NCBI RefSeq assembly: GCF_001766235.1
Contig: NZ_CP015164.1
Span: 1,287,501-1,351,500, forward strand
Origin: Acetobacter ascendens
GTDB lineage: Bacteria > Pseudomonadota > Alphaproteobacteria > Acetobacterales > Acetobacteraceae
Direction of reading: 5' to 3'
DNA: 64,000 nucleotides
Shown here in pieces: positions 1 through 64,000 of this stretch (position 1 is its first letter; each line of letters starts with the position of its first letter). Position numbers and translations under genes: made by a program. Below the pieces are notes generated by a model, which did no database searches, was not told the DNA's origin, and saw nothing but the letters and a program-made list of their open reading frames with translations.

Positions 1-109
1 AAAGACCAAAAGAGCCGAATAACCTAGCAGATCTTTCCAAACCCGCCAAGACCACTCCGTCTCGGTGAAGCAGCTTCTACACCCCATCCCAATACAACGT
101 CAATATACA

Positions 110-141
110 AAATCAGAAAAAATTCATGTTTCTGATTTTTT
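110..141. terminator. Terminator-like AT-rich hairpin
   Basis: A perfect 10-base inverted repeat (AAATCAGAAA at 110-119, TTTCTGATTT at 129-138) with a 9-base loop is followed by a T run to 141. It looks like a rho-independent terminator for a gene ending left of the window, and could work in both directions. The rest of 1-346 shows no gene and no convincing promoter; the first coding sequence begins at 347. Confidence 0.5.
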
Positions 142-346
142 CGCCTTAAGCCCTCCTCCCCTCATCACGAAAAAGCCTTCTTCCTCACGTTTGTCCTTAT
201 GAGGTGGGACTTGACTATCAGGCACGCTAAACGATTTGTGCACATAACAGTAACTTGCTGAGGCGGAACTGCCTTATGGGCAAGCACATAAAGACGCTCA
301 TGCTGTGACAAAGGTTCCTATGTTAAACAAGGATGACATTTAACAG

Positions 347-1477
347 ATGCGCATTCTCTTCCCTTACATCGCACAGCCGCACCAAACCTTGCATTCTTTG
401 CCGATTGCAATGGAAATTGCGAGCCGTCACCCCGAGGCTGAAGTACATCTTGCCTGCACCACACAATCGCATCTGGATTATGTACGCTCACTAGCCGCAT
501 ATTATCCAGAATCGAAAGTGCAGTTCAGTCTTCTGCACCTTCCTCAGTTTCTGCGGCGCCAAACTGAACGCTACGGACAAACTGCTTTTTTTCGTCTGGC
601 GAGCCTATTTTTTAACAAGAATTATTTCTCTTCGTTTCAGGGGATCGTGGTTCCAGAACGCACTTCACTGTACCTGCGCAAGCTAGGCGTGAATAAGCCA
701 CGCTTGATATGGACACGCCATGGCGCTGGAGATCGAGCTATCGGTTTTGCCCGTGATGTGAAAAAATTCGACTACGTACTGATGGCTGGACATAAAATAG
801 AGGAACGGCTTTTAGCTCAAGGCGCCATCCGCCCCGGCTGTTACCATACTGGCGTTTACGCCAAATTCGATATGGTTCATCGGATGCGCCATCGGACATT
901 ACGTCTATTTAACAATAATCGTCCGACCATCCTTTATAATCCACATTTTAATACGCGCCTCTCATCCTGGCCTAAAATGGGCCTGAATGTGCTAACGCAT
1001 TTTGCTAACCAAGATCGCTACAATCTTATCTTTGCGCCCCATTATCGGCTGTTTGACAACAAAAAAGCCGAGGCGTTGCAGTTGGAACGTGCGTTTGGGC
1101 ATTACCCGCATATGCTAGTGGATACTGGCAGCGCCCGCAGCATTGATATGACGTACACATCCACTGCGGACATGTATCTGGGTGATGTTAGTTCGCAAGT
1201 TGCCGAATTTCTGGTAAAGCCGCGCGCTTGTATGTTTCTGAATGCGCACAATGTTGATTGGGAAGGTGATGAAAATTACCGTTTCTGGTCTTTGGGACCT
1301 GTGTTGAATACTATTGACAGTCTAGGAGAAGACATTGAACAAGCCTTTTCGTCGCACAATGCTTTCGTAAATCTGCAAAAAGATTATATACGCGACACGT
1401 TCGACCTTGTTGGGGACGAACCGACTGCGCCGGTAGGGGCCGACGCAATTGTTGATTTTCTTCGAATGGCCAGCTGA
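347..1477 (+). CDS. CDP-glycerol glycerophosphotransferase-like transferase
   Basis: A 376-residue cytoplasmic protein without signal peptide or membrane segment. The pattern fits the TagB/TagF glycerophosphotransferase family: an N-terminal half containing TRHGAGDR, then ILYNPHFN, then the C-terminal core STADMYLGDVSSQVAEF followed by KP, which corresponds to the family's aDvlitDYSS..feF..kP block. Family members transfer glycerol-phosphate or sugar-phosphate units from CDP-activated donors. Its TGA overlaps the ATG of the acyl-AMP ligase by one base (TGATG), so it is co-translated with the sphingoid-base genes. A role in putting a head group on a lipid is inference from this context; a capsule or teichoic-type role in a Gram-negative is the alternative. 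The assignment rests on motifs only. Confidence 0.65.
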   Translation: MRILFPYIAQPHQTLHSLPIAMEIASRHPEAEVHLACTTQSHLDYVRSLAAYYPESKVQFSLLHLPQFLRRQTERYGQTAFFRLASLFFNKNYFSSFQGIVVPERTSLYLRKLGVNKPRLIWTRHGAGDRAIGFARDVKKFDYVLMAGHKIEERLLAQGAIRPGCYHTGVYAKFDMVHRMRHRTLRLFNNNRPTILYNPHFNTRLSSWPKMGLNVLTHFANQDRYNLIFAPHYRLFDNKKAEALQLERAFGHYPHMLVDTGSARSIDMTYTSTADMYLGDVSSQVAEFLVKPRACMFLNAHNVDWEGDENYRFWSLGPVLNTIDSLGEDIEQAFSSHNAFVNLQKDYIRDTFDLVGDEPTAPVGADAIVDFLRMAS

Positions 1478-3243
1478 TGAATAGTATGAACCCTGCTTCT
1501 GCAATCTCTTTAGATGAAACCCTCCAACCGGTTTCTACCGCATCTGGCCAACCGCGCCGGTACGGGGATTTTGCAACATTTCCTGAAGCGTTGGACTACG
1601 CTGCTCAAGGCGAAGCCGGGTTTAATATTTATTCCGGCAAAGGCGTACTTCTAGAAGCCCTACCCTATAAAGTATTGCGTCAGCAGGCTGTTGATACAGC
1701 TTTGCGTCTTTTGGGTATGGGCCTACAGCCGGGAGACCACGTTGCCATTGTTGCGGAAAGTGATGGTGATTTCGCACGCATCTTCTTTGGCTGTCAGTAT
1801 GCAGGTTTGGTTGCGGCCCCCCTGCCCCTCCCTGTCGCCTTTGGTGGGAAAGAAGCTTACCTGAAAACTCTCCGCGACATGATTACCAGCGCACAGGCCA
1901 GCGCCGTGATTATTCCGCAGATTATCGAAGGCTGGACAGACGAAATTGTAACGGGCTTAGGCCTTGTTTTTGCTGGACCGCCTACTGAACTTATGGCGCG
2001 CCCTGTACCAGATATGCCGCTGCCTGATATTCAGCCAGAAAACCTTTCTTATCTTCAATTTTCTTCCGGCAGCACACGCTTTCCTATGGGGGTTTGCGTA
2101 AGCCACCGTTCCGGCATGGCGAATGTTTCCTCCATTGCGCGCAATGGCTTGCAGGTTAAGGAAACGGGGGACCGCTGTGTTTCCTGGCTTCCACTTTATC
2201 ATGACATGGGGTTGGTTGGGTTCTTCCTCACCCCTATGACGTGTCAGTTAAGCGTGGACTTGCTCCCAACCCGTGAATTCGCACGACGGCCGCATGTGTG
2301 GCTGGATCTGATTAGCCGTAACCGCGGCACCATCGCCTACAGCCCCTCTTTTGGATATGAACTGTGCGCCCGGCGCCCTGCATCTGAAGGGTTGGACCTC
2401 TCCTGCTGGCGAGTTGCAGGCATTGGTGGCGATATGATCCGTGCGCATATTCTAGACGAATTTGCCGAGCGCTTTGCTCCTGCTGGCTTTAGCCCAAAAG
2501 CATTTGTGGCCAGCTACGGTATGGCAGAGGCTACACTTGCCATCAGCTTTGCGCCACTTGATACAGGCATAGAAACCGATACGGTTGACCTTCCCGCGCT
2601 GGAAAGCACAGGAATTGCCCGCCCGCCCGCCAACGCGGAAACCCCAAGCCGCACCTTTGTTATTTGTGGGAAAGTTCTGCCAGGACATGAACTGGAAGTT
2701 CGAAACAGTTATGGTCGGGTACTAAGTGACCGAGAAGTTGGCACTATTTATGTGCGCGGCCCCAGCTTGATGAGCGGCTACTTCCGTATGCCGGAAGAAA
2801 GCAGCAAAACGCTGGATACAGATAACTGGCTGAACACGGGTGATCTTGGCTACATGCTGAATGAGCAGATAGTCGTAACAGGCCGTGCCAAAGACCTGAT
2901 TATTATTAATGGCCGCAATATTTGGCCGCAGGATTTGGAATGGTCTGCCGAAACACATATTCCTGTCCTGCGCAGCCGTGATGTGGCCGTTTTCTCGCTG
3001 GAAAAAGGTGATCATGAGGAAATTGTGGCGCTTATTCAGTGCCGTGCCTCTGCCACAGATACGCGTGAGAAGCTGAAAGCCGAAGCCGCCAGCTTGTTCC
3101 GCCGCCTCCATGGGGTAGAAGTTTCTGTTGTGTTGGTGCCCCCTCATGCGCTGCCGCAGACATCTTCGGGCAAACTTACGCGTGCCAAAGCCCGCACGAT
3201 GTATCTAAGCGGCGCGTTTGAGCAGCAGTCTGAAGTTGCCTGA
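1477..3243 (+). CDS. Fatty acyl-AMP ligase / acyl-CoA synthetase family
   Basis: A 588-residue adenylate-forming enzyme. The ATP-binding motif FSSGSTRFPMG lies near residues 195-205, SYGMAEATLAISF is the adenine-binding region, TGDLGY and GRAKDLIIINGRNIWPQD follow, and the C-terminal SSGKLTR supplies the catalytic lysine. The shape is that of a fatty acyl-AMP ligase that loads an acyl carrier protein rather than CoA. The next gene is an ACP and the one after that serine palmitoyltransferase, so it probably charges that ACP with the long-chain acyl group condensed with serine. The Caulobacter sphingolipid locus has the same acyl-ligase, ACP and SPT trio. The start overlaps the preceding stop. 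Confidence 0.85.
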   Translation: MNSMNPASAISLDETLQPVSTASGQPRRYGDFATFPEALDYAAQGEAGFNIYSGKGVLLEALPYKVLRQQAVDTALRLLGMGLQPGDHVAIVAESDGDFARIFFGCQYAGLVAAPLPLPVAFGGKEAYLKTLRDMITSAQASAVIIPQIIEGWTDEIVTGLGLVFAGPPTELMARPVPDMPLPDIQPENLSYLQFSSGSTRFPMGVCVSHRSGMANVSSIARNGLQVKETGDRCVSWLPLYHDMGLVGFFLTPMTCQLSVDLLPTREFARRPHVWLDLISRNRGTIAYSPSFGYELCARRPASEGLDLSCWRVAGIGGDMIRAHILDEFAERFAPAGFSPKAFVASYGMAEATLAISFAPLDTGIETDTVDLPALESTGIARPPANAETPSRTFVICGKVLPGHELEVRNSYGRVLSDREVGTIYVRGPSLMSGYFRMPEESSKTLDTDNWLNTGDLGYMLNEQIVVTGRAKDLIIINGRNIWPQDLEWSAETHIPVLRSRDVAVFSLEKGDHEEIVALIQCRASATDTREKLKAEAASLFRRLHGVEVSVVLVPPHALPQTSSGKLTRAKARTMYLSGAFEQQSEVA

Positions 3244-3375
3244 CCGGCCTACGGGATTTTATCGCCCCTTTATGAGGAGAAAGGCTGGTCAAACTGGCCT
3301 TTTTCACCCATAAGGCGGCACTGCGAGCACAAGCTCGGCATAAAACAAACGCCCTTAAGGGATGAAGGATCCGAC

Positions 3376-3627
3376 ATGAGCGAAACCGTTGAAAGCGTTT
3401 CCGCGCTGATCATTCAAAAGCTCCTCGCCAACCCGAAGGTTCCGCGTGACATTGATGGTAACTGCAAGATCATGGAAGATCTTGCGTTTGATTCTTTGGC
3501 CGTCATGAACTTCGTTATGGAAGTTGAAGACAGCTTGGATGTTTCCATCCCGCTCGACAAACTAGCCGATATCCGGACGATTAATGACCTTGCCGCATGC
3601 ATTGTCGCTCTGAAAAACAAAGGGTGA
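3376..3627 (+). CDS. Dedicated acyl carrier protein
   Basis: An 83-residue acidic acyl carrier protein. The phosphopantetheine attachment serine is Ser40 in the motif FDSLAVMNF, followed by the acidic helix EVEDS. It differs from the housekeeping AcpP, which normally sits between fabG and fabF, and lies between an acyl-AMP ligase and serine palmitoyltransferase, six bases upstream of the latter. The likely job is to carry the acyl chain used by the palmitoyltransferase. The 132-base leader (3244-3375) contains short hairpins (AAAGGC near 3280 with GCCTTTT near 3297; CGAGC/GCTCG near 3327-3340), so expression may be partly separate from the ligase gene. Confidence 0.88.
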   Translation: MSETVESVSALIIQKLLANPKVPRDIDGNCKIMEDLAFDSLAVMNFVMEVEDSLDVSIPLDKLADIRTINDLAACIVALKNKG

Positions 3628-3633
3628 GCGTGG

Positions 3634-4848
3634 ATGACATCACTATTTTCCAAATTTGAAGGTACGGCAGGCGCGCTGGGTTCTGTAGTCGCCGTAGGTG
3701 GCCGCAACCCTTTTGCTGTTGTTATTGAAAAACCTGTATCTTCAACTGTTGGAATTATTGAAGGTCGGGAAACGCTTCTTTTTGGCACCAATAATTATTT
3801 GGGTCTTAGCCAATCCAAAAACGCCATTCGGGCAGCGCAGCAGGCTGCTGCGGCTTGCGGTGTAGGTACTACGGGTTCGCGCATTGCAAATGGTACGCAA
3901 TCCCTCCATCGGCAGCTTGAAAAAGATATTTCCGCGTTTTTTGGCCGCCGTGATGCCATGGTTTTTTCAACCGGTTATCAGGCCAATTTAGGCATTATTT
4001 CCACTCTGGCTGGCAAGGGTGATCATCTGTTTCTAGATGCAGATAGCCATGCAAGTATTTATGACGGTAGCCGCCTAAGTGCTGCTGAAGTTATTCGTTT
4101 CCGCCATAATGACCCAGATAATCTTTATAAACGCCTCAAACGCATGGATGGCACACCTGGCGCCAAACTGATTGTGGTTGAAGGCATTTATTCCATGACG
4201 GGCAATGTGGCCCCGATTGCAGAATTTGTAGCCGTTAAAAAAGAAACCGGCGCATACCTTCTGGTAGATGAAGCCCATTCCTTTGGAGTACTGGGTGAAA
4301 ATGGACGCGGTGCAGCAGAAGCCGATGGTGTGGAAGCTGATGTAGACTTTATTGTGGGCACATTTTCAAAAAGCCTCGGCACTGTTGGCGGTTACTGCGT
4401 ATCTGACCACCCTGAGCTGGAATTCGTCCGCCTGAACTGCCGCCCGTATATGTTTACGGCATCTCTTCCACCAGAAGTTATCGCTGCAACAACAGCAGCC
4501 TTGGGCGATATGCAGGCTCATCCAGAACTGCGTAAACAGCTCATGGCCAATGCTCAGCAACTTCATGCTGGTTTTGTAGATATCGGGCTAAATGCCAGCA
4601 AACAGGCCACCCCTGTTATTGCTGTTACTCTGGAAACAGCCGAAGAAGCTATTCCTATGTGGAACAGGCTTCTGGAGCTTGGTGTTTACGTAAACCTCAG
4701 CCTTCCTCCCGCAACGCCAGATTCTAGACCTTTGTTGCGTTGTTCCGTAATGGCCACCCATACGCCAGAGCAGATTGCTCAGGCTATTGCTATATTCCGG
4801 CAGGCCGCTGCAGAAGTGGGCGTATCCCCCGCACCCACAGCAGCGTAA
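3634..4848 (+). CDS. spt: Serine palmitoyltransferase
   Basis: A 404-residue PLP enzyme of the alpha-oxoamine synthase family. It condenses L-serine with a long-chain acyl thioester to 3-ketosphinganine, the first step of sphingolipid synthesis. Visible active-site elements: His139 in DADSHAS stacks on the cofactor, Asp212 and His215 lie in LLVDEAHSFG, and Lys246 in GTFSKSLGTVGG forms the Schiff base. KBL and BioF have the same fold, but the ACP and acyl-ligase neighbours, and the lack of a threonine dehydrogenase or bio neighbour, favour SPT. Acetobacter is known to make dihydroceramides. Ceramide synthase and the ketosphinganine reductase are not in this window. Confidence 0.88.
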   Translation: MTSLFSKFEGTAGALGSVVAVGGRNPFAVVIEKPVSSTVGIIEGRETLLFGTNNYLGLSQSKNAIRAAQQAAAACGVGTTGSRIANGTQSLHRQLEKDISAFFGRRDAMVFSTGYQANLGIISTLAGKGDHLFLDADSHASIYDGSRLSAAEVIRFRHNDPDNLYKRLKRMDGTPGAKLIVVEGIYSMTGNVAPIAEFVAVKKETGAYLLVDEAHSFGVLGENGRGAAEADGVEADVDFIVGTFSKSLGTVGGYCVSDHPELEFVRLNCRPYMFTASLPPEVIAATTAALGDMQAHPELRKQLMANAQQLHAGFVDIGLNASKQATPVIAVTLETAEEAIPMWNRLLELGVYVNLSLPPATPDSRPLLRCSVMATHTPEQIAQAIAIFRQAAAEVGVSPAPTAA

Positions 4849-4853
4849 AATCC

Positions 4854-5822
4854 TTATTTGCGTTTAAACGCCCCTTGTTGCCATAACCGCCAAACAATTG
4901 GTGGCGCTGCCAACAAGGGGTGTTTTTCTGCAAACGCGGAAAGAGGCACTTCTATTCCGCTATGGCGCTGGACTTTCCACGCAGCGTAACGTGCACCACC
5001 AGTAAAAGTGTAAGCTGCCTTAAGCAAGCGCAGAATATTTAAAGGTCGACCACAAGACGCACGTAATGCCCATTTTTGAATAGCATGTTGCTTTTGTTCC
5101 TGCGGGATTTGCGGCGTTACAATCTGATCTTGAGATGTGTACGCAATACCCAACATTTGCCAACACGGTAACAAAAGCTGCACATAACGCTGCACATAAG
5201 CATCTACAATACTTTGCCCACGGCCTGCTTTTTCAACTCGCAATTCAACCCGATATGTATTGCGGTACAAAGCATTCCAATAATCCAGAACGCCGCCTGA
5301 ATCTGGGCCAAGCTGTGCTGCCCACCATGCAGCGGCTAATACTGCCCGCATAACACAAGCATGCAGTGCTGCTTGGGCCTTGTTATCCCGCCACCATACC
5401 AACCGAACTGGCTGAGAAAAGCGCGCCCATACCGTGGTATCCAGCGTTTGTGGGCGCGTTAGGGCACGAAACTGCATCAGGGACAAAATGGCAACTTTAG
5501 CCCGTAGAAGATGCCCCCCTACCCTATATTCATGATATTCCACGTTAGGAGGCAAAAGGGCGTTTGCCAGACAGGAAAGCCTTGCTCTGGGCCAGTCCGC
5601 CTGTTTGTCTACGATAATATAAAAATCTAACAGGGTATCATCTTGAATTCCGCCCCGCAGGCCAGATCCATAAAACAAAACCCCTAATGGTTGCGCATTG
5701 CCTAAAAGATTACGTACGAATTCCGTAACCAAAGGGGATACAGGTGTATGCAGTTCTTGGTCTGTAAGAGCGAAAATTGCTTTGCGCCCCGGCTGAATAC
5801 CCTTCATGAACTGCTTTTCCAC
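4854..5822 (-). CDS. Nucleotidyltransferase-like protein, possible Tam41-type CDP-lipid synthase
   Basis: A 322-residue protein without signal peptide. Residues 48-72 read as a nucleotidyltransferase fold core: VLFYGSGLRGG (YGSG at 51-54) then LLDFYIIVD with Asp66, the hG[S/G]..DhD layout. The YGSG...DF..VVD spacing recalls Tam41/Mmp37 CDP-diacylglycerol synthases, and an NTYRVELR segment follows. It is translated nine bases after a DAGK-type lipid kinase, so a kinase plus cytidylyltransferase pair acting on one lipid is an attractive reading. This is inference: the family match is by eye over a short motif, and a generic nucleotidyltransferase domain is the alternative. The gene converges on spt with a five-base gap. 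Confidence 0.5.
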   Translation of the reverse strand: MEKQFMKGIQPGRKAIFALTDQELHTPVSPLVTEFVRNLLGNAQPLGVLFYGSGLRGGIQDDTLLDFYIIVDKQADWPRARLSCLANALLPPNVEYHEYRVGGHLLRAKVAILSLMQFRALTRPQTLDTTVWARFSQPVRLVWWRDNKAQAALHACVMRAVLAAAWWAAQLGPDSGGVLDYWNALYRNTYRVELRVEKAGRGQSIVDAYVQRYVQLLLPCWQMLGIAYTSQDQIVTPQIPQEQKQHAIQKWALRASCGRPLNILRLLKAAYTFTGGARYAAWKVQRHSGIEVPLSAFAEKHPLLAAPPIVWRLWQQGAFKRK

Positions 5823-5831
5823 CAGTACGTT

Positions 5832-6812
5832 TTAAACATGCACAAAAGAAACCACGGGCCCTGCAGAAATAGTCAGGCTACCATCTTGCCCCGGAGGCAG
5901 AACTTCACCGTCCAGAATAAAGGATTGGCCCGTCCGCAGCACCAATTCCGTTGCCGAGCCGCTCTTATAAGCTGCATCCTGCCGTAACCATTGAGGTGCT
6001 TTTCCGCGCAACAAATTCCAGACTGCACGCCCTAAATGTGGGGGAAAAGCGGCAACATCCAGATAACTAATTCCGCGGTCTGTTTCCGTCAGATTTTGCC
6101 AGAATGGCCAGATACCATGGGGCAATCGATGCAAAGCTGTGCATAAAAACAAAAAATGGTTCTGTTCCGGCAATACCTCACCATCCCGCTCCACTGTAAC
6201 TTTCGTGCCCTCCAGCCACCCTCGCCTATGTTTGGGGCTTAACAACTGCCACGCTGTTACAAACAATGTCGCCATAACAGCGGCATCATGCGAGTAATTT
6301 TTCAGAATTTTGGGGTCATGCGCAATTTCAATTCCGCGCCCAAAAGCACCCAAGCCACCAAAAAAGCCTAGAGAAGCCCCGTTTTTCTGCCCATCCCGTG
6401 TAACCACCAAAGGCTGCCTGCGCCGCACATCGGAAAGAAGACGCCCAGATGCAAGACGAGCTTGCAAAATCTGTAATGCCTCAACCCCACGCTTACCAAA
6501 GCCAACATCTGTAGCAATCAGGTTGGTATTGCCAGAGGGCAACACAACAATGCTGGGCCACTGCTCTGGTGGGCAGGATGAGGTATAAAGTGCACTCAAA
6601 ACGTTCCCAACTGTGCCATCTCCCCCATCTACAACCAAACAGCTTATTTTTTGCTGTAAGAGGGCATAAACCTGCTGCCTTAATGCAGCATGTGTTCTAG
6701 GGGAGCAGAACAAGGGCCCCAGCATTTTGCCCGCAACTTCCAGATACTTGGGATCTGCCTTCAAATTCCGACGGCTACGAGGATTGTAAATCAGGGCAAA
6801 ACGATCGGACAT
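5832..6812 (-). CDS. DAGK/YegS-family lipid kinase
   Basis: A 326-residue kinase of the diacylglycerol/sphingosine/ceramide kinase fold. The nucleotide-binding signature is VVDGGDGTVGNVLSAL (GGDGT at 63-67), preceded by IYNPRSRRN at the N terminus and followed by VLPSGNTNLIATD, the counterpart of the GTGNDFA motif. The C-terminal half contains the FILDGE element typical of these lipid kinases. Substrates in the family include diacylglycerol, undecaprenol, sphingoid bases and, in Caulobacter (CpgB), ceramide. Lying about 1 kb from serine palmitoyltransferase, a sphingoid or ceramide substrate is the favoured inference. It is the first gene of a two-gene operon, divergent from the operon starting near 6896. 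Confidence 0.82.
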   Translation of the reverse strand: MSDRFALIYNPRSRRNLKADPKYLEVAGKMLGPLFCSPRTHAALRQQVYALLQQKISCLVVDGGDGTVGNVLSALYTSSCPPEQWPSIVVLPSGNTNLIATDVGFGKRGVEALQILQARLASGRLLSDVRRRQPLVVTRDGQKNGASLGFFGGLGAFGRGIEIAHDPKILKNYSHDAAVMATLFVTAWQLLSPKHRRGWLEGTKVTVERDGEVLPEQNHFLFLCTALHRLPHGIWPFWQNLTETDRGISYLDVAAFPPHLGRAVWNLLRGKAPQWLRQDAAYKSGSATELVLRTGQSFILDGEVLPPGQDGSLTISAGPVVSFVHV

Positions 6813-6895
6813 TCAGCACTCTTGCTATAAACAAACAAAAACGCCAGCGCCTTTTGCCCCGGCTACGGGCGATGGTATAAAGGCTGTTATGGCTC

Positions 6896-7858
6896 TTGTC
6901 ACATGCCGTGGGGCCATACCCCGTCATCGGAGATGTGTTTTTCTTGTCCTGCGTTCATATCGCCCACCTGTCTGACCCACATCTGCCACTTGTCGGCTTG
7001 CCTTCTTTTAAGGAAATCCGCTTCAAGCGCATTCTCAGTTTGTTGTCATGGCAACTACGGCGCAGGCATCTGCATAAATTACCGGCGTTGCAGGCTGTCA
7101 TGCAGGATATCCGCCATTTTCATCCGGATATGGTTGCCCTAACGGGGGATTTGACCAATCTGGGCTTACTCAAAGAATTTCAGAACGCAAGGCAGTGGCT
7201 TTTACAGCAAGACTTGCCCCCTACACTGCTTATTCCGGGCAATCATGATGCTCTGATAAAAGAAAATAGCGCCGCCAAACAGGCACTCTGGGCCAAATGG
7301 CTGCATAACCGCACACAATCTGAACCAGCAGCCCCTTCGCTACTGGTAAAAGAGCATGTTGCCCTTATTGGAATGAATACAGCCGTGCCTACCTTGCCAT
7401 TTCTGGCATCTGGCAAGGCAGGACAAACCCAGCTTGTGCTTTTGGCGGATCTGTTGCGCCGCACGCGCGCTATGAGTTTATGTCGGATTGTGTTACTTCA
7501 TCACCCTCCGACGCAAGGTATTGTCAGCCGCCGCAAAGGGCTGGATGATTTCCGGGCGTTTCAAGATGTATTGCGTGCAGAAGGTGCTGAACTTGTGCTT
7601 TACGGGCATTCTCATCGTGCGCAAATCACCACTATTCCGGGCACAGATATTCTGGCTGTCAGCAGCACTTCTGCTTCTCACATTGCGGATGAACCGGAAA
7701 AAAGTGCGGGGTGGAACGCTATTTCCGTGCACAAGCGCCCCGATATCTGGCAGATCACCATTCAGCACCGCAGCTTAATGCCTGATGGAAGCTTGCAAGA
7801 CAGCCAGATGAGGCGTGTATGCAGTGCGCATCGCCTTTTGCCCGCAATCTCGCTATGA
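6896..7858 (+). CDS. Calcineurin-like metallophosphoesterase
   Basis: A protein of about 300-320 residues with the full metallophosphoesterase metal-binding series: HLSDPHL, ALTGDLTN, PGNHD, LLHHPP and LYGHSHRA. It has no transmembrane segment, so it is probably cytoplasmic or peripheral. There is no ATG in the N-terminal region; TTG at 6896, GTG at 6935 or TTG at 6944 are possible starts. The last lies just before the conserved CVHIAHLSDPH and is the most natural by domain boundary. Its TGA overlaps the lptF ATG (ATGA), so it is translationally coupled to the permease genes. The substrate is unknown; LpxH-type UDP-diacylglucosamine hydrolases and lipid phosphatases share this fold. Confidence 0.8.
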   Translation: MSHAVGPYPVIGDVFFLSCVHIAHLSDPHLPLVGLPSFKEIRFKRILSLLSWQLRRRHLHKLPALQAVMQDIRHFHPDMVALTGDLTNLGLLKEFQNARQWLLQQDLPPTLLIPGNHDALIKENSAAKQALWAKWLHNRTQSEPAAPSLLVKEHVALIGMNTAVPTLPFLASGKAGQTQLVLLADLLRRTRAMSLCRIVLLHHPPTQGIVSRRKGLDDFRAFQDVLRAEGAELVLYGHSHRAQITTIPGTDILAVSSTSASHIADEPEKSAGWNAISVHKRPDIWQITIQHRSLMPDGSLQDSQMRRVCSAHRLLPAISL

Positions 7859-9054
7859 CAGCCCGCATGCTCAATGTGCCTTTCCTGCGCCGGATTGTAG
7901 CTTCGCTTCGCCCCGGCACATTAGATCACTACCTGATTGCTCAGGTTATGCCGCCTTTTCTGGTGGCATTGTCTGTGGTGATGATTGCCCTGATCCTTGA
8001 ACGCCTTTTGGTACTGTTCAATCTGCTGGCAGCGGGCAACAACCATATTGGCATATTTATTGGCCTGCTGACTGCCTTGCTGCCCCATTATCTTGGCTTG
8101 GCTATTCCCGCAGCACTCTGCGTGGCGGTGTTTACCGTTATCCGCCGCATGAGCCAGAATGAAGAAATTGATGCCATTAACAGCAGCGGCCTTTCACTGC
8201 TGCGGATCACACGCCCCTATATCCAGCTGGGCGTTATCTTGGGTGTTCTTTCCTTCCTGCTTTATGGCTTTATTCAGCCTCACGCCCGATATGATTTCCG
8301 CTCAACATTTTATATTGCCAGCCATACGGGCTGGGCTCCGCGTTTGCAGCCCCGCATGTTTGCCAGCCCTTCGTCCCAACTCACCATTGTTGCGGACAAG
8401 GTCTCCCAAAGCGGTTCTGATCTGGAGAACGTTTTTATCAGAGACCTGTCTGAACAGCAGGAACGCGATATTACAGCGCGCAACGGGCATATTCGCATCG
8501 GTTCAGATGGAGAAACCGTTGAGATTGATCTGACTAATGGTGTGATTGTCACGGATAAAGGAGATGGCGTGCCCAGTCTGGTCACGTTTGACCATTCCAC
8601 GCGCTTCCTTACGCATGCCTCGCACATCTCTCCTTTTCGCACACGCGGGGAAGATGAACGAGAGTTGACATCCCCCGAACTGGTTGGCCGCCTTATCCGG
8701 CATGATCCTTCCATTTCCCGCCCACATATGCGCTCTGAAGTGCATTTTCGTATGGCACGCAGCCTGACTGTGCCTTTTATTCCCCTACTGGCGGCTTCTC
8801 TGGCACTTATGCGCAAGCGCCAGCGCAACAATGCCGGTTTGCCTCTGGCCTTTATTATTATGGTTGGGTTTGACCACATCATCCAGTTTGGCCATAGCAT
8901 GGTTGCTACAAAAAAGGCCTCGCTCCTGCTTATCTGGGGGCCTGCATTGGTCTTTATTGTCGGCTGCACGCTGCTGCTGCTTTATAAGTCTGGCAGCTTT
9001 CAGGTATTAAAAGCCTGGCGTTCCCGCTCATCTGCCTCAAAAGCCCTGCCATGA
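7855..9054 (+). CDS. lptF: LptF-type lipopolysaccharide export permease
   Basis: An inner-membrane permease of the YjgP/YjgQ family, 399 residues from the preferred ATG at 7855, which sits in an ATGA overlap with the preceding stop (an upstream ATG at 7819 would add 12 residues). It has the LptF/G architecture: transmembrane helices at the N terminus (first one around LVALSVVMIALILERLL), a central periplasmic beta-jellyroll-like domain, and further helices near the C terminus. RRMSQNEEIDAINSSG is the coupling-helix region that contacts the LptB ATPase. LptFG with LptB2 extracts LPS from the inner membrane. Here the pair is embedded among lipid-modifying genes. Confidence 0.87.
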   Translation: MTARMLNVPFLRRIVASLRPGTLDHYLIAQVMPPFLVALSVVMIALILERLLVLFNLLAAGNNHIGIFIGLLTALLPHYLGLAIPAALCVAVFTVIRRMSQNEEIDAINSSGLSLLRITRPYIQLGVILGVLSFLLYGFIQPHARYDFRSTFYIASHTGWAPRLQPRMFASPSSQLTIVADKVSQSGSDLENVFIRDLSEQQERDITARNGHIRIGSDGETVEIDLTNGVIVTDKGDGVPSLVTFDHSTRFLTHASHISPFRTRGEDERELTSPELVGRLIRHDPSISRPHMRSEVHFRMARSLTVPFIPLLAASLALMRKRQRNNAGLPLAFIIMVGFDHIIQFGHSMVATKKASLLLIWGPALVFIVGCTLLLLYKSGSFQVLKAWRSRSSASKALP

Positions 9055-10145
9055 GCCAATCTTCAAGCATGCCCCGCCACGTTCTTCTCCGCTATCTTTC
9101 CATGGCGTTGCTCACGCGCGTGATTTTTTGTGGCGCCGTTCTTGTCGGACTTCTTGAAATTCTGGCCCTGCTTGAACAAACCACTCCTATTTTACAGCGT
9201 CACTTAGGCGTGCAGGGCATTCTAAGCTTTGCGGCCATGCGTGCACCATTTCTGTTGGCAGGCGCTCTTCCATTAAGTGTGCTGATTGGCGCGCTGCTTA
9301 TGCTCACTCAGATGACATTGGCCAGCGAGATTGCCATCCTGCGTGCCTGCGGCCTTTCTACTTTTGGCCTGTATAAATACCTTATCCCAGCTACGCTCGT
9401 TATTGGCTTTGCCGGTGTTGTGCTGGATGATCAGGTTACGCCTCGGTCTGAGCAGGCCTTGGCCGCATGGTGGAACCGCACAGACCCGCACCCAGAAAAC
9501 GGGCACGCCTTCTGGTTTCATGATGGCAACCGTATTGCCCACATTGGTTATACGTCTGATGGCGGCAATATGCTGACCAAGGTGGATATCTACATCCGTG
9601 ATGCCAGCGGGCGATTGCAGCAGATTCTCCACGCCAAATCTGCTGACTACACACATACGCGCGGCTGGCTTTTACACAATGTTGATAGCATTACCGTGGA
9701 AGGCGAAAAAACCACACGCCTGCCTTCTGTTCAGGACATGAGTTGGGACACAAGCCTGCACCCGTGGGAGTTTATCCGCCTGTCTGCCGAAAATCCTCCG
9801 CTTTCTTCCACCACCATTCTGGGCATGTTGCGTGGGCGCCTGCCATCCCATACCAGCCCCGGTTTTCTGGAGGCAGGGCTGCTTGAACGCTTCTTGCGTC
9901 CGGCGTCCCTGCTTGTTCTTTTGTTGATTGCGCTGCCCACAATCTATATCCCTCCACGGACAGGAACACGTAGCTGGGTGCCAGTATGGTGCTTGGGCAG
10001 CGGACTATTGTTTATTATTGTGCAGGGTATGCTACGCGCAATGGGAAATGCGGGGTTGCTACCACCGGCAATTGCTACCATACCCGCACTGATTATTTTC
10101 ACACTGGGGGCCATTACTGTGCTCCTGAGGAATGAAACACGATGA
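9051..10145 (+). CDS. lptG: LptG-type lipopolysaccharide export permease
   Basis: A 364-residue partner permease of the same family. Transmembrane helices come at the start (LLTRVIFCGAVLVGLLEIL) and end, with the coupling region LASEIAILRACGLS and a periplasmic domain between. It overlaps lptF by ATGA at 9051-9054 and the hydroxylase downstream by ATGA at 10142-10145. LptG pairs with LptF to form the membrane part of the LPS export ABC transporter; no ATPase is encoded nearby, as is usual for LptB. Whether this is the only lptFG pair in the genome cannot be told from the window, and it matters for the proposal that this pair handles another lipid. Confidence 0.86.
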   Translation: MSQSSSMPRHVLLRYLSMALLTRVIFCGAVLVGLLEILALLEQTTPILQRHLGVQGILSFAAMRAPFLLAGALPLSVLIGALLMLTQMTLASEIAILRACGLSTFGLYKYLIPATLVIGFAGVVLDDQVTPRSEQALAAWWNRTDPHPENGHAFWFHDGNRIAHIGYTSDGGNMLTKVDIYIRDASGRLQQILHAKSADYTHTRGWLLHNVDSITVEGEKTTRLPSVQDMSWDTSLHPWEFIRLSAENPPLSSTTILGMLRGRLPSHTSPGFLEAGLLERFLRPASLLVLLLIALPTIYIPPRTGTRSWVPVWCLGSGLLFIIVQGMLRAMGNAGLLPPAIATIPALIIFTLGAITVLLRNETR

Positions 10146-10927
10146 GCGGAACGCTAAATAACTCGTCGCTTAAAACCGGGCGCAGCTTTGATCTGGGGAA
10201 AATGAACCTCAGGCAGCTTTGGGTGGCGTATCTTACTTACCCAACCATCCTGCTCTATTTTGCGCTGATTATTGCTTCTGCTGCGCTGGCTATTTACTTT
10301 TTTGCTGGCTGGTGGCCAACGCTGGTTTCTATGGTAGCGGTTGTTATTGTGTATCCAGTGGTATGGTACCTGCTGCACCGCTACGTGCTGCATGGCCGTA
10401 TCCTGTATAAAATGAAATGGACGGCTGCCTTGTGGAAGCGCATCCATTTTGACCACCATCAGGATCCGCACCTGCTGGATGTTCTGTTTGGCGCACCTGC
10501 TACAACGTTACCTACCATTGGTGCTGTCACCATCCCCATCGGGTATCTTATTGGTGGCGTTGGGGCTGCGGCTACGGCATTTGGTACGGGCGTTGCCATT
10601 ACCTGCATTTACGAATTCTTCCACTGCATCCAGCACCTCAACTACAAGCCGCGTTCAGGTTGGATCCAGCGTATGAAGGCGCGCCATGTGCTGCACCATT
10701 TCCATGATGAAGATGGAAACTTTGGTATCACCAGCTTTGTAGTAGATCGGATGTTTGGCTCATACTATCTAGATGCCAAGGCCCGTCCCCGTAGCCCCAC
10801 GGTTTTCAACTTGGGCTACGATATTAAGGAAGCCCAACAGTATCCGTGGGTCATGGATCTGACTGGCGCTCCCCCGCGTGATCGCCCCGATGGTGCACGC
10901 CCAACGGAGACCAGGAAAGCGGCATGA
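10142..10927 (+). CDS. Fatty acid / sphingolipid hydroxylase superfamily membrane protein
   Basis: A 261-residue integral membrane di-iron hydroxylase. All histidine clusters are visible: HRYVLHG, HFDHHQDPH, HCIQH and HVLHHFHDE, interleaved with hydrophobic helices (YPTILLYFALIIASAALAIY; TLVSMVAVVIVYPVVWYLL; a glycine-rich pair around residues 120-155). The superfamily covers fatty acid 2-hydroxylases, sphingolipid C4-hydroxylases, sterol desaturases and carotenoid hydroxylases. Acetobacter sphingolipids are reported to carry 2-hydroxy acyl chains, so hydroxylation of the ceramide fatty acid is the favoured inference. It overlaps lptG upstream and the NTP transferase downstream by ATGA on both sides. 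Confidence 0.85.
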   Translation: MSGTLNNSSLKTGRSFDLGKMNLRQLWVAYLTYPTILLYFALIIASAALAIYFFAGWWPTLVSMVAVVIVYPVVWYLLHRYVLHGRILYKMKWTAALWKRIHFDHHQDPHLLDVLFGAPATTLPTIGAVTIPIGYLIGGVGAAATAFGTGVAITCIYEFFHCIQHLNYKPRSGWIQRMKARHVLHHFHDEDGNFGITSFVVDRMFGSYYLDAKARPRSPTVFNLGYDIKEAQQYPWVMDLTGAPPRDRPDGARPTETRKAA

Positions 10928-11730
10928 CCGCTTCCTCTCAAGGCATTACAGCCTTTATTCTGGCAGGCTCTCGCCCCGGCAAGCCAGACCCTGTGGCATT
11001 AGCCGGAGGCGTTTCTCACAAAGCGCTTCTGCCTATTGGCGGGGTGCCCATGCTCTTGAGAGTGATTGATGCACTGCAACAAGTACCTCAAATCACTCGC
11101 ATTGCTGTTTGCATTGAAAACCCGCAGATTATCGCCGCTATCATTCCCGCAGGAATAGACATTATTCCGGCACGGCCTGAAGGCCCCAGCGCAAGCGTGC
11201 TGGCTGGCCTTGCGCGCTATGGCACACCTTTGCTGGTAACCACGGCAGATAATGCCCTGCTCCAGCCAAGCTGGGTGCAGGAATTGCTTAGCCAAAGCCA
11301 CCCGCAAGCCGATCTTGCTGTGGCTGTTGCAGCAGAAACAACTGTAAAGCGGGATGTGCCCAATACGCAGCGCACCTATATCCGGCTTGCCGATCTTGCT
11401 TTTTCTGGCTGCAACCTATTTTTATTCCGCACATCTGTGTCTGCCCGCGTAGCAGACCTATGGCGACATGTAGAAAAAAACCGCAAGCACCCTTTGCGTG
11501 TTGCATGGCTTTTAGGCCCAAGCATTTTGCTGCGCGCCCTTTGTGGCAAGCTGACACGGCGCACGCTTTACCGGCGCATCTATCGCCTCACCAGCGCGAA
11601 AGCAGAACTTGTTCCGCTTTCTGATGGTCGCGCCGCTGTGGATGTAGATAAGCCTGCTGATGTTGTGCTGGCAGAGGAACTTGCCTCCACCCTTCCCGCT
11701 TGTTCCTTCACAAACACACTACAGAAATAA
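10924..11730 (+). CDS. MobA-like NTP transferase domain protein
   Basis: A 268-residue protein with a nucleotidyltransferase fold of the MobA/IspD/GlmU N-domain type. FILAGSRPG opens the domain, HKALLPIGGVPMLLRV carries the substrate-binding lysine, TTADNALL is the metal-binding segment, and AVDVDKPAD lies near the C terminus. An arginine-rich linker around residues 195-220 is unusual. It is the last gene of an operon in which four successive junctions are ATGA overlaps. The enzyme probably activates a small phosphorylated compound with CTP or a similar NTP. An NTP transferase-domain gene is, from memory, also part of the Caulobacter ceramide phosphoglycerate locus; this was not checked. Confidence 0.75.
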   Translation: MTASSQGITAFILAGSRPGKPDPVALAGGVSHKALLPIGGVPMLLRVIDALQQVPQITRIAVCIENPQIIAAIIPAGIDIIPARPEGPSASVLAGLARYGTPLLVTTADNALLQPSWVQELLSQSHPQADLAVAVAAETTVKRDVPNTQRTYIRLADLAFSGCNLFLFRTSVSARVADLWRHVEKNRKHPLRVAWLLGPSILLRALCGKLTRRTLYRRIYRLTSAKAELVPLSDGRAAVDVDKPADVVLAEELASTLPACSFTNTLQK

Positions 11731-11743
11731 ACTTTCTTCAGAT

Positions 11744-12442
11744 TTAGGAGGGCAGCAGCGCATGCAGTGCGGATGGAATGTCCACCATGCTAGCTGCTTG
11801 GCTGTCTGCCTGTGCCGCCAATGCGCTGGAGCCATACCCCCATGCAGCAAACACAAACTTCGCTCCGGCTCCTGTAGCGGCACCATAATCTGGCGGCATA
11901 TCTCCAATCATCACACTGCGAGTAACCTCTCCACCCGCCTGTTTGATTGTCCCCAGTAAATGCGCAGGATCTGGTTTATGGGCTGCAAAACTGTCACCTC
12001 CGCCTATTGCTGCAAAAAGTGGAGTCAGACCAAAATCATCTAAAATACGTCGGGCAGCTACCGCCGGCTTGTTGGTACATACAGCCAGCAACCATCCAGC
12101 ATCTTTCAACTGCTCCAATGCCTGCTGCGTGCCGGGAAATAGGCGTGAAAGCTGCGTGGCCCGTGGTGTATAAAGCTCCATAAATTTTTGTACGGCTTCA
12201 GCCTCCGTAAACGGTAAGACATAAGACTGCGCAGTTATGGCCTTTTGCTTTTCACGCCCTGCATTCAGAACACGTTGCACCAAAGTAGGTACGCCATTGC
12301 CTATCATGGTGCGCACCTCTGCATCTGTCAGGGGTGGAAGATGGCAGATTTCTAGCAGTTCCCGGCTACACGCAGCCAGATCAGGCACGGAATCAAGCAG
12401 CGTGCCATCCATATCAAAAACAGCAAGACGAGGTGTGGACAT
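11744..12442 (-). CDS. gph: Phosphoglycolate phosphatase (HAD family)
   Basis: A 232-residue HAD-superfamily phosphatase. Motif I is FDMDGTLLDS with the nucleophilic aspartate, motif II is AVCTNKP, motif III the lysine in AHKPDP, and motif IV MIGDMPPDY. Length and the helical cap fit Gph, which hydrolyses 2-phosphoglycolate produced during DNA repair or oxygenase side reactions, although HAD substrate calls from sequence are soft. One replacement is notable: motif IV usually reads GD..xD, and here it is GDMPPD, which still keeps both acids. It converges with the NTP transferase gene (13-base gap) and is divergent from glmU. Confidence 0.78.
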   Translation of the reverse strand: MSTPRLAVFDMDGTLLDSVPDLAACSRELLEICHLPPLTDAEVRTMIGNGVPTLVQRVLNAGREKQKAITAQSYVLPFTEAEAVQKFMELYTPRATQLSRLFPGTQQALEQLKDAGWLLAVCTNKPAVAARRILDDFGLTPLFAAIGGGDSFAAHKPDPAHLLGTIKQAGGEVTRSVMIGDMPPDYGAATGAGAKFVFAAWGYGSSALAAQADSQAASMVDIPSALHALLPS

Positions 12443-12524
12443 GCGGTTTTTCCTTGCCGAGTAAATATCTGAAAACTTTTATGATATTGGCATGTTTGTT
12501 TTCCGGTGGGGAGACGTTTGACAC

Positions 12525-13901
12525 ATGCCGGAGCTTGGCTTACCGCATGCTCTTATGACGTCTATTTCCGCACCACGTCCTGCCACGGCGGTTCTTCTGG
12601 CCGCCGGACTGGGCACCCGCATGAAATCTTCCCGCCCTAAAGCCATGCAATCTCTTGGTGGCCGACCAATGTTGGCACATCTGCTTGCCAACGCAGCGGA
12701 GGTATTTGACAGGCTGGTTGTTGTAATCGGCCCAGATATGGAAGAAGTTGCCGAATTGGCAGCCCCCTACCCTGTGGTTGTGCAGCAAGAACGCTTGGGC
12801 ACAGCCCACGCTGCTTTGCAGGCCGAATCCTGGTTTGGTGATGGCGATGTAGCTGTTCTTTATGCAGATAATCCGCTGATTTCAGCAGAAACACTCAACA
12901 GCTTGTTGGAAGAACGCCGCAAGCCAGATGTGGGTTTGGCATTATTAGCCATGCGGCCAGCCGAGCCTGCACGTTATGGCCGCGTTGTTGCCCAAGATGG
13001 CAATGTAAAACGTATTGTGGAATGGGCAGACGCCACATCAGAAGAGCGCGCGATTGACCTGTGCAATGCCGGTGTATTGTGTGCTGATGCCGTAGATTTC
13101 CGTCGCTGGCTGCATAATGTGCGCAATGATAACGCCAAGGGCGAATATTATCTAACAGACGTGGTAGATCTGGCCGTAGCCGATAACGTGCAGGTGCGCG
13201 CGGTAGAAGCCGCAGAAGATGAGCTACGCGGCGTAAATTCCCGTGCAGAGCTCGCGCAGGCAGAAGCCGCCTTGCAAACACGCCTACGCAATAAAGCTAT
13301 GGAAAATGGTGTAACATTGGTTGCGCCAGAAACTGTGTTTCTAAGTGCTGATACACAGATTGAAGCCGATGTATTGATAGAACCCAACGTGTTCTTTGGT
13401 CCGGGTGTCACTGTGCAAAGTGGGGCGGTTATTCGCGCCTTTAGCCACCTAGAAGGATGCGAAGTACAGGCCAATGCGATTATTGGCCCCTATGCGCGCA
13501 TTCGGGAAGGCACCACCATTGGTACTTCTGCACGGGTGGGCAACTTTGTTGAACTCAAGGCTACAACGCTGGGCGAAGGTTCCAAAGCCAATCATCTTAC
13601 ATATCTGGGTAATGCCGAAATTGGCAGTCGCACCAATATTGGCGCAGGCACCATTACCTGCAACTATGATGGCATGTTCAAACACACCTCCACGATTGGA
13701 GACAAAGCCTTCATTGGTTCGGATTCCATTCTTGTGGCGCCCGTGAGCATTGGAGACAATGCTCTGGTAGCGGCAGGCAGTGTCATTACACAAAACGTGC
13801 CAGATGACGCTCTGGCTTTTGGCCGGGCACAGCAGGTGAATAAAGCGGAAATGGGCAGGCTTTTCAAAGAGCGCCTGCAAGCAAAAAAGGAAAACGGCTG
13901 A
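12525..13901 (+). CDS. glmU: Bifunctional GlcNAc-1-P uridylyltransferase / GlcN-1-P acetyltransferase
   Basis: A 458-residue bifunctional enzyme making UDP-GlcNAc for peptidoglycan and lipid A. The N-terminal uridylyltransferase shows LLAAGLGTRMKS, the lysine in RPKAMQSLGG, and VLYADNPLI. The C-terminal half is a left-handed beta helix of hexapeptide repeats with GPYARIREGT, NFVELKATTLGEGSKANHL and NIGAGTITCNYDG, the acetyltransferase active site. The ATG at 12525 has GGGGAG 11 bases upstream; ATG 12555 (MTSISAPRP) is closer to the conserved domain start but has no ribosome site, so the upstream start was kept. The stop overlaps the glmS ATG (TGATG). Confidence 0.95.
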   Translation: MPELGLPHALMTSISAPRPATAVLLAAGLGTRMKSSRPKAMQSLGGRPMLAHLLANAAEVFDRLVVVIGPDMEEVAELAAPYPVVVQQERLGTAHAALQAESWFGDGDVAVLYADNPLISAETLNSLLEERRKPDVGLALLAMRPAEPARYGRVVAQDGNVKRIVEWADATSEERAIDLCNAGVLCADAVDFRRWLHNVRNDNAKGEYYLTDVVDLAVADNVQVRAVEAAEDELRGVNSRAELAQAEAALQTRLRNKAMENGVTLVAPETVFLSADTQIEADVLIEPNVFFGPGVTVQSGAVIRAFSHLEGCEVQANAIIGPYARIREGTTIGTSARVGNFVELKATTLGEGSKANHLTYLGNAEIGSRTNIGAGTITCNYDGMFKHTSTIGDKAFIGSDSILVAPVSIGDNALVAAGSVITQNVPDDALAFGRAQQVNKAEMGRLFKERLQAKKENG

Positions 13902-15724
13902 TGTGTGGGATCTGCGGCGTTGTTGGCCGAAGGCATGCCACCCCTATTGTTTTTGAAGGCCTGCGCCGGTTGGAATATCGGGGCTATGATTCCGCAGGTA
14001 TTGCCACGTTAGTAGATGGGCGTGTTGAACGCCGCCGCGCAGCAGGCAAGCTGGACAACCTTGCTGCACTCCTTAAAGAATCCCCTCTGCCCGGCACCAC
14101 TGGCATTGGCCATACACGCTGGGCCACACATGGTGCCCCCACTGCGTGCAATGCCCACCCTCATGGTACCGAGCGTGTGGCCATTGTGCACAATGGCATT
14201 ATCGAAAATTTTGAAACCCTGCGCCGTGAGCTAGAAGCCGCTGGGCAGGTTTTTGAAACAGAAACCGATAGTGAAACCATCGCCCTGCTGGTGGACTACC
14301 ACCTACAGCAGGGGCTGGAACCCAAGGAAGCCGCCCTGCGCGCGCTGCGTCGCTTGGAAGGTGCATACGCCGTTGCCATAATTTTTGCCTGCCACGAAGG
14401 GCTGATGATTGGCGCATGCCACAGCGCCCCTCTGGCTGTGGGTTTTGGCGACGATGAAATGTTTCTGGGCTCCGATTCACTAGCTCTGGCACCGCTGACC
14501 CGCCGCATCGCCTACATGGAAGATGGGGATTGCGTTGTTATCACCCCCAAGGGCGCTGAGTTCATGAATTTTGAAGGTGCGCCTGTTGAACGCACCATCC
14601 AGCTTACCGCTCTGGCGGCCGGTTCCATCGGCAAAGATGGTTACCGCCATTACATGGAAAAAGAGCTGCACGAACACCCACTGGTGATCGGCCAGACCTT
14701 GCAGCGGATGGTAGATCCGGCTTCTCGCCGCGTTATTTTGCCCGAGCTACCTTTTAACCTGGCAGAAGTGCCCCGTGCAGTTATTACCGCCTGTGGGTCC
14801 GCCTTTTTTGCTGGCATGATTGGCCGCTACTGGCTGGAAGAAATTGCCCGCTTACCCGTGGATATTGATGTTGCCAGCGAGATGCGTTACCGCAACCCGC
14901 CGCTAACAGAAGGATCCTTAGGGCTGTTGATTTCTCAATCTGGGGAAACCGCAGATACACTGGCGGCCCTGCGCAGCCTGCGTGAAAAAGCAATCCACAT
15001 TGTTTCCGTGCTGAATGTTGAGCACAGCACCATGGCGCGGGAAAGCGATGTTGTGCTGGGCACTGTGGCTGGTCCGGAAATTTCTGTGGCATCTACCAAG
15101 GCCTTTACAGCTCAATTAACCGTATTGGCGTGCCTGACCATTGCCACAGCCCGCGCACGCGGCAAACTAGATACACTGGCAGAAGAACATCTGGTGAGTG
15201 CTCTGTTGGACCTCCCCAGCCGTGCAGCGGAAGTGTTCAACCAGACAGATGCTATTCGCGCCATGGCACAAGTTGTGGTGGAAGCACGTGACGTTCTGTA
15301 TCTGGGCCGTGGCAGCATGTTCCCCGTTGCCATGGAAGGCGCGCTCAAGCTGAAGGAAATTTCCTACATTCACGCAGAAGCATATGCTGCTGGTGAAATG
15401 AAGCACGGACCTATTTCCCTTATTGATCGCACTGTGCCTATCGTGGCTACAGTGCCATCCAACGCATTGTTTGAAAAAACGCTTTCAAACTTGCAGGAAG
15501 CTAAAGCACGCGGAGGCCGCCTGCTGGTATTTACCGATACCAAAGGTGCTGAACGTGTTTCTGCCATTGCAGAACAGATGGTGGTTCTGCCCCACGTGCA
15601 TGATTTTGTAGCCCCCATTCTACAAACCATTCCGGTGCAGATGCTCGCTTATGAGGTTGCTGTACTGAAAGGCACAGACGTGGATCAACCACGAAACCTC
15701 GCAAAATCTGTGACTGTGGAATAA
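13901..15724 (+). CDS. glmS: Glutamine-fructose-6-phosphate aminotransferase
   Basis: A 607-residue isomerising GlcN-6-P synthase. Cys2 in MCGICGVVG is the N-terminal glutaminase nucleophile exposed after Met removal; HTRWATHG and HNGIIENFE line the glutamine site. Two SIS sugar-isomerase domains follow (TACGSAFFAGMI; SQSGETADT; VASTKAFTAQ), and the C terminus ends in DQPRNLAKSVTVE. It produces glucosamine-6-phosphate, feeding GlmM and GlmU. It overlaps glmU by one base, so two steps of UDP-GlcNAc synthesis are co-translated. No glmS ribozyme-type leader is possible in this arrangement. A strong terminator follows. Confidence 0.96.
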   Translation: MCGICGVVGRRHATPIVFEGLRRLEYRGYDSAGIATLVDGRVERRRAAGKLDNLAALLKESPLPGTTGIGHTRWATHGAPTACNAHPHGTERVAIVHNGIIENFETLRRELEAAGQVFETETDSETIALLVDYHLQQGLEPKEAALRALRRLEGAYAVAIIFACHEGLMIGACHSAPLAVGFGDDEMFLGSDSLALAPLTRRIAYMEDGDCVVITPKGAEFMNFEGAPVERTIQLTALAAGSIGKDGYRHYMEKELHEHPLVIGQTLQRMVDPASRRVILPELPFNLAEVPRAVITACGSAFFAGMIGRYWLEEIARLPVDIDVASEMRYRNPPLTEGSLGLLISQSGETADTLAALRSLREKAIHIVSVLNVEHSTMARESDVVLGTVAGPEISVASTKAFTAQLTVLACLTIATARARGKLDTLAEEHLVSALLDLPSRAAEVFNQTDAIRAMAQVVVEARDVLYLGRGSMFPVAMEGALKLKEISYIHAEAYAAGEMKHGPISLIDRTVPIVATVPSNALFEKTLSNLQEAKARGGRLLVFTDTKGAERVSAIAEQMVVLPHVHDFVAPILQTIPVQMLAYEVAVLKGTDVDQPRNLAKSVTVE

Positions 15725-15732
15725 ATACAAAA

Positions 15733-15764
15733 AGGCCCCTATCTACACAGATAGGGGCCTTTTT
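15733..15764. terminator. Rho-independent terminator, glmS end
   Basis: A perfect 12-base stem (AGGCCCCTATCT at 15733-15744, AGATAGGGGCCT at 15749-15760) with a four-base loop is followed by TTTT and preceded by AAAAA. It terminates glmUS on the plus strand and, being symmetrical, can also end the convergent DUF3108 gene that stops at 15767. Confidence 0.9.
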
Positions 15765-15766
15765 AT

Positions 15767-16600
15767 TTAGGGCTGCTGCTGGGGTTTCCCCTCCAGCTCC
15801 ACCATAATGTGACCAATTTTGGGGCTATCCACCTCTATTCTGGTTGCCACCATGCCGATCTGGGGAATGTTCTCAAACCAGACACGCCCCTGTTGCGGCT
15901 TTCTGGCTTTGCGATCTGCGCTGGACAATTTGAAGCCCTTGATTTGCTGCGCCACAAAATTGCAGCGTAAGCCATCTTCTCCCCAATCTTTTGATGCGCC
16001 ATCTGGCAAAGGCTGAACGCCTTCTGTTTGCACCTGCAATGTGCTTAAGCGTACACCATCAAACACCTTAACCGCGCCATTGCCGCAGCCCTGCCCTTCC
16101 TGCACCTTGTGCAAAAGCACCATTAGGATAGCCACATTATCTACCGCGCCTTTGCGCTCATCTGGCAAAATCTGTTCGCGATCGGTTTCTACTGGCTCCA
16201 TTGTCTGCACATCCGGTATGTCCTGTTTATAGGCAATGGATAGATGCCTGTTTTTACCACGAGACCAGCCTGCACTTTCATAGCTTTCTGGTTCGGGCAT
16301 GCCGTTATCGTAAAAATGGCCCTGCGCACGCAGGTTGATATTGGTTTTCATGAAAAGCTGGAGCAATCCGCCCGTCTTGCTTTGGGCTGCTACGCTATAT
16401 TGGTTCCCGCTTAGGCGATAAGCGCTGTTAATGGTCATAACATGCAGGCCATGTGCATACACAAAATAACGCACCACTGTTTGCGGGGCAGAAACCGCGC
16501 TCGCATATGGTGTTGCCAGCACCCCTCCGGCCCCAAGCAACAGACTTATGGCACTGGCTTTGACAAAACGATGCTTAAATAACAGATGCAAAAAAGACAT
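15767..16600 (-). CDS. DUF3108 family periplasmic protein
   Basis: A 277-residue exported protein. Residues 1-35 form a signal peptide: a basic start (KHRF), a hydrophobic stretch SAISLLLGAGGVLA, and an Ala-rich cleavage zone ending near YASAVSA. The mature part has the beta-rich character of DUF3108 proteins, with an FVYAHGLHVMTINSAYRL opening and a C-terminal FENIPQIGMVATRIEV strand pair. The function of DUF3108 is not established; related proteins are envelope-associated. It ends at the glmS terminator and is preceded by iclR in the same direction with a 21-base gap, so the two may be co-transcribed. Confidence 0.7.
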   Translation of the reverse strand: MSFLHLLFKHRFVKASAISLLLGAGGVLATPYASAVSAPQTVVRYFVYAHGLHVMTINSAYRLSGNQYSVAAQSKTGGLLQLFMKTNINLRAQGHFYDNGMPEPESYESAGWSRGKNRHLSIAYKQDIPDVQTMEPVETDREQILPDERKGAVDNVAILMVLLHKVQEGQGCGNGAVKVFDGVRLSTLQVQTEGVQPLPDGASKDWGEDGLRCNFVAQQIKGFKLSSADRKARKPQQGRVWFENIPQIGMVATRIEVDSPKIGHIMVELEGKPQQQP

Positions 16601-16621
16601 TAGAAAGTCCCTTTGGAATCA

Positions 16622-17419
16622 TCAGGAAAAATCCTGCCGTTCCCCACGATAACCCAAACGGATAGAAACAGCCTGCGCCAACCCCGCAGCCATATTGCCC
16701 AATTGCGCAACCGTGAAACGGCTTAATTCTGTTTGGGGCAGGCTGATGCCAATACCAGCTACAGTCTGCCCGGAATGATCTTTTATAGAGGCTGCAAAGC
16801 ACCACAGCCCTTCATGCACCTGTTCATCATCCACTGCGTATCCTCTGTCACGAATTTCTGCGATTTCACGCACCAATGTCGTTACGGAACAAATACCGTT
16901 AGGCGTAAGTGGTTCTGACCATGTGGAAACAGGATTAAGGGTCAGCCATTCTCTGAAAGACGTATCATCCATACCAGCTAGCATGGCATTACCTGTGGCC
17001 GTAAATATGGCAGGCAAGCGCATTCCCACCCTAAAAGATGCTCCAAGAACTGTAGCGCTATTGCGGCAGGCCACGTACACAACCTCCGCCCCCTCCAGCA
17101 TGGTTAACGTTACTGTAAAGGCATCCAGATCGGCACGATTCTCCAGCACGTGGTAGAATTCCGTTACCAGATCCCGCTTTTCTGTCACATCTCCGGCCCA
17201 GTCTAACAGGCGCGTGCCTAGTCTGTAGCCCTGAGATGCATTTTTCTCCAGCAGCCCCAGTTCTACCATAACTGCTAGCAGGCCATGTACCGTGCTGCGC
17301 GGCAAATCAAGCTGGCGCGCCACATCTGCGGCCAGAGGTGGCCTAATGGAAGCCTTCACCATATCAAGAATACGAACGGCCCGCCGCAATGCGGGAACCG
17401 TGTCCTGCGATTTGGACAT
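16622..17419 (-). CDS. IclR family transcriptional regulator
   Basis: A 265-residue regulator. An N-terminal winged helix-turn-helix (ARQLDLPRSTVHGLLAVMVELGLL, given here in two parts as residues about 37-60) is followed by the IclR effector-binding domain: GMRLPAIFTATGNAMLAG is the typical region after the linker, and GYAVDDEQVHEGLWCFAA carries the late signature. IclR proteins respond to small organic acids or aromatic compounds and often control a neighbouring catabolic gene. No such gene is adjacent; the neighbours are DUF3108 and, divergently, glutathione peroxidase. The regulated target is unknown. A good promoter with a palindrome lies directly upstream. Confidence 0.88.
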   Translation of the reverse strand: MSKSQDTVPALRRAVRILDMVKASIRPPLAADVARQLDLPRSTVHGLLAVMVELGLLEKNASQGYRLGTRLLDWAGDVTEKRDLVTEFYHVLENRADLDAFTVTLTMLEGAEVVYVACRNSATVLGASFRVGMRLPAIFTATGNAMLAGMDDTSFREWLTLNPVSTWSEPLTPNGICSVTTLVREIAEIRDRGYAVDDEQVHEGLWCFAASIKDHSGQTVAGIGISLPQTELSRFTVAQLGNMAAGLAQAVSIRLGYRGERQDFS

Positions 17420-17444
17420 GCTTTTTCTTATTTTCCTTGTTGAC

Positions 17445-17491
17445 AGAGAGGTCCGATCTCTTCATTATTCCAAATACGGGATCGAGTTCAA
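17445..17491 (-). promoter_or_regulatory. Putative iclR promoter with palindromic operator
   Basis: On the minus strand TTGAAC (17491-17486) and AATAAT (17469-17464) are separated by 16 bases, a good sigma-70 type promoter reading into the IclR gene. Just downstream lies a 5-base-arm palindrome, AGAGA-N7-TCTCT (17445-17461), placed where an autoregulator would block transcription. The elements were found by eye; binding is inferred. Confidence 0.45.
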
Positions 17492-17539
17492 TATAATGAA
17501 CAATAAAAATCAGAACCGATCTTGCCGCGCAGAAGACAC

Positions 17540-17589
17540 AGTGGAAGCCTGAAAAACAAGAACCCGAAAACGGGCAGCGGGCTTCCACT
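17540..17589. other. Nested inverted repeat between iclR and gpx
   Basis: AGTGGAAGCC (17540-17549) pairs with GGCTTCCACT (17580-17589), a perfect 10-base stem. Inside it a second hairpin, CCCG-AAAA-CGGG, lies at about 17563-17574. No T run follows closely, so it does not look like a plain terminator. It falls within the leader or promoter region of the glutathione peroxidase gene. Confidence 0.5.
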
Positions 17590-17694
17590 TCTTCAATTCG
17601 GCATTATGCCGTAAATAAATGCACCAAAATCTCGCTCCCTTTTCCTTCCTGCGCTACAGATAAAGCCTTTCCTGCACCATAGCAGCAAAAGGGC

Positions 17695-18183
17695 ATGAAC
17701 TTGACCTGTATATATGATTTTAAACTCCCCGCCCTAAATGGAAGCACCCTTGATCTGAGCGCTTATCGGGGGAAACCTGTTTTGGTAGTAAACACTGCAT
17801 CTAAATGCGGATTTACCCCGCAATATGAAGGCTTACAGGCTTTGTGGACACAGTTCCAAAAAGCCGGGCTGGTTGTTGTGGGGGTGCCAAGCAATGATTT
17901 TGGCCAGCAGGAACCCGGCACTTCGGAGGAGATTTCCTCCTTCTGCCAAGTCAATTACGGGGTCACCTTCCCTATGGCAGCACGCAGCCCTGTAAAAGGG
18001 CCTGATGCTATTCCGCTCTTTAAATGGCTGGATAGTGAGTTGGGTTTTCTGGCACGGCCACGGTGGAACTTCTTTAAGTATCTCACCAACCGTCAGGGCA
18101 TGCCGGTTGCATGGTTTAGCAGCCTAACCCCACCTACATCCGGGCGTGTCAGGCATGCTGTGGAAACCGCTCTCAAATCGTAA
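17695..18183 (+). CDS. Glutathione peroxidase family thiol peroxidase
   Basis: A 162-residue peroxidase of the GPx family. The peroxidatic cysteine lies in NTASKCGFTPQY, the catalytic glutamine in the segment NDFGQQEP, and the tryptophan-asparagine pair in RWNFFKYL, so the tetrad is complete. The cysteine form replaces the selenocysteine of animal enzymes; bacterial members usually use thioredoxin or glutathione to reduce hydroperoxides. There is no signal peptide, so it acts in the cytoplasm. It stands alone, convergent with lolD three bases away. The peroxide defence role fits an obligate aerobe with high respiratory flux. Confidence 0.9.
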   Translation: MNLTCIYDFKLPALNGSTLDLSAYRGKPVLVVNTASKCGFTPQYEGLQALWTQFQKAGLVVVGVPSNDFGQQEPGTSEEISSFCQVNYGVTFPMAARSPVKGPDAIPLFKWLDSELGFLARPRWNFFKYLTNRQGMPVAWFSSLTPPTSGRVRHAVETALKS

Positions 18184-18186
18184 AAA

Positions 18187-18909
18187 TTAACCCGCAGAGG
18201 CAGGTAGTGGATCGCCGTTAAAATCGGCAGGAACCAGCCTGCCTTCCTGCATCGTCACAACCCTATCCATACGGGGCAGCAGTTCGCGGTTATGGGTTGC
18301 CACCAAAACCGCGAGCCCTTTTTGGCGTACCACATCAAGCAACTGAGAAAATACGCTATCTGCCGTATGCACATCCAGATTGCCGGTAGGTTCATCAGCT
18401 AACAGCAGCGCGGGATCATTTGCCAAAGCGCGTGCAATGGCAACACGCTGCTGCTCACCACCTGAAAGCTTGCCCGGTAAATGGTTTACACGGTGCGCCA
18501 AGCCAAACATGCGCAGAAGCTCTTCTGCTTTACGGCGCGCTTGTGCTTTTCCTACACCCGCAATCATCTGCGGGAGCACCACGTTTTCCTTGGCGGTAAA
18601 TTCACCCAGCAGATGGTGAAACTGGTAGACAAAGCCTATCCGATCTCGTCGCATAGCTGTGCGCCCGGCATCTGCCATGGCTGTGGTAATCTGGCCAGCA
18701 ATAACAATCTCGCCTGCATCTGGCGTATCCAACAAGCCAGCCAGATGCAGTAAAGTTGATTTACCCGTGCCTGATGGCGCAACCAGCCCCACAATTTCAC
18801 CGGCATGCAGGGAAAAATTTATATCCTGCAAAACCGGCAGAACACCTTCATCTCCACTGCGATAAGCTTTGCGAACGTGCTTCAGGCTTAAAACTGGCTG
18901 ATTATTCAT
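18187..18909 (-). CDS. lolD: Lipoprotein-releasing ABC transporter ATPase
   Basis: A 240-residue ABC ATPase of the MacB/LolD group. The Walker A motif is [18 protein letters not shown], the Q-loop [15 protein letters not shown], the signature [15 protein letters not shown], Walker [13 protein letters not shown], and the H-loop follows in ATHNREL. LolCDE extracts outer-membrane lipoproteins from the inner membrane and passes them to LolA. The start overlaps the end of the permease gene by eight bases, so the two are coupled. The unusual Ala at the start of Walker A (APSGTGKS rather than GPSG) is tolerated in the family. Confidence 0.93.
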
Positions 18910-20149
18910 GCCGCAAAGCCTCTACCGGATCTGTTTTAGCTGCACGCCAAGAAGGGTAAAGCGTTGCCAAAAGGGAAAGCCCTAGCGCCATAACAATAAC
19001 CTCTATCACCTGCCCCCACACTAGCTTTGCTGGCAGGTGCTCCAGATAATACACTTCTGGGTTGAACAGGTTCGTGCCGGTTAGTTTTTGCAGAAGCTGG
19101 CGGATGCGTTCAATATTCATGCAGAACACAACACCAAGTGCTGTGCCTGCCAAAGTGCCCACTACCCCTACAAAAGCACCGCACATTAGAAAAATGCGCA
19201 TAATAGCGCCACGGCTGGCTCCTATGGTGCGCAGCACGGCAATATCGGCTGTTTTATCCTTCACCATCATGATGAGGGAGGAAATAACGTTAAAAGCCGC
19301 CACAAGAATAATAAGCGTGAGGATAAGGAACATCACATTCTGTTCCACCTGCACGGCGCCAAACAGGGCATTGTTGGCGTTAGTCCAATCCAGCACGCGC
19401 AGGCCCGGGTCCCCCACCGCATTTTCAATGGCTAGGGTAACAGGGCGCACATGCTCTGCATCCTTGGTCATGACCTGAATTTGCGTGGCCTTGTTTGGCA
19501 TCTGAAAGTAAATTTGTGCTGCGTGCATGGGCAAAAACACAACGCTGGAGTTGTAGTCATTCACCCCGGCATCAAAAATTGCCACCACGCGGTACCTGCG
19601 CACACGCGGCACAGTGCCAAATGCAGTGGCTGCGCCATCTGGTGAAACAAGGGTAAGGCCGGAGCCAATGCCCAGCCCTGCCCGTTCCGCCATTGTAACA
19701 CCCACAACGATAGAATCATCTGGGCCAAAATCGTCCAGAGATCCTGCAATAATGGAAGAGCTGACGGCTTTGAGGTCTTTCAGCCCCTGAGGCATCAGAC
19801 CATGCACCATACCGCCAGAATTATAGGCTCCGGCGCTGAGCAGCACCTGCCCTTCCACCAAAGGTGTGGCGCTGACCACACCCGGAACAGACTGAACCTT
19901 ACGCGCAACATCCTCATACTGAGAGATTGTGCGGCCCTGCCCATAAATGGTCAGATCCCCATTCAACCCCAGAATGCGCCCCATAAGGTCGGCCTGAAAG
20001 CCGTTCATCACGGCCATAACGATAATTAGCGTTGCCACACCAAGGGCAATGCCAACCAACGAGAAAATGGCAATAACTGATACAAACCGTTCCCCTCGCC
20101 GCGCACGGAGGTAACGGCCCGCCACCGCCCGCTCAAACGGTCCGAACAT
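18902..20149 (-). CDS. lolC: Lipoprotein-releasing system permease LolC/LolE
   Basis: A 415-residue FtsX-type permease. A short basic N terminus (ARRGERFVSVIAIFSLVGIA) leads into the first transmembrane helix, a large periplasmic domain follows, and three further helices lie at about residues 270-390 (LIILVAAFNVISSLIMMVKD; GVVGTLAGTALGV; VIEVIVMALGLSLLATLYP). Alphaproteobacteria commonly have a single LolC/E-like protein acting as a homodimer (sometimes called LolF), consistent with only one permease gene here. It acts with LolD in the inner membrane. Only five bases separate it from the upstream proS stop. Confidence 0.9.
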   Translation of the reverse strand: MFGPFERAVAGRYLRARRGERFVSVIAIFSLVGIALGVATLIIVMAVMNGFQADLMGRILGLNGDLTIYGQGRTISQYEDVARKVQSVPGVVSATPLVEGQVLLSAGAYNSGGMVHGLMPQGLKDLKAVSSSIIAGSLDDFGPDDSIVVGVTMAERAGLGIGSGLTLVSPDGAATAFGTVPRVRRYRVVAIFDAGVNDYNSSVVFLPMHAAQIYFQMPNKATQIQVMTKDAEHVRPVTLAIENAVGDPGLRVLDWTNANNALFGAVQVEQNVMFLILTLIILVAAFNVISSLIMMVKDKTADIAVLRTIGASRGAIMRIFLMCGAFVGVVGTLAGTALGVVFCMNIERIRQLLQKLTGTNLFNPEVYYLEHLPAKLVWGQVIEVIVMALGLSLLATLYPSWRAAKTDPVEALRHE

Positions 20150-20154
20150 GCTGA

Positions 20155-21471
20155 TCAGCCTGCCAGAACCAGAGCCAGCGCGTCATCCACGCTTACCTCA
20201 TGGCGTTCACCGGTGGCACGACGCTTCAGTTCCACCTTGCCTTCCTTGGCACCACGCGGGCCTACAACAATCTGCCACGGATGGCCCATAAGGTCTGCAT
20301 CTGCAAACTTTACGCCAGCGCGTTCTGCACGATCATCATACAGGAAGGCTTCTTCATTCGTGCTGTAGATGCGCTCGCAAATGGCATCACACAGTTCATC
20401 GCCGTTTTTCAGATTCAGGATAACTGCACGGAAGGGTGCAACGGCATCCGGCCAGATAATGCCGTTATCATCGTGGCAGGCTTCAATAATTGCACCGGCA
20501 AGGCGGGAAACCCCAATGCCGTAAGAACCCATTTCCGGATAAAGCTGGTTTCCGTCCGGGCCGCTTACGCTTACATCCATGGAGCGGGTGTATTTATCAC
20601 CAAAATAGAAGATATGGCCAACTTCTACACCGCGGCCTTCGCGCTGGCGTTCTGCTGGCACAGCTTGCCATCCGGCCTCATCATGCATTTCATCCGTTGC
20701 CGCGTAAGGCGTTGTCACACGGTTGAAGAAGGCTTCCAGCGCAACGGGGCTATTGGTATCAACCGGTTCATCTAACCAATCCTGTTCTTCCAGCGCAGCA
20801 TCGTAAAACACGCCACTTTCCCCCGTAGGGGCCAGAATCAGGAACTCATGGCTCAGTTCACCACCAATCGGCCCGGTATCGGCCCGCATGGGCACAGCCC
20901 GCACACCCAAGCGCTGGAACGTGCGCAGGTAAGCCAACAGCATACGACGGTAGGTTGCAACGGCAGATTCGTAGTCCAGATCAAAGCTGTAAGCATCTTT
21001 CATCAGAAACTCACGGCCGCGCATCACCCCAAAGCGGGGGCGCATTTCATCACGGAATTTCCACTGGATATGATACAGAACCTGCGGCAGATCCTTGTAG
21101 GATTTTACGGTCTGGCCAAATAGATCCGTAATCATTTCCTCATTGGTCGGCCCGTAAAGCAGTTCGCGCTTGTGGCGATCCTGAATACGCAGCATTTCCG
21201 GGCCATAGGCATCATACCGGCCAGAACGCTTCCACAAATCGGCTGATTGCAAAGTTGGCATCAGCACTTCCTGCGCGCCTACCCGATCCTGCTCTTCCCG
21301 CACGATCTGGCTGATATTGCGCAACACTTTCAGCCCCGCTGGCAGCCACGCATAAATGCCAGATGCCGTCTGGCGGATAAGCCCCGCCCGCAGCATAAGC
21401 CGGTGCGAGACAATCTGGGCTTCTGCCGGATTTTCCTTGAGAGTGGGAAGAAAGCTGCGCGAAAGACGCAT
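20155..21471 (-). CDS. proS: Prolyl-tRNA synthetase
   Basis: A 438-residue class II aminoacyl-tRNA synthetase from the preferred ATG at 21471 ([15 protein letters not shown]); further upstream codons would add an unconserved 21-residue tail. Motif 1 lies in [13 protein letters not shown], motif 2 in [18 protein letters not shown], and motif 3 in [15 protein letters not shown]. The length and direct run from motif 2 to motif 3 show the short alphaproteobacterial form lacking the large editing insertion found in E. coli ProRS. It charges tRNA-Pro. It is followed closely by lolC and lolD. Confidence 0.94.
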
Positions 21472-21617
21472 GGTGCATTCAGCCTTGTAAAAAAAGCGAC
21501 TTTTCCTGAACGAAAGCCGCTTTGGTGTAACCAATCACTATCTGCTGTAAAACAGTGACGGGATAAAGAAAAGCCTGACACTCCGGCATTTTCCCTTATC
21601 CCGCCTTCTGCTGAGTA

Positions 21618-23261
21618 TCAGACACGCAGTACGTGAACATCCACCAACGGGCGCTTTTGCAGCTTGCGCCCTAATGCGCGCCGCAGGGCCGTTTTAGCCG
21701 CCTCACGGAAGGAAACATCATCCCCACGCAGTTCATCTGGAATAATATCCAACGCGTTAGCGAATTCTTCGCGCACACGCACGCTTTCCAGATCATCTGG
21801 ATCAAGCAGGCCCGGTGCGCTCACCTTTGGCTCACCAATCACAAAGCCTTCTTCATCCACTGCAAAGCTGCCAATAACCATGCCGTTGAACAGCATCTTG
21901 CGGCGTGCAGCCAGCACCCCTCCGTTCATGGGCAACAGACGGTTACCGTCCAGTGCCAGACGGCCTGTCGGAGCTGTATCCACCACTTCCAGCTTACCCG
22001 GAGAAAGGCGCAGGATATCACCATCTTCCAGCAGAACCGGAGCAATACCCATTTCCTGCGCCAATGCAGCCTGTGCTGTCAGATGGCGCCATTCACCATG
22101 CACCGGCACGACATGCTGCGGCTTGAGCAGTTCGTACATTTTCTGCACATCGCCACCCGTTGCGTGGCCAGACACATGCACAAAATGCTCACGGTCTGTA
22201 ATCACCCGCACGCCGCGGCGTGAAAGGTTATCCTGCACCGCCATAATCGCACGCTCGTTGCCCGGAATCATACGGCTAGAATAAATAACCGTATCCCCTT
22301 CGCCCAAAGCAATATTGGGGTGGGTATCCATGGCAATGCGAGAAAGAGCAGAACGAGGTTCACCCTGACTACCGGTAATGATCAGCAAAATCTGATCATC
22401 TGGCACATCGTTTACATCCTGCTCTGTCAGGAATGGCAGAACGCCAGACAGATAGCCGCAATCCCGCGCAGCAGTATCCAAATTGCGCAGAGAACGCCCA
22501 ACCAAAACCACTGTACGCCCAGCAGCCTGTGCCGCCATAGCAATGGTTTCAACACGCGCCACGTTAGAAGCAAAGCATGTAACGGCGATGCGGCCCTTAA
22601 GGCTTGCCACCAGTTCCGTCATGCTGCGGCGCACTTCGGATTCTGAGCGAGACGGCCCCGGCTTCATCACATTGGTGCTGTCACACACCAGCGCCAGAAC
22701 ACCTTCACGGCCAATTTCGGCCAGCCTGTTCAGATCTGTTGCAGGCCCCACCAACGGGTCTGGGTCAAACTTCCAGTCCCCCGTGTGCACCACAATGCCG
22801 GAGGGCGTACGCAGAACCATGGACTGCGCCTCTGGCACAGAATGCGTTACCGGCACAAATTCAATATCAAATGGCCCTACATCAAACCGTGCACCGGGCT
22901 GGATGACGTGAATGGGCACATCAGTAATGCGGGCTTCAGCCAGTTTGCGGCGCAGAACAGCAGCGGCAAAAGGCGTAAGATATACAGGGCATTGCAACAT
23001 GGGCCACACATGGGCCACAGCACCAATATGGTCTTCATGCGCATGGGTAATAACCAAGCCGGCCAGCTTATCCCTGCGCTCTACAATAAAGCTTGGGTCT
23101 GGCACCAGAATTTCGGCTTCTGGCGTATCATTGCCACTAAACCCAATGCCACAATCTATTGCCAGCCACGTATCTCCCAACCGATAAAGGTTGAGGTTCA
23201 TGCCAATCTCGCCCGTTCCGCCCAAAGGCAAAAAGGCTAGATCGCCGTTCTGTTCTGTCAT
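21618..23261 (-). CDS. rnj: Ribonuclease J
   Basis: A 547-residue metallo-beta-lactamase/beta-CASP ribonuclease. The zinc motif is HAHEDHIGA, with further ligands in HSVPEA and HTGDWKFD; the beta-CASP domain shows CFASNVARVETI and YSSRMIPGNE, and HVSGHATGGD plus VPVHGEWRHL close the active site. RNase J has 5'-3' exonuclease and endonuclease activity and matures rRNA and mRNA in alphaproteobacteria. It follows coaX by nine bases. The birA-coaX-rnj string attached to nuoN is a known alphaproteobacterial arrangement. Confidence 0.94.
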   Translation of the reverse strand: MTEQNGDLAFLPLGGTGEIGMNLNLYRLGDTWLAIDCGIGFSGNDTPEAEILVPDPSFIVERRDKLAGLVITHAHEDHIGAVAHVWPMLQCPVYLTPFAAAVLRRKLAEARITDVPIHVIQPGARFDVGPFDIEFVPVTHSVPEAQSMVLRTPSGIVVHTGDWKFDPDPLVGPATDLNRLAEIGREGVLALVCDSTNVMKPGPSRSESEVRRSMTELVASLKGRIAVTCFASNVARVETIAMAAQAAGRTVVLVGRSLRNLDTAARDCGYLSGVLPFLTEQDVNDVPDDQILLIITGSQGEPRSALSRIAMDTHPNIALGEGDTVIYSSRMIPGNERAIMAVQDNLSRRGVRVITDREHFVHVSGHATGGDVQKMYELLKPQHVVPVHGEWRHLTAQAALAQEMGIAPVLLEDGDILRLSPGKLEVVDTAPTGRLALDGNRLLPMNGGVLAARRKMLFNGMVIGSFAVDEEGFVIGEPKVSAPGLLDPDDLESVRVREEFANALDIIPDELRGDDVSFREAAKTALRRALGRKLQKRPLVDVHVLRV

Positions 23262-23270
23262 TTCCGTGTT

Positions 23271-24080
23271 TTACCCTTCTGCAACATAATCTCGGTCCAC
23301 TGTAAGTTTTGGCAGGGGGTTTCGCCCCGCCAGCAAACGCAACCCATTTAGGGTGAGCATTGAATCCACATGTTCAAAAACAGACGTACCTTCTGAGAAG
23401 AGTGGAGCCAGACCACCAGTTGCCAGCACCTTCATGGGGCCAACTTCTTTTCTGATCCTCTCAACAATCCCCTCAATCAAACCAACGTAACCCCAAAACA
23501 CGCCAGACCGCATGGCGGTTACCGTGTTGCGCCCAATGGCGGAATCCCCTACTGGCCGCCCTATTCCTATACGGGGCAACCGTGCTGCTGCCTGATGCAA
23601 CGCTTCAACCGACAAATTGATGCCAGGAGCAATAACACCACCGCAGTAGCTTCCATCCTTATCCACAACATCAAACGTTGTGGCCGTTCCAAAATCTATA
23701 ACCGTAAGTGGTCCACTATACATATGGTGTGCAGCCAGACCATTCAACAGCCGATCAACCCCAACCTCATCCGGGTTATCCACCTTAATGGCAAAACCCC
23801 AATCCAACCGGGCAGATGCAAGAAGCGGTTCAACGGCAAACCACTGCCTGCATAAAGTGCGTAAATGATACAATGCGGCAGGTACAACAGTGCCAATAAC
23901 CGCACCATCAATATCATCTGCCACAATACCTTGGGTGCGCAAGAGCGCATTCAGCCAGACAGCATATTCATCAGATGTGCGCTGGGCCTGCATGGTAATG
24001 CGCCACACACCCCGCCATCTTTCACCATCATGCACCGCAAACACGACATTGGTGTTACCTGCATCAATAACAAGCAGCAC
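23271..24080 (-). CDS. coaX: Type III pantothenate kinase
   Basis: A 269-residue CoaX kinase, phosphorylating pantothenate in the first step of CoA synthesis. The N-terminal phosphate motif is [13 protein letters not shown], then [13 protein letters not shown], and [13 protein letters not shown] is the second nucleotide-binding motif; GGVIAPG and TGGLAPL follow. Type III kinases are not feedback-inhibited by CoA and need a monovalent cation. The start is GTG at 24080 with birA ending five bases away at 24085. It takes the place of CoaA. Confidence 0.94.
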
Positions 24081-24084
24081 CTTA

Positions 24085-24828
24085 TTATACCCCTTCTTCC
24101 AGCAGGATATCTCCTGTCGTGATCGTTTTCATACCGGTTTCCGTGTCCAGCAGCAGGCGGCCATCCTCGGCCAAACCTGCAAATTTTCCCTGTTCATAAG
24201 TAGTTCGGCTGCTAACGACAAGGGGCGTCCCCACCGGATGCGCCCGATCAAGCCACGCCTGTCGTAATGCGCCAAAGCCATTTTGCTGCCAAACAGCACA
24301 CCAATCTGTCAGGCAGGAAAGAATACATTGGGCAACATCTTTTGCTGGCGGAACCTCGCCATACTGACCCAAGCAAGCTGCAAAGCGTCCTGTTTGCTGT
24401 TGGGATGGCGCCTGCGTGAGATTTGCACCAAAGCCTATAACAAGGCGACCGCCTTCCCGCTCTATCAGGATACCGCCTGCTTTTTGGCCATCCAATAAAA
24501 GATCATTCGGCCATTTTATCATGAGATGCCCCGCCACAGCAGGCACGGCGCGCAGCAATCCATCATAAAACGCCAAAGAGGCGACAAACGGCCACCCCCC
24601 CAGCATATCCTGTCCTGCCTGTTGCGCATCCAGCAAAACAGATAAAGCAAGACTTTGCCCGGCATCCACCCACTGGCGGCCACGGCTGCCTCGGCCTTGG
24701 GTTTGCCTATACGCTAAAACCGCAAGACCGGAATCTACCCCATGCCGCGCCTGTTCCAGGCAGAAATCAGAGGTAGAGCCCAGTTCTGCAAAGCATTCAA
24801 GCCGCCACGGGCTAGACTGATCTTTCAT
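24085..24828 (-). CDS. birA: Biotin-[acetyl-CoA-carboxylase] ligase
   Basis: A 247-residue biotin protein ligase from the ATG at 24828, which overlaps the nuoN stop as ATGA. It has [12 protein letters not shown], the biotinyl-AMP loop [12 protein letters not shown], and [19 protein letters not shown], the catalytic core, with a short C-terminal SH3-like domain. There is no N-terminal helix-turn-helix, so it is the ligase-only class and not a biotin repressor. It attaches biotin to the BCCP subunit of acetyl-CoA carboxylase. It is translationally coupled to the nuo operon, so its expression may depend on nuo transcription. Confidence 0.92.
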
Positions 24829-26267
24829 CCGCCCAGAGCAAGTGCGGCCTGATGCGCCCATGCCATGAGAGGGCCCATTCCTGCAACAAACAAGGCAGTT
24901 GCCAAACCCATGCTGCCGGAAACAAATAACAGGCTAGGGGCAGGACGATCCAGCACTTCTGCTGGGCTATCAAAATACATCACCTTCACAATCCGCAGAT
25001 AATAATACGCACCAACTATGCTGGAGAGTGCGCCAATTACCACCAGTACGTAAAGGCCAGACTGCCAAGCCGCGGCAAAAACCAGAAATTTACCAAAGAA
25101 ACCAGCCAAAGGTGGTGCCCCCACCATGCTGAACATAAACAACGCCAAAACAGCAGCCATTGCCGGATCTGTACGCCCAAGGCCTGCCAGATCGGAAATG
25201 CTTACAACCTCACGCCCTTTCCGTCGCATCGCCGTAATGCAGGCAAATACACCTGCATTCATCACAAAATAAGCCGCCAAATAAATAAGCGTGGCCTGTA
25301 TGCCTGCAAGCGATGCTGCCGCCAGCCCCATCATGGCGTATCCCATATGACCAATGGAGGAATATGCCATCAGGCGTTTGATATTGCCTTGAGGAATAGC
25401 TGCAAAAGCCCCGTACACCATGGACAGCACGGAAACGGTTTCTATCAAGATCTGCCAGCGCGGAGCGACTGTGCCAAACGGCCCAGCCATAACACGCAAG
25501 AACAACGCAAAAGCTGCAAATTTTGGAGCCCCTGCCATATAAGCTGTTACTGGAGTGGGCGCACCTTGATAGACATCTGGCGTCCACATATGAAACGGCA
25601 CGGCTGAGAGTTTGAAGCACAGGCCGGTAACAATAAAAACAATCCCGACAATCAGCCCCATTGGCAGAGCGCCTGAAGCTCGAATGGCCGCTACCAACCC
25701 TGTATATTCCATGGTGCCTGCATAACCATACACCAGCGAAATACCATAGAGCAGCAAACCAGAAGCCAAAGACCCAAGTACGAAATACTTCAACCCGGCT
25801 TCTGATGACAGCACGCTATCCCGCTCCATCGCACACAAAATGTAAATGGACAGAGATGAGAGTTCCAACCCCACAAACAGTGTCATCAAATTGGCGGAAG
25901 ATGCCATGATCATCGCGCCTAAAGTTGAAAACAGCATCAGCACCGGAGTTTCAAACGGCAGGGTAGTTTTATCCCGCGTACGGTAACTAAACGTTAGCGC
26001 CACAGCGACCAATGCACCTGCCAGTATCAGCATCTTCATGAAGCGAGCAAAACCATCATTCACAAAGGTGCCTGCATACCCTTCCCCCATTGGTGAAAGC
26101 AGCACCAGAGACCCGGATACGGCAAATGCTGCAATGCTCAGCATGGCAGAAGAGAAAAACCCCTCCCCTTTCCGCTGTAATACACCGGCTACCAGAATAA
26201 CAATGCCAGACAACGCAAGCACAATTTCTGGCACTGCTATTGTCCAGTTAAAGCTGGTCATACTCAT
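24825..26267 (-). CDS. nuoN: NADH-quinone oxidoreductase subunit N
   Basis: A 480-residue antiporter-like membrane subunit of complex I with about 14 hydrophobic helices. LTPFVGLELSSLSIYILCAM-type helix V (seen as TLFVGLELSSLSIYILC), the lysine-bearing helices around KLSAVPFHMWTPDVYQGAP, and VTAYMAGAPKFAAF are typical for NuoN. It translocates protons as one of three such subunits with NuoL and NuoM. The reading frame is complete. Its start (ATGAGTATGACC at 26267) overlaps the stop of a 19-codon mini-ORF that occupies the place of nuoM. Confidence 0.95.
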   Translation of the reverse strand: MSMTSFNWTIAVPEIVLALSGIVILVAGVLQRKGEGFFSSAMLSIAAFAVSGSLVLLSPMGEGYAGTFVNDGFARFMKMLILAGALVAVALTFSYRTRDKTTLPFETPVLMLFSTLGAMIMASSANLMTLFVGLELSSLSIYILCAMERDSVLSSEAGLKYFVLGSLASGLLLYGISLVYGYAGTMEYTGLVAAIRASGALPMGLIVGIVFIVTGLCFKLSAVPFHMWTPDVYQGAPTPVTAYMAGAPKFAAFALFLRVMAGPFGTVAPRWQILIETVSVLSMVYGAFAAIPQGNIKRLMAYSSIGHMGYAMMGLAAASLAGIQATLIYLAAYFVMNAGVFACITAMRRKGREVVSISDLAGLGRTDPAMAAVLALFMFSMVGAPPLAGFFGKFLVFAAAWQSGLYVLVVIGALSSIVGAYYYLRIVKVMYFDSPAEVLDRPAPSLLFVSGSMGLATALFVAGMGPLMAWAHQAALALGG

Positions 26268-26323
26268 TGCACCATACCCCGTAGGTAGGAGGAAAAAGGA
26301 AAGGGTAAAACCGTTTCGCGCAT
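26264..26323 (-). pseudogene. nuoM: 19-codon mini-ORF in the nuoM position (candidate nuoM deletion remnant)
   Basis: Between nuoL (stop at 26340) and nuoN (start at 26267) there is only a 72-base gap where nuoM, about 1.5 kb, normally lies. The gap is organised like a gene: a ribosome site (GGAAGAGGTG) follows the nuoL stop, then ATG at 26323, 19 codons (M R E T V L P F P F ... G M V Q), and a TGA that overlaps the nuoN ATG as ATGA. This fits an internal deletion that kept the first and last codons of nuoM. The short peptide itself is not recognisable as NuoM, so a chance leader peptide remains possible. Confidence 0.5.
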
Positions 26324-26339
26324 TATGTTCACCTCTTCC

Positions 26340-28280
26340 TCAACCACACAGTGCCACGGTTAACAGCACAACCAACCCGGCCAGCACCGTAAAGGCATAA
26401 ATGGCGATAGATCCTGTTTGCAGCTTTACCGCTTGAGCTGCACTTGTACGCGCAGCCTGCACCACATCATGCGGCACGGCTTCCACCACGCCTTCTTCCC
26501 CATCTTTCCAGAGAACACGTGCAATTGCCGTATAGGGACGCACAAAAATGGCATCATACAATTCATCAAAATACCATTTGTTCAGTAAGAAGCGGTAAAG
26601 CGGCCCGCAAGCCCGCGCCATATTGGTTGGCAAAGCAGGGTTCAGCACATAACACAGCACAGCTAACGCAATACCGGCCAGACCCGCCAAAGAGGGCAAG
26701 ATGGCAACAATGCCAGGCACATGCTCCAGATTTTCCATAATTGCATTATCTGGAGCATTGAAAATGGCCCCTTCCCAGAAACCGATCTGGTGCGTGCCAA
26801 TGTAAAATGGAGCCAAAAGAATACCCGCAACAACAGCGCCAAAAGCCAATAGCACCAAAGGTACACTCATAACGGCTGGACTTTCATGTGCTGCATCCCG
26901 CGCATGGGTATCCGCTGCCTGACCATGAAACACCAGAAAAATAAGCCGCCAGCTATAAAAAGCCGTGAGAAACGCAGTGATCGTGCCCAAGCTCCACGCA
27001 TACATGCTAGCCGAAGAACCGGTGGACCACAGCGCATTCAGAATGGCATCCTTGGACCAATAGCCTGCAAACGGAAACACACCAGCAAGTGCCAAGCTGC
27101 CTATCCACATGACTGTGTAGGTGAGTGGCAGCTTTTTCCATAAACCGCCCATCTTAAACATGTTTTGTTCATCATGCATGGCATGGATAACGGAACCAGC
27201 ACCAAGAAACAGAAGCGCTTTGAAAAAGGCATGTGTTGTCAGATGAAAAACCGAAGCCTGATACGCTCCCACACCTACTGCGGCAAACATGTAACCAAGC
27301 TGGGAACAGGTAGAATACGCAATGGTGCGTTTGATATCTGGCTGCACCATACCCACCGTTGCAGCAAAAAAGCAGGTTGTTGCACCAATAAGAATAATGA
27401 ATGTGCGTGTTGCAGGCGCAAACTCTAACAATGGAGACATACGCGCCATAAGAAACACACCTGCCGTAACCATTGTGGCCGCATGAATAAGGGCAGATAC
27501 AGGCGTTGGGCCTTCCATTGCATCTGGCAACCATGTGTGCAGAAACAACTGAGCCGATTTACCCATAGCCCCCACAAATAGCAGCAGGCAGATAACTTCC
27601 AACATACGGAAGGAAATACCAAACAGCGTGTAGGATGCGTTCAGAACCTGCGGAACCTGTGCAAAAATGGCATCATACTGCACGGTATGGAACAGCACAT
27701 AAATCAGCCCGATGCCTACAAGGAAGAATAGATCCGCCACGCGGTTGACCACAAACGCCTTGATAGCTGCGGCTGTTGCGGATGGGCGATCATACCAGTA
27801 GCCAATCAACAGATAACTGGCGAGCCCCACCCCTTCCCATCCGAAAAAAAGCTGGATCAGATCATTAGAAGAAACCAGCATAAGCATGGCAAAGGTGAAT
27901 AAGGAAAGATAAGAAAAAAACCTGTATGTGGGCATGGAGTCATGGCTCATGTAGCCAAGGCTGTAACAATGCACCAGCAACGAAACCACAAGCACCATTG
28001 CCACCATAGTGGCAGATAGCGCATCAAACCTTAGCGTCCACGTGGCATCAAACCCACCAGCATGAACCCATTGTCCAAGATGCACTGTGGAATGGCCAAA
28101 ACCAGCAAGCCATCCCCCCCACAAAGCCCCAATAGCACAAAGCGTCGCAATGCCCATGCACACAAGGGTAACGGCTTTGGCTAAAGTATCGCCCATGAGG
28201 CGACCACCAAGACCAGCTACGGTAGCCCCTACAAGCGGTGTAAGAACAGCGGCGGAAAAGAGGTTAAGATCGGGCTGCAT
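26340..28280 (-). CDS. nuoL: NADH-quinone oxidoreductase subunit L
   Basis: A complete antiporter-like subunit of 646 residues from the ATG at 28280 (a TTG two codons upstream is possible). FFGWEGVGLASYLLIGYWYDRP and LHTWLPDAMEGPTPVSALIH are the hallmark NuoL segments with the proton-path glutamate and lysine, followed by HLTTHAFFKALLFLGAGSVIHA. The C terminus contains the long amphipathic lateral helix region around WYFDELYDAIFVRP and a last transmembrane helix, so it is true NuoL and not a NuoL/NuoM fusion. The gene runs directly into the mini-ORF at the nuoM position. Confidence 0.95.
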   Translation of the reverse strand: MQPDLNLFSAAVLTPLVGATVAGLGGRLMGDTLAKAVTLVCMGIATLCAIGALWGGWLAGFGHSTVHLGQWVHAGGFDATWTLRFDALSATMVAMVLVVSLLVHCYSLGYMSHDSMPTYRFFSYLSLFTFAMLMLVSSNDLIQLFFGWEGVGLASYLLIGYWYDRPSATAAAIKAFVVNRVADLFFLVGIGLIYVLFHTVQYDAIFAQVPQVLNASYTLFGISFRMLEVICLLLFVGAMGKSAQLFLHTWLPDAMEGPTPVSALIHAATMVTAGVFLMARMSPLLEFAPATRTFIILIGATTCFFAATVGMVQPDIKRTIAYSTCSQLGYMFAAVGVGAYQASVFHLTTHAFFKALLFLGAGSVIHAMHDEQNMFKMGGLWKKLPLTYTVMWIGSLALAGVFPFAGYWSKDAILNALWSTGSSASMYAWSLGTITAFLTAFYSWRLIFLVFHGQAADTHARDAAHESPAVMSVPLVLLAFGAVVAGILLAPFYIGTHQIGFWEGAIFNAPDNAIMENLEHVPGIVAILPSLAGLAGIALAVLCYVLNPALPTNMARACGPLYRFLLNKWYFDELYDAIFVRPYTAIARVLWKDGEEGVVEAVPHDVVQAARTSAAQAVKLQTGSIAIYAFTVLAGLVVLLTVALCG

Positions 28281-28286
28281 AGCCAA

Positions 28287-28610
28287 TCATCCCTTCATCA
28301 TCGTCACGTCTTCGACCTGGATGGACCCACGATTACGGAAATACACCGTAACAATAGCCAGACCGATGGCAGCTTCTGCTGCGGCAATTGTAAGCACAAA
28401 CAGGACCATGACCTGCCCAGACAAATCTCCATGCGCAGAAGAAAATGCAACAAGGTTGAGATTGGCCGAAAGCAGAATGAGTTCCATGGACATCAGCAGG
28501 ATGATGACGTTCTTGCGGTTTAGAAAAATACCAAACACACCCAGAACCAGCAGTGCCGCGCTAACAAAAAGATAAGGCCCAATACCTATGGGAGCGATCG
28601 CGGATGTCAT
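28287..28610 (-). CDS. nuoK: NADH-quinone oxidoreductase subunit K
   Basis: A 107-residue subunit with three transmembrane helices. [18 protein letters not shown] carries the conserved glutamate of helix 2, and [17 protein letters not shown] carries the second membrane glutamate, both needed for coupling of quinone reduction to proton pumping. The start overlaps the nuoJ stop as ATGA, and the stop lies six bases before the nuoL ATG. Length and topology are those of a normal NuoK. Confidence 0.94.
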
Positions 28611-29320
28611 GGCCTGTTCTCCTCTTTTTCCGCCACAGCCTGATTTCCAGAACCATAGGAACCGGGAACCGCTGTTTCGTAATAGGAGCCTTTGGGCCGC
28701 AGGAAACCACCGCTTTCAAACACGTTTTCGCCAAGTGGCAGTTGTACAAGCTCCAGCGTTTCTTCAACTGTGCGTGCGTGTTGCTTATCTATATTCTGGC
28801 GACGGCCTGTGGCGCGTTCACGCAAGGTCAGCACGATAGCGCCTATCATGGCGACCAGCAGCACAAGCCCACACGCCTGAAACAGAAAAACATAGTGTGT
28901 ATAAATAACAGTTCCCAAAGCTTCTGTATTGGTAAGCTGAGGCGCAGGATTAAGAGGTGCCACAATGTTGGCTGGTGCCATTTTCCAGTTGCTGAACGCC
29001 ATAAGCAACTCGGCAAACAAAACGCCCCCAACACACACGCCTAAAGGTGCGTGTTTCTGAAAACCTTCACGCAGACTGCTGAAATCTATATCCAGCATCA
29101 TCACAACAAACAGGAACAGAACAGCCACTGCCCCCACGTAAACAATAACAAGCAGCATGGCCAAAAACTCGGCCCCGGCCACTAGGAACAAACCCGCTGC
29201 ATTAAAAAATGCAAGGATAAGAAAAAGTACGGAATGCACCGGGTTACGTGCGCTAATGACCATTACAGCCGAAAACAGCAGCACCGTTGCAAAAACGTAG
29301 AAAACAAGCTGTGCCATCAT
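28607..29320 (-). CDS. nuoJ: NADH-quinone oxidoreductase subunit J
   Basis: A 237-residue membrane subunit from the ATG at 29320, which has AGGAGG seven bases upstream. Five helices are visible; [19 protein letters not shown] is the conserved helix 3 with the pi-bulge region. The C-terminal tail of about 60 residues (after [13 protein letters not shown]) is hydrophilic and longer than in E. coli NuoJ, ending in a Gly/Ser-rich stretch; such tails occur in alphaproteobacteria. It is coupled to nuoK by an ATGA overlap. Confidence 0.93.
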
Positions 29321-29356
29321 TGGCCAACCTCCTGCCATGTCATGGCCTGCATCTGC

Positions 29357-29845
29357 TCAGCGATACGGGGCATCTAATTCCAGACGCCGCGCAAGCAGCG
29401 CTTCCCACCTGTCTCCATTCGCTAAAAGCTTGTCTTTGTCGTACATCAGCTCTTCGCGTGTTTCGGTGGCAAATTCGTAGTTCGGACCTTCAACAATGGC
29501 ATCTACCGGGCATGCTTCTTCACACAGGCCGCAATAGATGCACTTTGTCATATCAATGTCGTAGCGTGTGGTGCGGCGAGATCCATCATCACGCTCTTCC
29601 GCCTCAATGGTAATAGCCTCTGCCGGGCATGTCGCTTCACAAAGCTTGCAGGCAATACAACGCTCTTCCCCATTGGGGTAACGGCGCAACGCATGTTCAC
29701 CCCTAAATCTGGGTGATAGCGGCCCTTTTTCATAAGGGTAGTTCAATGTTACTTTTGGGCGAAACATCATACGGAAAGTGGATGACATGCCCCCCACCAA
29801 CTCTTTCAGCAAGAAAGAGCGCAGCGTGTTACCTAAAGCACCCAT
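29357..29845 (-). CDS. nuoI: NADH-quinone oxidoreductase subunit I
   Basis: A 162-residue iron-sulfur subunit carrying clusters N6a and N6b. The two motifs are [12 protein letters not shown] and [12 protein letters not shown], each a CxxCxxCxxxCP ferredoxin motif. The start at 29845 follows directly from the overlap with the nuoH stop (TGATG); [13 protein letters not shown] is the usual N-terminal helix. In-frame codons further upstream lie inside nuoH and are not used. The subunit passes electrons from NuoG towards NuoB and quinone. Confidence 0.95.
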
Positions 29846-30873
29846 CAGTTCACACCTCCCATATGGGGCAGCAGACCCGTTACCATAAGAAAACCTGCAG
29901 TTCCGATCATCCACAAAAGGGAAAGTGGCAGGAATACTTTCCAGCCCAGCCGCATAAGCTGATCGTAGCGATACCGTGGGAACGTGGCGCGCACCCAGAT
30001 AAAGACAAACAGACAGAAAAGAATTTTGAAAATCAGCCACAAAGGGCCTGGCACCCATGTAAGTGGAGCAATCCCCAATGGTGGCAACCACCCGCCTAGA
30101 AACAGAATGCTGACCATAGATGACATAAGGATCATGTTTGCGTATTCACCCAGAAAGAACAGGCCAAACGCAAGGAATGAATATTCTACAAAAAAACCTG
30201 CCACCAGCTCGCTTTCCCCTTCGGGAAGATCAAATGGCGCGCGATTTGTTTCTGCCAGTGCCGATATAAAAAATACAATAAACATCGGGAACATAGGCAA
30301 GCAGAACCAGACATGGCGCTGTGCCAGCACAATATCGTTCAGGTTCAGGCTGCCAACAGCCAGTAATACGGAAACAATGACCAGGCCAATAGAAACTTCG
30401 TAAGAAACCATCTGCGCGGCAGAGCGTAATCCACCAAGAAAGGCATATTTGGAATTAGATGCCCACCCAGCGATAAGAATACCGTAAACACCTAATGAGG
30501 AAATAGCCAAAAGGTAGAGAATACCCACATTGATATTGGCAACTGCCAAACCGTTACCTGTAGGAATAACCGCCCATGCCACCATGGCCAACGAAAAGGT
30601 AAGAAACGGTGCAAACAGGAACAAAGCACGGTTTGCGCCTGCTGGAATGATTGTTTCCTTTACAATCATCTTGATGGCATCAGCAAAAGCCTGAAGCAGA
30701 CCAAATGGGCCATTCACATTCGGCCCACGGCGACGCTGCATGGCGGCCATCACCTTGCGTTCCATCAGCGTAAGATACGCAACAGCAATAAGTAGCGGCA
30801 CCAGAACGGCCAGCGTTTCCAGCAACATCAGAATAATCTGGCCAGCAAGGGTGTGATAAAAGAACTGTCCCAT
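29845..30873 (-). CDS. nuoH: NADH-quinone oxidoreductase subunit H
   Basis: A 342-residue membrane subunit with eight helices that forms the quinone chamber with NuoB and Nuo[20 protein letters not shown] is the family signature in the first cytoplasmic loop, and [20 protein letters not shown] is the conserved acidic loop facing the quinone. It starts five bases after the nuoG stop and overlaps nuoI at its end. It is intact, but lies downstream of the insertion in nuoG, so its transcription may be reduced. Confidence 0.95.
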
Positions 30874-30878
30874 TGGCC

Positions 30879-31558
30879 TTACTCCGCTGCTATCGCGCGA
30901 GGCACGCTATAAACTTTTGAACATTCCGCCATAGTGGGGCTGGCGCGGCTGATAGCGTTAGTCTGGTAATAATCTGGAATGACAGACCTGAAAGGTGCAG
31001 ACATAAAGCTTTTGTCCTCATCTTTTTTCTGTTGTGCGGCAATGGTCTGAGAAGCTGCAAGCCTTGTAATATGCCCAACATGTGCAAATACAGGATTTAC
31101 ATCCGCCATGCGTGCATGCAGTTCCTCCACCGTATTATACGGCAATGTATGCCCACACACTTCGGAAAAAGCCCTAATAATACGCCAATCTTCCCGCGCT
31201 TCTCCTGGAGCAAACACAGCCCGAAAAGCACGTTGAACACGACCGGCCGTATTTACATACGTGCCTGATTTTTCCGTATAAGCGGCCCCTGGCAGAATAA
31301 TATCTGCCCGCTTGGCGGCTGCATCACCATGGTGGCCCTGATACACAACAAACGTTTCTGGTGAAATACGTTCGACGGGAAGCTCGTCTGCGCCCATCAA
31401 CCATAAAATTTCCACCCCACCACGCAGCATGTTGGCAGTGGCGCATCCGTGTGGGCCAGGCACAAAACCAATATCCAACGCCCCTACCCGAGATGCTGCG
31501 GTATGCAGAACGTTAAAGCCATTCCATCCTTCTGCAACCATGCCTGTTTTTTCAGCTA
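30879..31558 (-). pseudogene. nuoG: nuoG, C-terminal part (cut off by insertion)
   Basis: About 226 codons of the NuoG C-terminal (molybdopterin-oxidoreductase-like) domain, ending in IPDYYQTNAISRASPTMAEC and a short tail at 30879. It has no start of its own; the first in-frame ATG gives MVAEGWNGFNVLH at 31541 without a clear ribosome site. Joining this part to the fragment at 34281-35681 across one copy of the TA target duplication gives an uninterrupted 692-residue frame (the junction reads Q-L-A-E-K-T-G), so the insertion is the only lesion in this gene. Confidence 0.92.
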
Positions 31559-31573
31559 GAGCATAATCCGATC
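31559..31573 (+). repeat. IS630 left inverted repeat
   Basis: GAGCATAATCCGATC, perfect complement of 34266-34280. The adjacent outer bases 31557-31558 are the TA target duplication. Confidence 0.95.
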
Positions 31574-31669
31574 AGTCTGGTTCATATCCAGCGGCGGTGA
31601 AGCACGCGGCGGCCTGGCGATGAGAGATATCGTCAATTGCTCCACAGACGGTATTTTGAAGAGCGTCGA

Positions 31670-31684
31670 CGCGGAAATCTCACA
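31670..31684 (+). repeat. IS1380 left terminal inverted repeat
   Basis: CGCGGAAATCTCACA, bordered on the outside by TCGA (31666-31669), the target duplication. Confidence 0.92.
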
Positions 31685-31695
31685 GAAGGGTTGTA

Positions 31696-31766
31696 CATCG
31701 GGTTAGATTATGAAAAAGTCTGTTTTGTACAAAATAATTTTTCATAAGCAATAAACGAACCCGATG
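31696..31766 (+). promoter_or_regulatory. Palindromic leader around the IS1380 transposase start codon
   Basis: Three nested inverted repeats occupy the leader: CATCGGGTT (31696-31704) with AACCCGATG (31758-31766), whose last three bases are the transposase ATG; TTATGAAAAA (31708-31717) with TTTTTCATAA (31738-31747); and the palindrome TTTTGTACAAAA (31723-31734). A transcript entering from outside the element would fold the start codon into a stem, a way other IS elements limit transposase made by read-through. The effect is inferred from the structure. Confidence 0.6.
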
Positions 31767-33149
31767 CAGACAGAGTGTAGCGCAGGCGCGTATGAGTTTC
31801 CAGCCTCCTGTGGACGGCGTGTTGTGGCCCGTTTTGACGGGGGTCGCATGAGTTCGGATGGGGGCGTCATTCTGGTGAAGCAGGCTGATGACATTCTGGG
31901 GCTCAGCCGCCGCTTTGCTGCCTGTTTTCGCGATGAACGGCATCCCGGCTTTGTGGAATACCGGGTTGAAGACCTTGTCCGTCAGCGGATCATGGGCCTG
32001 GCACTGGGCTATGAAGACCTTAATGACCATGACGCTTTACGTCATGATCCTGTCATGGGTCTGGTATCGGGACGTCTGTCAGGAAGCCGGGCCAACTGTG
32101 CGGCACTGGCAGGCAAATCCACGCTGAACCGGTTGGAGCGCAGTGGGCAGCAGGCAGATCGTTACTGCCGCATCATTGCTGATCATGAGGCCCTGGCTAC
32201 CCTGTTCGTGACGCTTTTCATGGACCAGCATGAGCGCGCACCCGCCCGGATCGTTCTGGATGTGGATGCCACCGATGACCGTATCCATGGCCATCAGGAA
32301 GGCCGCGCCTTTCATGGATATTACGGCCATAACTGCTATCTGCCCCTGTATGTCTTCTGCGGGGACCATCTCCTCAGCGCTACCCTGCGCACGGCAGACA
32401 GGGACCCGGGGAAGGAAGCACTGGCAGACATCCGCCGGATCGTGGAGCAGATCAGGAGCCGCTGGCCCCGGGTGCGTATCCTGGTGCGTGGGGACAGCGG
32501 TTTCGCCCGGGACAGTCTGATGACATGGTGCGAAGACAACCACGTTGACTTCCTGTTTGGGCTTGCAGGCAACACCCGCCTGTATGACCGGATTGCCTCT
32601 TTGTCCGCTGAGGTTCGTGACGAAGCCGCCACGACAGGCAGAGCTGCGCGCGGCTTTGCCTCCTTTGACTGGATCACAAAGGACAGCTGGACGCGCCGCA
32701 GGCGGGTCGTGGCCAAGGCCGAATGGCGCCATGGCAACCGCTATCATCGCTTTATTGTCACCACGCTACCGCAGGGAATGTCCGACCCCCGCCATCTCTA
32801 CGAACAGATTTACTGCGCACGCGGGGATATGGAAAACCGCATCAAGGAATGCCAGATGGATCTGTTCTCAGACAGGACCTCGTCCCACACCATCCGGGCC
32901 AACCAGCTCCGGCTGTGGTTCTCGGCCGCAGCCTATGTCCTGCTGACCGCTCTGCAAAGACTGGCCCTTGGCCAGACCAGCCTGGAGACGGCGACCTGTG
33001 GCACCATACGCGCACGACTGCTCAAAATCGCGACACGTGTAACGCTCAGCGTCCGTCGGATTGTCCTGTCCATGCCGGACATGTTCCCCTGTCAGCATGA
33101 ATTCGCCCTCGCTCATGCACGATTGCGAAGGCTCCGGCAGGCCATCTGA
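31764..33149 (+). CDS. IS1380 family transposase
   Basis: A 461-residue DDE transposase of the IS1380 family. The catalytic residues are visible as Asp in VLDVDATDDRIHGHQ, Asp in LVRGDSGFARDSL and Glu in ARGDMENRIKECQMDLF; the N-terminal ARFDGGRMSSDGGVIL is the family opening. The frame is unbroken, so the element is probably able to move. The start ATG at 31764 is buried in an inverted repeat. Codon use and GC content are higher than in the surrounding nuo genes, as expected of a mobile gene. Confidence 0.95.
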   Translation: MQTECSAGAYEFPASCGRRVVARFDGGRMSSDGGVILVKQADDILGLSRRFAACFRDERHPGFVEYRVEDLVRQRIMGLALGYEDLNDHDALRHDPVMGLVSGRLSGSRANCAALAGKSTLNRLERSGQQADRYCRIIADHEALATLFVTLFMDQHERAPARIVLDVDATDDRIHGHQEGRAFHGYYGHNCYLPLYVFCGDHLLSATLRTADRDPGKEALADIRRIVEQIRSRWPRVRILVRGDSGFARDSLMTWCEDNHVDFLFGLAGNTRLYDRIASLSAEVRDEAATTGRAARGFASFDWITKDSWTRRRRVVAKAEWRHGNRYHRFIVTTLPQGMSDPRHLYEQIYCARGDMENRIKECQMDLFSDRTSSHTIRANQLRLWFSAAAYVLLTALQRLALGQTSLETATCGTIRARLLKIATRVTLSVRRIVLSMPDMFPCQHEFALAHARLRRLRQAI

Positions 33150-33319
33150 AGAAACAGACAGTGCACAGACCACATAGCTTCCACCAACACTGCCTTCTCA
33201 GGCCGTGACACCCTCACTGCGTTCAGAACCCGCCGCCAGAAGCAGAATATCGTCAATATTCCAGATCGGGCTCCTGTGGGATGACTGAACTCTACAAAAT
33301 GACCTGAAATTGCCTCAAG

Positions 33320-33334
33320 TGTGAGAAATCCGCG
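33320..33334 (-). repeat. IS1380 right terminal inverted repeat
   Basis: TGTGAGAAATCCGCG on the plus strand, complementary to the left end at 13 of 15 positions, followed by TCGA at 33335-33338. Confidence 0.92.
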
Positions 33335-34265
33335 TCGAGGGTTCGCGGTGCCACCCGTCTGATCCACGCCTTCATTTTGGCGAAGATGTTTTCGATCGGG
33401 TTGAAATCAGGACTGTAGGGCGGCAGGAACAACAACCTGGCGCCGACTGCCTCCACAGCCTCGCGGGCAACGGCTCCTTTATGGGCGGGCAGATTGTCCA
33501 GAATGACGACGTCTCCCGGTGATAAGGTTGGAACGAGCACCTTGCGGGTATAGGCGGCAAACCATTCGCCGGTCATTGGGCCGTCCAGCATCATCGGTGC
33601 TGTCATGCCGGAGAGGCGCAGCCCGCCGATGAACGTCGTGGTTTTCCAGTGCCCGTGGGGCACGGACATCCGACAGCGCGTGCCCCGTTGTGACCGCCCC
33701 CGCAGGCGAGCCATCTTCGTTGAGACGGCTGTTTCGTCGATGAAGATCAGACGGGTCGGATCAAGGTCAGGCTGGCTGTCAAACCAGGCCTCGCGCTGCT
33801 GTGCGACGTCGGGCCGTGTCTGCTCGCTGGCGTGCGCCGTTTTTTTTGATGGTCATGTCGTGACGGTCGAGACAGCGCCAGATCGTGCTCGGCGCAAAGC
33901 GGACACCGTGTTCCGCTGCAAGTGTCTCCGCCAGTTCGACAAGGGAAATATCGGCCTTTGTTTCAATCGCGGCCAGCAGGAAGGTTGACCACGCTTCAAT
34001 CCGGTGAGAACGGCGATCGCCGCCCTGTTTAAGCGCATGGTCACGACCGCTGGCCTGCCACTCAGCAACCCAGCGGATAACGCTCGACGAAGACACACCA
34101 AAACGAACCGCCGCCGCACGACGGGTCATGCCAGAGGCAACAGCCGCAATCGTGCGGCGGCGAAGGTCAGCAGACAGGGCTCGGGTCATACGGGCCGGCC
34201 TCCATACCGGCACATAGTATGAATCAGATTTCGACCAGTATGGGAATCTTAAAATGAACCTATTA

Positions 34266-34280
34266 GATCGGATTATGCTC
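34266..34280 (-). repeat. IS630 right inverted repeat
   Basis: GATCGGATTATGCTC, the perfect complement of 31559-31573, followed by the TA target duplication at 34281-34282. Confidence 0.95.
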
Positions 34281-35681
34281 TAACTGTTTACAAGCTGCGT
34301 AAACGGCAGGTGCATCCTGACGGGTTAAGGCCCCATGCCCAAGAATAATCATAGGACGAGAAGATTTTTGCAAAACTTCCGCAAAAACATGCTCTCCCGC
34401 CAAAAGTTTATCCAGAACATCCGGTCCATCAGCCAGAATATCAACCTGATATGTTGGATCAGAAACAAACTGACCGATACTAGCTATAGGAAAGCCGCCT
34501 CGCCCTGCATCCAGATACCGCTTACGAATACGGGTATTTAAAACAGGGGCCTCACGCCGTGGCTCTACCCCCACTAACAACAGAGCATCTGCCTCATCTA
34601 TTCCGGCAATATCGCTGTTAAACAGGTAATTTGCGCGTGCGCTCAAATCATACCATGCGCTATCCTGTCGGCAGTCCAAGTTTGATGAGCCAAGGCTGTT
34701 CAAAAAATCCTTAAGGGCACACAGGCTTTCCACATCACACAGATCACCGGCAATGGCACCGATTTTTTCACCCGGCACGCCTTCTAGCCTGCGCGCTAGA
34801 GAAACAAATGCCTCCTGCCATGTGGCCGGATGCAACTTACCATGCACACGCACCCAAGGCTGATCAAGCCGCCGACGCTTGAGCCCATCAACCGAAAAAC
34901 GTCCTTTGTCAGAAAGCCATTCTTCGTTCACTTCGTCATTCACGCGCGGTACAATGCGCATAACTTCACCGCCGCGCGCCTGAATCTGGATATTCGTGCC
35001 CAGCGCATCCATAACATCAATGCTGTCTGTTTTTTTGTATTCCCATGAACGCGCATGAAAAGCCGATGGCTTAGATGTAAGGGCACCTACAGGGCAAACA
35101 TCTATCAGATTTCCTGAAAGTTCTGATGTCAGCGCTTTTTGTACGTATGTGGTGATTTCAGCATTTTCACCGCGTGAGACCATACCTAGCTCAGGCGTGC
35201 CAGCTACTTCCGTACTAAACCGAACACAACGTGTGCACTGGATGCAGCGCGTCATGACCGTTTTAACCAACGGCCCAAGATCTTTGTCTGTTACTGCGCG
35301 TTTTTCTTCATGATAGCGCGAAATACCAGATCCATATCCGTAAGCCTGATCTTGCAGATCACACTCCCCACCCTGATCACAAATGGGGCAATCCAACGGA
35401 TGGTTAATCAGCAGAAATTCCATAACAGCACGGCGTGCGCGGCGCACAACCTCTGTATCCGTAAAAATCTGCATCCCTTCAGAAATAGGAAAGCCGCAGG
35501 ATGCAACAGGCTTGGGCGCACGCGCCACTTCTACCAGGCACATACGGCAATTACCGGCAACGGAAAGCCGTTCATGATAACAAAAGCGCGGTATTTCCTT
35601 TCCGGCAGCCTCGCAGGCCTGCAAAGCACTAAAACCTGCAGGCACATCTACCGGTGTACCGTCAACAATGACCTTCACCAT
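34281..35681 (-). pseudogene. nuoG: nuoG, N-terminal part (truncated by IS630/IS1380 insertion)
   Basis: The first 467 codons of the NADH-quinone oxidoreductase 75-kDa-type subunit, starting at ATG 35681 (MVKVIVDGTPVDVP). It contains the 2Fe-2S ligands (RFCYHERLSVAGNCRMC), the His-ligated 4Fe-4S motif (HPLDCPICDQGGECDLQD) and the second 4Fe-4S motif (TRCIQCTRCVRF plus DVCPVGAL). Reading then enters the IS630 end and stops after KQLEHNPI. The iron-sulfur half could still be translated, but about a third of the protein is lost, so assembly of a working NADH-oxidising arm is doubtful. Confidence 0.93.
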
Positions 35682-35686
35682 TATTC

Positions 35687-37015
35687 TTACTCCGCCACCA
35701 CAGGCACACCGCCCGCAGGCACCTGCACCAAGCCAGTGCCACCATACGCAGCCTTGTACTGCCGAATTCGGGCTTCCATTTCTGGCCGGAAATGCCGGAT
35801 CAGCCCCTGAATGGGCCATGCTGCGGCGTCACCCAGCGCACAAATAGTATGGCCTTCCACCTGCTTGGTCACCTGCTCCAGCAGATCAATTTCTTCTATT
35901 TCGGCTGTGCCCTGCACCATGCGGTTCATCATGCGCATCATCCACCCGGTGCCTTCCCGACATGGCGTGCACTGCCCGCAGCTTTCATGTTTAAAGAACT
36001 TTGAAAAACGCGCGATGGCTTCAATAATATCTGTGGATTTATCCATTACAATCATGCAAGCCGTACCTAAACCGGAACGTTCTGCACGCAAACTATCGTA
36101 ATCCATCAACACAGTTTCACAGATAGATTTGGGCAGCACAGGAACAGAGCAACCACCGGGAATAACGGCCAGCAGATTATCCCACCCACCGCGCACGCCA
36201 CCGCCATGTTTTTCAATAATCTCTTTAAGTGGAACGCCTAATTCTTCTTCAAACACACAAGGTGTATTCACATGGCCGGAAATGGCCATAAGTTTTGTGC
36301 CTGCATTATTGGGCCGCCCTAAGCCAGAAAACCAGGCAGCCCCACGCCGCATAATGGTGGAGGTAACAGCTATGCTTTCCACATTATTTACTGTGGTTGG
36401 GCAACCATACAACCCAGCCCCTGCCGGAAACGGGGGCTTCATACGGGGTTGGCCTTTTTTGCCTTCCAAGCTTTCCAGTAGAGCTGTTTCTTCCCCACAA
36501 ATATATGCGCCAGCACCACGATGGATACGGAAATCAAAATCCCATCCGCTACCAGCAGCATTTTTTCCGAGTAAACCAGCCGCGTAAGCCTCATCTATAG
36601 CTGCCTGAAGGCGCTCGGCTTCTCTACAAAATTCGCCACGGATATAAATATAAGATGCATGCGCCCCCATAGCGAAAGAGGCAATCATTGCGCTCTCTAT
36701 CAGCTTATGTGGTTCATGCCGCATAACTTCCCGGTCCTTACAGGTGCCGGGTTCTGATTCATCTCCATTAATAACGAGATAATGGGGGCGGCCATCAGAC
36801 TTTTTGGGCATGAATGACCACTTTAACCCGGTGGGAAAGCCCGCCCCACCCCGCCCGCGCAGGCCAGACGCTTTCATTTCCGCCACGACTGCATCTCGCC
36901 CTTTTGCGATAATATCTGCTGTATTCTCCCAGCCTCCCCGTTTACGCGCTGCGGGCAAACGCCAATCATTCTGGCCATAAAGATTGGTGAAGATACGGTC
37001 TTTATCCTGAAGCAT
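35687..37015 (-). CDS. nuoF: NADH-quinone oxidoreductase subunit F
   Basis: A 442-residue flavoprotein from the ATG at 37015 ([26 protein letters not shown] upstream). FMN and NADH sites are visible as [13 protein letters not shown] and [15 protein letters not shown], a glycine-rich [16 protein letters not shown] follows, and the N3 cluster ligands are [13 protein letters not shown] plus [10 protein letters not shown]. It oxidises NADH together with NuoE and NuoG. It is intact and separated from nuoG by five bases. In-frame codons further upstream run into nuoE and are not conserved. Confidence 0.95.
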
Positions 37016-37026
37016 GGCCGTTTCTC

Positions 37027-37670
37027 CTATTTCTGATCCGGGGATGACGCAGACGTTTCCAAAAGAGTTTTTCTGCCCCCTTCCGGTGCTGAGCACATAC
37101 GGTTAATAGCTGGCCCAGCTTCTGACCTACGGCCTGCACGCAAATCTGCAATTAATGCTTCTGTGCGTGGACCATCCATATCTTCGTAGTAATCATCATC
37201 AATTTGCAGAATAGGTGCGTTGGCACATGCACCCAGGCATTCTACTTCTGTTAGCGTAAACAGACCATCTGCACTGGTTTCACCAAAATGATGAATCCCC
37301 GTTGCCTTACGGCAAGCCTCTGTTACCGCATTCGAACCACGTATAACCAGCATGGTGTGGTTGTGCAAACCTGAAGGTGATAGCGACCAATCGGCTTTGT
37401 GTTGAACATGGTGTAAAAAGAAGCAACCTCATACACACGTATTGGTGCCATCTCTAACCTGTGGGCAATTTCATCCATTGCCACAAGAGGTATCCATGCA
37501 CTGCCGGTTACACGGCCCATCTGGCGCTGTGCAATATATAAAAGTGGCATAACTGCACTGGCTTTGCGTTCTTCTGGGTATTTTTTAAGAACATTTACAA
37601 TTTCTGCTTCAGATTCATCATCAAAAGCAAAACTCTCCGGCTGTTTTGCCGGGGCCCAGGTGGTGTTCAT
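37027..37670 (-). pseudogene. nuoE: nuoE, frameshifted by a 2-base TA duplication
   Basis: The 24-kDa-type subunit carrying the N1a 2Fe-2S cluster. The first frame (ATG at 37670, overlapping the nuoD stop as ATGA) reads normally to YHLQVCTTTPCWL, then meets an extra TA (TATA at 37342-37345) and stops seven codons later. The rest continues in another frame from RGSNAVTEACRKATG, through the second ligand pair VECLGACANAPILQ, to a stop at 37027. Removing exactly two bases gives one frame of 213 codons. Cysteines of the cluster are thus divided between two frames. A TA duplication is what loss of an IS630-type element can leave behind, or simple slippage. Confidence 0.9.
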
Positions 37671-38947
37671 CGGTCAACCTCCCCGAACACAAGATCAAGC
37701 GATCCGATAATGGCCACTATGTCTGCCAGCATACCGCGGCGAGACAATTCATCAATGGCCTGAAGATGAGCAAATCCTGTTGGGCGAATTTTGCAGCGAT
37801 AAGGTCGGTTGCTTCCATCAGCAACCAGATACACCCCAAACTCTCCTTTAGGACTTTCTACCGCTGTATAGGTTGCACCGGGGGGTACGTGATACCCTTC
37901 GCTAAACAACTTGAAGTGATGAATGAGCGCTTCCATAGAACGCTTCATTTCTGCGCGTGGTGGCGGGCTGAACTTGGGGTCCTGCACCTTTACGTCTCCA
38001 GGGCGTATCTGGGCTAGGCATTGCTCAATAATCTTGACGCTTTCACGCATTTCCGCAACACGTACCAAATACCGATCATAACAATCGCCCTGCCGCGCTA
38101 CCGGCACATTGAATTTAACTTTGTGATAATTGTCATAGGGCTGATTACGACGCAGATCCCACGGCACACCAGAGGCACGCAAACACGGTCCGCTAAAGCC
38201 CCAAGCTAATGCTTGCTCTGTTGTAAAAACGCCAATACCAACAGTGCGCTGTTTCCAGATACGGTTTTCAGTCAGCAAACCTTCGAGTTCATCAATCCAT
38301 TTTGGAAACTCTTTGGCCCATACACCTATTTTATCTTCCAACTCTGCAGGAACATCACGTGCTACACCACCGGGGCGAAAATAATTGGCATGAAACCGTG
38401 CGCCAGATGCTGCCTCGTAAAACTCCAGAAGTTTTTCGCGTTCTTCATACCCCCACAAAGCAGGGGTAACGGCCCCACAATCTAGCCCCATAGCTGTAAG
38501 GTTGAGAATGTGGTTCAGAACACGCGTGATTTCCGCAAACATGACACGCAGCCACTTGGCACGTTCCGGAATTTCAATGCCTAGAAGTTTTTCCGTTGCC
38601 AGTGCAAATGCTTGCTCCTCACACATCGGAGAAACGTAATCCAGCCGATCAAAATACGGCAGAGCTTTCTGATAAGTTTTGTATTCTATCAGCTTTTCTG
38701 TGCCACGATGCAAAAGCCCAATATGAGGCACAGCACGTGCCACCACCTCGCCTTCCATCTCCAGAACCAAGCGCAACACACCATGCGCAGATGGATGCTG
38801 AGGCCCAAAATTCAGTGCGTGAGAATCAATTTCCACAACCTTGCGTGGTTCTTCTTCTGCCACCTTTTCTGGCACAAGACTTTCTGGAACATCTTGGCGC
38901 AGCACAGTATCTGCTGTTTCGATAAAGGTGTTTTTTACTTCAGTCAT
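37667..38947 (-). CDS. nuoD: NADH-quinone oxidoreductase subunit D
   Basis: A 426-residue 49-kDa-type subunit, here separate from NuoC. The quinone-site region is visible as [20 protein letters not shown] with the two histidines, then [19 protein letters not shown] and [14 protein letters not shown]; the C terminus is [13 protein letters not shown] as usual. The N-terminal 40 residues before [11 protein letters not shown] are an extension rich in acid residues. The start overlaps the nuoC stop by one base (TGATG). Confidence 0.95.
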
Positions 38948-39606
38948 CAGCCGGACCTCTTCATGCCCTGTCTGACTTCATGCGCTTTTTCGTCTCCGGG
39001 CAAAGTCAGCATGCCCTCCCATGGGGAAACGAAATCGAAATCTCGAAAATCTTGTGTCAAAGAAACAGGTTCTTTTACCACTTGCCTACGCTCCACATCG
39101 TAGCGGACCTGCTCATAGCCCGTTAAAGGGAAGTCCTTACGCAGTGGATGTCCCTCAAACCCATTATCTGTGAGAATACGCCGCATATCGGGTTGACCTG
39201 AGAAAACCACTCCAAACAGATCATAACATTCACGCTCCCACCATGTAGCGCAGGGCCATAAATGGTGCACGGAAGGCACGGCGGTCATTTCATTTGTCTG
39301 TACAATGACGCGAATACGGTGGTTATGCGTGACAGACAGGAGATTATAAACAACCTCAAAGCGTTGCGGTCGTTCTGGATAATCTACCCCACATAGATCC
39401 ATCAGTTGCTCAAAACGGTATGATGGATGATCCCTCAGCAACTCGAAGAAACTCAATAAATAATCTCGTTCTATTCGAACGACCAACTCACCTTTTTCTA
39501 CTGCCGCATAGGAAACTGAGGGCACGGTTGCCATAAAGGTAAAGGCCATGGCAGCCAGTCGCCCCTCAAGGCGCCCCTGCCGAGGATTTACAGGAAGTTC
39601 AGCCAC
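38947..39606 (-). CDS. nuoC: NADH-quinone oxidoreductase subunit C
   Basis: A 219-residue 30-kDa-type subunit. [21 protein letters not shown] and [26 protein letters not shown]-type core (seen from [15 protein letters not shown] onward), then [14 protein letters not shown], are the family signature. The start is GTG at 39606, overlapping the nuoB stop by eight bases, with AGGGAC eight bases upstream; an internal ATG at 39549 is an alternative. It stabilises the peripheral arm between NuoD and NuoB. Confidence 0.94.
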
Positions 39607-40159
39607 GGAGAATGGTCCCTGTCCGACGTATTTTTTTCTGAAGCAGCATGATGCCGTAAATCAAAGCTTCTGCCGTAGGTGGGCAGCCCGGCACATACAC
39701 ATCTACAGGCACAATGCGATCACACCCACGCACAACAGAATACGAATAGTGATAATACCCACCGCCATTGGCACAGGAGCCCATGGAAATAACCCAGCGT
39801 GGTTCAGCCATCTGCTCGTACAATCGGCGCAGCACAGGAGCCATTTTGTTGGTAAGCGTGCCAGCCACAATCATGACATCAGACTGACGCGGAGATCCTC
39901 GCGGGATAATACCCATACGGTCTAGATCATACCGCGGCATGTAAGCGTGGATCATTTCCACCGCGCAGCAAGCCAGCCCAAAGGACATAGGCCACAAGCT
40001 GCCTGTGCGCCCCCAGTTTACCAACTTATCCAAATTGGCAACAACAAAGTCTTTTTCGGCCAGAACGCCCGTAATACCCCGCACAACAGCATCTTGCTCT
40101 GGGCCGGGTGGAAGCGCTTCACGGTTCCATATAACCGCATCCTGCTGGTTGGCTGTCAT
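39599..40159 (-). CDS. nuoB: NADH-quinone oxidoreductase subunit B
   Basis: A 186-residue subunit carrying cluster N2, the last iron-sulfur centre before quinone. The four ligands are visible: two adjacent cysteines in [10 protein letters not shown], one in [17 protein letters not shown], and one in [15 protein letters not shown]. The N terminus is extended by about 30 residues. It starts 18 bases after nuoA and overlaps nuoC at its end. Confidence 0.96.
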
Positions 40160-40177
40160 GGCTGTATCTCCCTCACC

Positions 40178-40543
40178 TCAATCCCAATCCAGCGCGCCCT
40201 TGCGCCATTCGTACAAAAAGCCAATGCCCAGCACGGCCAGAAACCCAAGCATAGAAAGAAAGCCAAACAGCCCAATGCGCCCTAAAGTGATGGCCCACGG
40301 GAACAGGAATGCAACTTCCAGATCGAAAATGATGAACAGAATGGCGACCAGATAAAAACGCACATCAAACCGACGGCGCGCATCATCAAATGCTTCAAAA
40401 CCGCATTCATAAGCTGTGAGTTTTTCAGAATACGGTTTCTGGTGGCCGCTTAGTAGCGCCATACCCAGCATGGCGGCGGCAATAATAACCGACATGCCCC
40501 CAAACACGAGAACTGGCGCATAGTCACCAAGAACAGACTGCAT
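40178..40543 (-). CDS. nuoA: NADH-quinone oxidoreductase subunit A
   Basis: A 121-residue membrane subunit with three helices, the first gene of the nuo operon. ATG at 40543 ([16 protein letters not shown]) is preferred; an upstream in-frame codon at 40561 adds six residues. [23 protein letters not shown] is the conserved loop (in two parts: [12 protein letters not shown] and [15 protein letters not shown]), followed by [13 protein letters not shown]. The 211-base region upstream to the tRNA gene holds the operon promoter, though no clear -35/-10 pair was picked out. Confidence 0.94.
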
Positions 40544-40772
40544 GGTGTGGTTCCTGCACATGTTTAAGCCGCAGTGGCTTTTGTTTCATGCAGCAACCCT
40601 AGCCCCAACATCCTGCGCACGGATATGCACGAACGCGTTGGGTATGGGGCACTTTCTTGTGAAGGCCGAATTTTAAAGGGGAATTGAGAGGTCAGAGAAT
40701 GTTCTGACCAAAACACACACAGGCAGCAATGGAACTAAGTCCATTGTGCATGTGGGTTACCATTTGGGGAAA

Positions 40773-40847
40773 TGGTGGGCAATGACGGGATCGAACCGCC
40801 GACCATCTCGGTGTAAACGAGACGCTCTACCGCTGAGCTAATTGCCC
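40773..40847 (-). tRNA. tRNA-Val (anticodon UAC)
   Basis: On the minus strand the acceptor GGGCAAT pairs with ATTGCCC, the D arm is GCTC...GAGC, the anticodon stem TCTCG/CGAGA holds the loop TTTACAC with anticodon TAC, and the T arm contains GGTTCGATCCC. The discriminator base is A and CCA is encoded (40775-40773). The hupB to tRNA-Val to nuoA order is common in alphaproteobacteria. Confidence 0.95.
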
Positions 40848-40869
40848 GAGCCCTATGTGCCATAAACAG

Positions 40870-40910
40870 AAAAGGCCGACAACCCCTTTTTTTGAGATTG
40901 TCGGCCTTTT
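40870..40910 (-). terminator. Terminator after hupB
   Basis: A 13-base stem (AAAAGGCCGACAA at 40870-40882 with TTGTCGGCCTTTT at 40898-40910) and a loop of 15 bases. On the minus strand the stem ends in TTTT, giving a rho-independent terminator for hupB just before the tRNA gene. Confidence 0.85.
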
Positions 40911-40934
40911 TCAGAAAAAAATTTTCTGACGGAA

Positions 40935-41222
40935 TTAACCGCTGACGGCATCCTTCAGCGCCTTGCCCGGCTTGAAGCGGACAGAGGTGGAAGCAGGGAT
41001 ATCGATTTCTTCACCCGTACGCGGGTTGCGGCCTTTAGCAGCCTTGCGGGTTGCGGTCACGAATGTGCCAAAACCAACCAGACGTACTTCCTGCTTTGTG
41101 GACAGGGCCTTTTCGATCGCACCGAATACGGCATCGACCACTTCACCGGCTTTTGCCTTGGGCAGGTCAACAGCTTCAGCCACTGCTGAAACGAGTTCCT
41201 GCTTATTGAGCGGCTTCTCCAT
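40935..41222 (-). CDS. hupB: DNA-binding protein HU
   Basis: A 95-residue histone-like protein. The DNA-binding arm is visible as FGTFVTATRKAAKGRNPRTG followed by the intercalating proline region IDIPASTSVRFKPGKALK; NKQELVSAVAEAVDLPKAKA is the N-terminal helix pair. HU binds and bends DNA without strong sequence preference and organises the nucleoid. IHF would show a more extended arm and different helix 1. It lies downstream of lon, 145 bases away, and has its own terminator. Confidence 0.95.
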   Translation of the reverse strand: MEKPLNKQELVSAVAEAVDLPKAKAGEVVDAVFGAIEKALSTKQEVRLVGFGTFVTATRKAAKGRNPRTGEEIDIPASTSVRFKPGKALKDAVSG

Positions 41223-41366
41223 CCTTACGCCTTTCTATTTCTTACATCTGTTCGGAACGGCGGGCGGCCTTTTCGTCCGCCTGTCCGCTACCTGAACGCA
41301 CTATGAAGCCGTTTTCCGCCACGTCAACCAAGCAAACGCAACTTCGTGGGCTCTTACCCCTTCTAT

Positions 41367-43892
41367 TCAGTGTGGCAACACCGGAAGAGTGGATTCTCCA
41401 CTAGCCGCTGGCAGTGGATCTGGCACATCTTCCCACTCAATTGGCTGAGGCTGACGCACCAGCGCACGCGCCAGAACTTCATCCACATGAGAGACAGGAA
41501 CGATTTCCAGTTTCTTCTTCACGTTTTCAGGGATTTCCGTAAGGTCCTTCTCATTTTCCTTGGGAATGAACACTGTACGAATGCCCGCACGCAAGGCCGC
41601 AAGCAGCTTTTCTTTCAAGCCACCAATAGCCAGCACACGCCCACGTAAGGTGATTTCACCCGTCATGGCTACATCCCGACGGATGGGAATACCTGTCAGC
41701 ACGCTCACCAAGGATGTGACCATCGCCACACCGGCGGAAGGGCCATCTTTGGGAGTCGCACCTTCTGGCACGTGCACATGGAAGCTGCGCTTATCAAACA
41801 AGGTGGGCACAATGCCAAAGCTGGTTGCCCGACTCCGTACAAAGGAGAATGCCGCAGAAATGCTCTCCTTCATCACGTCGCCCAGTTTACCGGTTTCAAC
41901 AATACCACCCTTGCCCGGCACCATAACGCTTTCAATGGTCAGGATTTCCCCGCCCACTTCGGTCCAAGCCAGACCGGTTACAACGCCAACCATGTCTTCT
42001 GCCTCAGTTTCCCCATAGCTGAAGCGGCGCACACCTGCGTATTTATCCAGATTCTTGGAAGTAACAGAAACTTTCTTGGCCTTACCGGTGACAATTTCCT
42101 TCACGGCCTTACGGGCAAGCCGTGCAAGTTCACGTTCCAGATTACGTACACCAGCCTCACGCGTGTAATAGCGAATCAGATCACGCACGGCGTCATCTAT
42201 AATCGACCATTCACCCGGCTTGAGGTTATGCGCCTGCGTTTGCTTGGAAATGAGGTGGCGTTTAGCGATTTCCACCTTTTCATCTTCCGTATAGCCGGAC
42301 AGACGAATGATCTCCATACGATCCAGCAGAGGCTGCGGCATGTTCAGGCTATTGGCTGTGGTAACGAACATGACATCAGACAGATCGTAATCTACTTCCA
42401 GATAATGATCTGCAAATGTGCTGTTCTGTTCCGGATCCAACACTTCAAGTAGTGCGGATGCCGGATCTCCACGCCAATCAGACCCCAGCTTGTCAATTTC
42501 ATCCAGGAGGAACAGTGGATTCGAGACTTTCGCCTTCTTCATCCCCTGAATGATCTTGCCGGGCATGGAGCCAATATACGTGCGGCGATGGCCACGGATT
42601 TCAGCTTCATCACGCACGCCACCCAGTGACATACGCACATAGTGCCGCCCCGTTGCCTTGGCGATAGAACGTGCCAAAGACGTTTTACCAACACCCGGAG
42701 GACCTACCAGGCACAGAATCGGGCCTTTCAGCTTCTGGGACCGACTTTGAACAGCCAGATATTCCAGAATCCGCTCTTTAACCTTTTCCAGACCATAGTG
42801 ATCTGTATCCAGAATTTTTTCTGCTTCTGTCAGATCATGTTTGACCTTAGTCCGCTTTTTCCACGGAATACTCAGCAACCAATCCAGATAATTCCGCACA
42901 ACTGTAGATTCGGCAGACATCATGCTCATGCCACGCAGCTTTTTCAGCTCCGCTACAGCTTTTTCATGCGCTTCCTTAGAGAGCTTGGTTTTAGCAATGC
43001 GTTCTTCCAGTTCGGATGTTTCATCCTTACCGTCTTCGCCTTCACCCAGCTCTTTCTGAATCGCCTTGAGCTGTTCGTTCAGATAGTACTCGCGCTGCGT
43101 TTTTTCCATCTGGCGTTTAACGCGGTTGCGAATCTTCTTTTCAACCTGAAGAACATCAATTTCCGCCTCAATATGTGCGAAAACCTTTTCCAACTGCGCC
43201 ATGACTGTTGGCGCTTCCAGAATTTCCTGTTTTTCCGCAATCTTAAGGTTCAGGTGGCTGGTTACAGTATCTGCCAGCTTAGCCAGATCACTGATCTGAT
43301 TCAGAGAAACCAGCACTTCGGACGCAATCTTCTTGTTGAGCTTCATATACTGCTCAAACTGAGACACGATAGAACGCCCAAGTGCCTCGGCTTCTGGCCC
43401 TTCAGCCGCCTGCTCTGGCATATCCTCAATATCGGCCTCGAAGTGCCCTTCCACCTCGTGCAAGGTTTTTACGCGTACGCGCTTCACCCCTTCCACCAGC
43501 ACCTTCACGGTGCCGTCTGGCAGTTTCAGCAACTGCAGAATGGTTGAAAGCGTGCCAACCCGATAAATATCATCGGCTGAAGGATCATCCTGCGCCGCAT
43601 CTTTTTGGGCAACCAGCAGAATGTGGCGGTCATCTTTTGTGACCGTTTCCAAAGCTTTTACAGATTTTTCGCGCCCAACAAACAAGGGCACAATCATATG
43701 CGGGAACACCACAATATCGCGCAGTGGCAGAACAGCCACATGCACCGGAGCTTTAGCAGCTTCCTGAGCTTCTGGCTCTGCTGCGGCTTCTACAACTGGT
43801 GTAGTTTGAGGCGTGGCTTCTGCTACCACTTCCGGCTTGGTTTTTGTTGCAGTCCGGCGTCTGCGTTTCACTGGTTTTTCGTTATCAGCCAT
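41367..43892 (-). CDS. lon: ATP-dependent protease La
   Basis: An 841-residue protease from the ATG at 43892, which has AGGAGG upstream. The Walker A motif is [12 protein letters not shown], Walker [12 protein letters not shown], and the serine-lysine dyad is [10 protein letters not shown] and [14 protein letters not shown]. Before the usual N-terminal domain (which begins [15 protein letters not shown]) there is an extra stretch of about 50 residues: a basic patch [13 protein letters not shown] followed by Ala/Pro/Glu/Thr-rich low-complexity sequence. Lon degrades misfolded and regulatory proteins. It is in the clpP-clpX-lon-hupB cluster but has its own upstream region after a clpX terminator. 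Confidence 0.96.
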
Positions 43893-44037
43893 GATGATGA
43901 CCTCCTGACAAGGACGATCCGGACACGGCACCCGCCTTGCGGCATACCCTGTTCCGTACAAGAGCCAACGCGGTGAAAGCTCTTTTGTCTATCCTTATGT
44001 CGTTATTCACAGCGTTTTACACAATGGGACAGTGACA

Positions 44038-44074
44038 AAAACAGCGCTGGAGCATGTGCCGCCAGCGCTGTTTT
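44038..44074 (-). terminator. Terminator after clpX
   Basis: AAAACAGCGCTGG (44038-44050) pairs perfectly with CCAGCGCTGTTTT (44062-44074), with an 11-base loop and a T tract on the minus strand. It lies 17 bases beyond the clpX stop, so lon is transcribed from its own promoter between 43893 and 44037. Confidence 0.9.
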
Positions 44075-44090
44075 GTGAACATTTCCCAAC

Positions 44091-45356
44091 TTAAGCAGAT
44101 TGTTCTGCCGGGACGTCTTTCTTTTTTCCGTAGACATAGACCGGACTGGCCTTGCCTTCCGCAACATCCCGGTTAACCACCACTTCCTCTACATTTTCGA
44201 GGCCCGGTAGATCGAACATGGTCGACATCAGGATACTTTCCAGAATGGAGCGTAACCCACGTGCACCCGTCTTTCGCACAATAGCGCGATCTGCAATGGC
44301 TTTTAGCGCATCATCCGTGAAGTCCAGCTGTACATCTTCCATCTGGAACAAACGCTGATACTGCTTAACCAACGCATTTTTGGGTTCTGTCAAAATCTTG
44401 ATAAGCGCAGCTTCGTCCAGATCCCCCAGCGTTGCAATAACTGGCAGACGCCCAATGAATTCTGGAATCAGGCCAAACTTCATCAAGTCTTCCGGTTCTG
44501 CGTCGTGCAGGATTTCCCCCGTCTTACGCTCATCTGGAGCACGTACATCGGCGCCAAAGCCAATGTTGGTTCCCTTACCGCGGGCAGAAATAATCTTGTC
44601 TAGCCCAGCAAAAGCACCACCGCAGATAAACAACATGTTGGTAGTGTCTACTTGCAGGAATTCCTGCTGCGGATGCTTGCGCCCACCCTGCGGAGGAACA
44701 GAAGCAACTGTGCCTTCCATCAGTTTCAGCAGCGCCTGCTGCACACCTTCACCGCTTACATCGCGCGTGATGGAAGGATTATCTGACTTTTTAGAAATCT
44801 TGTCGATTTCATCAATATACACAATGCCACGCTGTGCGCGTTCCACATTGTAGTCAGATGCTTGCAACAGCTTGAGAATGATGTTTTCAACATCTTCCCC
44901 CACATACCCCGCTTCTGTCAGGGTTGTAGCGTCCGCCATTGTAAAAGGCACATCCAGAATACGCGCCAGCGTCTGGGCCAGCAGAGTTTTGCCGGAACCT
45001 GTAGGGCCAATAAGTAGGATGTTGGATTTTGCAATCTCAACATCACCAGCTTTGGCAACCTGCGTAAGGCGCTTATAATGGTTATGCACAGCCACAGACA
45101 AAACCTTTTTGGCTTCAGCCTGCCCGATTACATAATCATCCAGAACCTTGCAGATTCCCCGCGGTGTCGGCACACCCTCGCGCGATTTAACAAGGGAAGT
45201 CTTGTTCTCTTCACGGATGATATCCATGCAGAGCTCAACACACTCATCACAAATGAACACCGTGGGACCGGCAATCAGCTTGCGAACCTCATGTTGTGAC
45301 TTTCCACAGAACGAGCAGTAAAGCGTGTTCTTAGAATCACCGGACTTCGTATTCAT
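44091..45356 (-). CDS. clpX: ATP-dependent Clp protease ATP-binding subunit ClpX
   Basis: A 421-residue AAA+ unfoldase. The N-terminal zinc-binding domain has [10 protein letters not shown] and [10 protein letters not shown]; Walker A is [14 protein letters not shown], Walker [11 protein letters not shown], and the pore loop region GYVGEDVEN follows. The arginine finger and sensor 2 regions are present ([24 protein letters not shown]). It delivers substrates to ClpP, encoded directly upstream. The intergenic distance to clpP is 120 bases. Confidence 0.96.
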
Positions 45357-45476
45357 CAGCCCACTCCCTCGATCATCCCAGGCCCCATCGCACCGAGAGC
45401 CGAGTCCCAGAACGTGTGTGCCTGCTTCACGGCAGGCGCCTTCCCTATTGTAACAGGAAGATTACTGTACGCCAGA

Positions 45477-46130
45477 TTAAGGATGACTTTTATCCTTCTT
45501 GCCTGTTTCTGTCGCCTTATGGTGGCTGATCACCTCATCCACGATCCCGAAGGACTGAGCTTCGTGAGCAGACATATATGTGTCACGCTCCAGCTTCTGC
45601 TCAATTTCCTCCAGCGTGCGACCTGTATGTTCACGGTAGATTTCATTCAGTTTCTGACGAATGATCAGAATTTCACGCGCCTGAATTTCGATATCACTTG
45701 CCTGCCCCTGCGCACCGCCAGAAGGCTGATGCACCATAACGCGTGCATTAGGCAGTGCGAAACGGCGCCCTTTTTCACCCCCAGCCAACAACAAGGAACC
45801 CATAGAGGCTGCCTGCCCGATGCACACTGTGCTTACGGGGCTACGGATATATTGCATGGTATCATAAATTGCCAAACCGGCAGAAACCACGCCACCCGGG
45901 CTGTTAATGTAAAAAGAGATTTCCTTGTTAGGATTCACGCTTTCCAGATACAGAAGCTGCGCGGAAATCAAGGATGCAACCTGATCGTAAACGGGACCAG
46001 TCAGGAAGATGATCCGCTCTTGAAGCAGGCGGGAATAGATATCAAACGCCCGCTCACCGCGAGAGGTCTGTTCGACCACCATCGGCACCAGCGCATTGCT
46101 GAAAATCTCAACGGGATCACGATCCCTCAT
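45477..46130 (-). CDS. clpP: ATP-dependent Clp protease proteolytic subunit
   Basis: A 217-residue serine protease from the ATG at 46130 ([12 protein letters not shown]), which has GGGA nine bases upstream; earlier codons (46139, 46190) lack a suitable site. The catalytic serine is in [14 protein letters not shown], the histidine in [13 protein letters not shown], and the aspartate in [28 protein letters not shown] is the oxyanion-strand region. ClpP forms two heptameric rings and works with ClpX. The length and motifs are standard. Confidence 0.95.
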
Positions 46131-46274
46131 ACCACTCATTCCCGTATAAAAAACTGAATTAGCCTTTCCCACCTTCCTGCGCAAACACAAGAAAGCTCAG
46201 GCACTCTGGTTCAAGATAGAGATAAAGTGGAAAGATGCCACCCCGGAAAAGAAAAACATGCCCAAAAAGAATGC

Positions 46275-46296
46275 CCCGCCAGTTCACACTGGCGGG
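46275..46296 (-). terminator. Terminator after tig
   Basis: CCCGCCAGT (46275-46283) and ACTGGCGGG (46288-46296) form a perfect 9-base stem with a four-base loop. On the minus strand GCATTC and TTTTT follow, 18 bases after the tig stop at 46314. clpP thus has its own promoter in 46131-46274. Confidence 0.82.
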
Positions 46297-46313
46297 ACAC
46301 GGCCTTTTTCTTA

Positions 46314-47648
46314 TTAGATATTCGCTGGTGGAATATCTGAAAGTTCCTCTGGTGTGACCTCTTTATCGGTCACTTTGGCCAGTTCAATCAGGTAATCGAC
46401 AACCTTGTTTTCAAAGATCGGCCCCCGAAGAGATTCCGCTGCTTGCGGATTCTTCTGGAAGAATTCGAACACCTGCTTTTCCTGCCCCGGGTAGCGCATG
46501 GCTTCTGCCCGCACTGCACGCCCCAGTTCATCTGGCGTTACCGTAATGTTGTTCTTGCGGCCGATTTCAGCCAGAAGCAGACCCAGTTTTACGCGACGTT
46601 CCGCAATTTTACGGTAATCAGCGCGAAGGGTTTCTTCGTCTTTATTCTTGTCTTCGTCATCAAGCTGACCGGACTTACGGTCTTCTTCAACGCGCGCCCA
46701 GATCTGGTTGAATTCTGCATCCACCATGCCTTCTGGCGCAGTGAAATCAGTTTTCTTTGCCAGCTCATCCAGCAGCTCACGCTTGATACGCAGGCGGGAA
46801 AGCTGATCGTATTCGCCTTCAATCTGCTTGCGAATCAGATCTTTCAGCTGATCAAGGCTTTCAAAGCCCATCTTCTTGGCCAGCTCATCATCAATCGGCG
46901 CATCAACTGGCTTCTTGATCTGCTTGGCTTTGATATCGAAGGTTGCTTCTTTACCAGCCAGCTCGGTTGCGCCGTAATCTTCGGGGAAAGTTACCGTAAT
47001 AACTTTTTCTTCGCCCGGCTGCATGCCTTCGATCTGCTCAGCAAACCCAGGGATAAAGCCTTCGCCACCGATTTCAACGTTCACATCTTCAGCGGAACCG
47101 CCTTCGAAAGGAACACCGTCGCGCTTACCAACGAAGTCGATGGCAACCACATCACCCTTGGTGATAGGGCGAGCTTCTTCCACCACTTCAAAGGTACGAC
47201 CGCGCTTGGCGATATCTTCCAGCACCTTGTTGATGGCTTCATCGCTTACATTTGCCTTCAGGCGTGTCAGCGTGAGATCGGACAGATCTGGCACAGCAAT
47301 TTCTGGCAGAAGTTCTGCTTCAACCGTGAATTCCAGATCTTTTCCATCATCGACCTGACCGGAAACCAGATCTACCTTAGGCTGACCAGCAGGACGGATG
47401 CCGCGTTCGTCAAAAACGTTACGCAGAGCGTCAGATACCGTCTGTTCCAGAACTTCTGCCCACACACTTTCGCCGTAACGCTGCTTGGCCAGAGAAACAG
47501 GCACCTTACCCGGACGGAAGCCCGGCAGGTTCAGATTCGCTGCAACTTCCTTCAGCCGCGCATCACGCTTGCTGGCAATTTCCGCCGCTGGAACTGTTAC
47601 GGTAAAACCACGCTTCAGCCCTTCGGAAAGGGTCTCGGTAACCTGCAT
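46314..47648 (-). CDS. tig: Trigger factor
   Basis: A 444-residue ribosome-bound chaperone and peptidyl-prolyl isomerase. The N-terminal ribosome-binding signature is LPGFRPGKVPVSLAKQRYG, the FKBP-like domain runs from about residue 155 to 240 (KGDVVAIDFVGKRDGVPFEG), and the C-terminal helical domain follows. It binds at ribosomal protein L23 near the exit tunnel and protects nascent chains. It precedes clpP and clpX in the common bacterial order tig-clpP-clpX. A long open frame on the opposite strand across this gene is a shadow. Confidence 0.95.
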   Translation of the reverse strand: MQVTETLSEGLKRGFTVTVPAAEIASKRDARLKEVAANLNLPGFRPGKVPVSLAKQRYGESVWAEVLEQTVSDALRNVFDERGIRPAGQPKVDLVSGQVDDGKDLEFTVEAELLPEIAVPDLSDLTLTRLKANVSDEAINKVLEDIAKRGRTFEVVEEARPITKGDVVAIDFVGKRDGVPFEGGSAEDVNVEIGGEGFIPGFAEQIEGMQPGEEKVITVTFPEDYGATELAGKEATFDIKAKQIKKPVDAPIDDELAKKMGFESLDQLKDLIRKQIEGEYDQLSRLRIKRELLDELAKKTDFTAPEGMVDAEFNQIWARVEEDRKSGQLDDEDKNKDEETLRADYRKIAERRVKLGLLLAEIGRKNNITVTPDELGRAVRAEAMRYPGQEKQVFEFFQKNPQAAESLRGPIFENKVVDYLIELAKVTDKEVTPEELSDIPPANI

Positions 47649-47737
47649 CGGTCAGGCCTTCCTTTCGGTACAAAACTCAAACACCCGCTACGCAAAGGCC
47701 GTCGCGGACCAGGACGGGAGCATGATCGTAAAATAAT

Positions 47738-47822
<85 letters not shown>

Positions 47823-47861
47823 GCATAACGTGCTCACCGTCACGAGTTGGGTGGACTTAAC

Positions 47862-49337
47862 TCAAACCTGCGCCCACGGCAAGATGCCCATGTGCGAGTT
47901 CACCCTCTGTTTCTGCATATGAGCTGCTTTTTCTCGTGCAGCACCCAAATGTAGATCCAAATCTTCCGCCACAGGCCACGGTCCGGCTTGCCGTCCGGCC
48001 TCCCCATGCAACCATACACCAGCACATGCAGCCTCCCACGCCGGCATACCAGCGGCCAGTAGAGCCGAAATAACACCAGAAAGTGTATCGCCAGAGCCAG
48101 CCGTGCCTAATGCTGGGGTTGCATGATTGTTGATGGCAAGCCGCCCATCTGGTGCAGCAATCAGAGTGGAAGCACCTTTTAGAACCACCACGGCACCAAT
48201 TTGCTGAGCAGCCTGCCGGACATGTTCTGGAGGATTGCTGCCCACCGGGCCGAATACGCGGGTAAACTCCCCAATATGCGGCGTTATAACTGCAACACCT
48301 TTGAGTTTTTCAGGGTCACCCGCAGAAGCACTTAACGCACCAGCATCGGCCAAAACACTCTTACCTGCAGCCAATAACACAGGCAGCGTGGCCTGCACTT
48401 CGGCTTCTGTTAAGCCAGGGCCACAAACCCACACACGCCGGCGTTTATCTTCCAATAATGTCGGCAACGGTGCGTCATCTATAATAAGGCCGGGCGCACC
48501 CAATTTATACGCCGCAGCACCTGCCCCAGCAGCCACGCGCACCAAACCAGCGCCAGCAGCGCGTGCACCACCAGCACATAATCGCGTTGCGCCCGGCATG
48601 GATTCGCCTGCACAAATACTCACTACCCCACGTGTGTATTTATGGCTTTCAGGGCCGGGAATCGGCAAATGCCACAAACCGGGTTCATTTTGCCATGTTG
48701 TTGGTGGCACCTGATCGAGCGCGATTTGTGGGATTCCGATATCCGCCAGAATCAACCGCCCCAGATGCTCCCTACCCGGATACAGCAAATGTCCTGGCTT
48801 AAACCGGCAAAACGTTACCGTCATGGCAGCCTGCGGAGCATATCCACGCACCAACCCTGTCGCGCCATCCACACCTGAAGGTATATCAACGGCGACGATA
48901 CGCCGTGTGGCTTGCAGCACCTCAACAGGCAAACCGGCAACATCTCTACTCAATCCTGCGCCAAATACGGCATCCACCACCAAATCTGCTCTTGCAGTTT
49001 CCTTTACAGAAAACGGCACGCGAACACCGCGGAATCGGGCCGAGGCTTCCGCTGCTGCACCACCTGGCTTAGGGGCCACCATTTCCGCCACAGCTACAGG
49101 CCAGCCTGCATCGTAAAGATGCCGCGCAACCACGTATCCATCTCCTCCGTTATTGCCAGGACCGCACAGCACAAGCACGCGGGCTGGCTTTTCGTATCGA
49201 AGAATAGCGCGCGCCACGGCACGGCCAGCATTTTCCATCAATACAGAAACGGGTACCGTCTGCGCCGAAATATGGTCGATTTTCCCCATTTCATCGGGAG
49301 AATAAACGCTCAGAAGTGAAGGATATATTGCTGCCAT
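47862..49337 (-). CDS. nnr: Bifunctional NAD(P)H-hydrate epimerase / dehydratase
   Basis: A 491-residue fusion enzyme from the ATG at 49337 (MAAIYPSLLSV). The N-terminal YjeF epimerase domain shows LCGPGNNGGDGYVVARHL and VDIPSGVDGATG. The C-terminal YjeF dehydratase domain (about residue 225 on) shows ICAGESMPGATRLCAGGA, VITPHIGEFTRVFG, and the nucleotide site ALGTAGSGDTLSGVISALLA. Together they repair NADHX and NADPHX formed by heat or acid, both likely in an acetic acid bacterium. A conserved chaperone-like protease or P-II gene often found next to it is absent here. Confidence 0.93.
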   Translation of the reverse strand: MAAIYPSLLSVYSPDEMGKIDHISAQTVPVSVLMENAGRAVARAILRYEKPARVLVLCGPGNNGGDGYVVARHLYDAGWPVAVAEMVAPKPGGAAAEASARFRGVRVPFSVKETARADLVVDAVFGAGLSRDVAGLPVEVLQATRRIVAVDIPSGVDGATGLVRGYAPQAAMTVTFCRFKPGHLLYPGREHLGRLILADIGIPQIALDQVPPTTWQNEPGLWHLPIPGPESHKYTRGVVSICAGESMPGATRLCAGGARAAGAGLVRVAAGAGAAAYKLGAPGLIIDDAPLPTLLEDKRRRVWVCGPGLTEAEVQATLPVLLAAGKSVLADAGALSASAGDPEKLKGVAVITPHIGEFTRVFGPVGSNPPEHVRQAAQQIGAVVVLKGASTLIAAPDGRLAINNHATPALGTAGSGDTLSGVISALLAAGMPAWEAACAGVWLHGEAGRQAGPWPVAEDLDLHLGAAREKAAHMQKQRVNSHMGILPWAQV

Positions 49338-49504
49338 ATCGAGCCTCCGCACACAGAGCAGATAATAATTTGTGCAAATTGTGCAAATATAGACCCTTGC
49401 GCAGCGTCCGTCCCCTTGGCAATCAGGCAGCAGACAAGCGTTGGACGATTATCCCTTCCCCGCCCCGCGCCTTTTTCCTGCATTAACGCCAAGCGGAGTT
49501 CAGC

Positions 49505-49960
49505 ATGCCCCATTCCATTCTCTGGAGCCTTGTTCTCACCCTCCACCTTGTCAGCATCATCCTGTGGATTGGCGGTGGTGCTTATGCCGTTATCATTTTG
49601 CGCCCCAGTCTGCGCCTGCTGGATGCAACACAACGCAATTCTGTGCACTTGCAGACATTGGCCCGTTTTTTTAAGGTTTTAACACACGTCATCCCCACCG
49701 CGCTGATTACTGGCTGGCTGCTAATTATCCATGAAGGTGGGTTTGCCAACGCACCGTGGACAACCAACCTCATGCAGCTTTTGGGCATTATCATGGCTGT
49801 GCTGTTTGTTATGATGTACACAGGCCCCTACCAAAAAGCCCGTCGTTCCATCCGCCCGCAGCCTTCTGTGTTCGACTCCATTCGCTCCCGCGTGCTGCTT
49901 ATTGTGGCCTTGGGCGTGCTGGCTGTGCTTTCAGCCTGCCTTGGCCATCCTTTTGCCTAA
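49505..49960 (+). CDS. Small integral membrane protein, CopD-like
   Basis: A 151-residue protein with four hydrophobic helices: ILWSLVLTLHLVSIILWIGG, LTHVIPTALITGWLLII, MQLLGIIMAVLFVMMY and VLLIVALGVLAVLSACLG. The first helix with its histidine and HLVSIILWIGGGAY resembles CopD/DUF2269 family membrane proteins, which may handle copper or haem. No transport motif is evident and the function is unknown. It is divergent from the NAD(P)H-hydrate repair gene (167-base gap) and followed by the helicase 180 bases later. Confidence 0.6.
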   Translation: MPHSILWSLVLTLHLVSIILWIGGGAYAVIILRPSLRLLDATQRNSVHLQTLARFFKVLTHVIPTALITGWLLIIHEGGFANAPWTTNLMQLLGIIMAVLFVMMYTGPYQKARRSIRPQPSVFDSIRSRVLLIVALGVLAVLSACLGHPFA

Positions 49961-50048
49961 GAAACACAGTAACATTCTGGCAAAAACTTGATTTCAGACC
50001 AAAACAGCTTTATCGGAACAAACGCCTGACCGGGTAGATACGTGAATC

Positions 50049-50077
50049 GGTGCCTCAGTCACTTTAGTTGAGGCACC
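50049..50077 (+). promoter_or_regulatory. Hairpin in the DEAD-box helicase leader
   Basis: GGTGCCTCA (50049-50057) pairs perfectly with TGAGGCACC (50069-50077) across an 11-base loop; the flanks ATC and GAT extend it after a two-base bulge. No T run follows, so it is not a terminator of the upstream gene. It lies 63 bases before the TTG start and could regulate the helicase mRNA. Confidence 0.4.
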
Positions 50078-50140
50078 CCGATACGGGCAGGCTCTTCAGC
50101 CAGTGCTGACAACAGACAGACCTACGGTTCCGAGAGCAGA

Positions 50141-52054
50141 TTGACAGCTAAAACGCCCGCCTCCCCCCGCAAGACAACAACACGTAGCCGCAAAAAAACG
50201 GCTACTCCCGCCCCTGTGAGCACCGCAGACGCCACAGAAGATACGGGTGCAGCAACTGAAGCTCCTGCTGAAAAAGCAGTTGTAGCTAAGGCAAAACCTG
50301 CCCCTAAAAAGCGTGTTGTAAGACGCCGGAAGCCCAAAGCTGAAAAGGTGGAGAAAGCTGAAGAACCAGCAACAACCGCCCCAGAACAGGCAGAAGCAGC
50401 CCCAGCAACAGAAGCTCCTGCTCCCGTAGAAGCCACTGCTTCTGCTGTTGAGGTTGTTGAGCAAGCTCCTGAAGCTGTGCCTGCGCCACCGGCTGAAAAA
50501 CAGGCAGCTCCAAAAGCTGCAGTAGAAGAAACTGTTGCTCCTGAGCCGGCTCCCGCTGAAAAAACGGCTGAAATCACGGTTGAAGCGGCAGAAGATACAG
50601 ATTCCATCACATTTGCTGATTTGGAACTGTCCGAGCCTATTTTGCGTGCCATTTCAGACATGGGTTATACGCATCCCACCCCCATTCAGGCACAGGCTAT
50701 TCCGGCCATTCTGATGGCGCGGGATGTTATGGGCGTTGCACAAACGGGAACAGGTAAAACCGCTTCCTTCACGCTGCCCATGCTGGAAATTTTGGCCGAT
50801 TCGCGCGCACGGGCACGCATGCCTCGCTCCCTTATTCTGGAACCCACGCGTGAACTGGCGTTGCAGGTTGCAGAAAATTTTGTGAACTACGGCAAATACC
50901 TCAAGCTCAACCATGCTCTGCTGATTGGCGGAGAAAGCATGGCGGATCAGAAAGAAGTGCTGAACCGTGGCGTGGATGTGCTGATTGCCACCCCCGGTCG
51001 CCTGCTTGATCTGTTTGAACGCGGTGGCTTGATGCTGAACCACACCGGTATTCTGGTGATTGATGAAGCGGACCGTATGCTGGATATGGGCTTCATTCCC
51101 GATATTGAAAAAATTGTTGGGCTATTGCCTGCCAACCGGCAGACTCTCCTGTTTTCTGCCACCATGGCGCCTACCATCCGTAAGCTGGCAGATGCATTCC
51201 TGCATTCTCCCAAGCAAATTACGGTTGCGCGGCAATCTTCGGTAGCCACAACCATTACAACCGGCATTGTGGTGGTGGATGAATACAGCAAGCGGGAAAC
51301 GCTCCGCCAACTGTTGAAAGACCCTGCGCTGCAGAACGCTATTGTGTTCTGCAATCGTAAGCGCGATGTGGATATTTTGACCAAATCACTCGTGAAGCAT
51401 GGCTTTTCAGCCGCCGCATTGCATGGTGATCTGCCTCAATCGGTCCGCTTTTCCACGCTGGAAAAGTTCAAGAACGATGAGCTAAAAGTGCTTGTGTGCT
51501 CCGATGTAGCCGCACGTGGCATTGATATTGGCGGCCTTTCCCACGTCTTCAATTTCGATCTCCCCTTCCATGCGGAAGACTATGTGCACCGAATCGGGCG
51601 TACTGGCCGTGCTGGGCGTGAAGGCCATGCCTACAGCATTGCAACGCCGTACGATAAAGCGCTGGCAGAAGCCATTGAGAAGCTGACGGGCAAAGAAATT
51701 CCGCGTATGACGCTGAATGGTGTGAAGCAGCTTGAGTGGTCTGATGAAAAACGGCCACCAGCAGGGCGTGCTCGTAAACCCCGCACACCTCAGCGGGAGC
51801 AGGAGAATCCAGCACCTGCGGCGCGTGAGCAGCAGCCTGAAGCCAAACCCCAGCAGGCTGCACGCCCAGAACGTCAGTCTACACGCAATACACGCTACCA
51901 GCGGGATGAAATTCCACCCGCACCCGGCGGTGATGTACAAGGCTTTGGTGATATGGTGCCAGCATTCATGCTTCTGCCTCGCCGGAGTTCTATAAGACCA
52001 GCCTCACCGGGAACGGATGCTGTTGCTGAACGCAATGCAGACGCACAGTCCTGA
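50141..52054 (+). CDS. DEAD-box ATP-dependent RNA helicase
   Basis: A 637-residue helicase with a TTG start at 50141. The helicase core (about residues 165-530) shows the Q motif PTPIQAQAIP, Walker A AQTGTGKTASF, PTRELALQ, TPGRLLD, DEADRML, FSATM, VFCNRKRDVD, ARGIDI and HRIGRTGRAG. A long N-terminal extension of about 150 residues is Ala/Pro/Glu/Lys-rich (basic first, then acidic) and the C terminus is Arg/Pro/Gln-rich low-complexity sequence, both likely disordered RNA-contact regions. The RhlE/DeaD group is closest. Roles in ribosome assembly or cold adaptation are family knowledge. Confidence 0.93.
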   Translation: MTAKTPASPRKTTTRSRKKTATPAPVSTADATEDTGAATEAPAEKAVVAKAKPAPKKRVVRRRKPKAEKVEKAEEPATTAPEQAEAAPATEAPAPVEATASAVEVVEQAPEAVPAPPAEKQAAPKAAVEETVAPEPAPAEKTAEITVEAAEDTDSITFADLELSEPILRAISDMGYTHPTPIQAQAIPAILMARDVMGVAQTGTGKTASFTLPMLEILADSRARARMPRSLILEPTRELALQVAENFVNYGKYLKLNHALLIGGESMADQKEVLNRGVDVLIATPGRLLDLFERGGLMLNHTGILVIDEADRMLDMGFIPDIEKIVGLLPANRQTLLFSATMAPTIRKLADAFLHSPKQITVARQSSVATTITTGIVVVDEYSKRETLRQLLKDPALQNAIVFCNRKRDVDILTKSLVKHGFSAAALHGDLPQSVRFSTLEKFKNDELKVLVCSDVAARGIDIGGLSHVFNFDLPFHAEDYVHRIGRTGRAGREGHAYSIATPYDKALAEAIEKLTGKEIPRMTLNGVKQLEWSDEKRPPAGRARKPRTPQREQENPAPAAREQQPEAKPQQAARPERQSTRNTRYQRDEIPPAPGGDVQGFGDMVPAFMLLPRRSSIRPASPGTDAVAERNADAQS

Positions 52055-52062
52055 ACACATCT

Positions 52063-53363
52063 GTGACTGAAACCTACGATACGGACGTTCTTTATCTGGC
52101 AACGCAGGGTGATGGTGCCGTGCGTACGCCAGATGGGCGCGTAGCTTATATTCCAGAGACCCTTGCTGGTGAGCATGTTCGTCTGACGAAAAGTTCAGAT
52201 GGAAAATGGCAGCTTGTTGAGGTGCTTCAGCCTTCACCGGATCGGCAAACGCCACCTTGCGCATTGTTTGAACAATGCGGTGGCTGCACGCTCCAGCATG
52301 TAAAACCTGCTGCTATTTTGCAGTGGAAAACAGCTACTGTTCAACATGCCTTACAAAAAGCCGGTTTTAGCAATCTGCCGGCATTTTCTGCAAAGCAGGT
52401 GCAGCCACATTCACGCCGCAGAGCAGATCTGGCTGTAAGACGCCAGCCTGATGGCATTATTATTGGGCTTCATGCACGCAACAGCCACGCGGTTACGGAT
52501 TTTACCACCTGTGTTGTGTTGCACCCTGATATTCTAGCAGCCCTACCCGCTTTTCGGACCACGCTCCGCAGCTTAAACGCCATTCGACGCGAAGCCAATT
52601 TGCATATCAATTTGCTGGATTCTGGGCCAGATGTTCTATTGCAAACAGATGGGCCTCTGACTGCACCAGATCGCGTCCGTTTAGCCCAACTGGCAACAGA
52701 ACAGCATATCCCTCGCATTAGCTGGCAACAGATCAAAGATACCGGGTTGCCGGAAGTTGCGGCACAATCGGGCTCTGTTGTTCAGACAATCGCTTCTCAC
52801 CAAATTGCGCCACCACCTGGAAGTTTTTTCCAGGCAACGCGTGAGAGCGAGAAATATATTCAGGATGCCGTTGTAAAAAGCCTGCCTGCCAAACTGAACC
52901 GTCGGGATATTATCACCGAACTCTATGCTGGCTGTGGCACCCTTACCTTTCCATTGGCAGAACGTGCCCGCGTAAATGCTTACGAAGGTTATGCGCCTGC
53001 TTTGGAAGCCTTAAAAAAAAAGCGACTGGTGGCACGCGTATCAACGCATTTTGCCGGGATCTGAACCATCAGCCTATTCTAGCTAAGGAAATAGCAGCTT
53101 CTGCTGTGGTTGTGCTGGACCCCCCACATGCAGGGGCAAAGCTGCAAATGCGCCAGATTGCGCAAGGCTTACCTAACCATATTGTGTATGTAAGCTGTAA
53201 CCCGGCAGCCTTGGCGCAGGATGCAAGCCTGCTATCCAAAGCCGGATATACTGTGGAAAACGTGACTGTGGTTGACCAGTTTTTATGGTCTGCAGAAATT
53301 GAAGCTGTTTGCAGCTTTAAACGTGAAAGCTCTCGCCGCAGCCGCAACGCCCTTTTTCGTTAG
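52063..53363 (+). pseudogene. TrmA/RlmD-family RNA methyltransferase, frameshifted at an A9 run
   Basis: A 23S rRNA/tRNA uracil-5-methyltransferase-type enzyme, starting with GTG at 52063. An iron-sulfur-type cysteine segment FEQCGGCTLQH lies near residue 70, and the SAM motif is ELYAGCGTLTF. The first frame ends at 53064 after EALKKKRLVARV. The rest continues in another frame from ATGGTRINAFCRDLN through VVLDPPHAGAKLQ and the catalytic VYVSCNPAAL to 53363. Adding one A to the nine-A run at 53013-53021 joins both into a single 433-residue protein. The catalytic cysteine is in the second part, so as read the enzyme is inactive. A sequencing error or phase variation at the run is equally possible. 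Confidence 0.85.
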
Positions 53364-53685
53364 GGTTGGCAAACACAAACCCTGCTTCCAAATCACCTTC
53401 CTGATAATCCATTTCAGAACCAATCAGGAAAAGCGTGGCTTTGCGGTCTACCAGTAGAGTGACGCCGTGGTCTTTTACCACCTCGTCCCCTTCACCCGGC
53501 GTATCAACAAACTGCATGTCATATGCTTTGCCGGAGCAGCCTTTGGTGCTTACAGAAATGCGCAGCAACTGGCCTGCATGTGCTGTGGCATACAAATGCT
53601 GCAACCGATCTGCCGCAGCCTGAGACACCCGCATAAGAGGAGGAAGCTCCCGCTTTATAGGAGCCGCAGCCGTTTTCTGAGACAT
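53317..53685 (-). CDS. sufA: HesB/IscA-family iron-sulfur carrier (SufA-type)
   Basis: A 122-residue A-type carrier protein, last gene of the SUF operon. The three conserved cysteines are in STKGCSGKAY and the C-terminal GRCGCGESF; the family beta fold begins LMRVSQAAADRLQHL. It accepts clusters from the SufBCD scaffold and passes them to target proteins. The N-terminal 15 residues are a variable extension. The end overlaps the tail of the convergent RNA methyltransferase gene by 47 bases. Confidence 0.9.
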   Translation of the reverse strand: MSQKTAAAPIKRELPPLMRVSQAAADRLQHLYATAHAGQLLRISVSTKGCSGKAYDMQFVDTPGEGDEVVKDHGVTLLVDRKATLFLIGSEMDYQEGDLEAGFVFANPNEKGRCGCGESFHV

Positions 53686-53711
53686 TTTATACCCTCACCT
53701 GAGTTTGCGGT

Positions 53712-54200
53712 TCAGAACATGTTCAGCGCAAGACGGGCTTCATCACTCATACGTGACATATCCCACGGCGGATCCCACACCACTTCTACTTCGGCAGATT
53801 TCACACCCGGCACTTTTTCCACTGCTTCTTTCACCTGCACAGGTAGTTCCTGCGCGCTGGGGCAGTTGGGGGCTGTTAGTGTCATTTCAATACGCACGCG
53901 GCCATCATCATACAGATCAATCGCGTAAATCAGGCCGAGTTCGTAAATGTTTACCGGAATTTCCGGGTCATGCACTGTGGCAATCGCCTCAATCACGGCG
54001 TCTTCCGAAATAGCACCGGCAGCGTGAGGTTGGGCTGATTGCTCTGCCCCTTCATCCGGTGTCCAGCTTTCTACTTTTCCGGCTTCGTCTCCGGCAGGCG
54101 CATGGTCAGCATGCAGCACATCGGCAGAAGCCTCTGCTGTTTTAGCTTCCTTTTCTACCTCTGGCAGAACGGGAGCATGCACGTCTTCAGACGTCGGCAT
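53712..54200 (-). CDS. sufT: SufT / MIP18-family (DUF59) iron-sulfur assembly factor
   Basis: A 162-residue protein. The DUF59 domain lies in the C-terminal 100 residues: VHDPEIPVNIYELGLIYAI and TAPNCPSAQELPVQ, with the reactive cysteine. The N-terminal 60 residues are an acidic, Ala/Glu/Pro-rich extension (MPTSEDVHAPVLPEVEKE onward), which is not part of the fold. SufT supports maturation of iron-sulfur proteins. It overlaps the end of sufU by 14 bases and is followed by the A-type carrier. Confidence 0.9.
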   Translation of the reverse strand: MPTSEDVHAPVLPEVEKEAKTAEASADVLHADHAPAGDEAGKVESWTPDEGAEQSAQPHAAGAISEDAVIEAIATVHDPEIPVNIYELGLIYAIDLYDDGRVRIEMTLTAPNCPSAQELPVQVKEAVEKVPGVKSAEVEVVWDPPWDMSRMSDEARLALNMF

Positions 54201-54639
54201 GAGAAAGCGCCTCCTTTAACGCAATCCAAGGCAGTTCGGCACATCGTATCCGTGCCTTGTGAGACCGCAGAGGCTTGAAAACCTCCAACGGCCCTAATGA
54301 AGTATCCGCCGCTCCTGCAGGAGAAGCTTCCCCCACCAGCATGGCAGAAAACCGACCAGATAGGCTGACAGCTTGCGCAACATCCAAACCAGAAACCTGC
54401 TGCGCCATTAAATCAGCCGCTGCTGCACAAATGGCGCATCCACGCGTAGTGTGGCGCACACTTTGGATATGGGTTGCATTCAGCGCGATATCCACCCGCG
54501 TTTTATCCCCACACATTGGGTTTTTGCCTTCGCCCTGCACAGAAGGTGCTTCCAGCTTACCTGCATATTGTGGAGCGCGGGCACGCTCTACAATCACACG
54601 GTCATACAGGGCATCAGAATCCGGCACGGTTTGTATCAC
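54187..54639 (-). CDS. sufU: SufU/IscU-like protein
   Basis: A 150-residue IscU-like protein. The start is GTG at 54639, forming a GTGA overlap with the sufS stop; in-frame codons further upstream belong to sufS. Three conserved cysteines are visible in NPMCGDKTRV, TRGCAICAAAA and IRCAELPW. In SUF operons without IscS the SufU protein usually acts as a zinc-dependent sulfur relay from SufS rather than a scaffold. Position between sufS and sufT supports that reading. Confidence 0.88.
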   Translation of the reverse strand: MIQTVPDSDALYDRVIVERARAPQYAGKLEAPSVQGEGKNPMCGDKTRVDIALNATHIQSVRHTTRGCAICAAAADLMAQQVSGLDVAQAVSLSGRFSAMLVGEASPAGAADTSLGPLEVFKPLRSHKARIRCAELPWIALKEALSHADV

Positions 54640-55883
54640 ACAAAAAATTCCCGAATACGCACCAGCGTATCGGCAAGCGCATCTATTTCTTCCTGCACGG
54701 TATAAATACCAAAGCTGGCACGTGCTGTAGCTGTTAGACCCAAGCGCCGCATAAGCGGTTCTGCACAATGGTGGCCCGCACGCACGGCAATACCGTTGCG
54801 ATCCAGCAGAGTAGCAATATCATGCGGGTGCACATCCGCCATGGTGAAGGAAATAACGCCTCCACGCTCTTTGGGGTGCCCAACAACATTCAGCCCCGGA
54901 ACAGTAGCCAGACGCTGGAGCGCATAACTGGTTAAAGCCTGTTCATGCGCCGCAATGGCATCAAAACCAAACTTTTCCACCCATTCTATGGCGGCACCCA
55001 AGCCAATAGCTTCTACAATTGCAGGGGTACCAGCTTCAAACTTGTGCGGAACATTGGCCCATGTGGATTTTTCAAACGTCACGGTGGAGATCATATCTCC
55101 CCCACCCATGAACGGCGGCATATCTTCCAACAGTGCGCGCCGCGCCCACAAAACGCCAATGCCGGTTGGGCCATACAGTTTGTGGCCGGTAAAGGTGTAA
55201 AAATCCGCCCCCAGAGCCTGCACATCCGTCCGATGATGCACGACTGCCTGGCTACCATCAAACAGCACCAGCGCACCGGCTGCATGTGCCATATCGGCAA
55301 TCTGGCGTGCAGGCGTAATAGTTCCCAACACGTTGGACATATGGGTAATGGCAACAAGTGCGACTTTGCCATCAGACAAAAGCTGACTGAATGCATCCAT
55401 ATCCAGATCACCGGCATCGGTAATCGGGGCTATGCGCAGCTCAATTCCCATACGGTCACGCAGCATTTGCCACGGCACCAGATTGGCGTGGTGTTCCATT
55501 TCGGAAATAACCACAGCCTGCCCCGGCGTAAGCAGTGAGCCAAAGGAATACGCAACCAAATTGATGGCTTCTGTGCTGTTACCGGTAAAAACAATTTCTT
55601 CCCGCGAAGGTGCGTTCAAAAAGCCCGCAACCTGATCTCTCACAGCTTCATAAGCCTCGGTAGCACGTTCACTCAGCCAATACAGGCCACGGTGAATATT
55701 GGCATACTGATGGTGCATGGTATGCACCATGGCGTTGATAACGGCATCCGGCTTTTGGGCCGAAGCGGCGCTATCTAAAAACACCAGTGGGCGATCGTGC
55801 ACTTTTTCCGACAGAATAGGAAACTGCTTACGAATAGCAGCCAGATCCAGCCCGGATGTGTCTGTAATAGAAGGATGAGACAT
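54636..55883 (-). CDS. sufS: Cysteine desulfurase SufS
   Basis: A 415-residue PLP enzyme of the group II NifS/SufS class. The Schiff-base lysine is in TFTGHKLYGPTGIG, the histidine that stacks on PLP in AITHMSNVLG, and the catalytic cysteine in RAGHHCAEPLMRRLG. The length and the short catalytic loop match SufS rather than IscS. It releases sulfur from cysteine and hands it to SufU. It overlaps the sufD stop by one base (TAATG) and is coupled to sufU. Confidence 0.95.
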   Translation of the reverse strand: MSHPSITDTSGLDLAAIRKQFPILSEKVHDRPLVFLDSAASAQKPDAVINAMVHTMHHQYANIHRGLYWLSERATEAYEAVRDQVAGFLNAPSREEIVFTGNSTEAINLVAYSFGSLLTPGQAVVISEMEHHANLVPWQMLRDRMGIELRIAPITDAGDLDMDAFSQLLSDGKVALVAITHMSNVLGTITPARQIADMAHAAGALVLFDGSQAVVHHRTDVQALGADFYTFTGHKLYGPTGIGVLWARRALLEDMPPFMGGGDMISTVTFEKSTWANVPHKFEAGTPAIVEAIGLGAAIEWVEKFGFDAIAAHEQALTSYALQRLATVPGLNVVGHPKERGGVISFTMADVHPHDIATLLDRNGIAVRAGHHCAEPLMRRLGLTATARASFGIYTVQEEIDALADTLVRIREFFV

Positions 55884-57166
55884 TACGCGGCCTTCCTTTC
55901 AGCAGAAAAACGGATTGCCAGCATAGCGCGGCAGTATTCCTGCGCCGTTTCATCTTCAATCAGAGAAAGAGCTTCATCCAGAAACGCTGCAATCAGGATA
56001 TGGCGGGCCTGTGCCTCTGGCACACCACGGCTGCGCATATAAAACAGTTGGTCATCATCCAGCGCACCCACGGTTGCCCCATGACTGCAACGCACGTCAT
56101 CCGCGTAGATTTCAAGCTCAGGCTTGGCATCAATTTCTGCATTTTCAGAAAGCAGCAATGCCTGATTCATCTGATAGCCATCGGTTTTCTGGGCGACCTT
56201 CTCAACCAGCACCTTGCCCTGGAAAACACCCCGTGCATGATCATCCAGCACATTCCGCACAGTCTGGCGGGAAATGCAGTCCGAAGCAGCATGGGTAATT
56301 ACGCTGGTGATATCCCCCACCTGATGTTCTGCAAGGTTTTGCGCACCATTCACATGCAGTTGAGCATGTGGCGCATTCAACCGTGCATGCACTTCGTGCC
56401 GAGACAACTGGCTACCTAAACCAAGGGCAAAGCTATTATAAACGCCATGCCCTGCGACCTGCACATAGGTTGTTGCTAGCGCTATGGCCTGTGGCCCTTC
56501 GGTCTGCAAAGTGGTGTGGTAGAGTTTGGCGCTTTCCCCCACCGTTACTTCTATAACCGGATTATGGAAATACGGCCCAACGCCTGCACTGAGTGACAGC
56601 AACGAAAGATGCGCCCCTTCCTCCAACACCACGCTATGGCGTGGGTGAAAAGAAATGGCAGTATCCCCAGCAACACCCAAGGAAATCAGAAGCACCCGCC
56701 CTGCATCTGCACCCTTGGCAACGTGCAATATAGCTCCATCATCCACCAAAGCCGTGTTCAGCGCGACAAGAGGATCTCTATCTGGGCTGGCTTGCACATC
56801 TGATGTCAGGCTTTTTTGGCTGAAAAAGGAAACATCTACACCTTCGGGCAGAAGGCTAAAGTCTTTCACAAACCGGCCATTTACAAACACAATGCGCGAC
56901 AAAGACTGCACGGCATCATGCTGGCTGAGCAGGTTATCCAGCAAATTTTTTGCCTGCGCGGCATCATATTGCGCTGGCGGGGTCTGAAATTCCTGCGCAG
57001 CCAATGGGCGTAGGCTGGTATATTTCCATGCCTCTACATGCCTGTCTGGCAGGCCGGTTCTGAGCAGTGCGCCAATGGCTGCTTTCCGCTCTGTCCCCTC
57101 AACATCGTTCAGGCGTTGCGCAAACGAAGATAGAGGGCCGCTCATATCTTTGCTGATCGCGTTCAC
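55883..57166 (-). CDS. sufD: SufD, SufBC2D scaffold subunit
   Basis: A 427-residue protein with the SUF-B/D beta-helix core; DDVRCSHGATVGALDDDQLFY is the family signature near the C terminus (seen in parts as DDVRCSHGATVG and DDDQLFYMRSRG), and the histidine there is important for cluster assembly. The start is GTG at 57166 in a GTGA overlap with the sufC stop; an ATG at 57145 would lose seven residues. It forms the SufBC2D complex with SufB and SufC. The fold and context are clear. Confidence 0.93.
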   Translation of the reverse strand: MNAISKDMSGPLSSFAQRLNDVEGTERKAAIGALLRTGLPDRHVEAWKYTSLRPLAAQEFQTPPAQYDAAQAKNLLDNLLSQHDAVQSLSRIVFVNGRFVKDFSLLPEGVDVSFFSQKSLTSDVQASPDRDPLVALNTALVDDGAILHVAKGADAGRVLLISLGVAGDTAISFHPRHSVVLEEGAHLSLLSLSAGVGPYFHNPVIEVTVGESAKLYHTTLQTEGPQAIALATTYVQVAGHGVYNSFALGLGSQLSRHEVHARLNAPHAQLHVNGAQNLAEHQVGDITSVITHAASDCISRQTVRNVLDDHARGVFQGKVLVEKVAQKTDGYQMNQALLLSENAEIDAKPELEIYADDVRCSHGATVGALDDDQLFYMRSRGVPEAQARHILIAAFLDEALSLIEDETAQEYCRAMLAIRFSAERKAA

Positions 57167-57933
57167 GCCGCCTCCGCCAGAAATTTAGTGTAGCCTTCCT
57201 GATCAATTCTCTTGGCCAGTTCTGGCCCACCAGAAAGAATAATCCGCCCTTTGGCCATAACGTGAATGCGGTCTGGCACCAGATAATCCAGCAGTTTCTG
57301 ATGATGTGTAATAACCAGTGCAGAGAAATCTGGTGAGCGCAAACGATTCACCCCCTCCGCCACAATACGCAGGGCATCCACATCCAGCCCGCTATCGGTT
57401 TCATCCAAAATGGCGAAGGAAGGTTGAAGAAGTGTCATCTGCAACACTTCATTGCGCTTCTTTTCACCGCCGGAGAAACCGACATTAACATTACGCTTGA
57501 GCATATCCGGCGCCATGGAAAGAGACTTGGCTGCCTCACGCGCCATTTTTAGGAACGCGACAGCATCTAGTTCTTCCAGACCACGGGCGCGACGCACAGC
57601 ATTTACCGCTGTACGCAGAAAGTTGGCGTTATTCACACCTGGCAGTTCGATAGGAGACTGGAATGCCAGAAACAGACCCGCAGCGGCACGTTCTTCCGGC
57701 TCCATAGCCAGCAGATCCTGCCCCTTAAAGGTGACGGACCCAGCCGTAACTTCATAATCCTCACGCCCGGCGAGAACATAGGAAAGAGTGGACTTACCAC
57801 ACCCATTTGGCCCCATGATGGCATGCACTTCACCCGGCGGGATGGTGAGATCCACACCACGGAGAATCTGCTTTTCCTGCCCATCGGCATCAATCCGGGC
57901 GCACAGACCGGAAATTTCCAAAAACTGGCTCAT
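57163..57933 (-). CDS. sufC: SufC, ATPase of the SUF scaffold
   Basis: A 256-residue ABC-type ATPase from the ATG at 57933 (MSQFLEISGLCARID), which has AAGGGAG upstream. Walker A is IMGPNGCGKSTLSYVLAG, the signature region FSGGEKKRNEVLQM, and Walker B FAILDETDSGLDVDAL. The in-frame open reading upstream lies in sufB and is not part of the gene. SufC drives conformational changes in SufB and SufD during cluster assembly. It overlaps sufD at its end. Confidence 0.95.
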   Translation of the reverse strand: MSQFLEISGLCARIDADGQEKQILRGVDLTIPPGEVHAIMGPNGCGKSTLSYVLAGREDYEVTAGSVTFKGQDLLAMEPEERAAAGLFLAFQSPIELPGVNNANFLRTAVNAVRRARGLEELDAVAFLKMAREAAKSLSMAPDMLKRNVNVGFSGGEKKRNEVLQMTLLQPSFAILDETDSGLDVDALRIVAEGVNRLRSPDFSALVITHHQKLLDYLVPDRIHVMAKGRIILSGGPELAKRIDQEGYTKFLAEAA

Positions 57934-57946
57934 GTTCTGTACTCCC

Positions 57947-59437
57947 TTAACCCACGCTGCCTTCAAGGCTGATCTGCAACAGTTTCTGTGCTTCCACAGC
58001 AAATTCCATGGGCAGTTCTTTAAGAACATCCCGGCAGAAGCCGTTCACAATCAGCCCAACCGCGTCTTCTTCAGACAGGCCACGCTGGCGACAATAAAAA
58101 AGCTGATCTTCTGAAATCTTGGATGTTGTAGCTTCGTGCTCAATACGCGCTGCCATGTTCCGGCTTTCGATATACGGCACAGTATGCGCGCCACATTCAT
58201 CACCAATCAGCAAACTATCGCACTGGGTGAAGTTACGTGCGCCAGAAGCCTTGGGCTGCACACGCACCAAACCGCGATATGTACTGTCTGACCGGCCTGC
58301 ACTGATAGTTTTGGCAATGATTGTGGAACGGGTATTACGCCCGATATGGATCATCTTTGTGCCTGTATCTGCCTGCTGGCAGTTATTGGTAACAGCCACG
58401 GAATAGAATTCACCCACAGATCCATCACCCTGCAGGATGCAGGATGGATACTTCCATGTAATAGCAGAACCTGTTTCCACCTGTGTCCAAGAAATTTTGG
58501 AGCGTGCCCCACGGCATGCGCCACGCTTGGTCACAAAGTTGTAAATACCACCGCGCCCTTTGGAATCACCGGGATACCAGTTCTGCACCGTGGAATATTT
58601 AATGGAAGCATCTTCCATCGCCACAAGTTCCACCACGGCCGCATGAAGCTGGTTTTCATCCCGCATGGGGGCTGTGCAGCCTTCCAGATAGGAAACAGAA
58701 GCACCATCTTCCACCACAATCAGCGTGCGTTCAAACTGCCCTGTATTGCGTGCATTGATACGGAAGTAAGTGGACAGCTCCATTGGGCAACGTACCCCTT
58801 TGGGCACGTAAACAAAGGAGCCATCTGTAAACACAGCAGAGTTGAGGGCAGCATAGAAGTTATCTGCCACTGGCACGACGCTGCCCAGATATTTCCGCAC
58901 CAGTTCTGGATGTTCCTGCACAGCTTCAGAAATCGGGCAGAAGATTACCCCCGCTTCTTCCAGCGTTTTGCGGAAAGTGGTGACAACCGAAACACTGTCA
59001 AACACCGCATCTACAGCAACTGGTGGACGAGCTGTTTCACCTTCGGGCAATTCCACACCAGCTAACAGAGCCTGCTCATGCAGGGGAATACCCAGTTTTT
59101 CGTAAGTTCTCAGAAGTTCCGGATCAACCTCATCCAGAGATTTAGGGCCTTCTTTCTTGCGCGGGGCGGCATAGTAATGCGCATCCTGATAATCAATTGG
59201 CGGGTAAGAAACCTTGGCCCATGTAGGTTCCTTCATAGACTGCCATTTCCGGAATGCTGTCAGCCGCCATTCCAGAAGCCATTCTGGTTCGTTTTTGCGC
59301 GCAGAAATCAGGCGTACGATGTCCTCATTCAACCCTTTCGGGGCGAGGTCCATCTGAATATCTGTTTCAAAGCCCCACTTGTAAGTGGACTGGCCGAGCT
59401 TTTCGACCGCTTCGCGGGTTTCAGTAACTGCCGGCAT
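57947..59437 (-). CDS. sufB: SufB, SufBC2D scaffold subunit
   Basis: A 496-residue scaffold protein on which the iron-sulfur cluster is built. Cysteines and family motifs include [40 protein letters not shown] in part as [12 protein letters not shown], and [20 protein letters not shown] in part as [12 protein letters not shown], followed by [15 protein letters not shown]. It starts three bases after the iscR-type regulator gene and ends 13 bases before sufC. It works with SufC and SufD. Confidence 0.95.
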
Positions 59438-59440
59438 GGT

Positions 59441-59905
59441 TCAGATCCCCTCACGTGGCATAGCAGCGCTGGGCTGCGCATTGGATCGTGGCATGTTTGA
59501 AAAACACGATGCCTTGCTGCGCATACTTTCCAAGGAAATACCCTCCAACGTGGTTCGTATGGCCTGATTAATGGTATCCCAGCTGCCACACAGACCGCAC
59601 GACACGCCGGTATCACACTCTCCGCCATCTACACAGGCTGTTAGCGCAATCTTGCCATCCACGGCTGTAATAACACTGGCAACAGAAATATCTGCCAACG
59701 GTCTGGCAAGGCGATACCCGCCCTTTGCCCCGCGCTGGGAAAGCACGAACCCATGCGCAGACAACACCTTGAGCACCTTGGCCACTGTTGGCTCTGGCAC
59801 CCCTGTAATGGCTGCAAGTGTTGGAGACGTAACAACGCCTTCCTGTTCACCCAGTTTCACCAAGATGACGATTGCATAATCCGCCAGGCGGGAAAGTTTC
59901 AGCAT
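59441..59905 (-). CDS. Rrf2-family regulator of the SUF operon (IscR/SufR type)
   Basis: A 154-residue Rrf2 regulator from the ATG at 59905 (MLKLSRLADYAIVIL), with AAGGGCAG upstream; a codon at 59923 is an alternative. The winged helix carries VPEPTVAKVLKVLSAHGFV and SQRGAKGGYRLA. Three or four cysteines in CVDGGECDTGVSCGLCG would bind a 2Fe-2S cluster, which lets the protein sense iron-sulfur demand. It is the first gene of the operon, three bases before sufB, so autoregulation is likely. The C-terminal tail is Ser/Met/Ala-rich. Confidence 0.92.
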   Translation of the reverse strand: MLKLSRLADYAIVILVKLGEQEGVVTSPTLAAITGVPEPTVAKVLKVLSAHGFVLSQRGAKGGYRLARPLADISVASVITAVDGKIALTACVDGGECDTGVSCGLCGSWDTINQAIRTTLEGISLESMRSKASCFSNMPRSNAQPSAAMPREGI

Positions 59906-60015
59906 TATCTGCCCTTGACCCAATTAAAGACCTGAGCGGTCCTGTTTCGGATACATGGCGACACACTGCTCTTGCGTCAACCCAAAACAAGCGGACAAAA
60001 TCACCCAGCGCAAAC

Positions 60016-60102
60016 GTGATCGACCGCCTTAGAGCCCTTTTGGAAAAGGCCGATGACGCCGAAATAAGTATGGACGAGACCTCTACATTAACACGAGAAT
60101 GA
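60016..60102 (+). CDS. Possible small ORF (28 codons), divergent to the SUF operon
   Basis: Between the SUF regulator and the DUF445 gene an open frame on the plus strand ends in VIDRLRALLEKADDAEISMDE and a further seven residues. With GTG at 60016 as start it is 28 codons; the frame is also open upstream into the regulator gene. The peptide is helical and charged, with protein-like composition, but there is no good ribosome site and no known match. A chance open frame is as likely. Confidence 0.2.
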   Translation: MIDRLRALLEKADDAEISMDETSTLTRE

Positions 60103-60184
60103 CGGAAATCCGTTATTTCCTGATGCTATATGTGCGCTCAGTGAGGCTGATTTGGCGTCAGATTACGAATTTCCAAAAGGGCTC

Positions 60185-61483
60185 TTACTGGGCGTTCAGT
60201 CCAAACAGAAGCCGCAATATGGCAAAAAGCAGCGCACCCACACCAAACCCAACAAGGGTACCATTAAACCGAATAAACTGCAGATCCTTACCAACCCGAA
60301 GTTCCAGTTTTTCAGCTATTTCTACTGCATTCCAGCTTGAAACTACGCGGGAAATAAACTCCGCCATTCGTTCACGTAGGAACGGCAGCATCTTCAGAAC
60401 GGTGCGGTTTACGCTATCCATAATCCGTTGCCGCATGTTCTGATCATAGCGCATCTGGGCAGCCATGCGTTCAAGCGCATCTTGCACTACTGATGCAATG
60501 CGGCCCTCTGGGTCTTCCACATCAGCTTCCACCATGCGGCGAAAGCGCTGCCAGATATCCCCCCACCAGCCCACAACACTCTCATGGGAGAGCACACCCA
60601 TAATGGTTTGGGAAAACTCTTTCCCTTTTTCAGGGTCGGTTTCTATGCGGTCAATCTGGCCTCGCACCCAACTGGTAAAGCCTTCACGAATACTGGAGTT
60701 CTGTGGATCGATTCGCTCAAGTTCCTTGGCTGCAGCCAACAAAACCTTGGTGGCGATAGACCCTCCTATGGCCCAGCCCAGTAAACGCCCACCCTGTTCA
60801 CGCACGCGCTCTTCAATCATCTGGCGCAGCGCACCTTCTTTGGATTGTAACGCGTCTTTGATCTGCTCAAGCAGAAAGGAAAGCACTTCCTGATGCTTGT
60901 CATCATCCACAAGGCTACGCAGGGCCCGCGCAATAATAGGCGCCAGATTACTACCCCCCAAGAGCTTGGGCATAATACGGGCAACTGCATTGCTGGCGCG
61001 GCCATCTTCCAGCCTGTCCAGCATTTGGGGCAAAGAGCGTGTTATGGATTTTACCAGAGCATCCCGCGTGCCGGGGTCATCCAGCATATCCGCCATAAAA
61101 GCAGGAAGATCTACCTGCCCCAATACGCGCTCAACTTCCTTTTGGGTAAACACCTGCCCGGCAACAAACCGCCCAAGTGCCCGGCCAAGCCTATCCTTTT
61201 GTGCAGGTAAAATAGCAGTATGCGGAATGGGCAACCCCATAGGCCGACGAAATAACGCCACCACGGCAAACCAGTCTGCCAAGCCGCCTACAACGCCTGC
61301 CCGCGCCCCAGCCCGCAGCATTTCCAGCCAGAATCCATCCCTCACCCATCCGGCCGCTGGCGCGGCGTAACCCAGCACCGTTACCCCAGCCATAAGGCCA
61401 ACCAGCCCTGTAGCTGCATTCTTGTATCGCCGCAGTGTCTGGCGGGCAGCGAAATCCGCATCCTGATGAGGTTGAGATGTCAT
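60185..61483 (-). CDS. DUF445 family membrane-associated protein
   Basis: A 432-residue protein from the ATG at 61483 (MTSQPHQDADFAARQTL). DUF445 (YjiN-like) features: an N-terminal hydrophobic pair (ATGLVGLMAGVTVLGYAA), the conserved GGLADWFAVVALFRRPMGLPIPHTAI region (in parts GGLADWFAVVALF and RRPMGLPIPHTA), and a final membrane helix GTLVGFGVGALLFAILRLLF. Between them lie long amphipathic helices. The function is not known; the family is membrane-associated in many bacteria. In-frame codons upstream to 61549 are less likely. Confidence 0.8.
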   Translation of the reverse strand: MTSQPHQDADFAARQTLRRYKNAATGLVGLMAGVTVLGYAAPAAGWVRDGFWLEMLRAGARAGVVGGLADWFAVVALFRRPMGLPIPHTAILPAQKDRLGRALGRFVAGQVFTQKEVERVLGQVDLPAFMADMLDDPGTRDALVKSITRSLPQMLDRLEDGRASNAVARIMPKLLGGSNLAPIIARALRSLVDDDKHQEVLSFLLEQIKDALQSKEGALRQMIEERVREQGGRLLGWAIGGSIATKVLLAAAKELERIDPQNSSIREGFTSWVRGQIDRIETDPEKGKEFSQTIMGVLSHESVVGWWGDIWQRFRRMVEADVEDPEGRIASVVQDALERMAAQMRYDQNMRQRIMDSVNRTVLKMLPFLRERMAEFISRVVSSWNAVEIAEKLELRVGKDLQFIRFNGTLVGFGVGALLFAILRLLFGLNAQ

Positions 61484-61653
61484 AACCCACTCAATAGCAC
61501 TGTGCGCAAACACCCCCAAGAGTGCGTGAGCTGGTTGCATACAAAACATAGACGTGAAAAGTTGTTCATCACTCTTTTCTCGCTATTTCGTTGTTATTTC
61601 GATTCATTCCGGCTTTATAACTGTTTTATTACAGGAACCTTCAGGACGCCCTT

Positions 61654-64000
61654 ATGACTATGGATAACGCATCTTCTCTTTCCCGTTTGGACAGTATCCT
61701 TGCGTCCACCACTGCACACCCAGATGCCGGGATAGCGGCTGAAGGCACAAATCCTGTTATGGGTATTGCGCTCCGGCTAGGAGAAGCTTTGGGCCGCGAG
61801 GAAATCTCACAAGCAGATATTACAAGCCTTGTGCAAAAACTGCGTGATGAAGCCTTTCTGGCACGCGCCCGTAAGCTGCACCGCTACGTAGGTGGCGCGA
61901 CAATTGAAGCCACTAAAGAGAAGCTCCGCAATGTCGCACGTGCGATAGCCGAGGCATGCCCTACCGGTTCCTTTGCTGAGTACCAGGACCGCATCTCCGC
62001 TATCCAATTTGCTGCGGTTTTTACAGCACACCCCACATTTGCCCTGAGCAATCCTGTGTACGCGGCTTTGGCAGAATGTGCATCTCAAACCATCCCCCCC
62101 GCAGGAAGCGCCGTTTTTTGAAACGCACAGACGCTCTGCCCCGCCCACGTTGGAAGAAGAATTTACGCTGGCTGCGCAAGCTATCACCCGTGCGCGGAAT
62201 GCTATGGATCTGCTGGCCACGGCTCTGCTGGAAGAAGCCGCCACACGCTGGCCGCAGGAATGGACAAGCCTGAAGCCCTGTCCGGTTATAGCAACCAGTT
62301 GGGTTGGCTATGATACCGATGGCCGCACAGATATTGGCTGGTGGGATACTCTACGCCTACGCCTACGTATGAAACTGTTCCAACTGATGCGGTTGGAAAG
62401 CCAGATTATGCACGAGAGCTTACTAGCCCCGGAACTCACAGAAAAGCTGCAACGGACCATTGCCTGCGTAAAGGAACAGATTAGTGCCGTTCCTGCTGGC
62501 CCAAGTGATGCCCAAGCTGTGGCGAACTTTGCAAAACTTTTAGTTTCTCAACGCAATACCGCGCTCACACACGCTGCAGAATTGGATGGCTTGCTTAAAA
62601 CCGCCATCAATGCGGCGCCCTCTTCCGCACGCATTCCACTTGCTGTCGCCCGGGCGGGCTTTCTGGCACATGGGTTGGGTCTGGCCCATACACATGTGCG
62701 GCTTAATGCCTCCCAGATACACAACTTCGTCCGCCAGAAGCTGAACCTGTTGGATGACCCCAACAATCCAGCGCATCGCCGGGCATTACTGAACCAAATT
62801 AACGAAGCGCTGGAAGCTGCAACGCCTGTTCCGGTAGATTTTGGTGCACTGCTAAGTGATCCCTCTAGTGCCGGACGGCTGATGATGACCATTGCGCAGA
62901 TGGTCAAATTTATCGATTCCGACACGCCTGTCCGCTTCCTGATTGCAGAAACAGAAACTGGTTACACGTTGCTCTCGGCCCTATGGGTGGCCGCCTGCTT
63001 TGGCGTAGCGGATAAAATTGAAATCTCGCCGCTGTTTGAAACAGAAGATGCGCTCATGAACGGTGAGCACATTGTGGAAGAAGCCCTGCGCTCTCCTGCA
63101 TGGCGTGCATATATCCGACGTATTGGCCGTATCTGCTTCCAGTTTGGATATTCCGATTCTGGCCGATATGTCGGCCAGTTGGCGGCAACATATCTGATAG
63201 AGCGCCTGCGCCTGCGGATTCATGATCTGCTGGTACGGTGGGATATGCAGGATATCACCGTGGTGTTTTTTGATACGCACGGTGAAAGCATCGGTCGCGG
63301 CGCACACCCCTTCCGTATGGCTGATCGGCTGGATTACCTTTCTCCACCACATGTGCGTGCGCGGTTTAAAGCCACCGGCATTGCCTGCCGTGAAGAAACG
63401 GCGTTTCAGGGTGGTGATGGTTATCTGCTTTTTGGCACGCCAGAACTGGCAGGTGCTACGATGGCCACCATTGCGGAAAATCTGTTTCTGCCCTTACGGC
63501 AGGAAGAAGACCCCATTTACGATCAGCCCGATTTTTCGGCTGATTTCTTCTCCAGCATTAGCGAGGGCATGAAAAAACTGGTGGAAGACCCCGGTTATGC
63601 CGCGTTGCTGGGGGCATTTGGCCCATCCCTTATTGATAGAACAGGCTCTCGGCCACCTGCCCGCCAAAGTGCAGAAAGTGCAACCCATAAGCGTATTACC
63701 CACCCCGGCCAGCTACGCGCCATCCCCAACAACGCGATTCTTCAGCAGCTCGGATGGTGCGCTAATACTTTGCAGGGCTTGGGAGCCGCCGTACGCCGCC
63801 ATCCAGAAACCTTTGAAACATTCCGCACATCCAGCCCGCGCTTTCATCGCGCTTTGGACTTTGCCCAGCATGGCTTGGCCTGCTCGGATAATAAGGTTCT
63901 GAAAAGCGTTGTCTGCTTGCTGGACCCCGGTTTCTGGCTTGATCGCGCTACAGAGGAAAAAATACCTGCCCGCCGCAAAGCTTTTCTTTCTCTAATGCAG
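61654..64000 (+). pseudogene. ppc: Phosphoenolpyruvate carboxylase, frameshifted and cut by the window end
   Basis: A PEP carboxylase of the divergent type, starting at ATG 61654. The first frame holds AAVFTAHPTFALS with the catalytic histidine and ends at a TGA at 62121 after PPAGSAVF. From 62120 another frame continues without a stop to the window end (at least 626 codons): ARAGFLAHGLGLAHTHVRLN, FGYSDSGRYVGQLAA and VVFFDTHGESIGRGAHPF are PEP carboxylase segments. Removing one T from the six-T run at 62114-62119 joins the frames. The enzyme makes oxaloacetate from PEP and bicarbonate, an anaplerotic step. The 3' end lies outside the window. Confidence 0.85.

Follow-up and report, generated by a model that had tools for sequence, protein, structure and literature searches.

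Complex I of Acetobacter pasteurianus offers the closest described comparison. In the available portions of the two genome papers, strain SKU1108 has two ndh genes, a nuoA-nuoN operon and a nuoM whose locus tag lies far from that operon, an arrangement conserved in SKU1108, 386B and NBRC 3283 (PMC5158111), and complex I of 386B comprises APA386B_556-567 plus APA386B_2247 (PMC3751514). As far as the excerpts extend, Gluconobacter oxydans is without a nuo operon or complex I (PMC3751514, PMC4596401), and Asaia, which has a type II NADH dehydrogenase (NDH-2), is inferred to have lost the common nuo operon (PMC4596401). Judged against the same excerpts, the Acetobacter ascendens locus analysed here resembles both groups. 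Like the three A. pasteurianus strains it combines an operon with a distant nuoM, but those strains are reported with a complete complex I, whereas nuoE and nuoG are broken here (PMC5158111, PMC3751514). Like Gluconobacter oxydans and Asaia it would be a case of nuo operon loss in an acetic acid bacterium, although their operon is gone and this one is nearly whole and apparently freshly inactivated (PMC4596401). No entry listed by the literature searches pointed to the nuoE and nuoG lesions described here.

From the genome sequence, we consider it rather likely (probability about 0.8) that the only complex I found in this genome has recently lost its function through the action of insertion sequences (ISs), and that the loss was tolerated because NDH-2 is present. 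A sequence-only reading of the window, that is, the whole 64,000-nucleotide stretch analysed, had also proposed loss of complex I, by three lesions; the loss stands on the split nuoG, the frameshifted nuoE and a search that found no second complex I in this genome, and the part concerning nuoM falls away. The nuo cluster occupies the minus strand from nuoA (40561) to nuoN (24825), and birA, coaX and rnj come next, downstream as that reading had placed them (G025 is the genome of a relative):

40178..40561, minus: nuoA, intact; full-length match to the G025 protein, 100%
39599..40159, minus: nuoB, intact open reading frame, 186 aa; aligned with four relatives
38947..39606, minus: nuoC, intact; G025 protein match
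37667..38947, minus: nuoD, intact; G025 protein match
37027..37670, minus: nuoE, in two frames, TA insertion at ~37342; two HMM fragments, alignment to G026 and relatives
35687..37018, minus: nuoF, intact, open frame reaching 37096; NF010120 820 bits and G025 match
34281..35819, minus: nuoG 5' part, TIGR01973 positions 1-467; frame stops at 34263 within the IS
31559..34280, minus: IS630-family element holding a nested IS1380-family element; TA flanks at 34281-34282 and 31557-31558
31764..33149, plus: IS1380-family transposase frame, 461 aa; NF033539, 424 bits
30879..31558, minus: nuoG 3' part, about 226 codons; TIGR01973 positions 478-605, G025 match
29845..30873, minus: nuoH, intact; G025 protein match
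29357..29914, minus: nuoI, intact; G025 protein match
28607..29338, minus: nuoJ, intact; G025 protein match
28287..28610, minus: nuoK, intact; G025 protein match
26340..28286, minus: nuoL, intact; TIGR01974 785 bits and G025 match
26268..26339, minus: nuoL-nuoN gap of 72 bp, the canonical place of nuoM; by eye, no nuoM remnant
24825..26267, minus: nuoN, intact; NF004440 571 bits and G025 match
24085..24861, minus: birA, intact, downstream of nuoN; open reading frame and G025 match
23271..24080, minus: coaX, intact, downstream; open reading frame and G025 match
21618..23261, minus: rnj (RNase J), intact, downstream; open reading frame and G025 match

When the proteins of G025 were searched against the locus, single-frame matches of full or nearly full length came back for nuoA, C, D, F, H, I, J, K, L and N, and nuoE and nuoG were each split in two; nuoB, outside that query set, was judged by its reading frame and the alignment to four relatives. 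Counting the two broken genes, all 14 complex I subunit genes are present in the genome, 13 in the window and nuoM elsewhere, and intact frames are found for all except the split nuoE and the interrupted nuoG. The earlier statement that the other genes of the operon are intact agrees with these matches; nuoM is intact too, in an unlinked position. Three Proton_antipo_M genes occur in the genome, namely nuoL, nuoM and nuoN, and the only nuoE found there is the split one. Scans of two intervals, 30800-34320 and 24000-26500, gave no signal either for promoter-like sites (1 and 0, with 1.6 and 2.0 expected) or for terminator-like sites (4 and 3, with 2.8 and 4.4 expected).

The break in nuoG is as first described, an IS630-family element that contains an IS1380-family element, and the duplicated TA on both sides of the outer element, together with the uninterrupted matching site in G025, G026, G028 and G031 (the relatives whose site was matched), marks it as an insertion. 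Assignment to IS630 rests on NF033545 matches, the TA target duplication and matching terminal ends, and that of the inner element on its transposase (NF033539, against a cut-off of 180 bits). Both agree with known members in transposase family, and the IS630 element also in its target duplication; they differ from them in being nested here, with nothing functionally new. Many copies of both families are present in the genome, including eight other full IS630 copies of 1,053 bp, every one flanked by TA and with matching ends, to which the nuoG copy is 99.4-100% identical over the left 0.95 kb.

The 2-base frameshift in nuoE was likewise borne out. At ~37342 the window reads TGG TTA TA CGT, and because the relatives pass from TGG and one Leu codon straight to CGT or CGG, we take the TA to be inserted. 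It cuts NuoE off after the first two of its cluster cysteines. An origin as an IS630 excision footprint is disfavoured, the nuoE site being TTAC and the other eight copies lying in CTAG. We propose that nuoG was hit at a TTAG site by the IS630-family element, that the IS1380-family element inserted into the latter, and that the TA insertion truncates NuoE, probably contributing to the loss. From established complex I biology, no assembly of the NADH-oxidising arm is expected when NuoE and NuoG are defective; NADH would then presumably be oxidised by two NDH-2 homologues, with membrane dehydrogenases feeding straight into the quinone pool. That the operon has no nuoM is, in this account, unrelated to the loss, an intact unlinked copy being present.

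The expectation of a type II NADH dehydrogenase was well founded: the genome has two intact NDH-2-like genes, encoding proteins of 427 and 430 aa, whose residues 2-378 and 4-379 match the Staphylococcus aureus NDH-2 chain 5na1 (E 2e-36 and 1e-33, respectively). PF07992 and PDB served as probes because PF22366 (NDH2_C), which found no match in this genome, was silent even in the control E. coli. None of the NCBIfam models scored above cut-off on the two candidates, the best being TIGR03169 (127 and 132 bits against 310).

How old is the loss, and was it favoured? Among 49 Acetobacter genomes, one per species, NuoG is full-length in 46 and NuoE above cut-off in 47. The comparison with relatives, proposed beforehand as a way to date the loss, finds nuoE and nuoG intact in other species and nuoM unlinked. 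We saw no convincing second loss of complex I in this set. In G017 nuoE, nuoL, nuoN and NuoG are absent, but rnj is unmatched too (E up to 1e-100), suggesting an assembly gap, and we rejected it as an independent loss. In G030 nuoG lies in four pieces, and 8 of the 17 reference reading frames of that stretch are split, birA and coaX included, which makes poor, indel-rich sequence likelier than a true loss. For all nuo genes together, branch dN/dS is 0.041-0.042 here; two sister branches have 0.031 and 0.036, and the 95% interval of either difference includes zero. For the 11 nuo genes other than nuoE and nuoG it is 0.033, raised relative to one sister (0.014; difference interval 0.004-0.035) and with an interval including zero relative to the other (0.021). 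Since the IS630 copy is nearly identical to its eight counterparts and nuo dN/dS is close to that of the relatives, the lesions look recent.

Selection might instead have favoured removal of complex I, be it during growth in the laboratory or in an acid fermentation. Two separate lesions in one operon, the availability of NDH-2 homologues and, in the excerpts cited above, the absence of complex I from Gluconobacter oxydans (PMC3751514, PMC4596401) point that way. Against this, a first lesion lifts selection, so the second can be neutral; ISs are abundant in the genome; and the genus provides no convincing second case, G017 and G030 having the appearance of a gap and of poor sequence. We thus regard adaptive loss as unlikely, and the selection against complex I that had been suggested for this operon does not follow from lesions that look this recent.

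An artefact, with the nuoE indel a sequencing error, the nested IS a misassembly at repeats and complex I working, strikes us as quite improbable. In its favour, two further genes of the window carry frameshifts, both at homopolymer runs, and both IS families are multi-copy. The nuoE indel is away from homopolymers in the alignment to G026, however, few genes are frameshifted across 264 kb (5 of 183 that could be matched), and a TA duplication relative to uninterrupted relatives is not expected from a misjoin. The nuoE change, taken singly, could be an assembly error: besides the two homopolymer cases here, the sister genome G028 has 0 of 50 genes broken, and the reverse test over the 264 kb gave 2 frameshifted genes of 185.

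A history of three independent lesions, including a nuoM deletion, under selection against or no selection for complex I, is very improbable. The operon does have no nuoM, and nuoE and nuoG are broken, but a search of the genome for another nuoM located an intact gene encoding 505 aa at G000:C1:343226-344740, adjoining mutL and ~0.97 Mb from the nuo operon (TIGR01972, 555 bits against a curated cut-off of 263.8). In an alignment of eight sequences the charged residues that never vary include E144, K223, K254 and E396, which we take to be functionally important. The nuoL-nuoN spacing leaves no room for nuoM in 46 of 46 measurable Acetobacter genomes of the 49 (the distance was not obtainable for G017, G030 and G042). 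Across the family, nuoM is unlinked in 15 sampled genomes of 11 genera, Acetobacter and ten others, mostly beside mutL, in a survey of NuoM matches with about 45% identity or more; weaker matches, which probably represent another type of complex I, are excluded, and with them 10 genomes that have no others. G099 was rejected as an unlinked case, a contig break falling inside its nuoM. The unlinked nuoM is an old, genus-wide arrangement, seen in 11 genera and in species with intact nuoE and nuoG, and a separate nuoM is already visible in the available portions of the A. pasteurianus annotations (PMC5158111, PMC3751514). "Missing" is accurate only for the operon, and the lesions number two.

How did the subunit leave the operon? 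There is perhaps an even chance that, in acetic acid bacteria, a divergent second nuoM replaced the operon copy, which was later lost, so that a core complex came to use a swapped, unlinked subunit; G147, which has both copies, would be a survivor from the intermediate stage. Our NuoM trees are quick trees computed with no bootstrap: the 32-row tree excludes the operon-linked L050 and L056 and the outgroups L057-L063, and in the 80-row tree L050 and L056 group with unlinked NuoM on a long branch.

An enzyme formed by the remaining subunits with no NADH module, akin to the complex I of 11 subunits that some anaerobes have, is a very remote prospect. The genes for the quinone module and the membrane arm are indeed intact and conserved, but after so recent a loss their conservation says nothing, and we know of no alternative electron donor for such an enzyme in Acetobacter.

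In conclusion, an operon without a gene does not imply a genome without that gene. A fresh loss of complex I with alternatives at hand could be used to test how far the respiratory chain relies on the pump, and the unlinked NuoM, together with one relative that has both copies, offers a testable case of subunit replacement in a large membrane complex; that possible replacement may be more unusual than the loss of complex I itself.

Complex I has probably been lost from this Acetobacter ascendens genome (G000), judging from its sequence, through two recent lesions in the nuo operon, in nuoE and nuoG. The sequence-only reading had counted three, with a missing nuoM as the third; the observation as a whole is real but reduced, because a 505-aa NuoM is encoded elsewhere on the same 2.86-Mb chromosome contig (C1, of which the window is 1287501-1351500). 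It shares 98% identity with the NuoM of named Acetobacter pomorum and A. pasteurianus genomes, confirming Acetobacter as the source.

Window 40561 to 24825, minus strand: nuo cluster, nuoA to nuoN, then birA, coaX and rnj
C1:343226-344740: nuoM, 505 aa, flanked by mutL and an rhtA-like gene, then parE

ORFs of G025, a relative, served as queries: single-frame matches of full or nearly full length were obtained for nuoA, C, D, F, H, I, J, K, L and N, and the matches of nuoE and nuoG were each broken in two; nuoB, which the query set lacked, is a 186-aa open frame that aligns to four relatives. The other nuo genes are thus intact, as first described, except that nuoM lies outside the operon. Consensus promoter and terminator scans of 30800-34320 and 24000-26500, bearing on transcription of birA, coaX and rnj, gave no signal.

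In nuoE, relatives carry TGG, a single Leu codon and then CGT or CGG; the window reads TGG TTA TA CGT, which identifies an inserted TA dinucleotide, outside any homopolymer. The first frame keeps the first two cysteines and the CLGAC motif falls in the other frame; we take these to have a cluster role. When the window was screened with 51 reference genes of the relative G026, 46 were full length, the exceptions being nuoG, nuoE, an RNA-methyltransferase-like gene (A run), a 932-aa gene (C run) and a small questionable ORF. No gene was broken in the sister G028 (0/50, setting aside matches close to stretch ends), and only the questionable ORF was broken in 20-kb stretches of G025 and G031 (1/16 each). 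Over 264 kb, 183 G026 genes had a match in G000; 171 of them were intact there, 5 carried a frameshift and 7 were incomplete in some other way. The reverse test (n = 185) gave 177, 2 and 6. The site and these screens argue that the nuoE lesion is probably genuine, and a resequencing check would still be fair. As for the two homopolymer cases, the counterpart of a 432-aa G026 gene (52063-53360, plus strand), RNA-methyltransferase-like by eye, is frameshifted at a nine-A run, and that of the 932-aa gene (61654-64000, plus strand), glnE-like by eye, at a seven-C run; the latter extends past the window end.

The nested insertion reported in nuoG is borne out: an IS630-family element with ends GAGCATAATCCGATC lies between duplicated TA bases and itself contains an IS1380-family element. 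G000 has eight other full copies of the IS630 element (1,053 bp), with 99.4-100% identity across the left 0.95 kb; every one of them lies in a CTAG site (the nuoG site is TTAG). The IS1380 end matches at least 31 further places among the matches listed. Near-identical IS630 copies and abundant IS1380 matches indicate that the nuoG insertion is recent, one case of general IS activity. The IS630 transposase (33295-34213, minus strand) is in two frames near an eight-A run, which could be a programmed frameshift.

How old are the lesions? Comparison with relatives dates them late: NuoE exceeds the cut-off in 47 of 49 genus genomes (exceptions G000, split, and G017, none), and a full-length one-frame NuoG match is found in 46 (exceptions G000, G017 and G030). 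In G017 rnj was without a match too, so an assembly gap is the probable reason for its missing nuo genes; in G030 the region around nuo has 8 split ORFs among 17 reference ORFs, including birA and coaX, so its broken nuoG probably reflects poor sequence. Branch dN/dS over all nuo genes was 0.041-0.042 in G000 versus 0.031 in G026 and 0.036 in G028, differences whose 95% intervals include zero (60 resamplings). Without nuoE and nuoG, G000 stood at 0.033 versus 0.014 (difference interval 0.004-0.035) and, for the second sister, versus 0.021 (interval including zero). These values indicate that the operon was under strong purifying selection through most of its separate history, and that function would have been lost late.

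A Pfam search of G000 found three Proton_antipo_M genes: nuoL and nuoN in the window, and the nuoM beside mutL. Domain starts of nuoL and nuoN lie 1,906-2,029 bp apart in 46 of 49 genus genomes (G017, G030 and G042 were not measurable from the listed rows), which leaves no room for a nuoM-sized gene between them. Among 38 Acetobacter nuoM loci taken from genome_contigs, fetched with up to 3 kb on each side (shorter at contig ends), none had nuoL or nuoN in the flank and 27 had mutL upstream. The 11 loci with no mutL in the flank (L028-L036, L039 and L053) may mark a further move of nuoM in one subgroup. In twelve of the 49 genomes the number of Proton_antipo_M genes is six or seven, which would fit a second, different type of complex I. 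Across the family, 105 of 130 sampled genomes have both NuoM (about 45% identity or more) and NuoN; nuoM adjoins nuoN in 90 (89 by coordinates, plus G099, whose nuoM is cut by a contig break) and is unlinked in 15, from 11 genera. nuoN directly follows nuoL in 14/14 unlinked-nuoM genomes fetched (all except G000), and mutL shares the fetched stretch with nuoM in 11 of 12 such genomes outside Acetobacter. The arrangement is therefore of long standing and would not preclude a functional complex I. Within the group it is nothing unusual and has already been published as annotation: A. pasteurianus genome reports similarly list a locus apart from the nuo operon, nuoM (APT_00690) in SKU1108 (PMC5158111) and, in 386B, APA386B_2247, whose gene the cited passage does not name, apart from APA386B_556-567 (PMC3751514).

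In a 32-sequence NuoM tree, unlinked and operon NuoM are split by a branch of ~0.9 changes per site (support 100), whereas in a 27-sequence NuoN tree the same groups are ~0.1 to 0.28 apart, depending on the placement of genome G049, which falls on the operon side. Genome G147 carries two nuoM genes (L150 and L151), one in the operon and one unlinked; the NuoM split separates them, and the unlinked one falls with the acetic acid bacterial type. A further nuoM is also present in three other genomes (G088, G059 and G149). The long NuoM split, the short NuoN split and the two copies of G147 suggest that a divergent second copy took the place of the operon nuoM, rather than a simple relocation. Against this, an 80-sequence tree places two operon-linked NuoM, L050 (a proteobacterium) and L056 (Acidiphilium), with the unlinked group, on a long branch and with a warning of long-branch effects; both were left out of the 32-sequence tree. 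They could be related to the source of the replacement, or their position could be a tree artefact. Faster evolution of the gene once it had relocated may instead explain the divergence. Unlinked NuoM retains the charged residues E144, K223, K254 and E396 (eight-sequence alignment), which presumably have a role in proton transfer. A replacement origin was not apparent from literature search results.

The suggested genome search for ndh yielded two intact NDH-2-like (type II NADH dehydrogenase) proteins of 427 and 430 aa whose similarity to solved NDH-2 structures spans most of the sequence; none of the NCBIfam models reached its cut-off on either. SKU1108, 386B and NBRC 3283 are reported (PMC5158111) to share two ndh genes, so the NDH-2 backup is probably older than the nuoE and nuoG lesions, and NADH flux in G000 would be carried by NDH-2.
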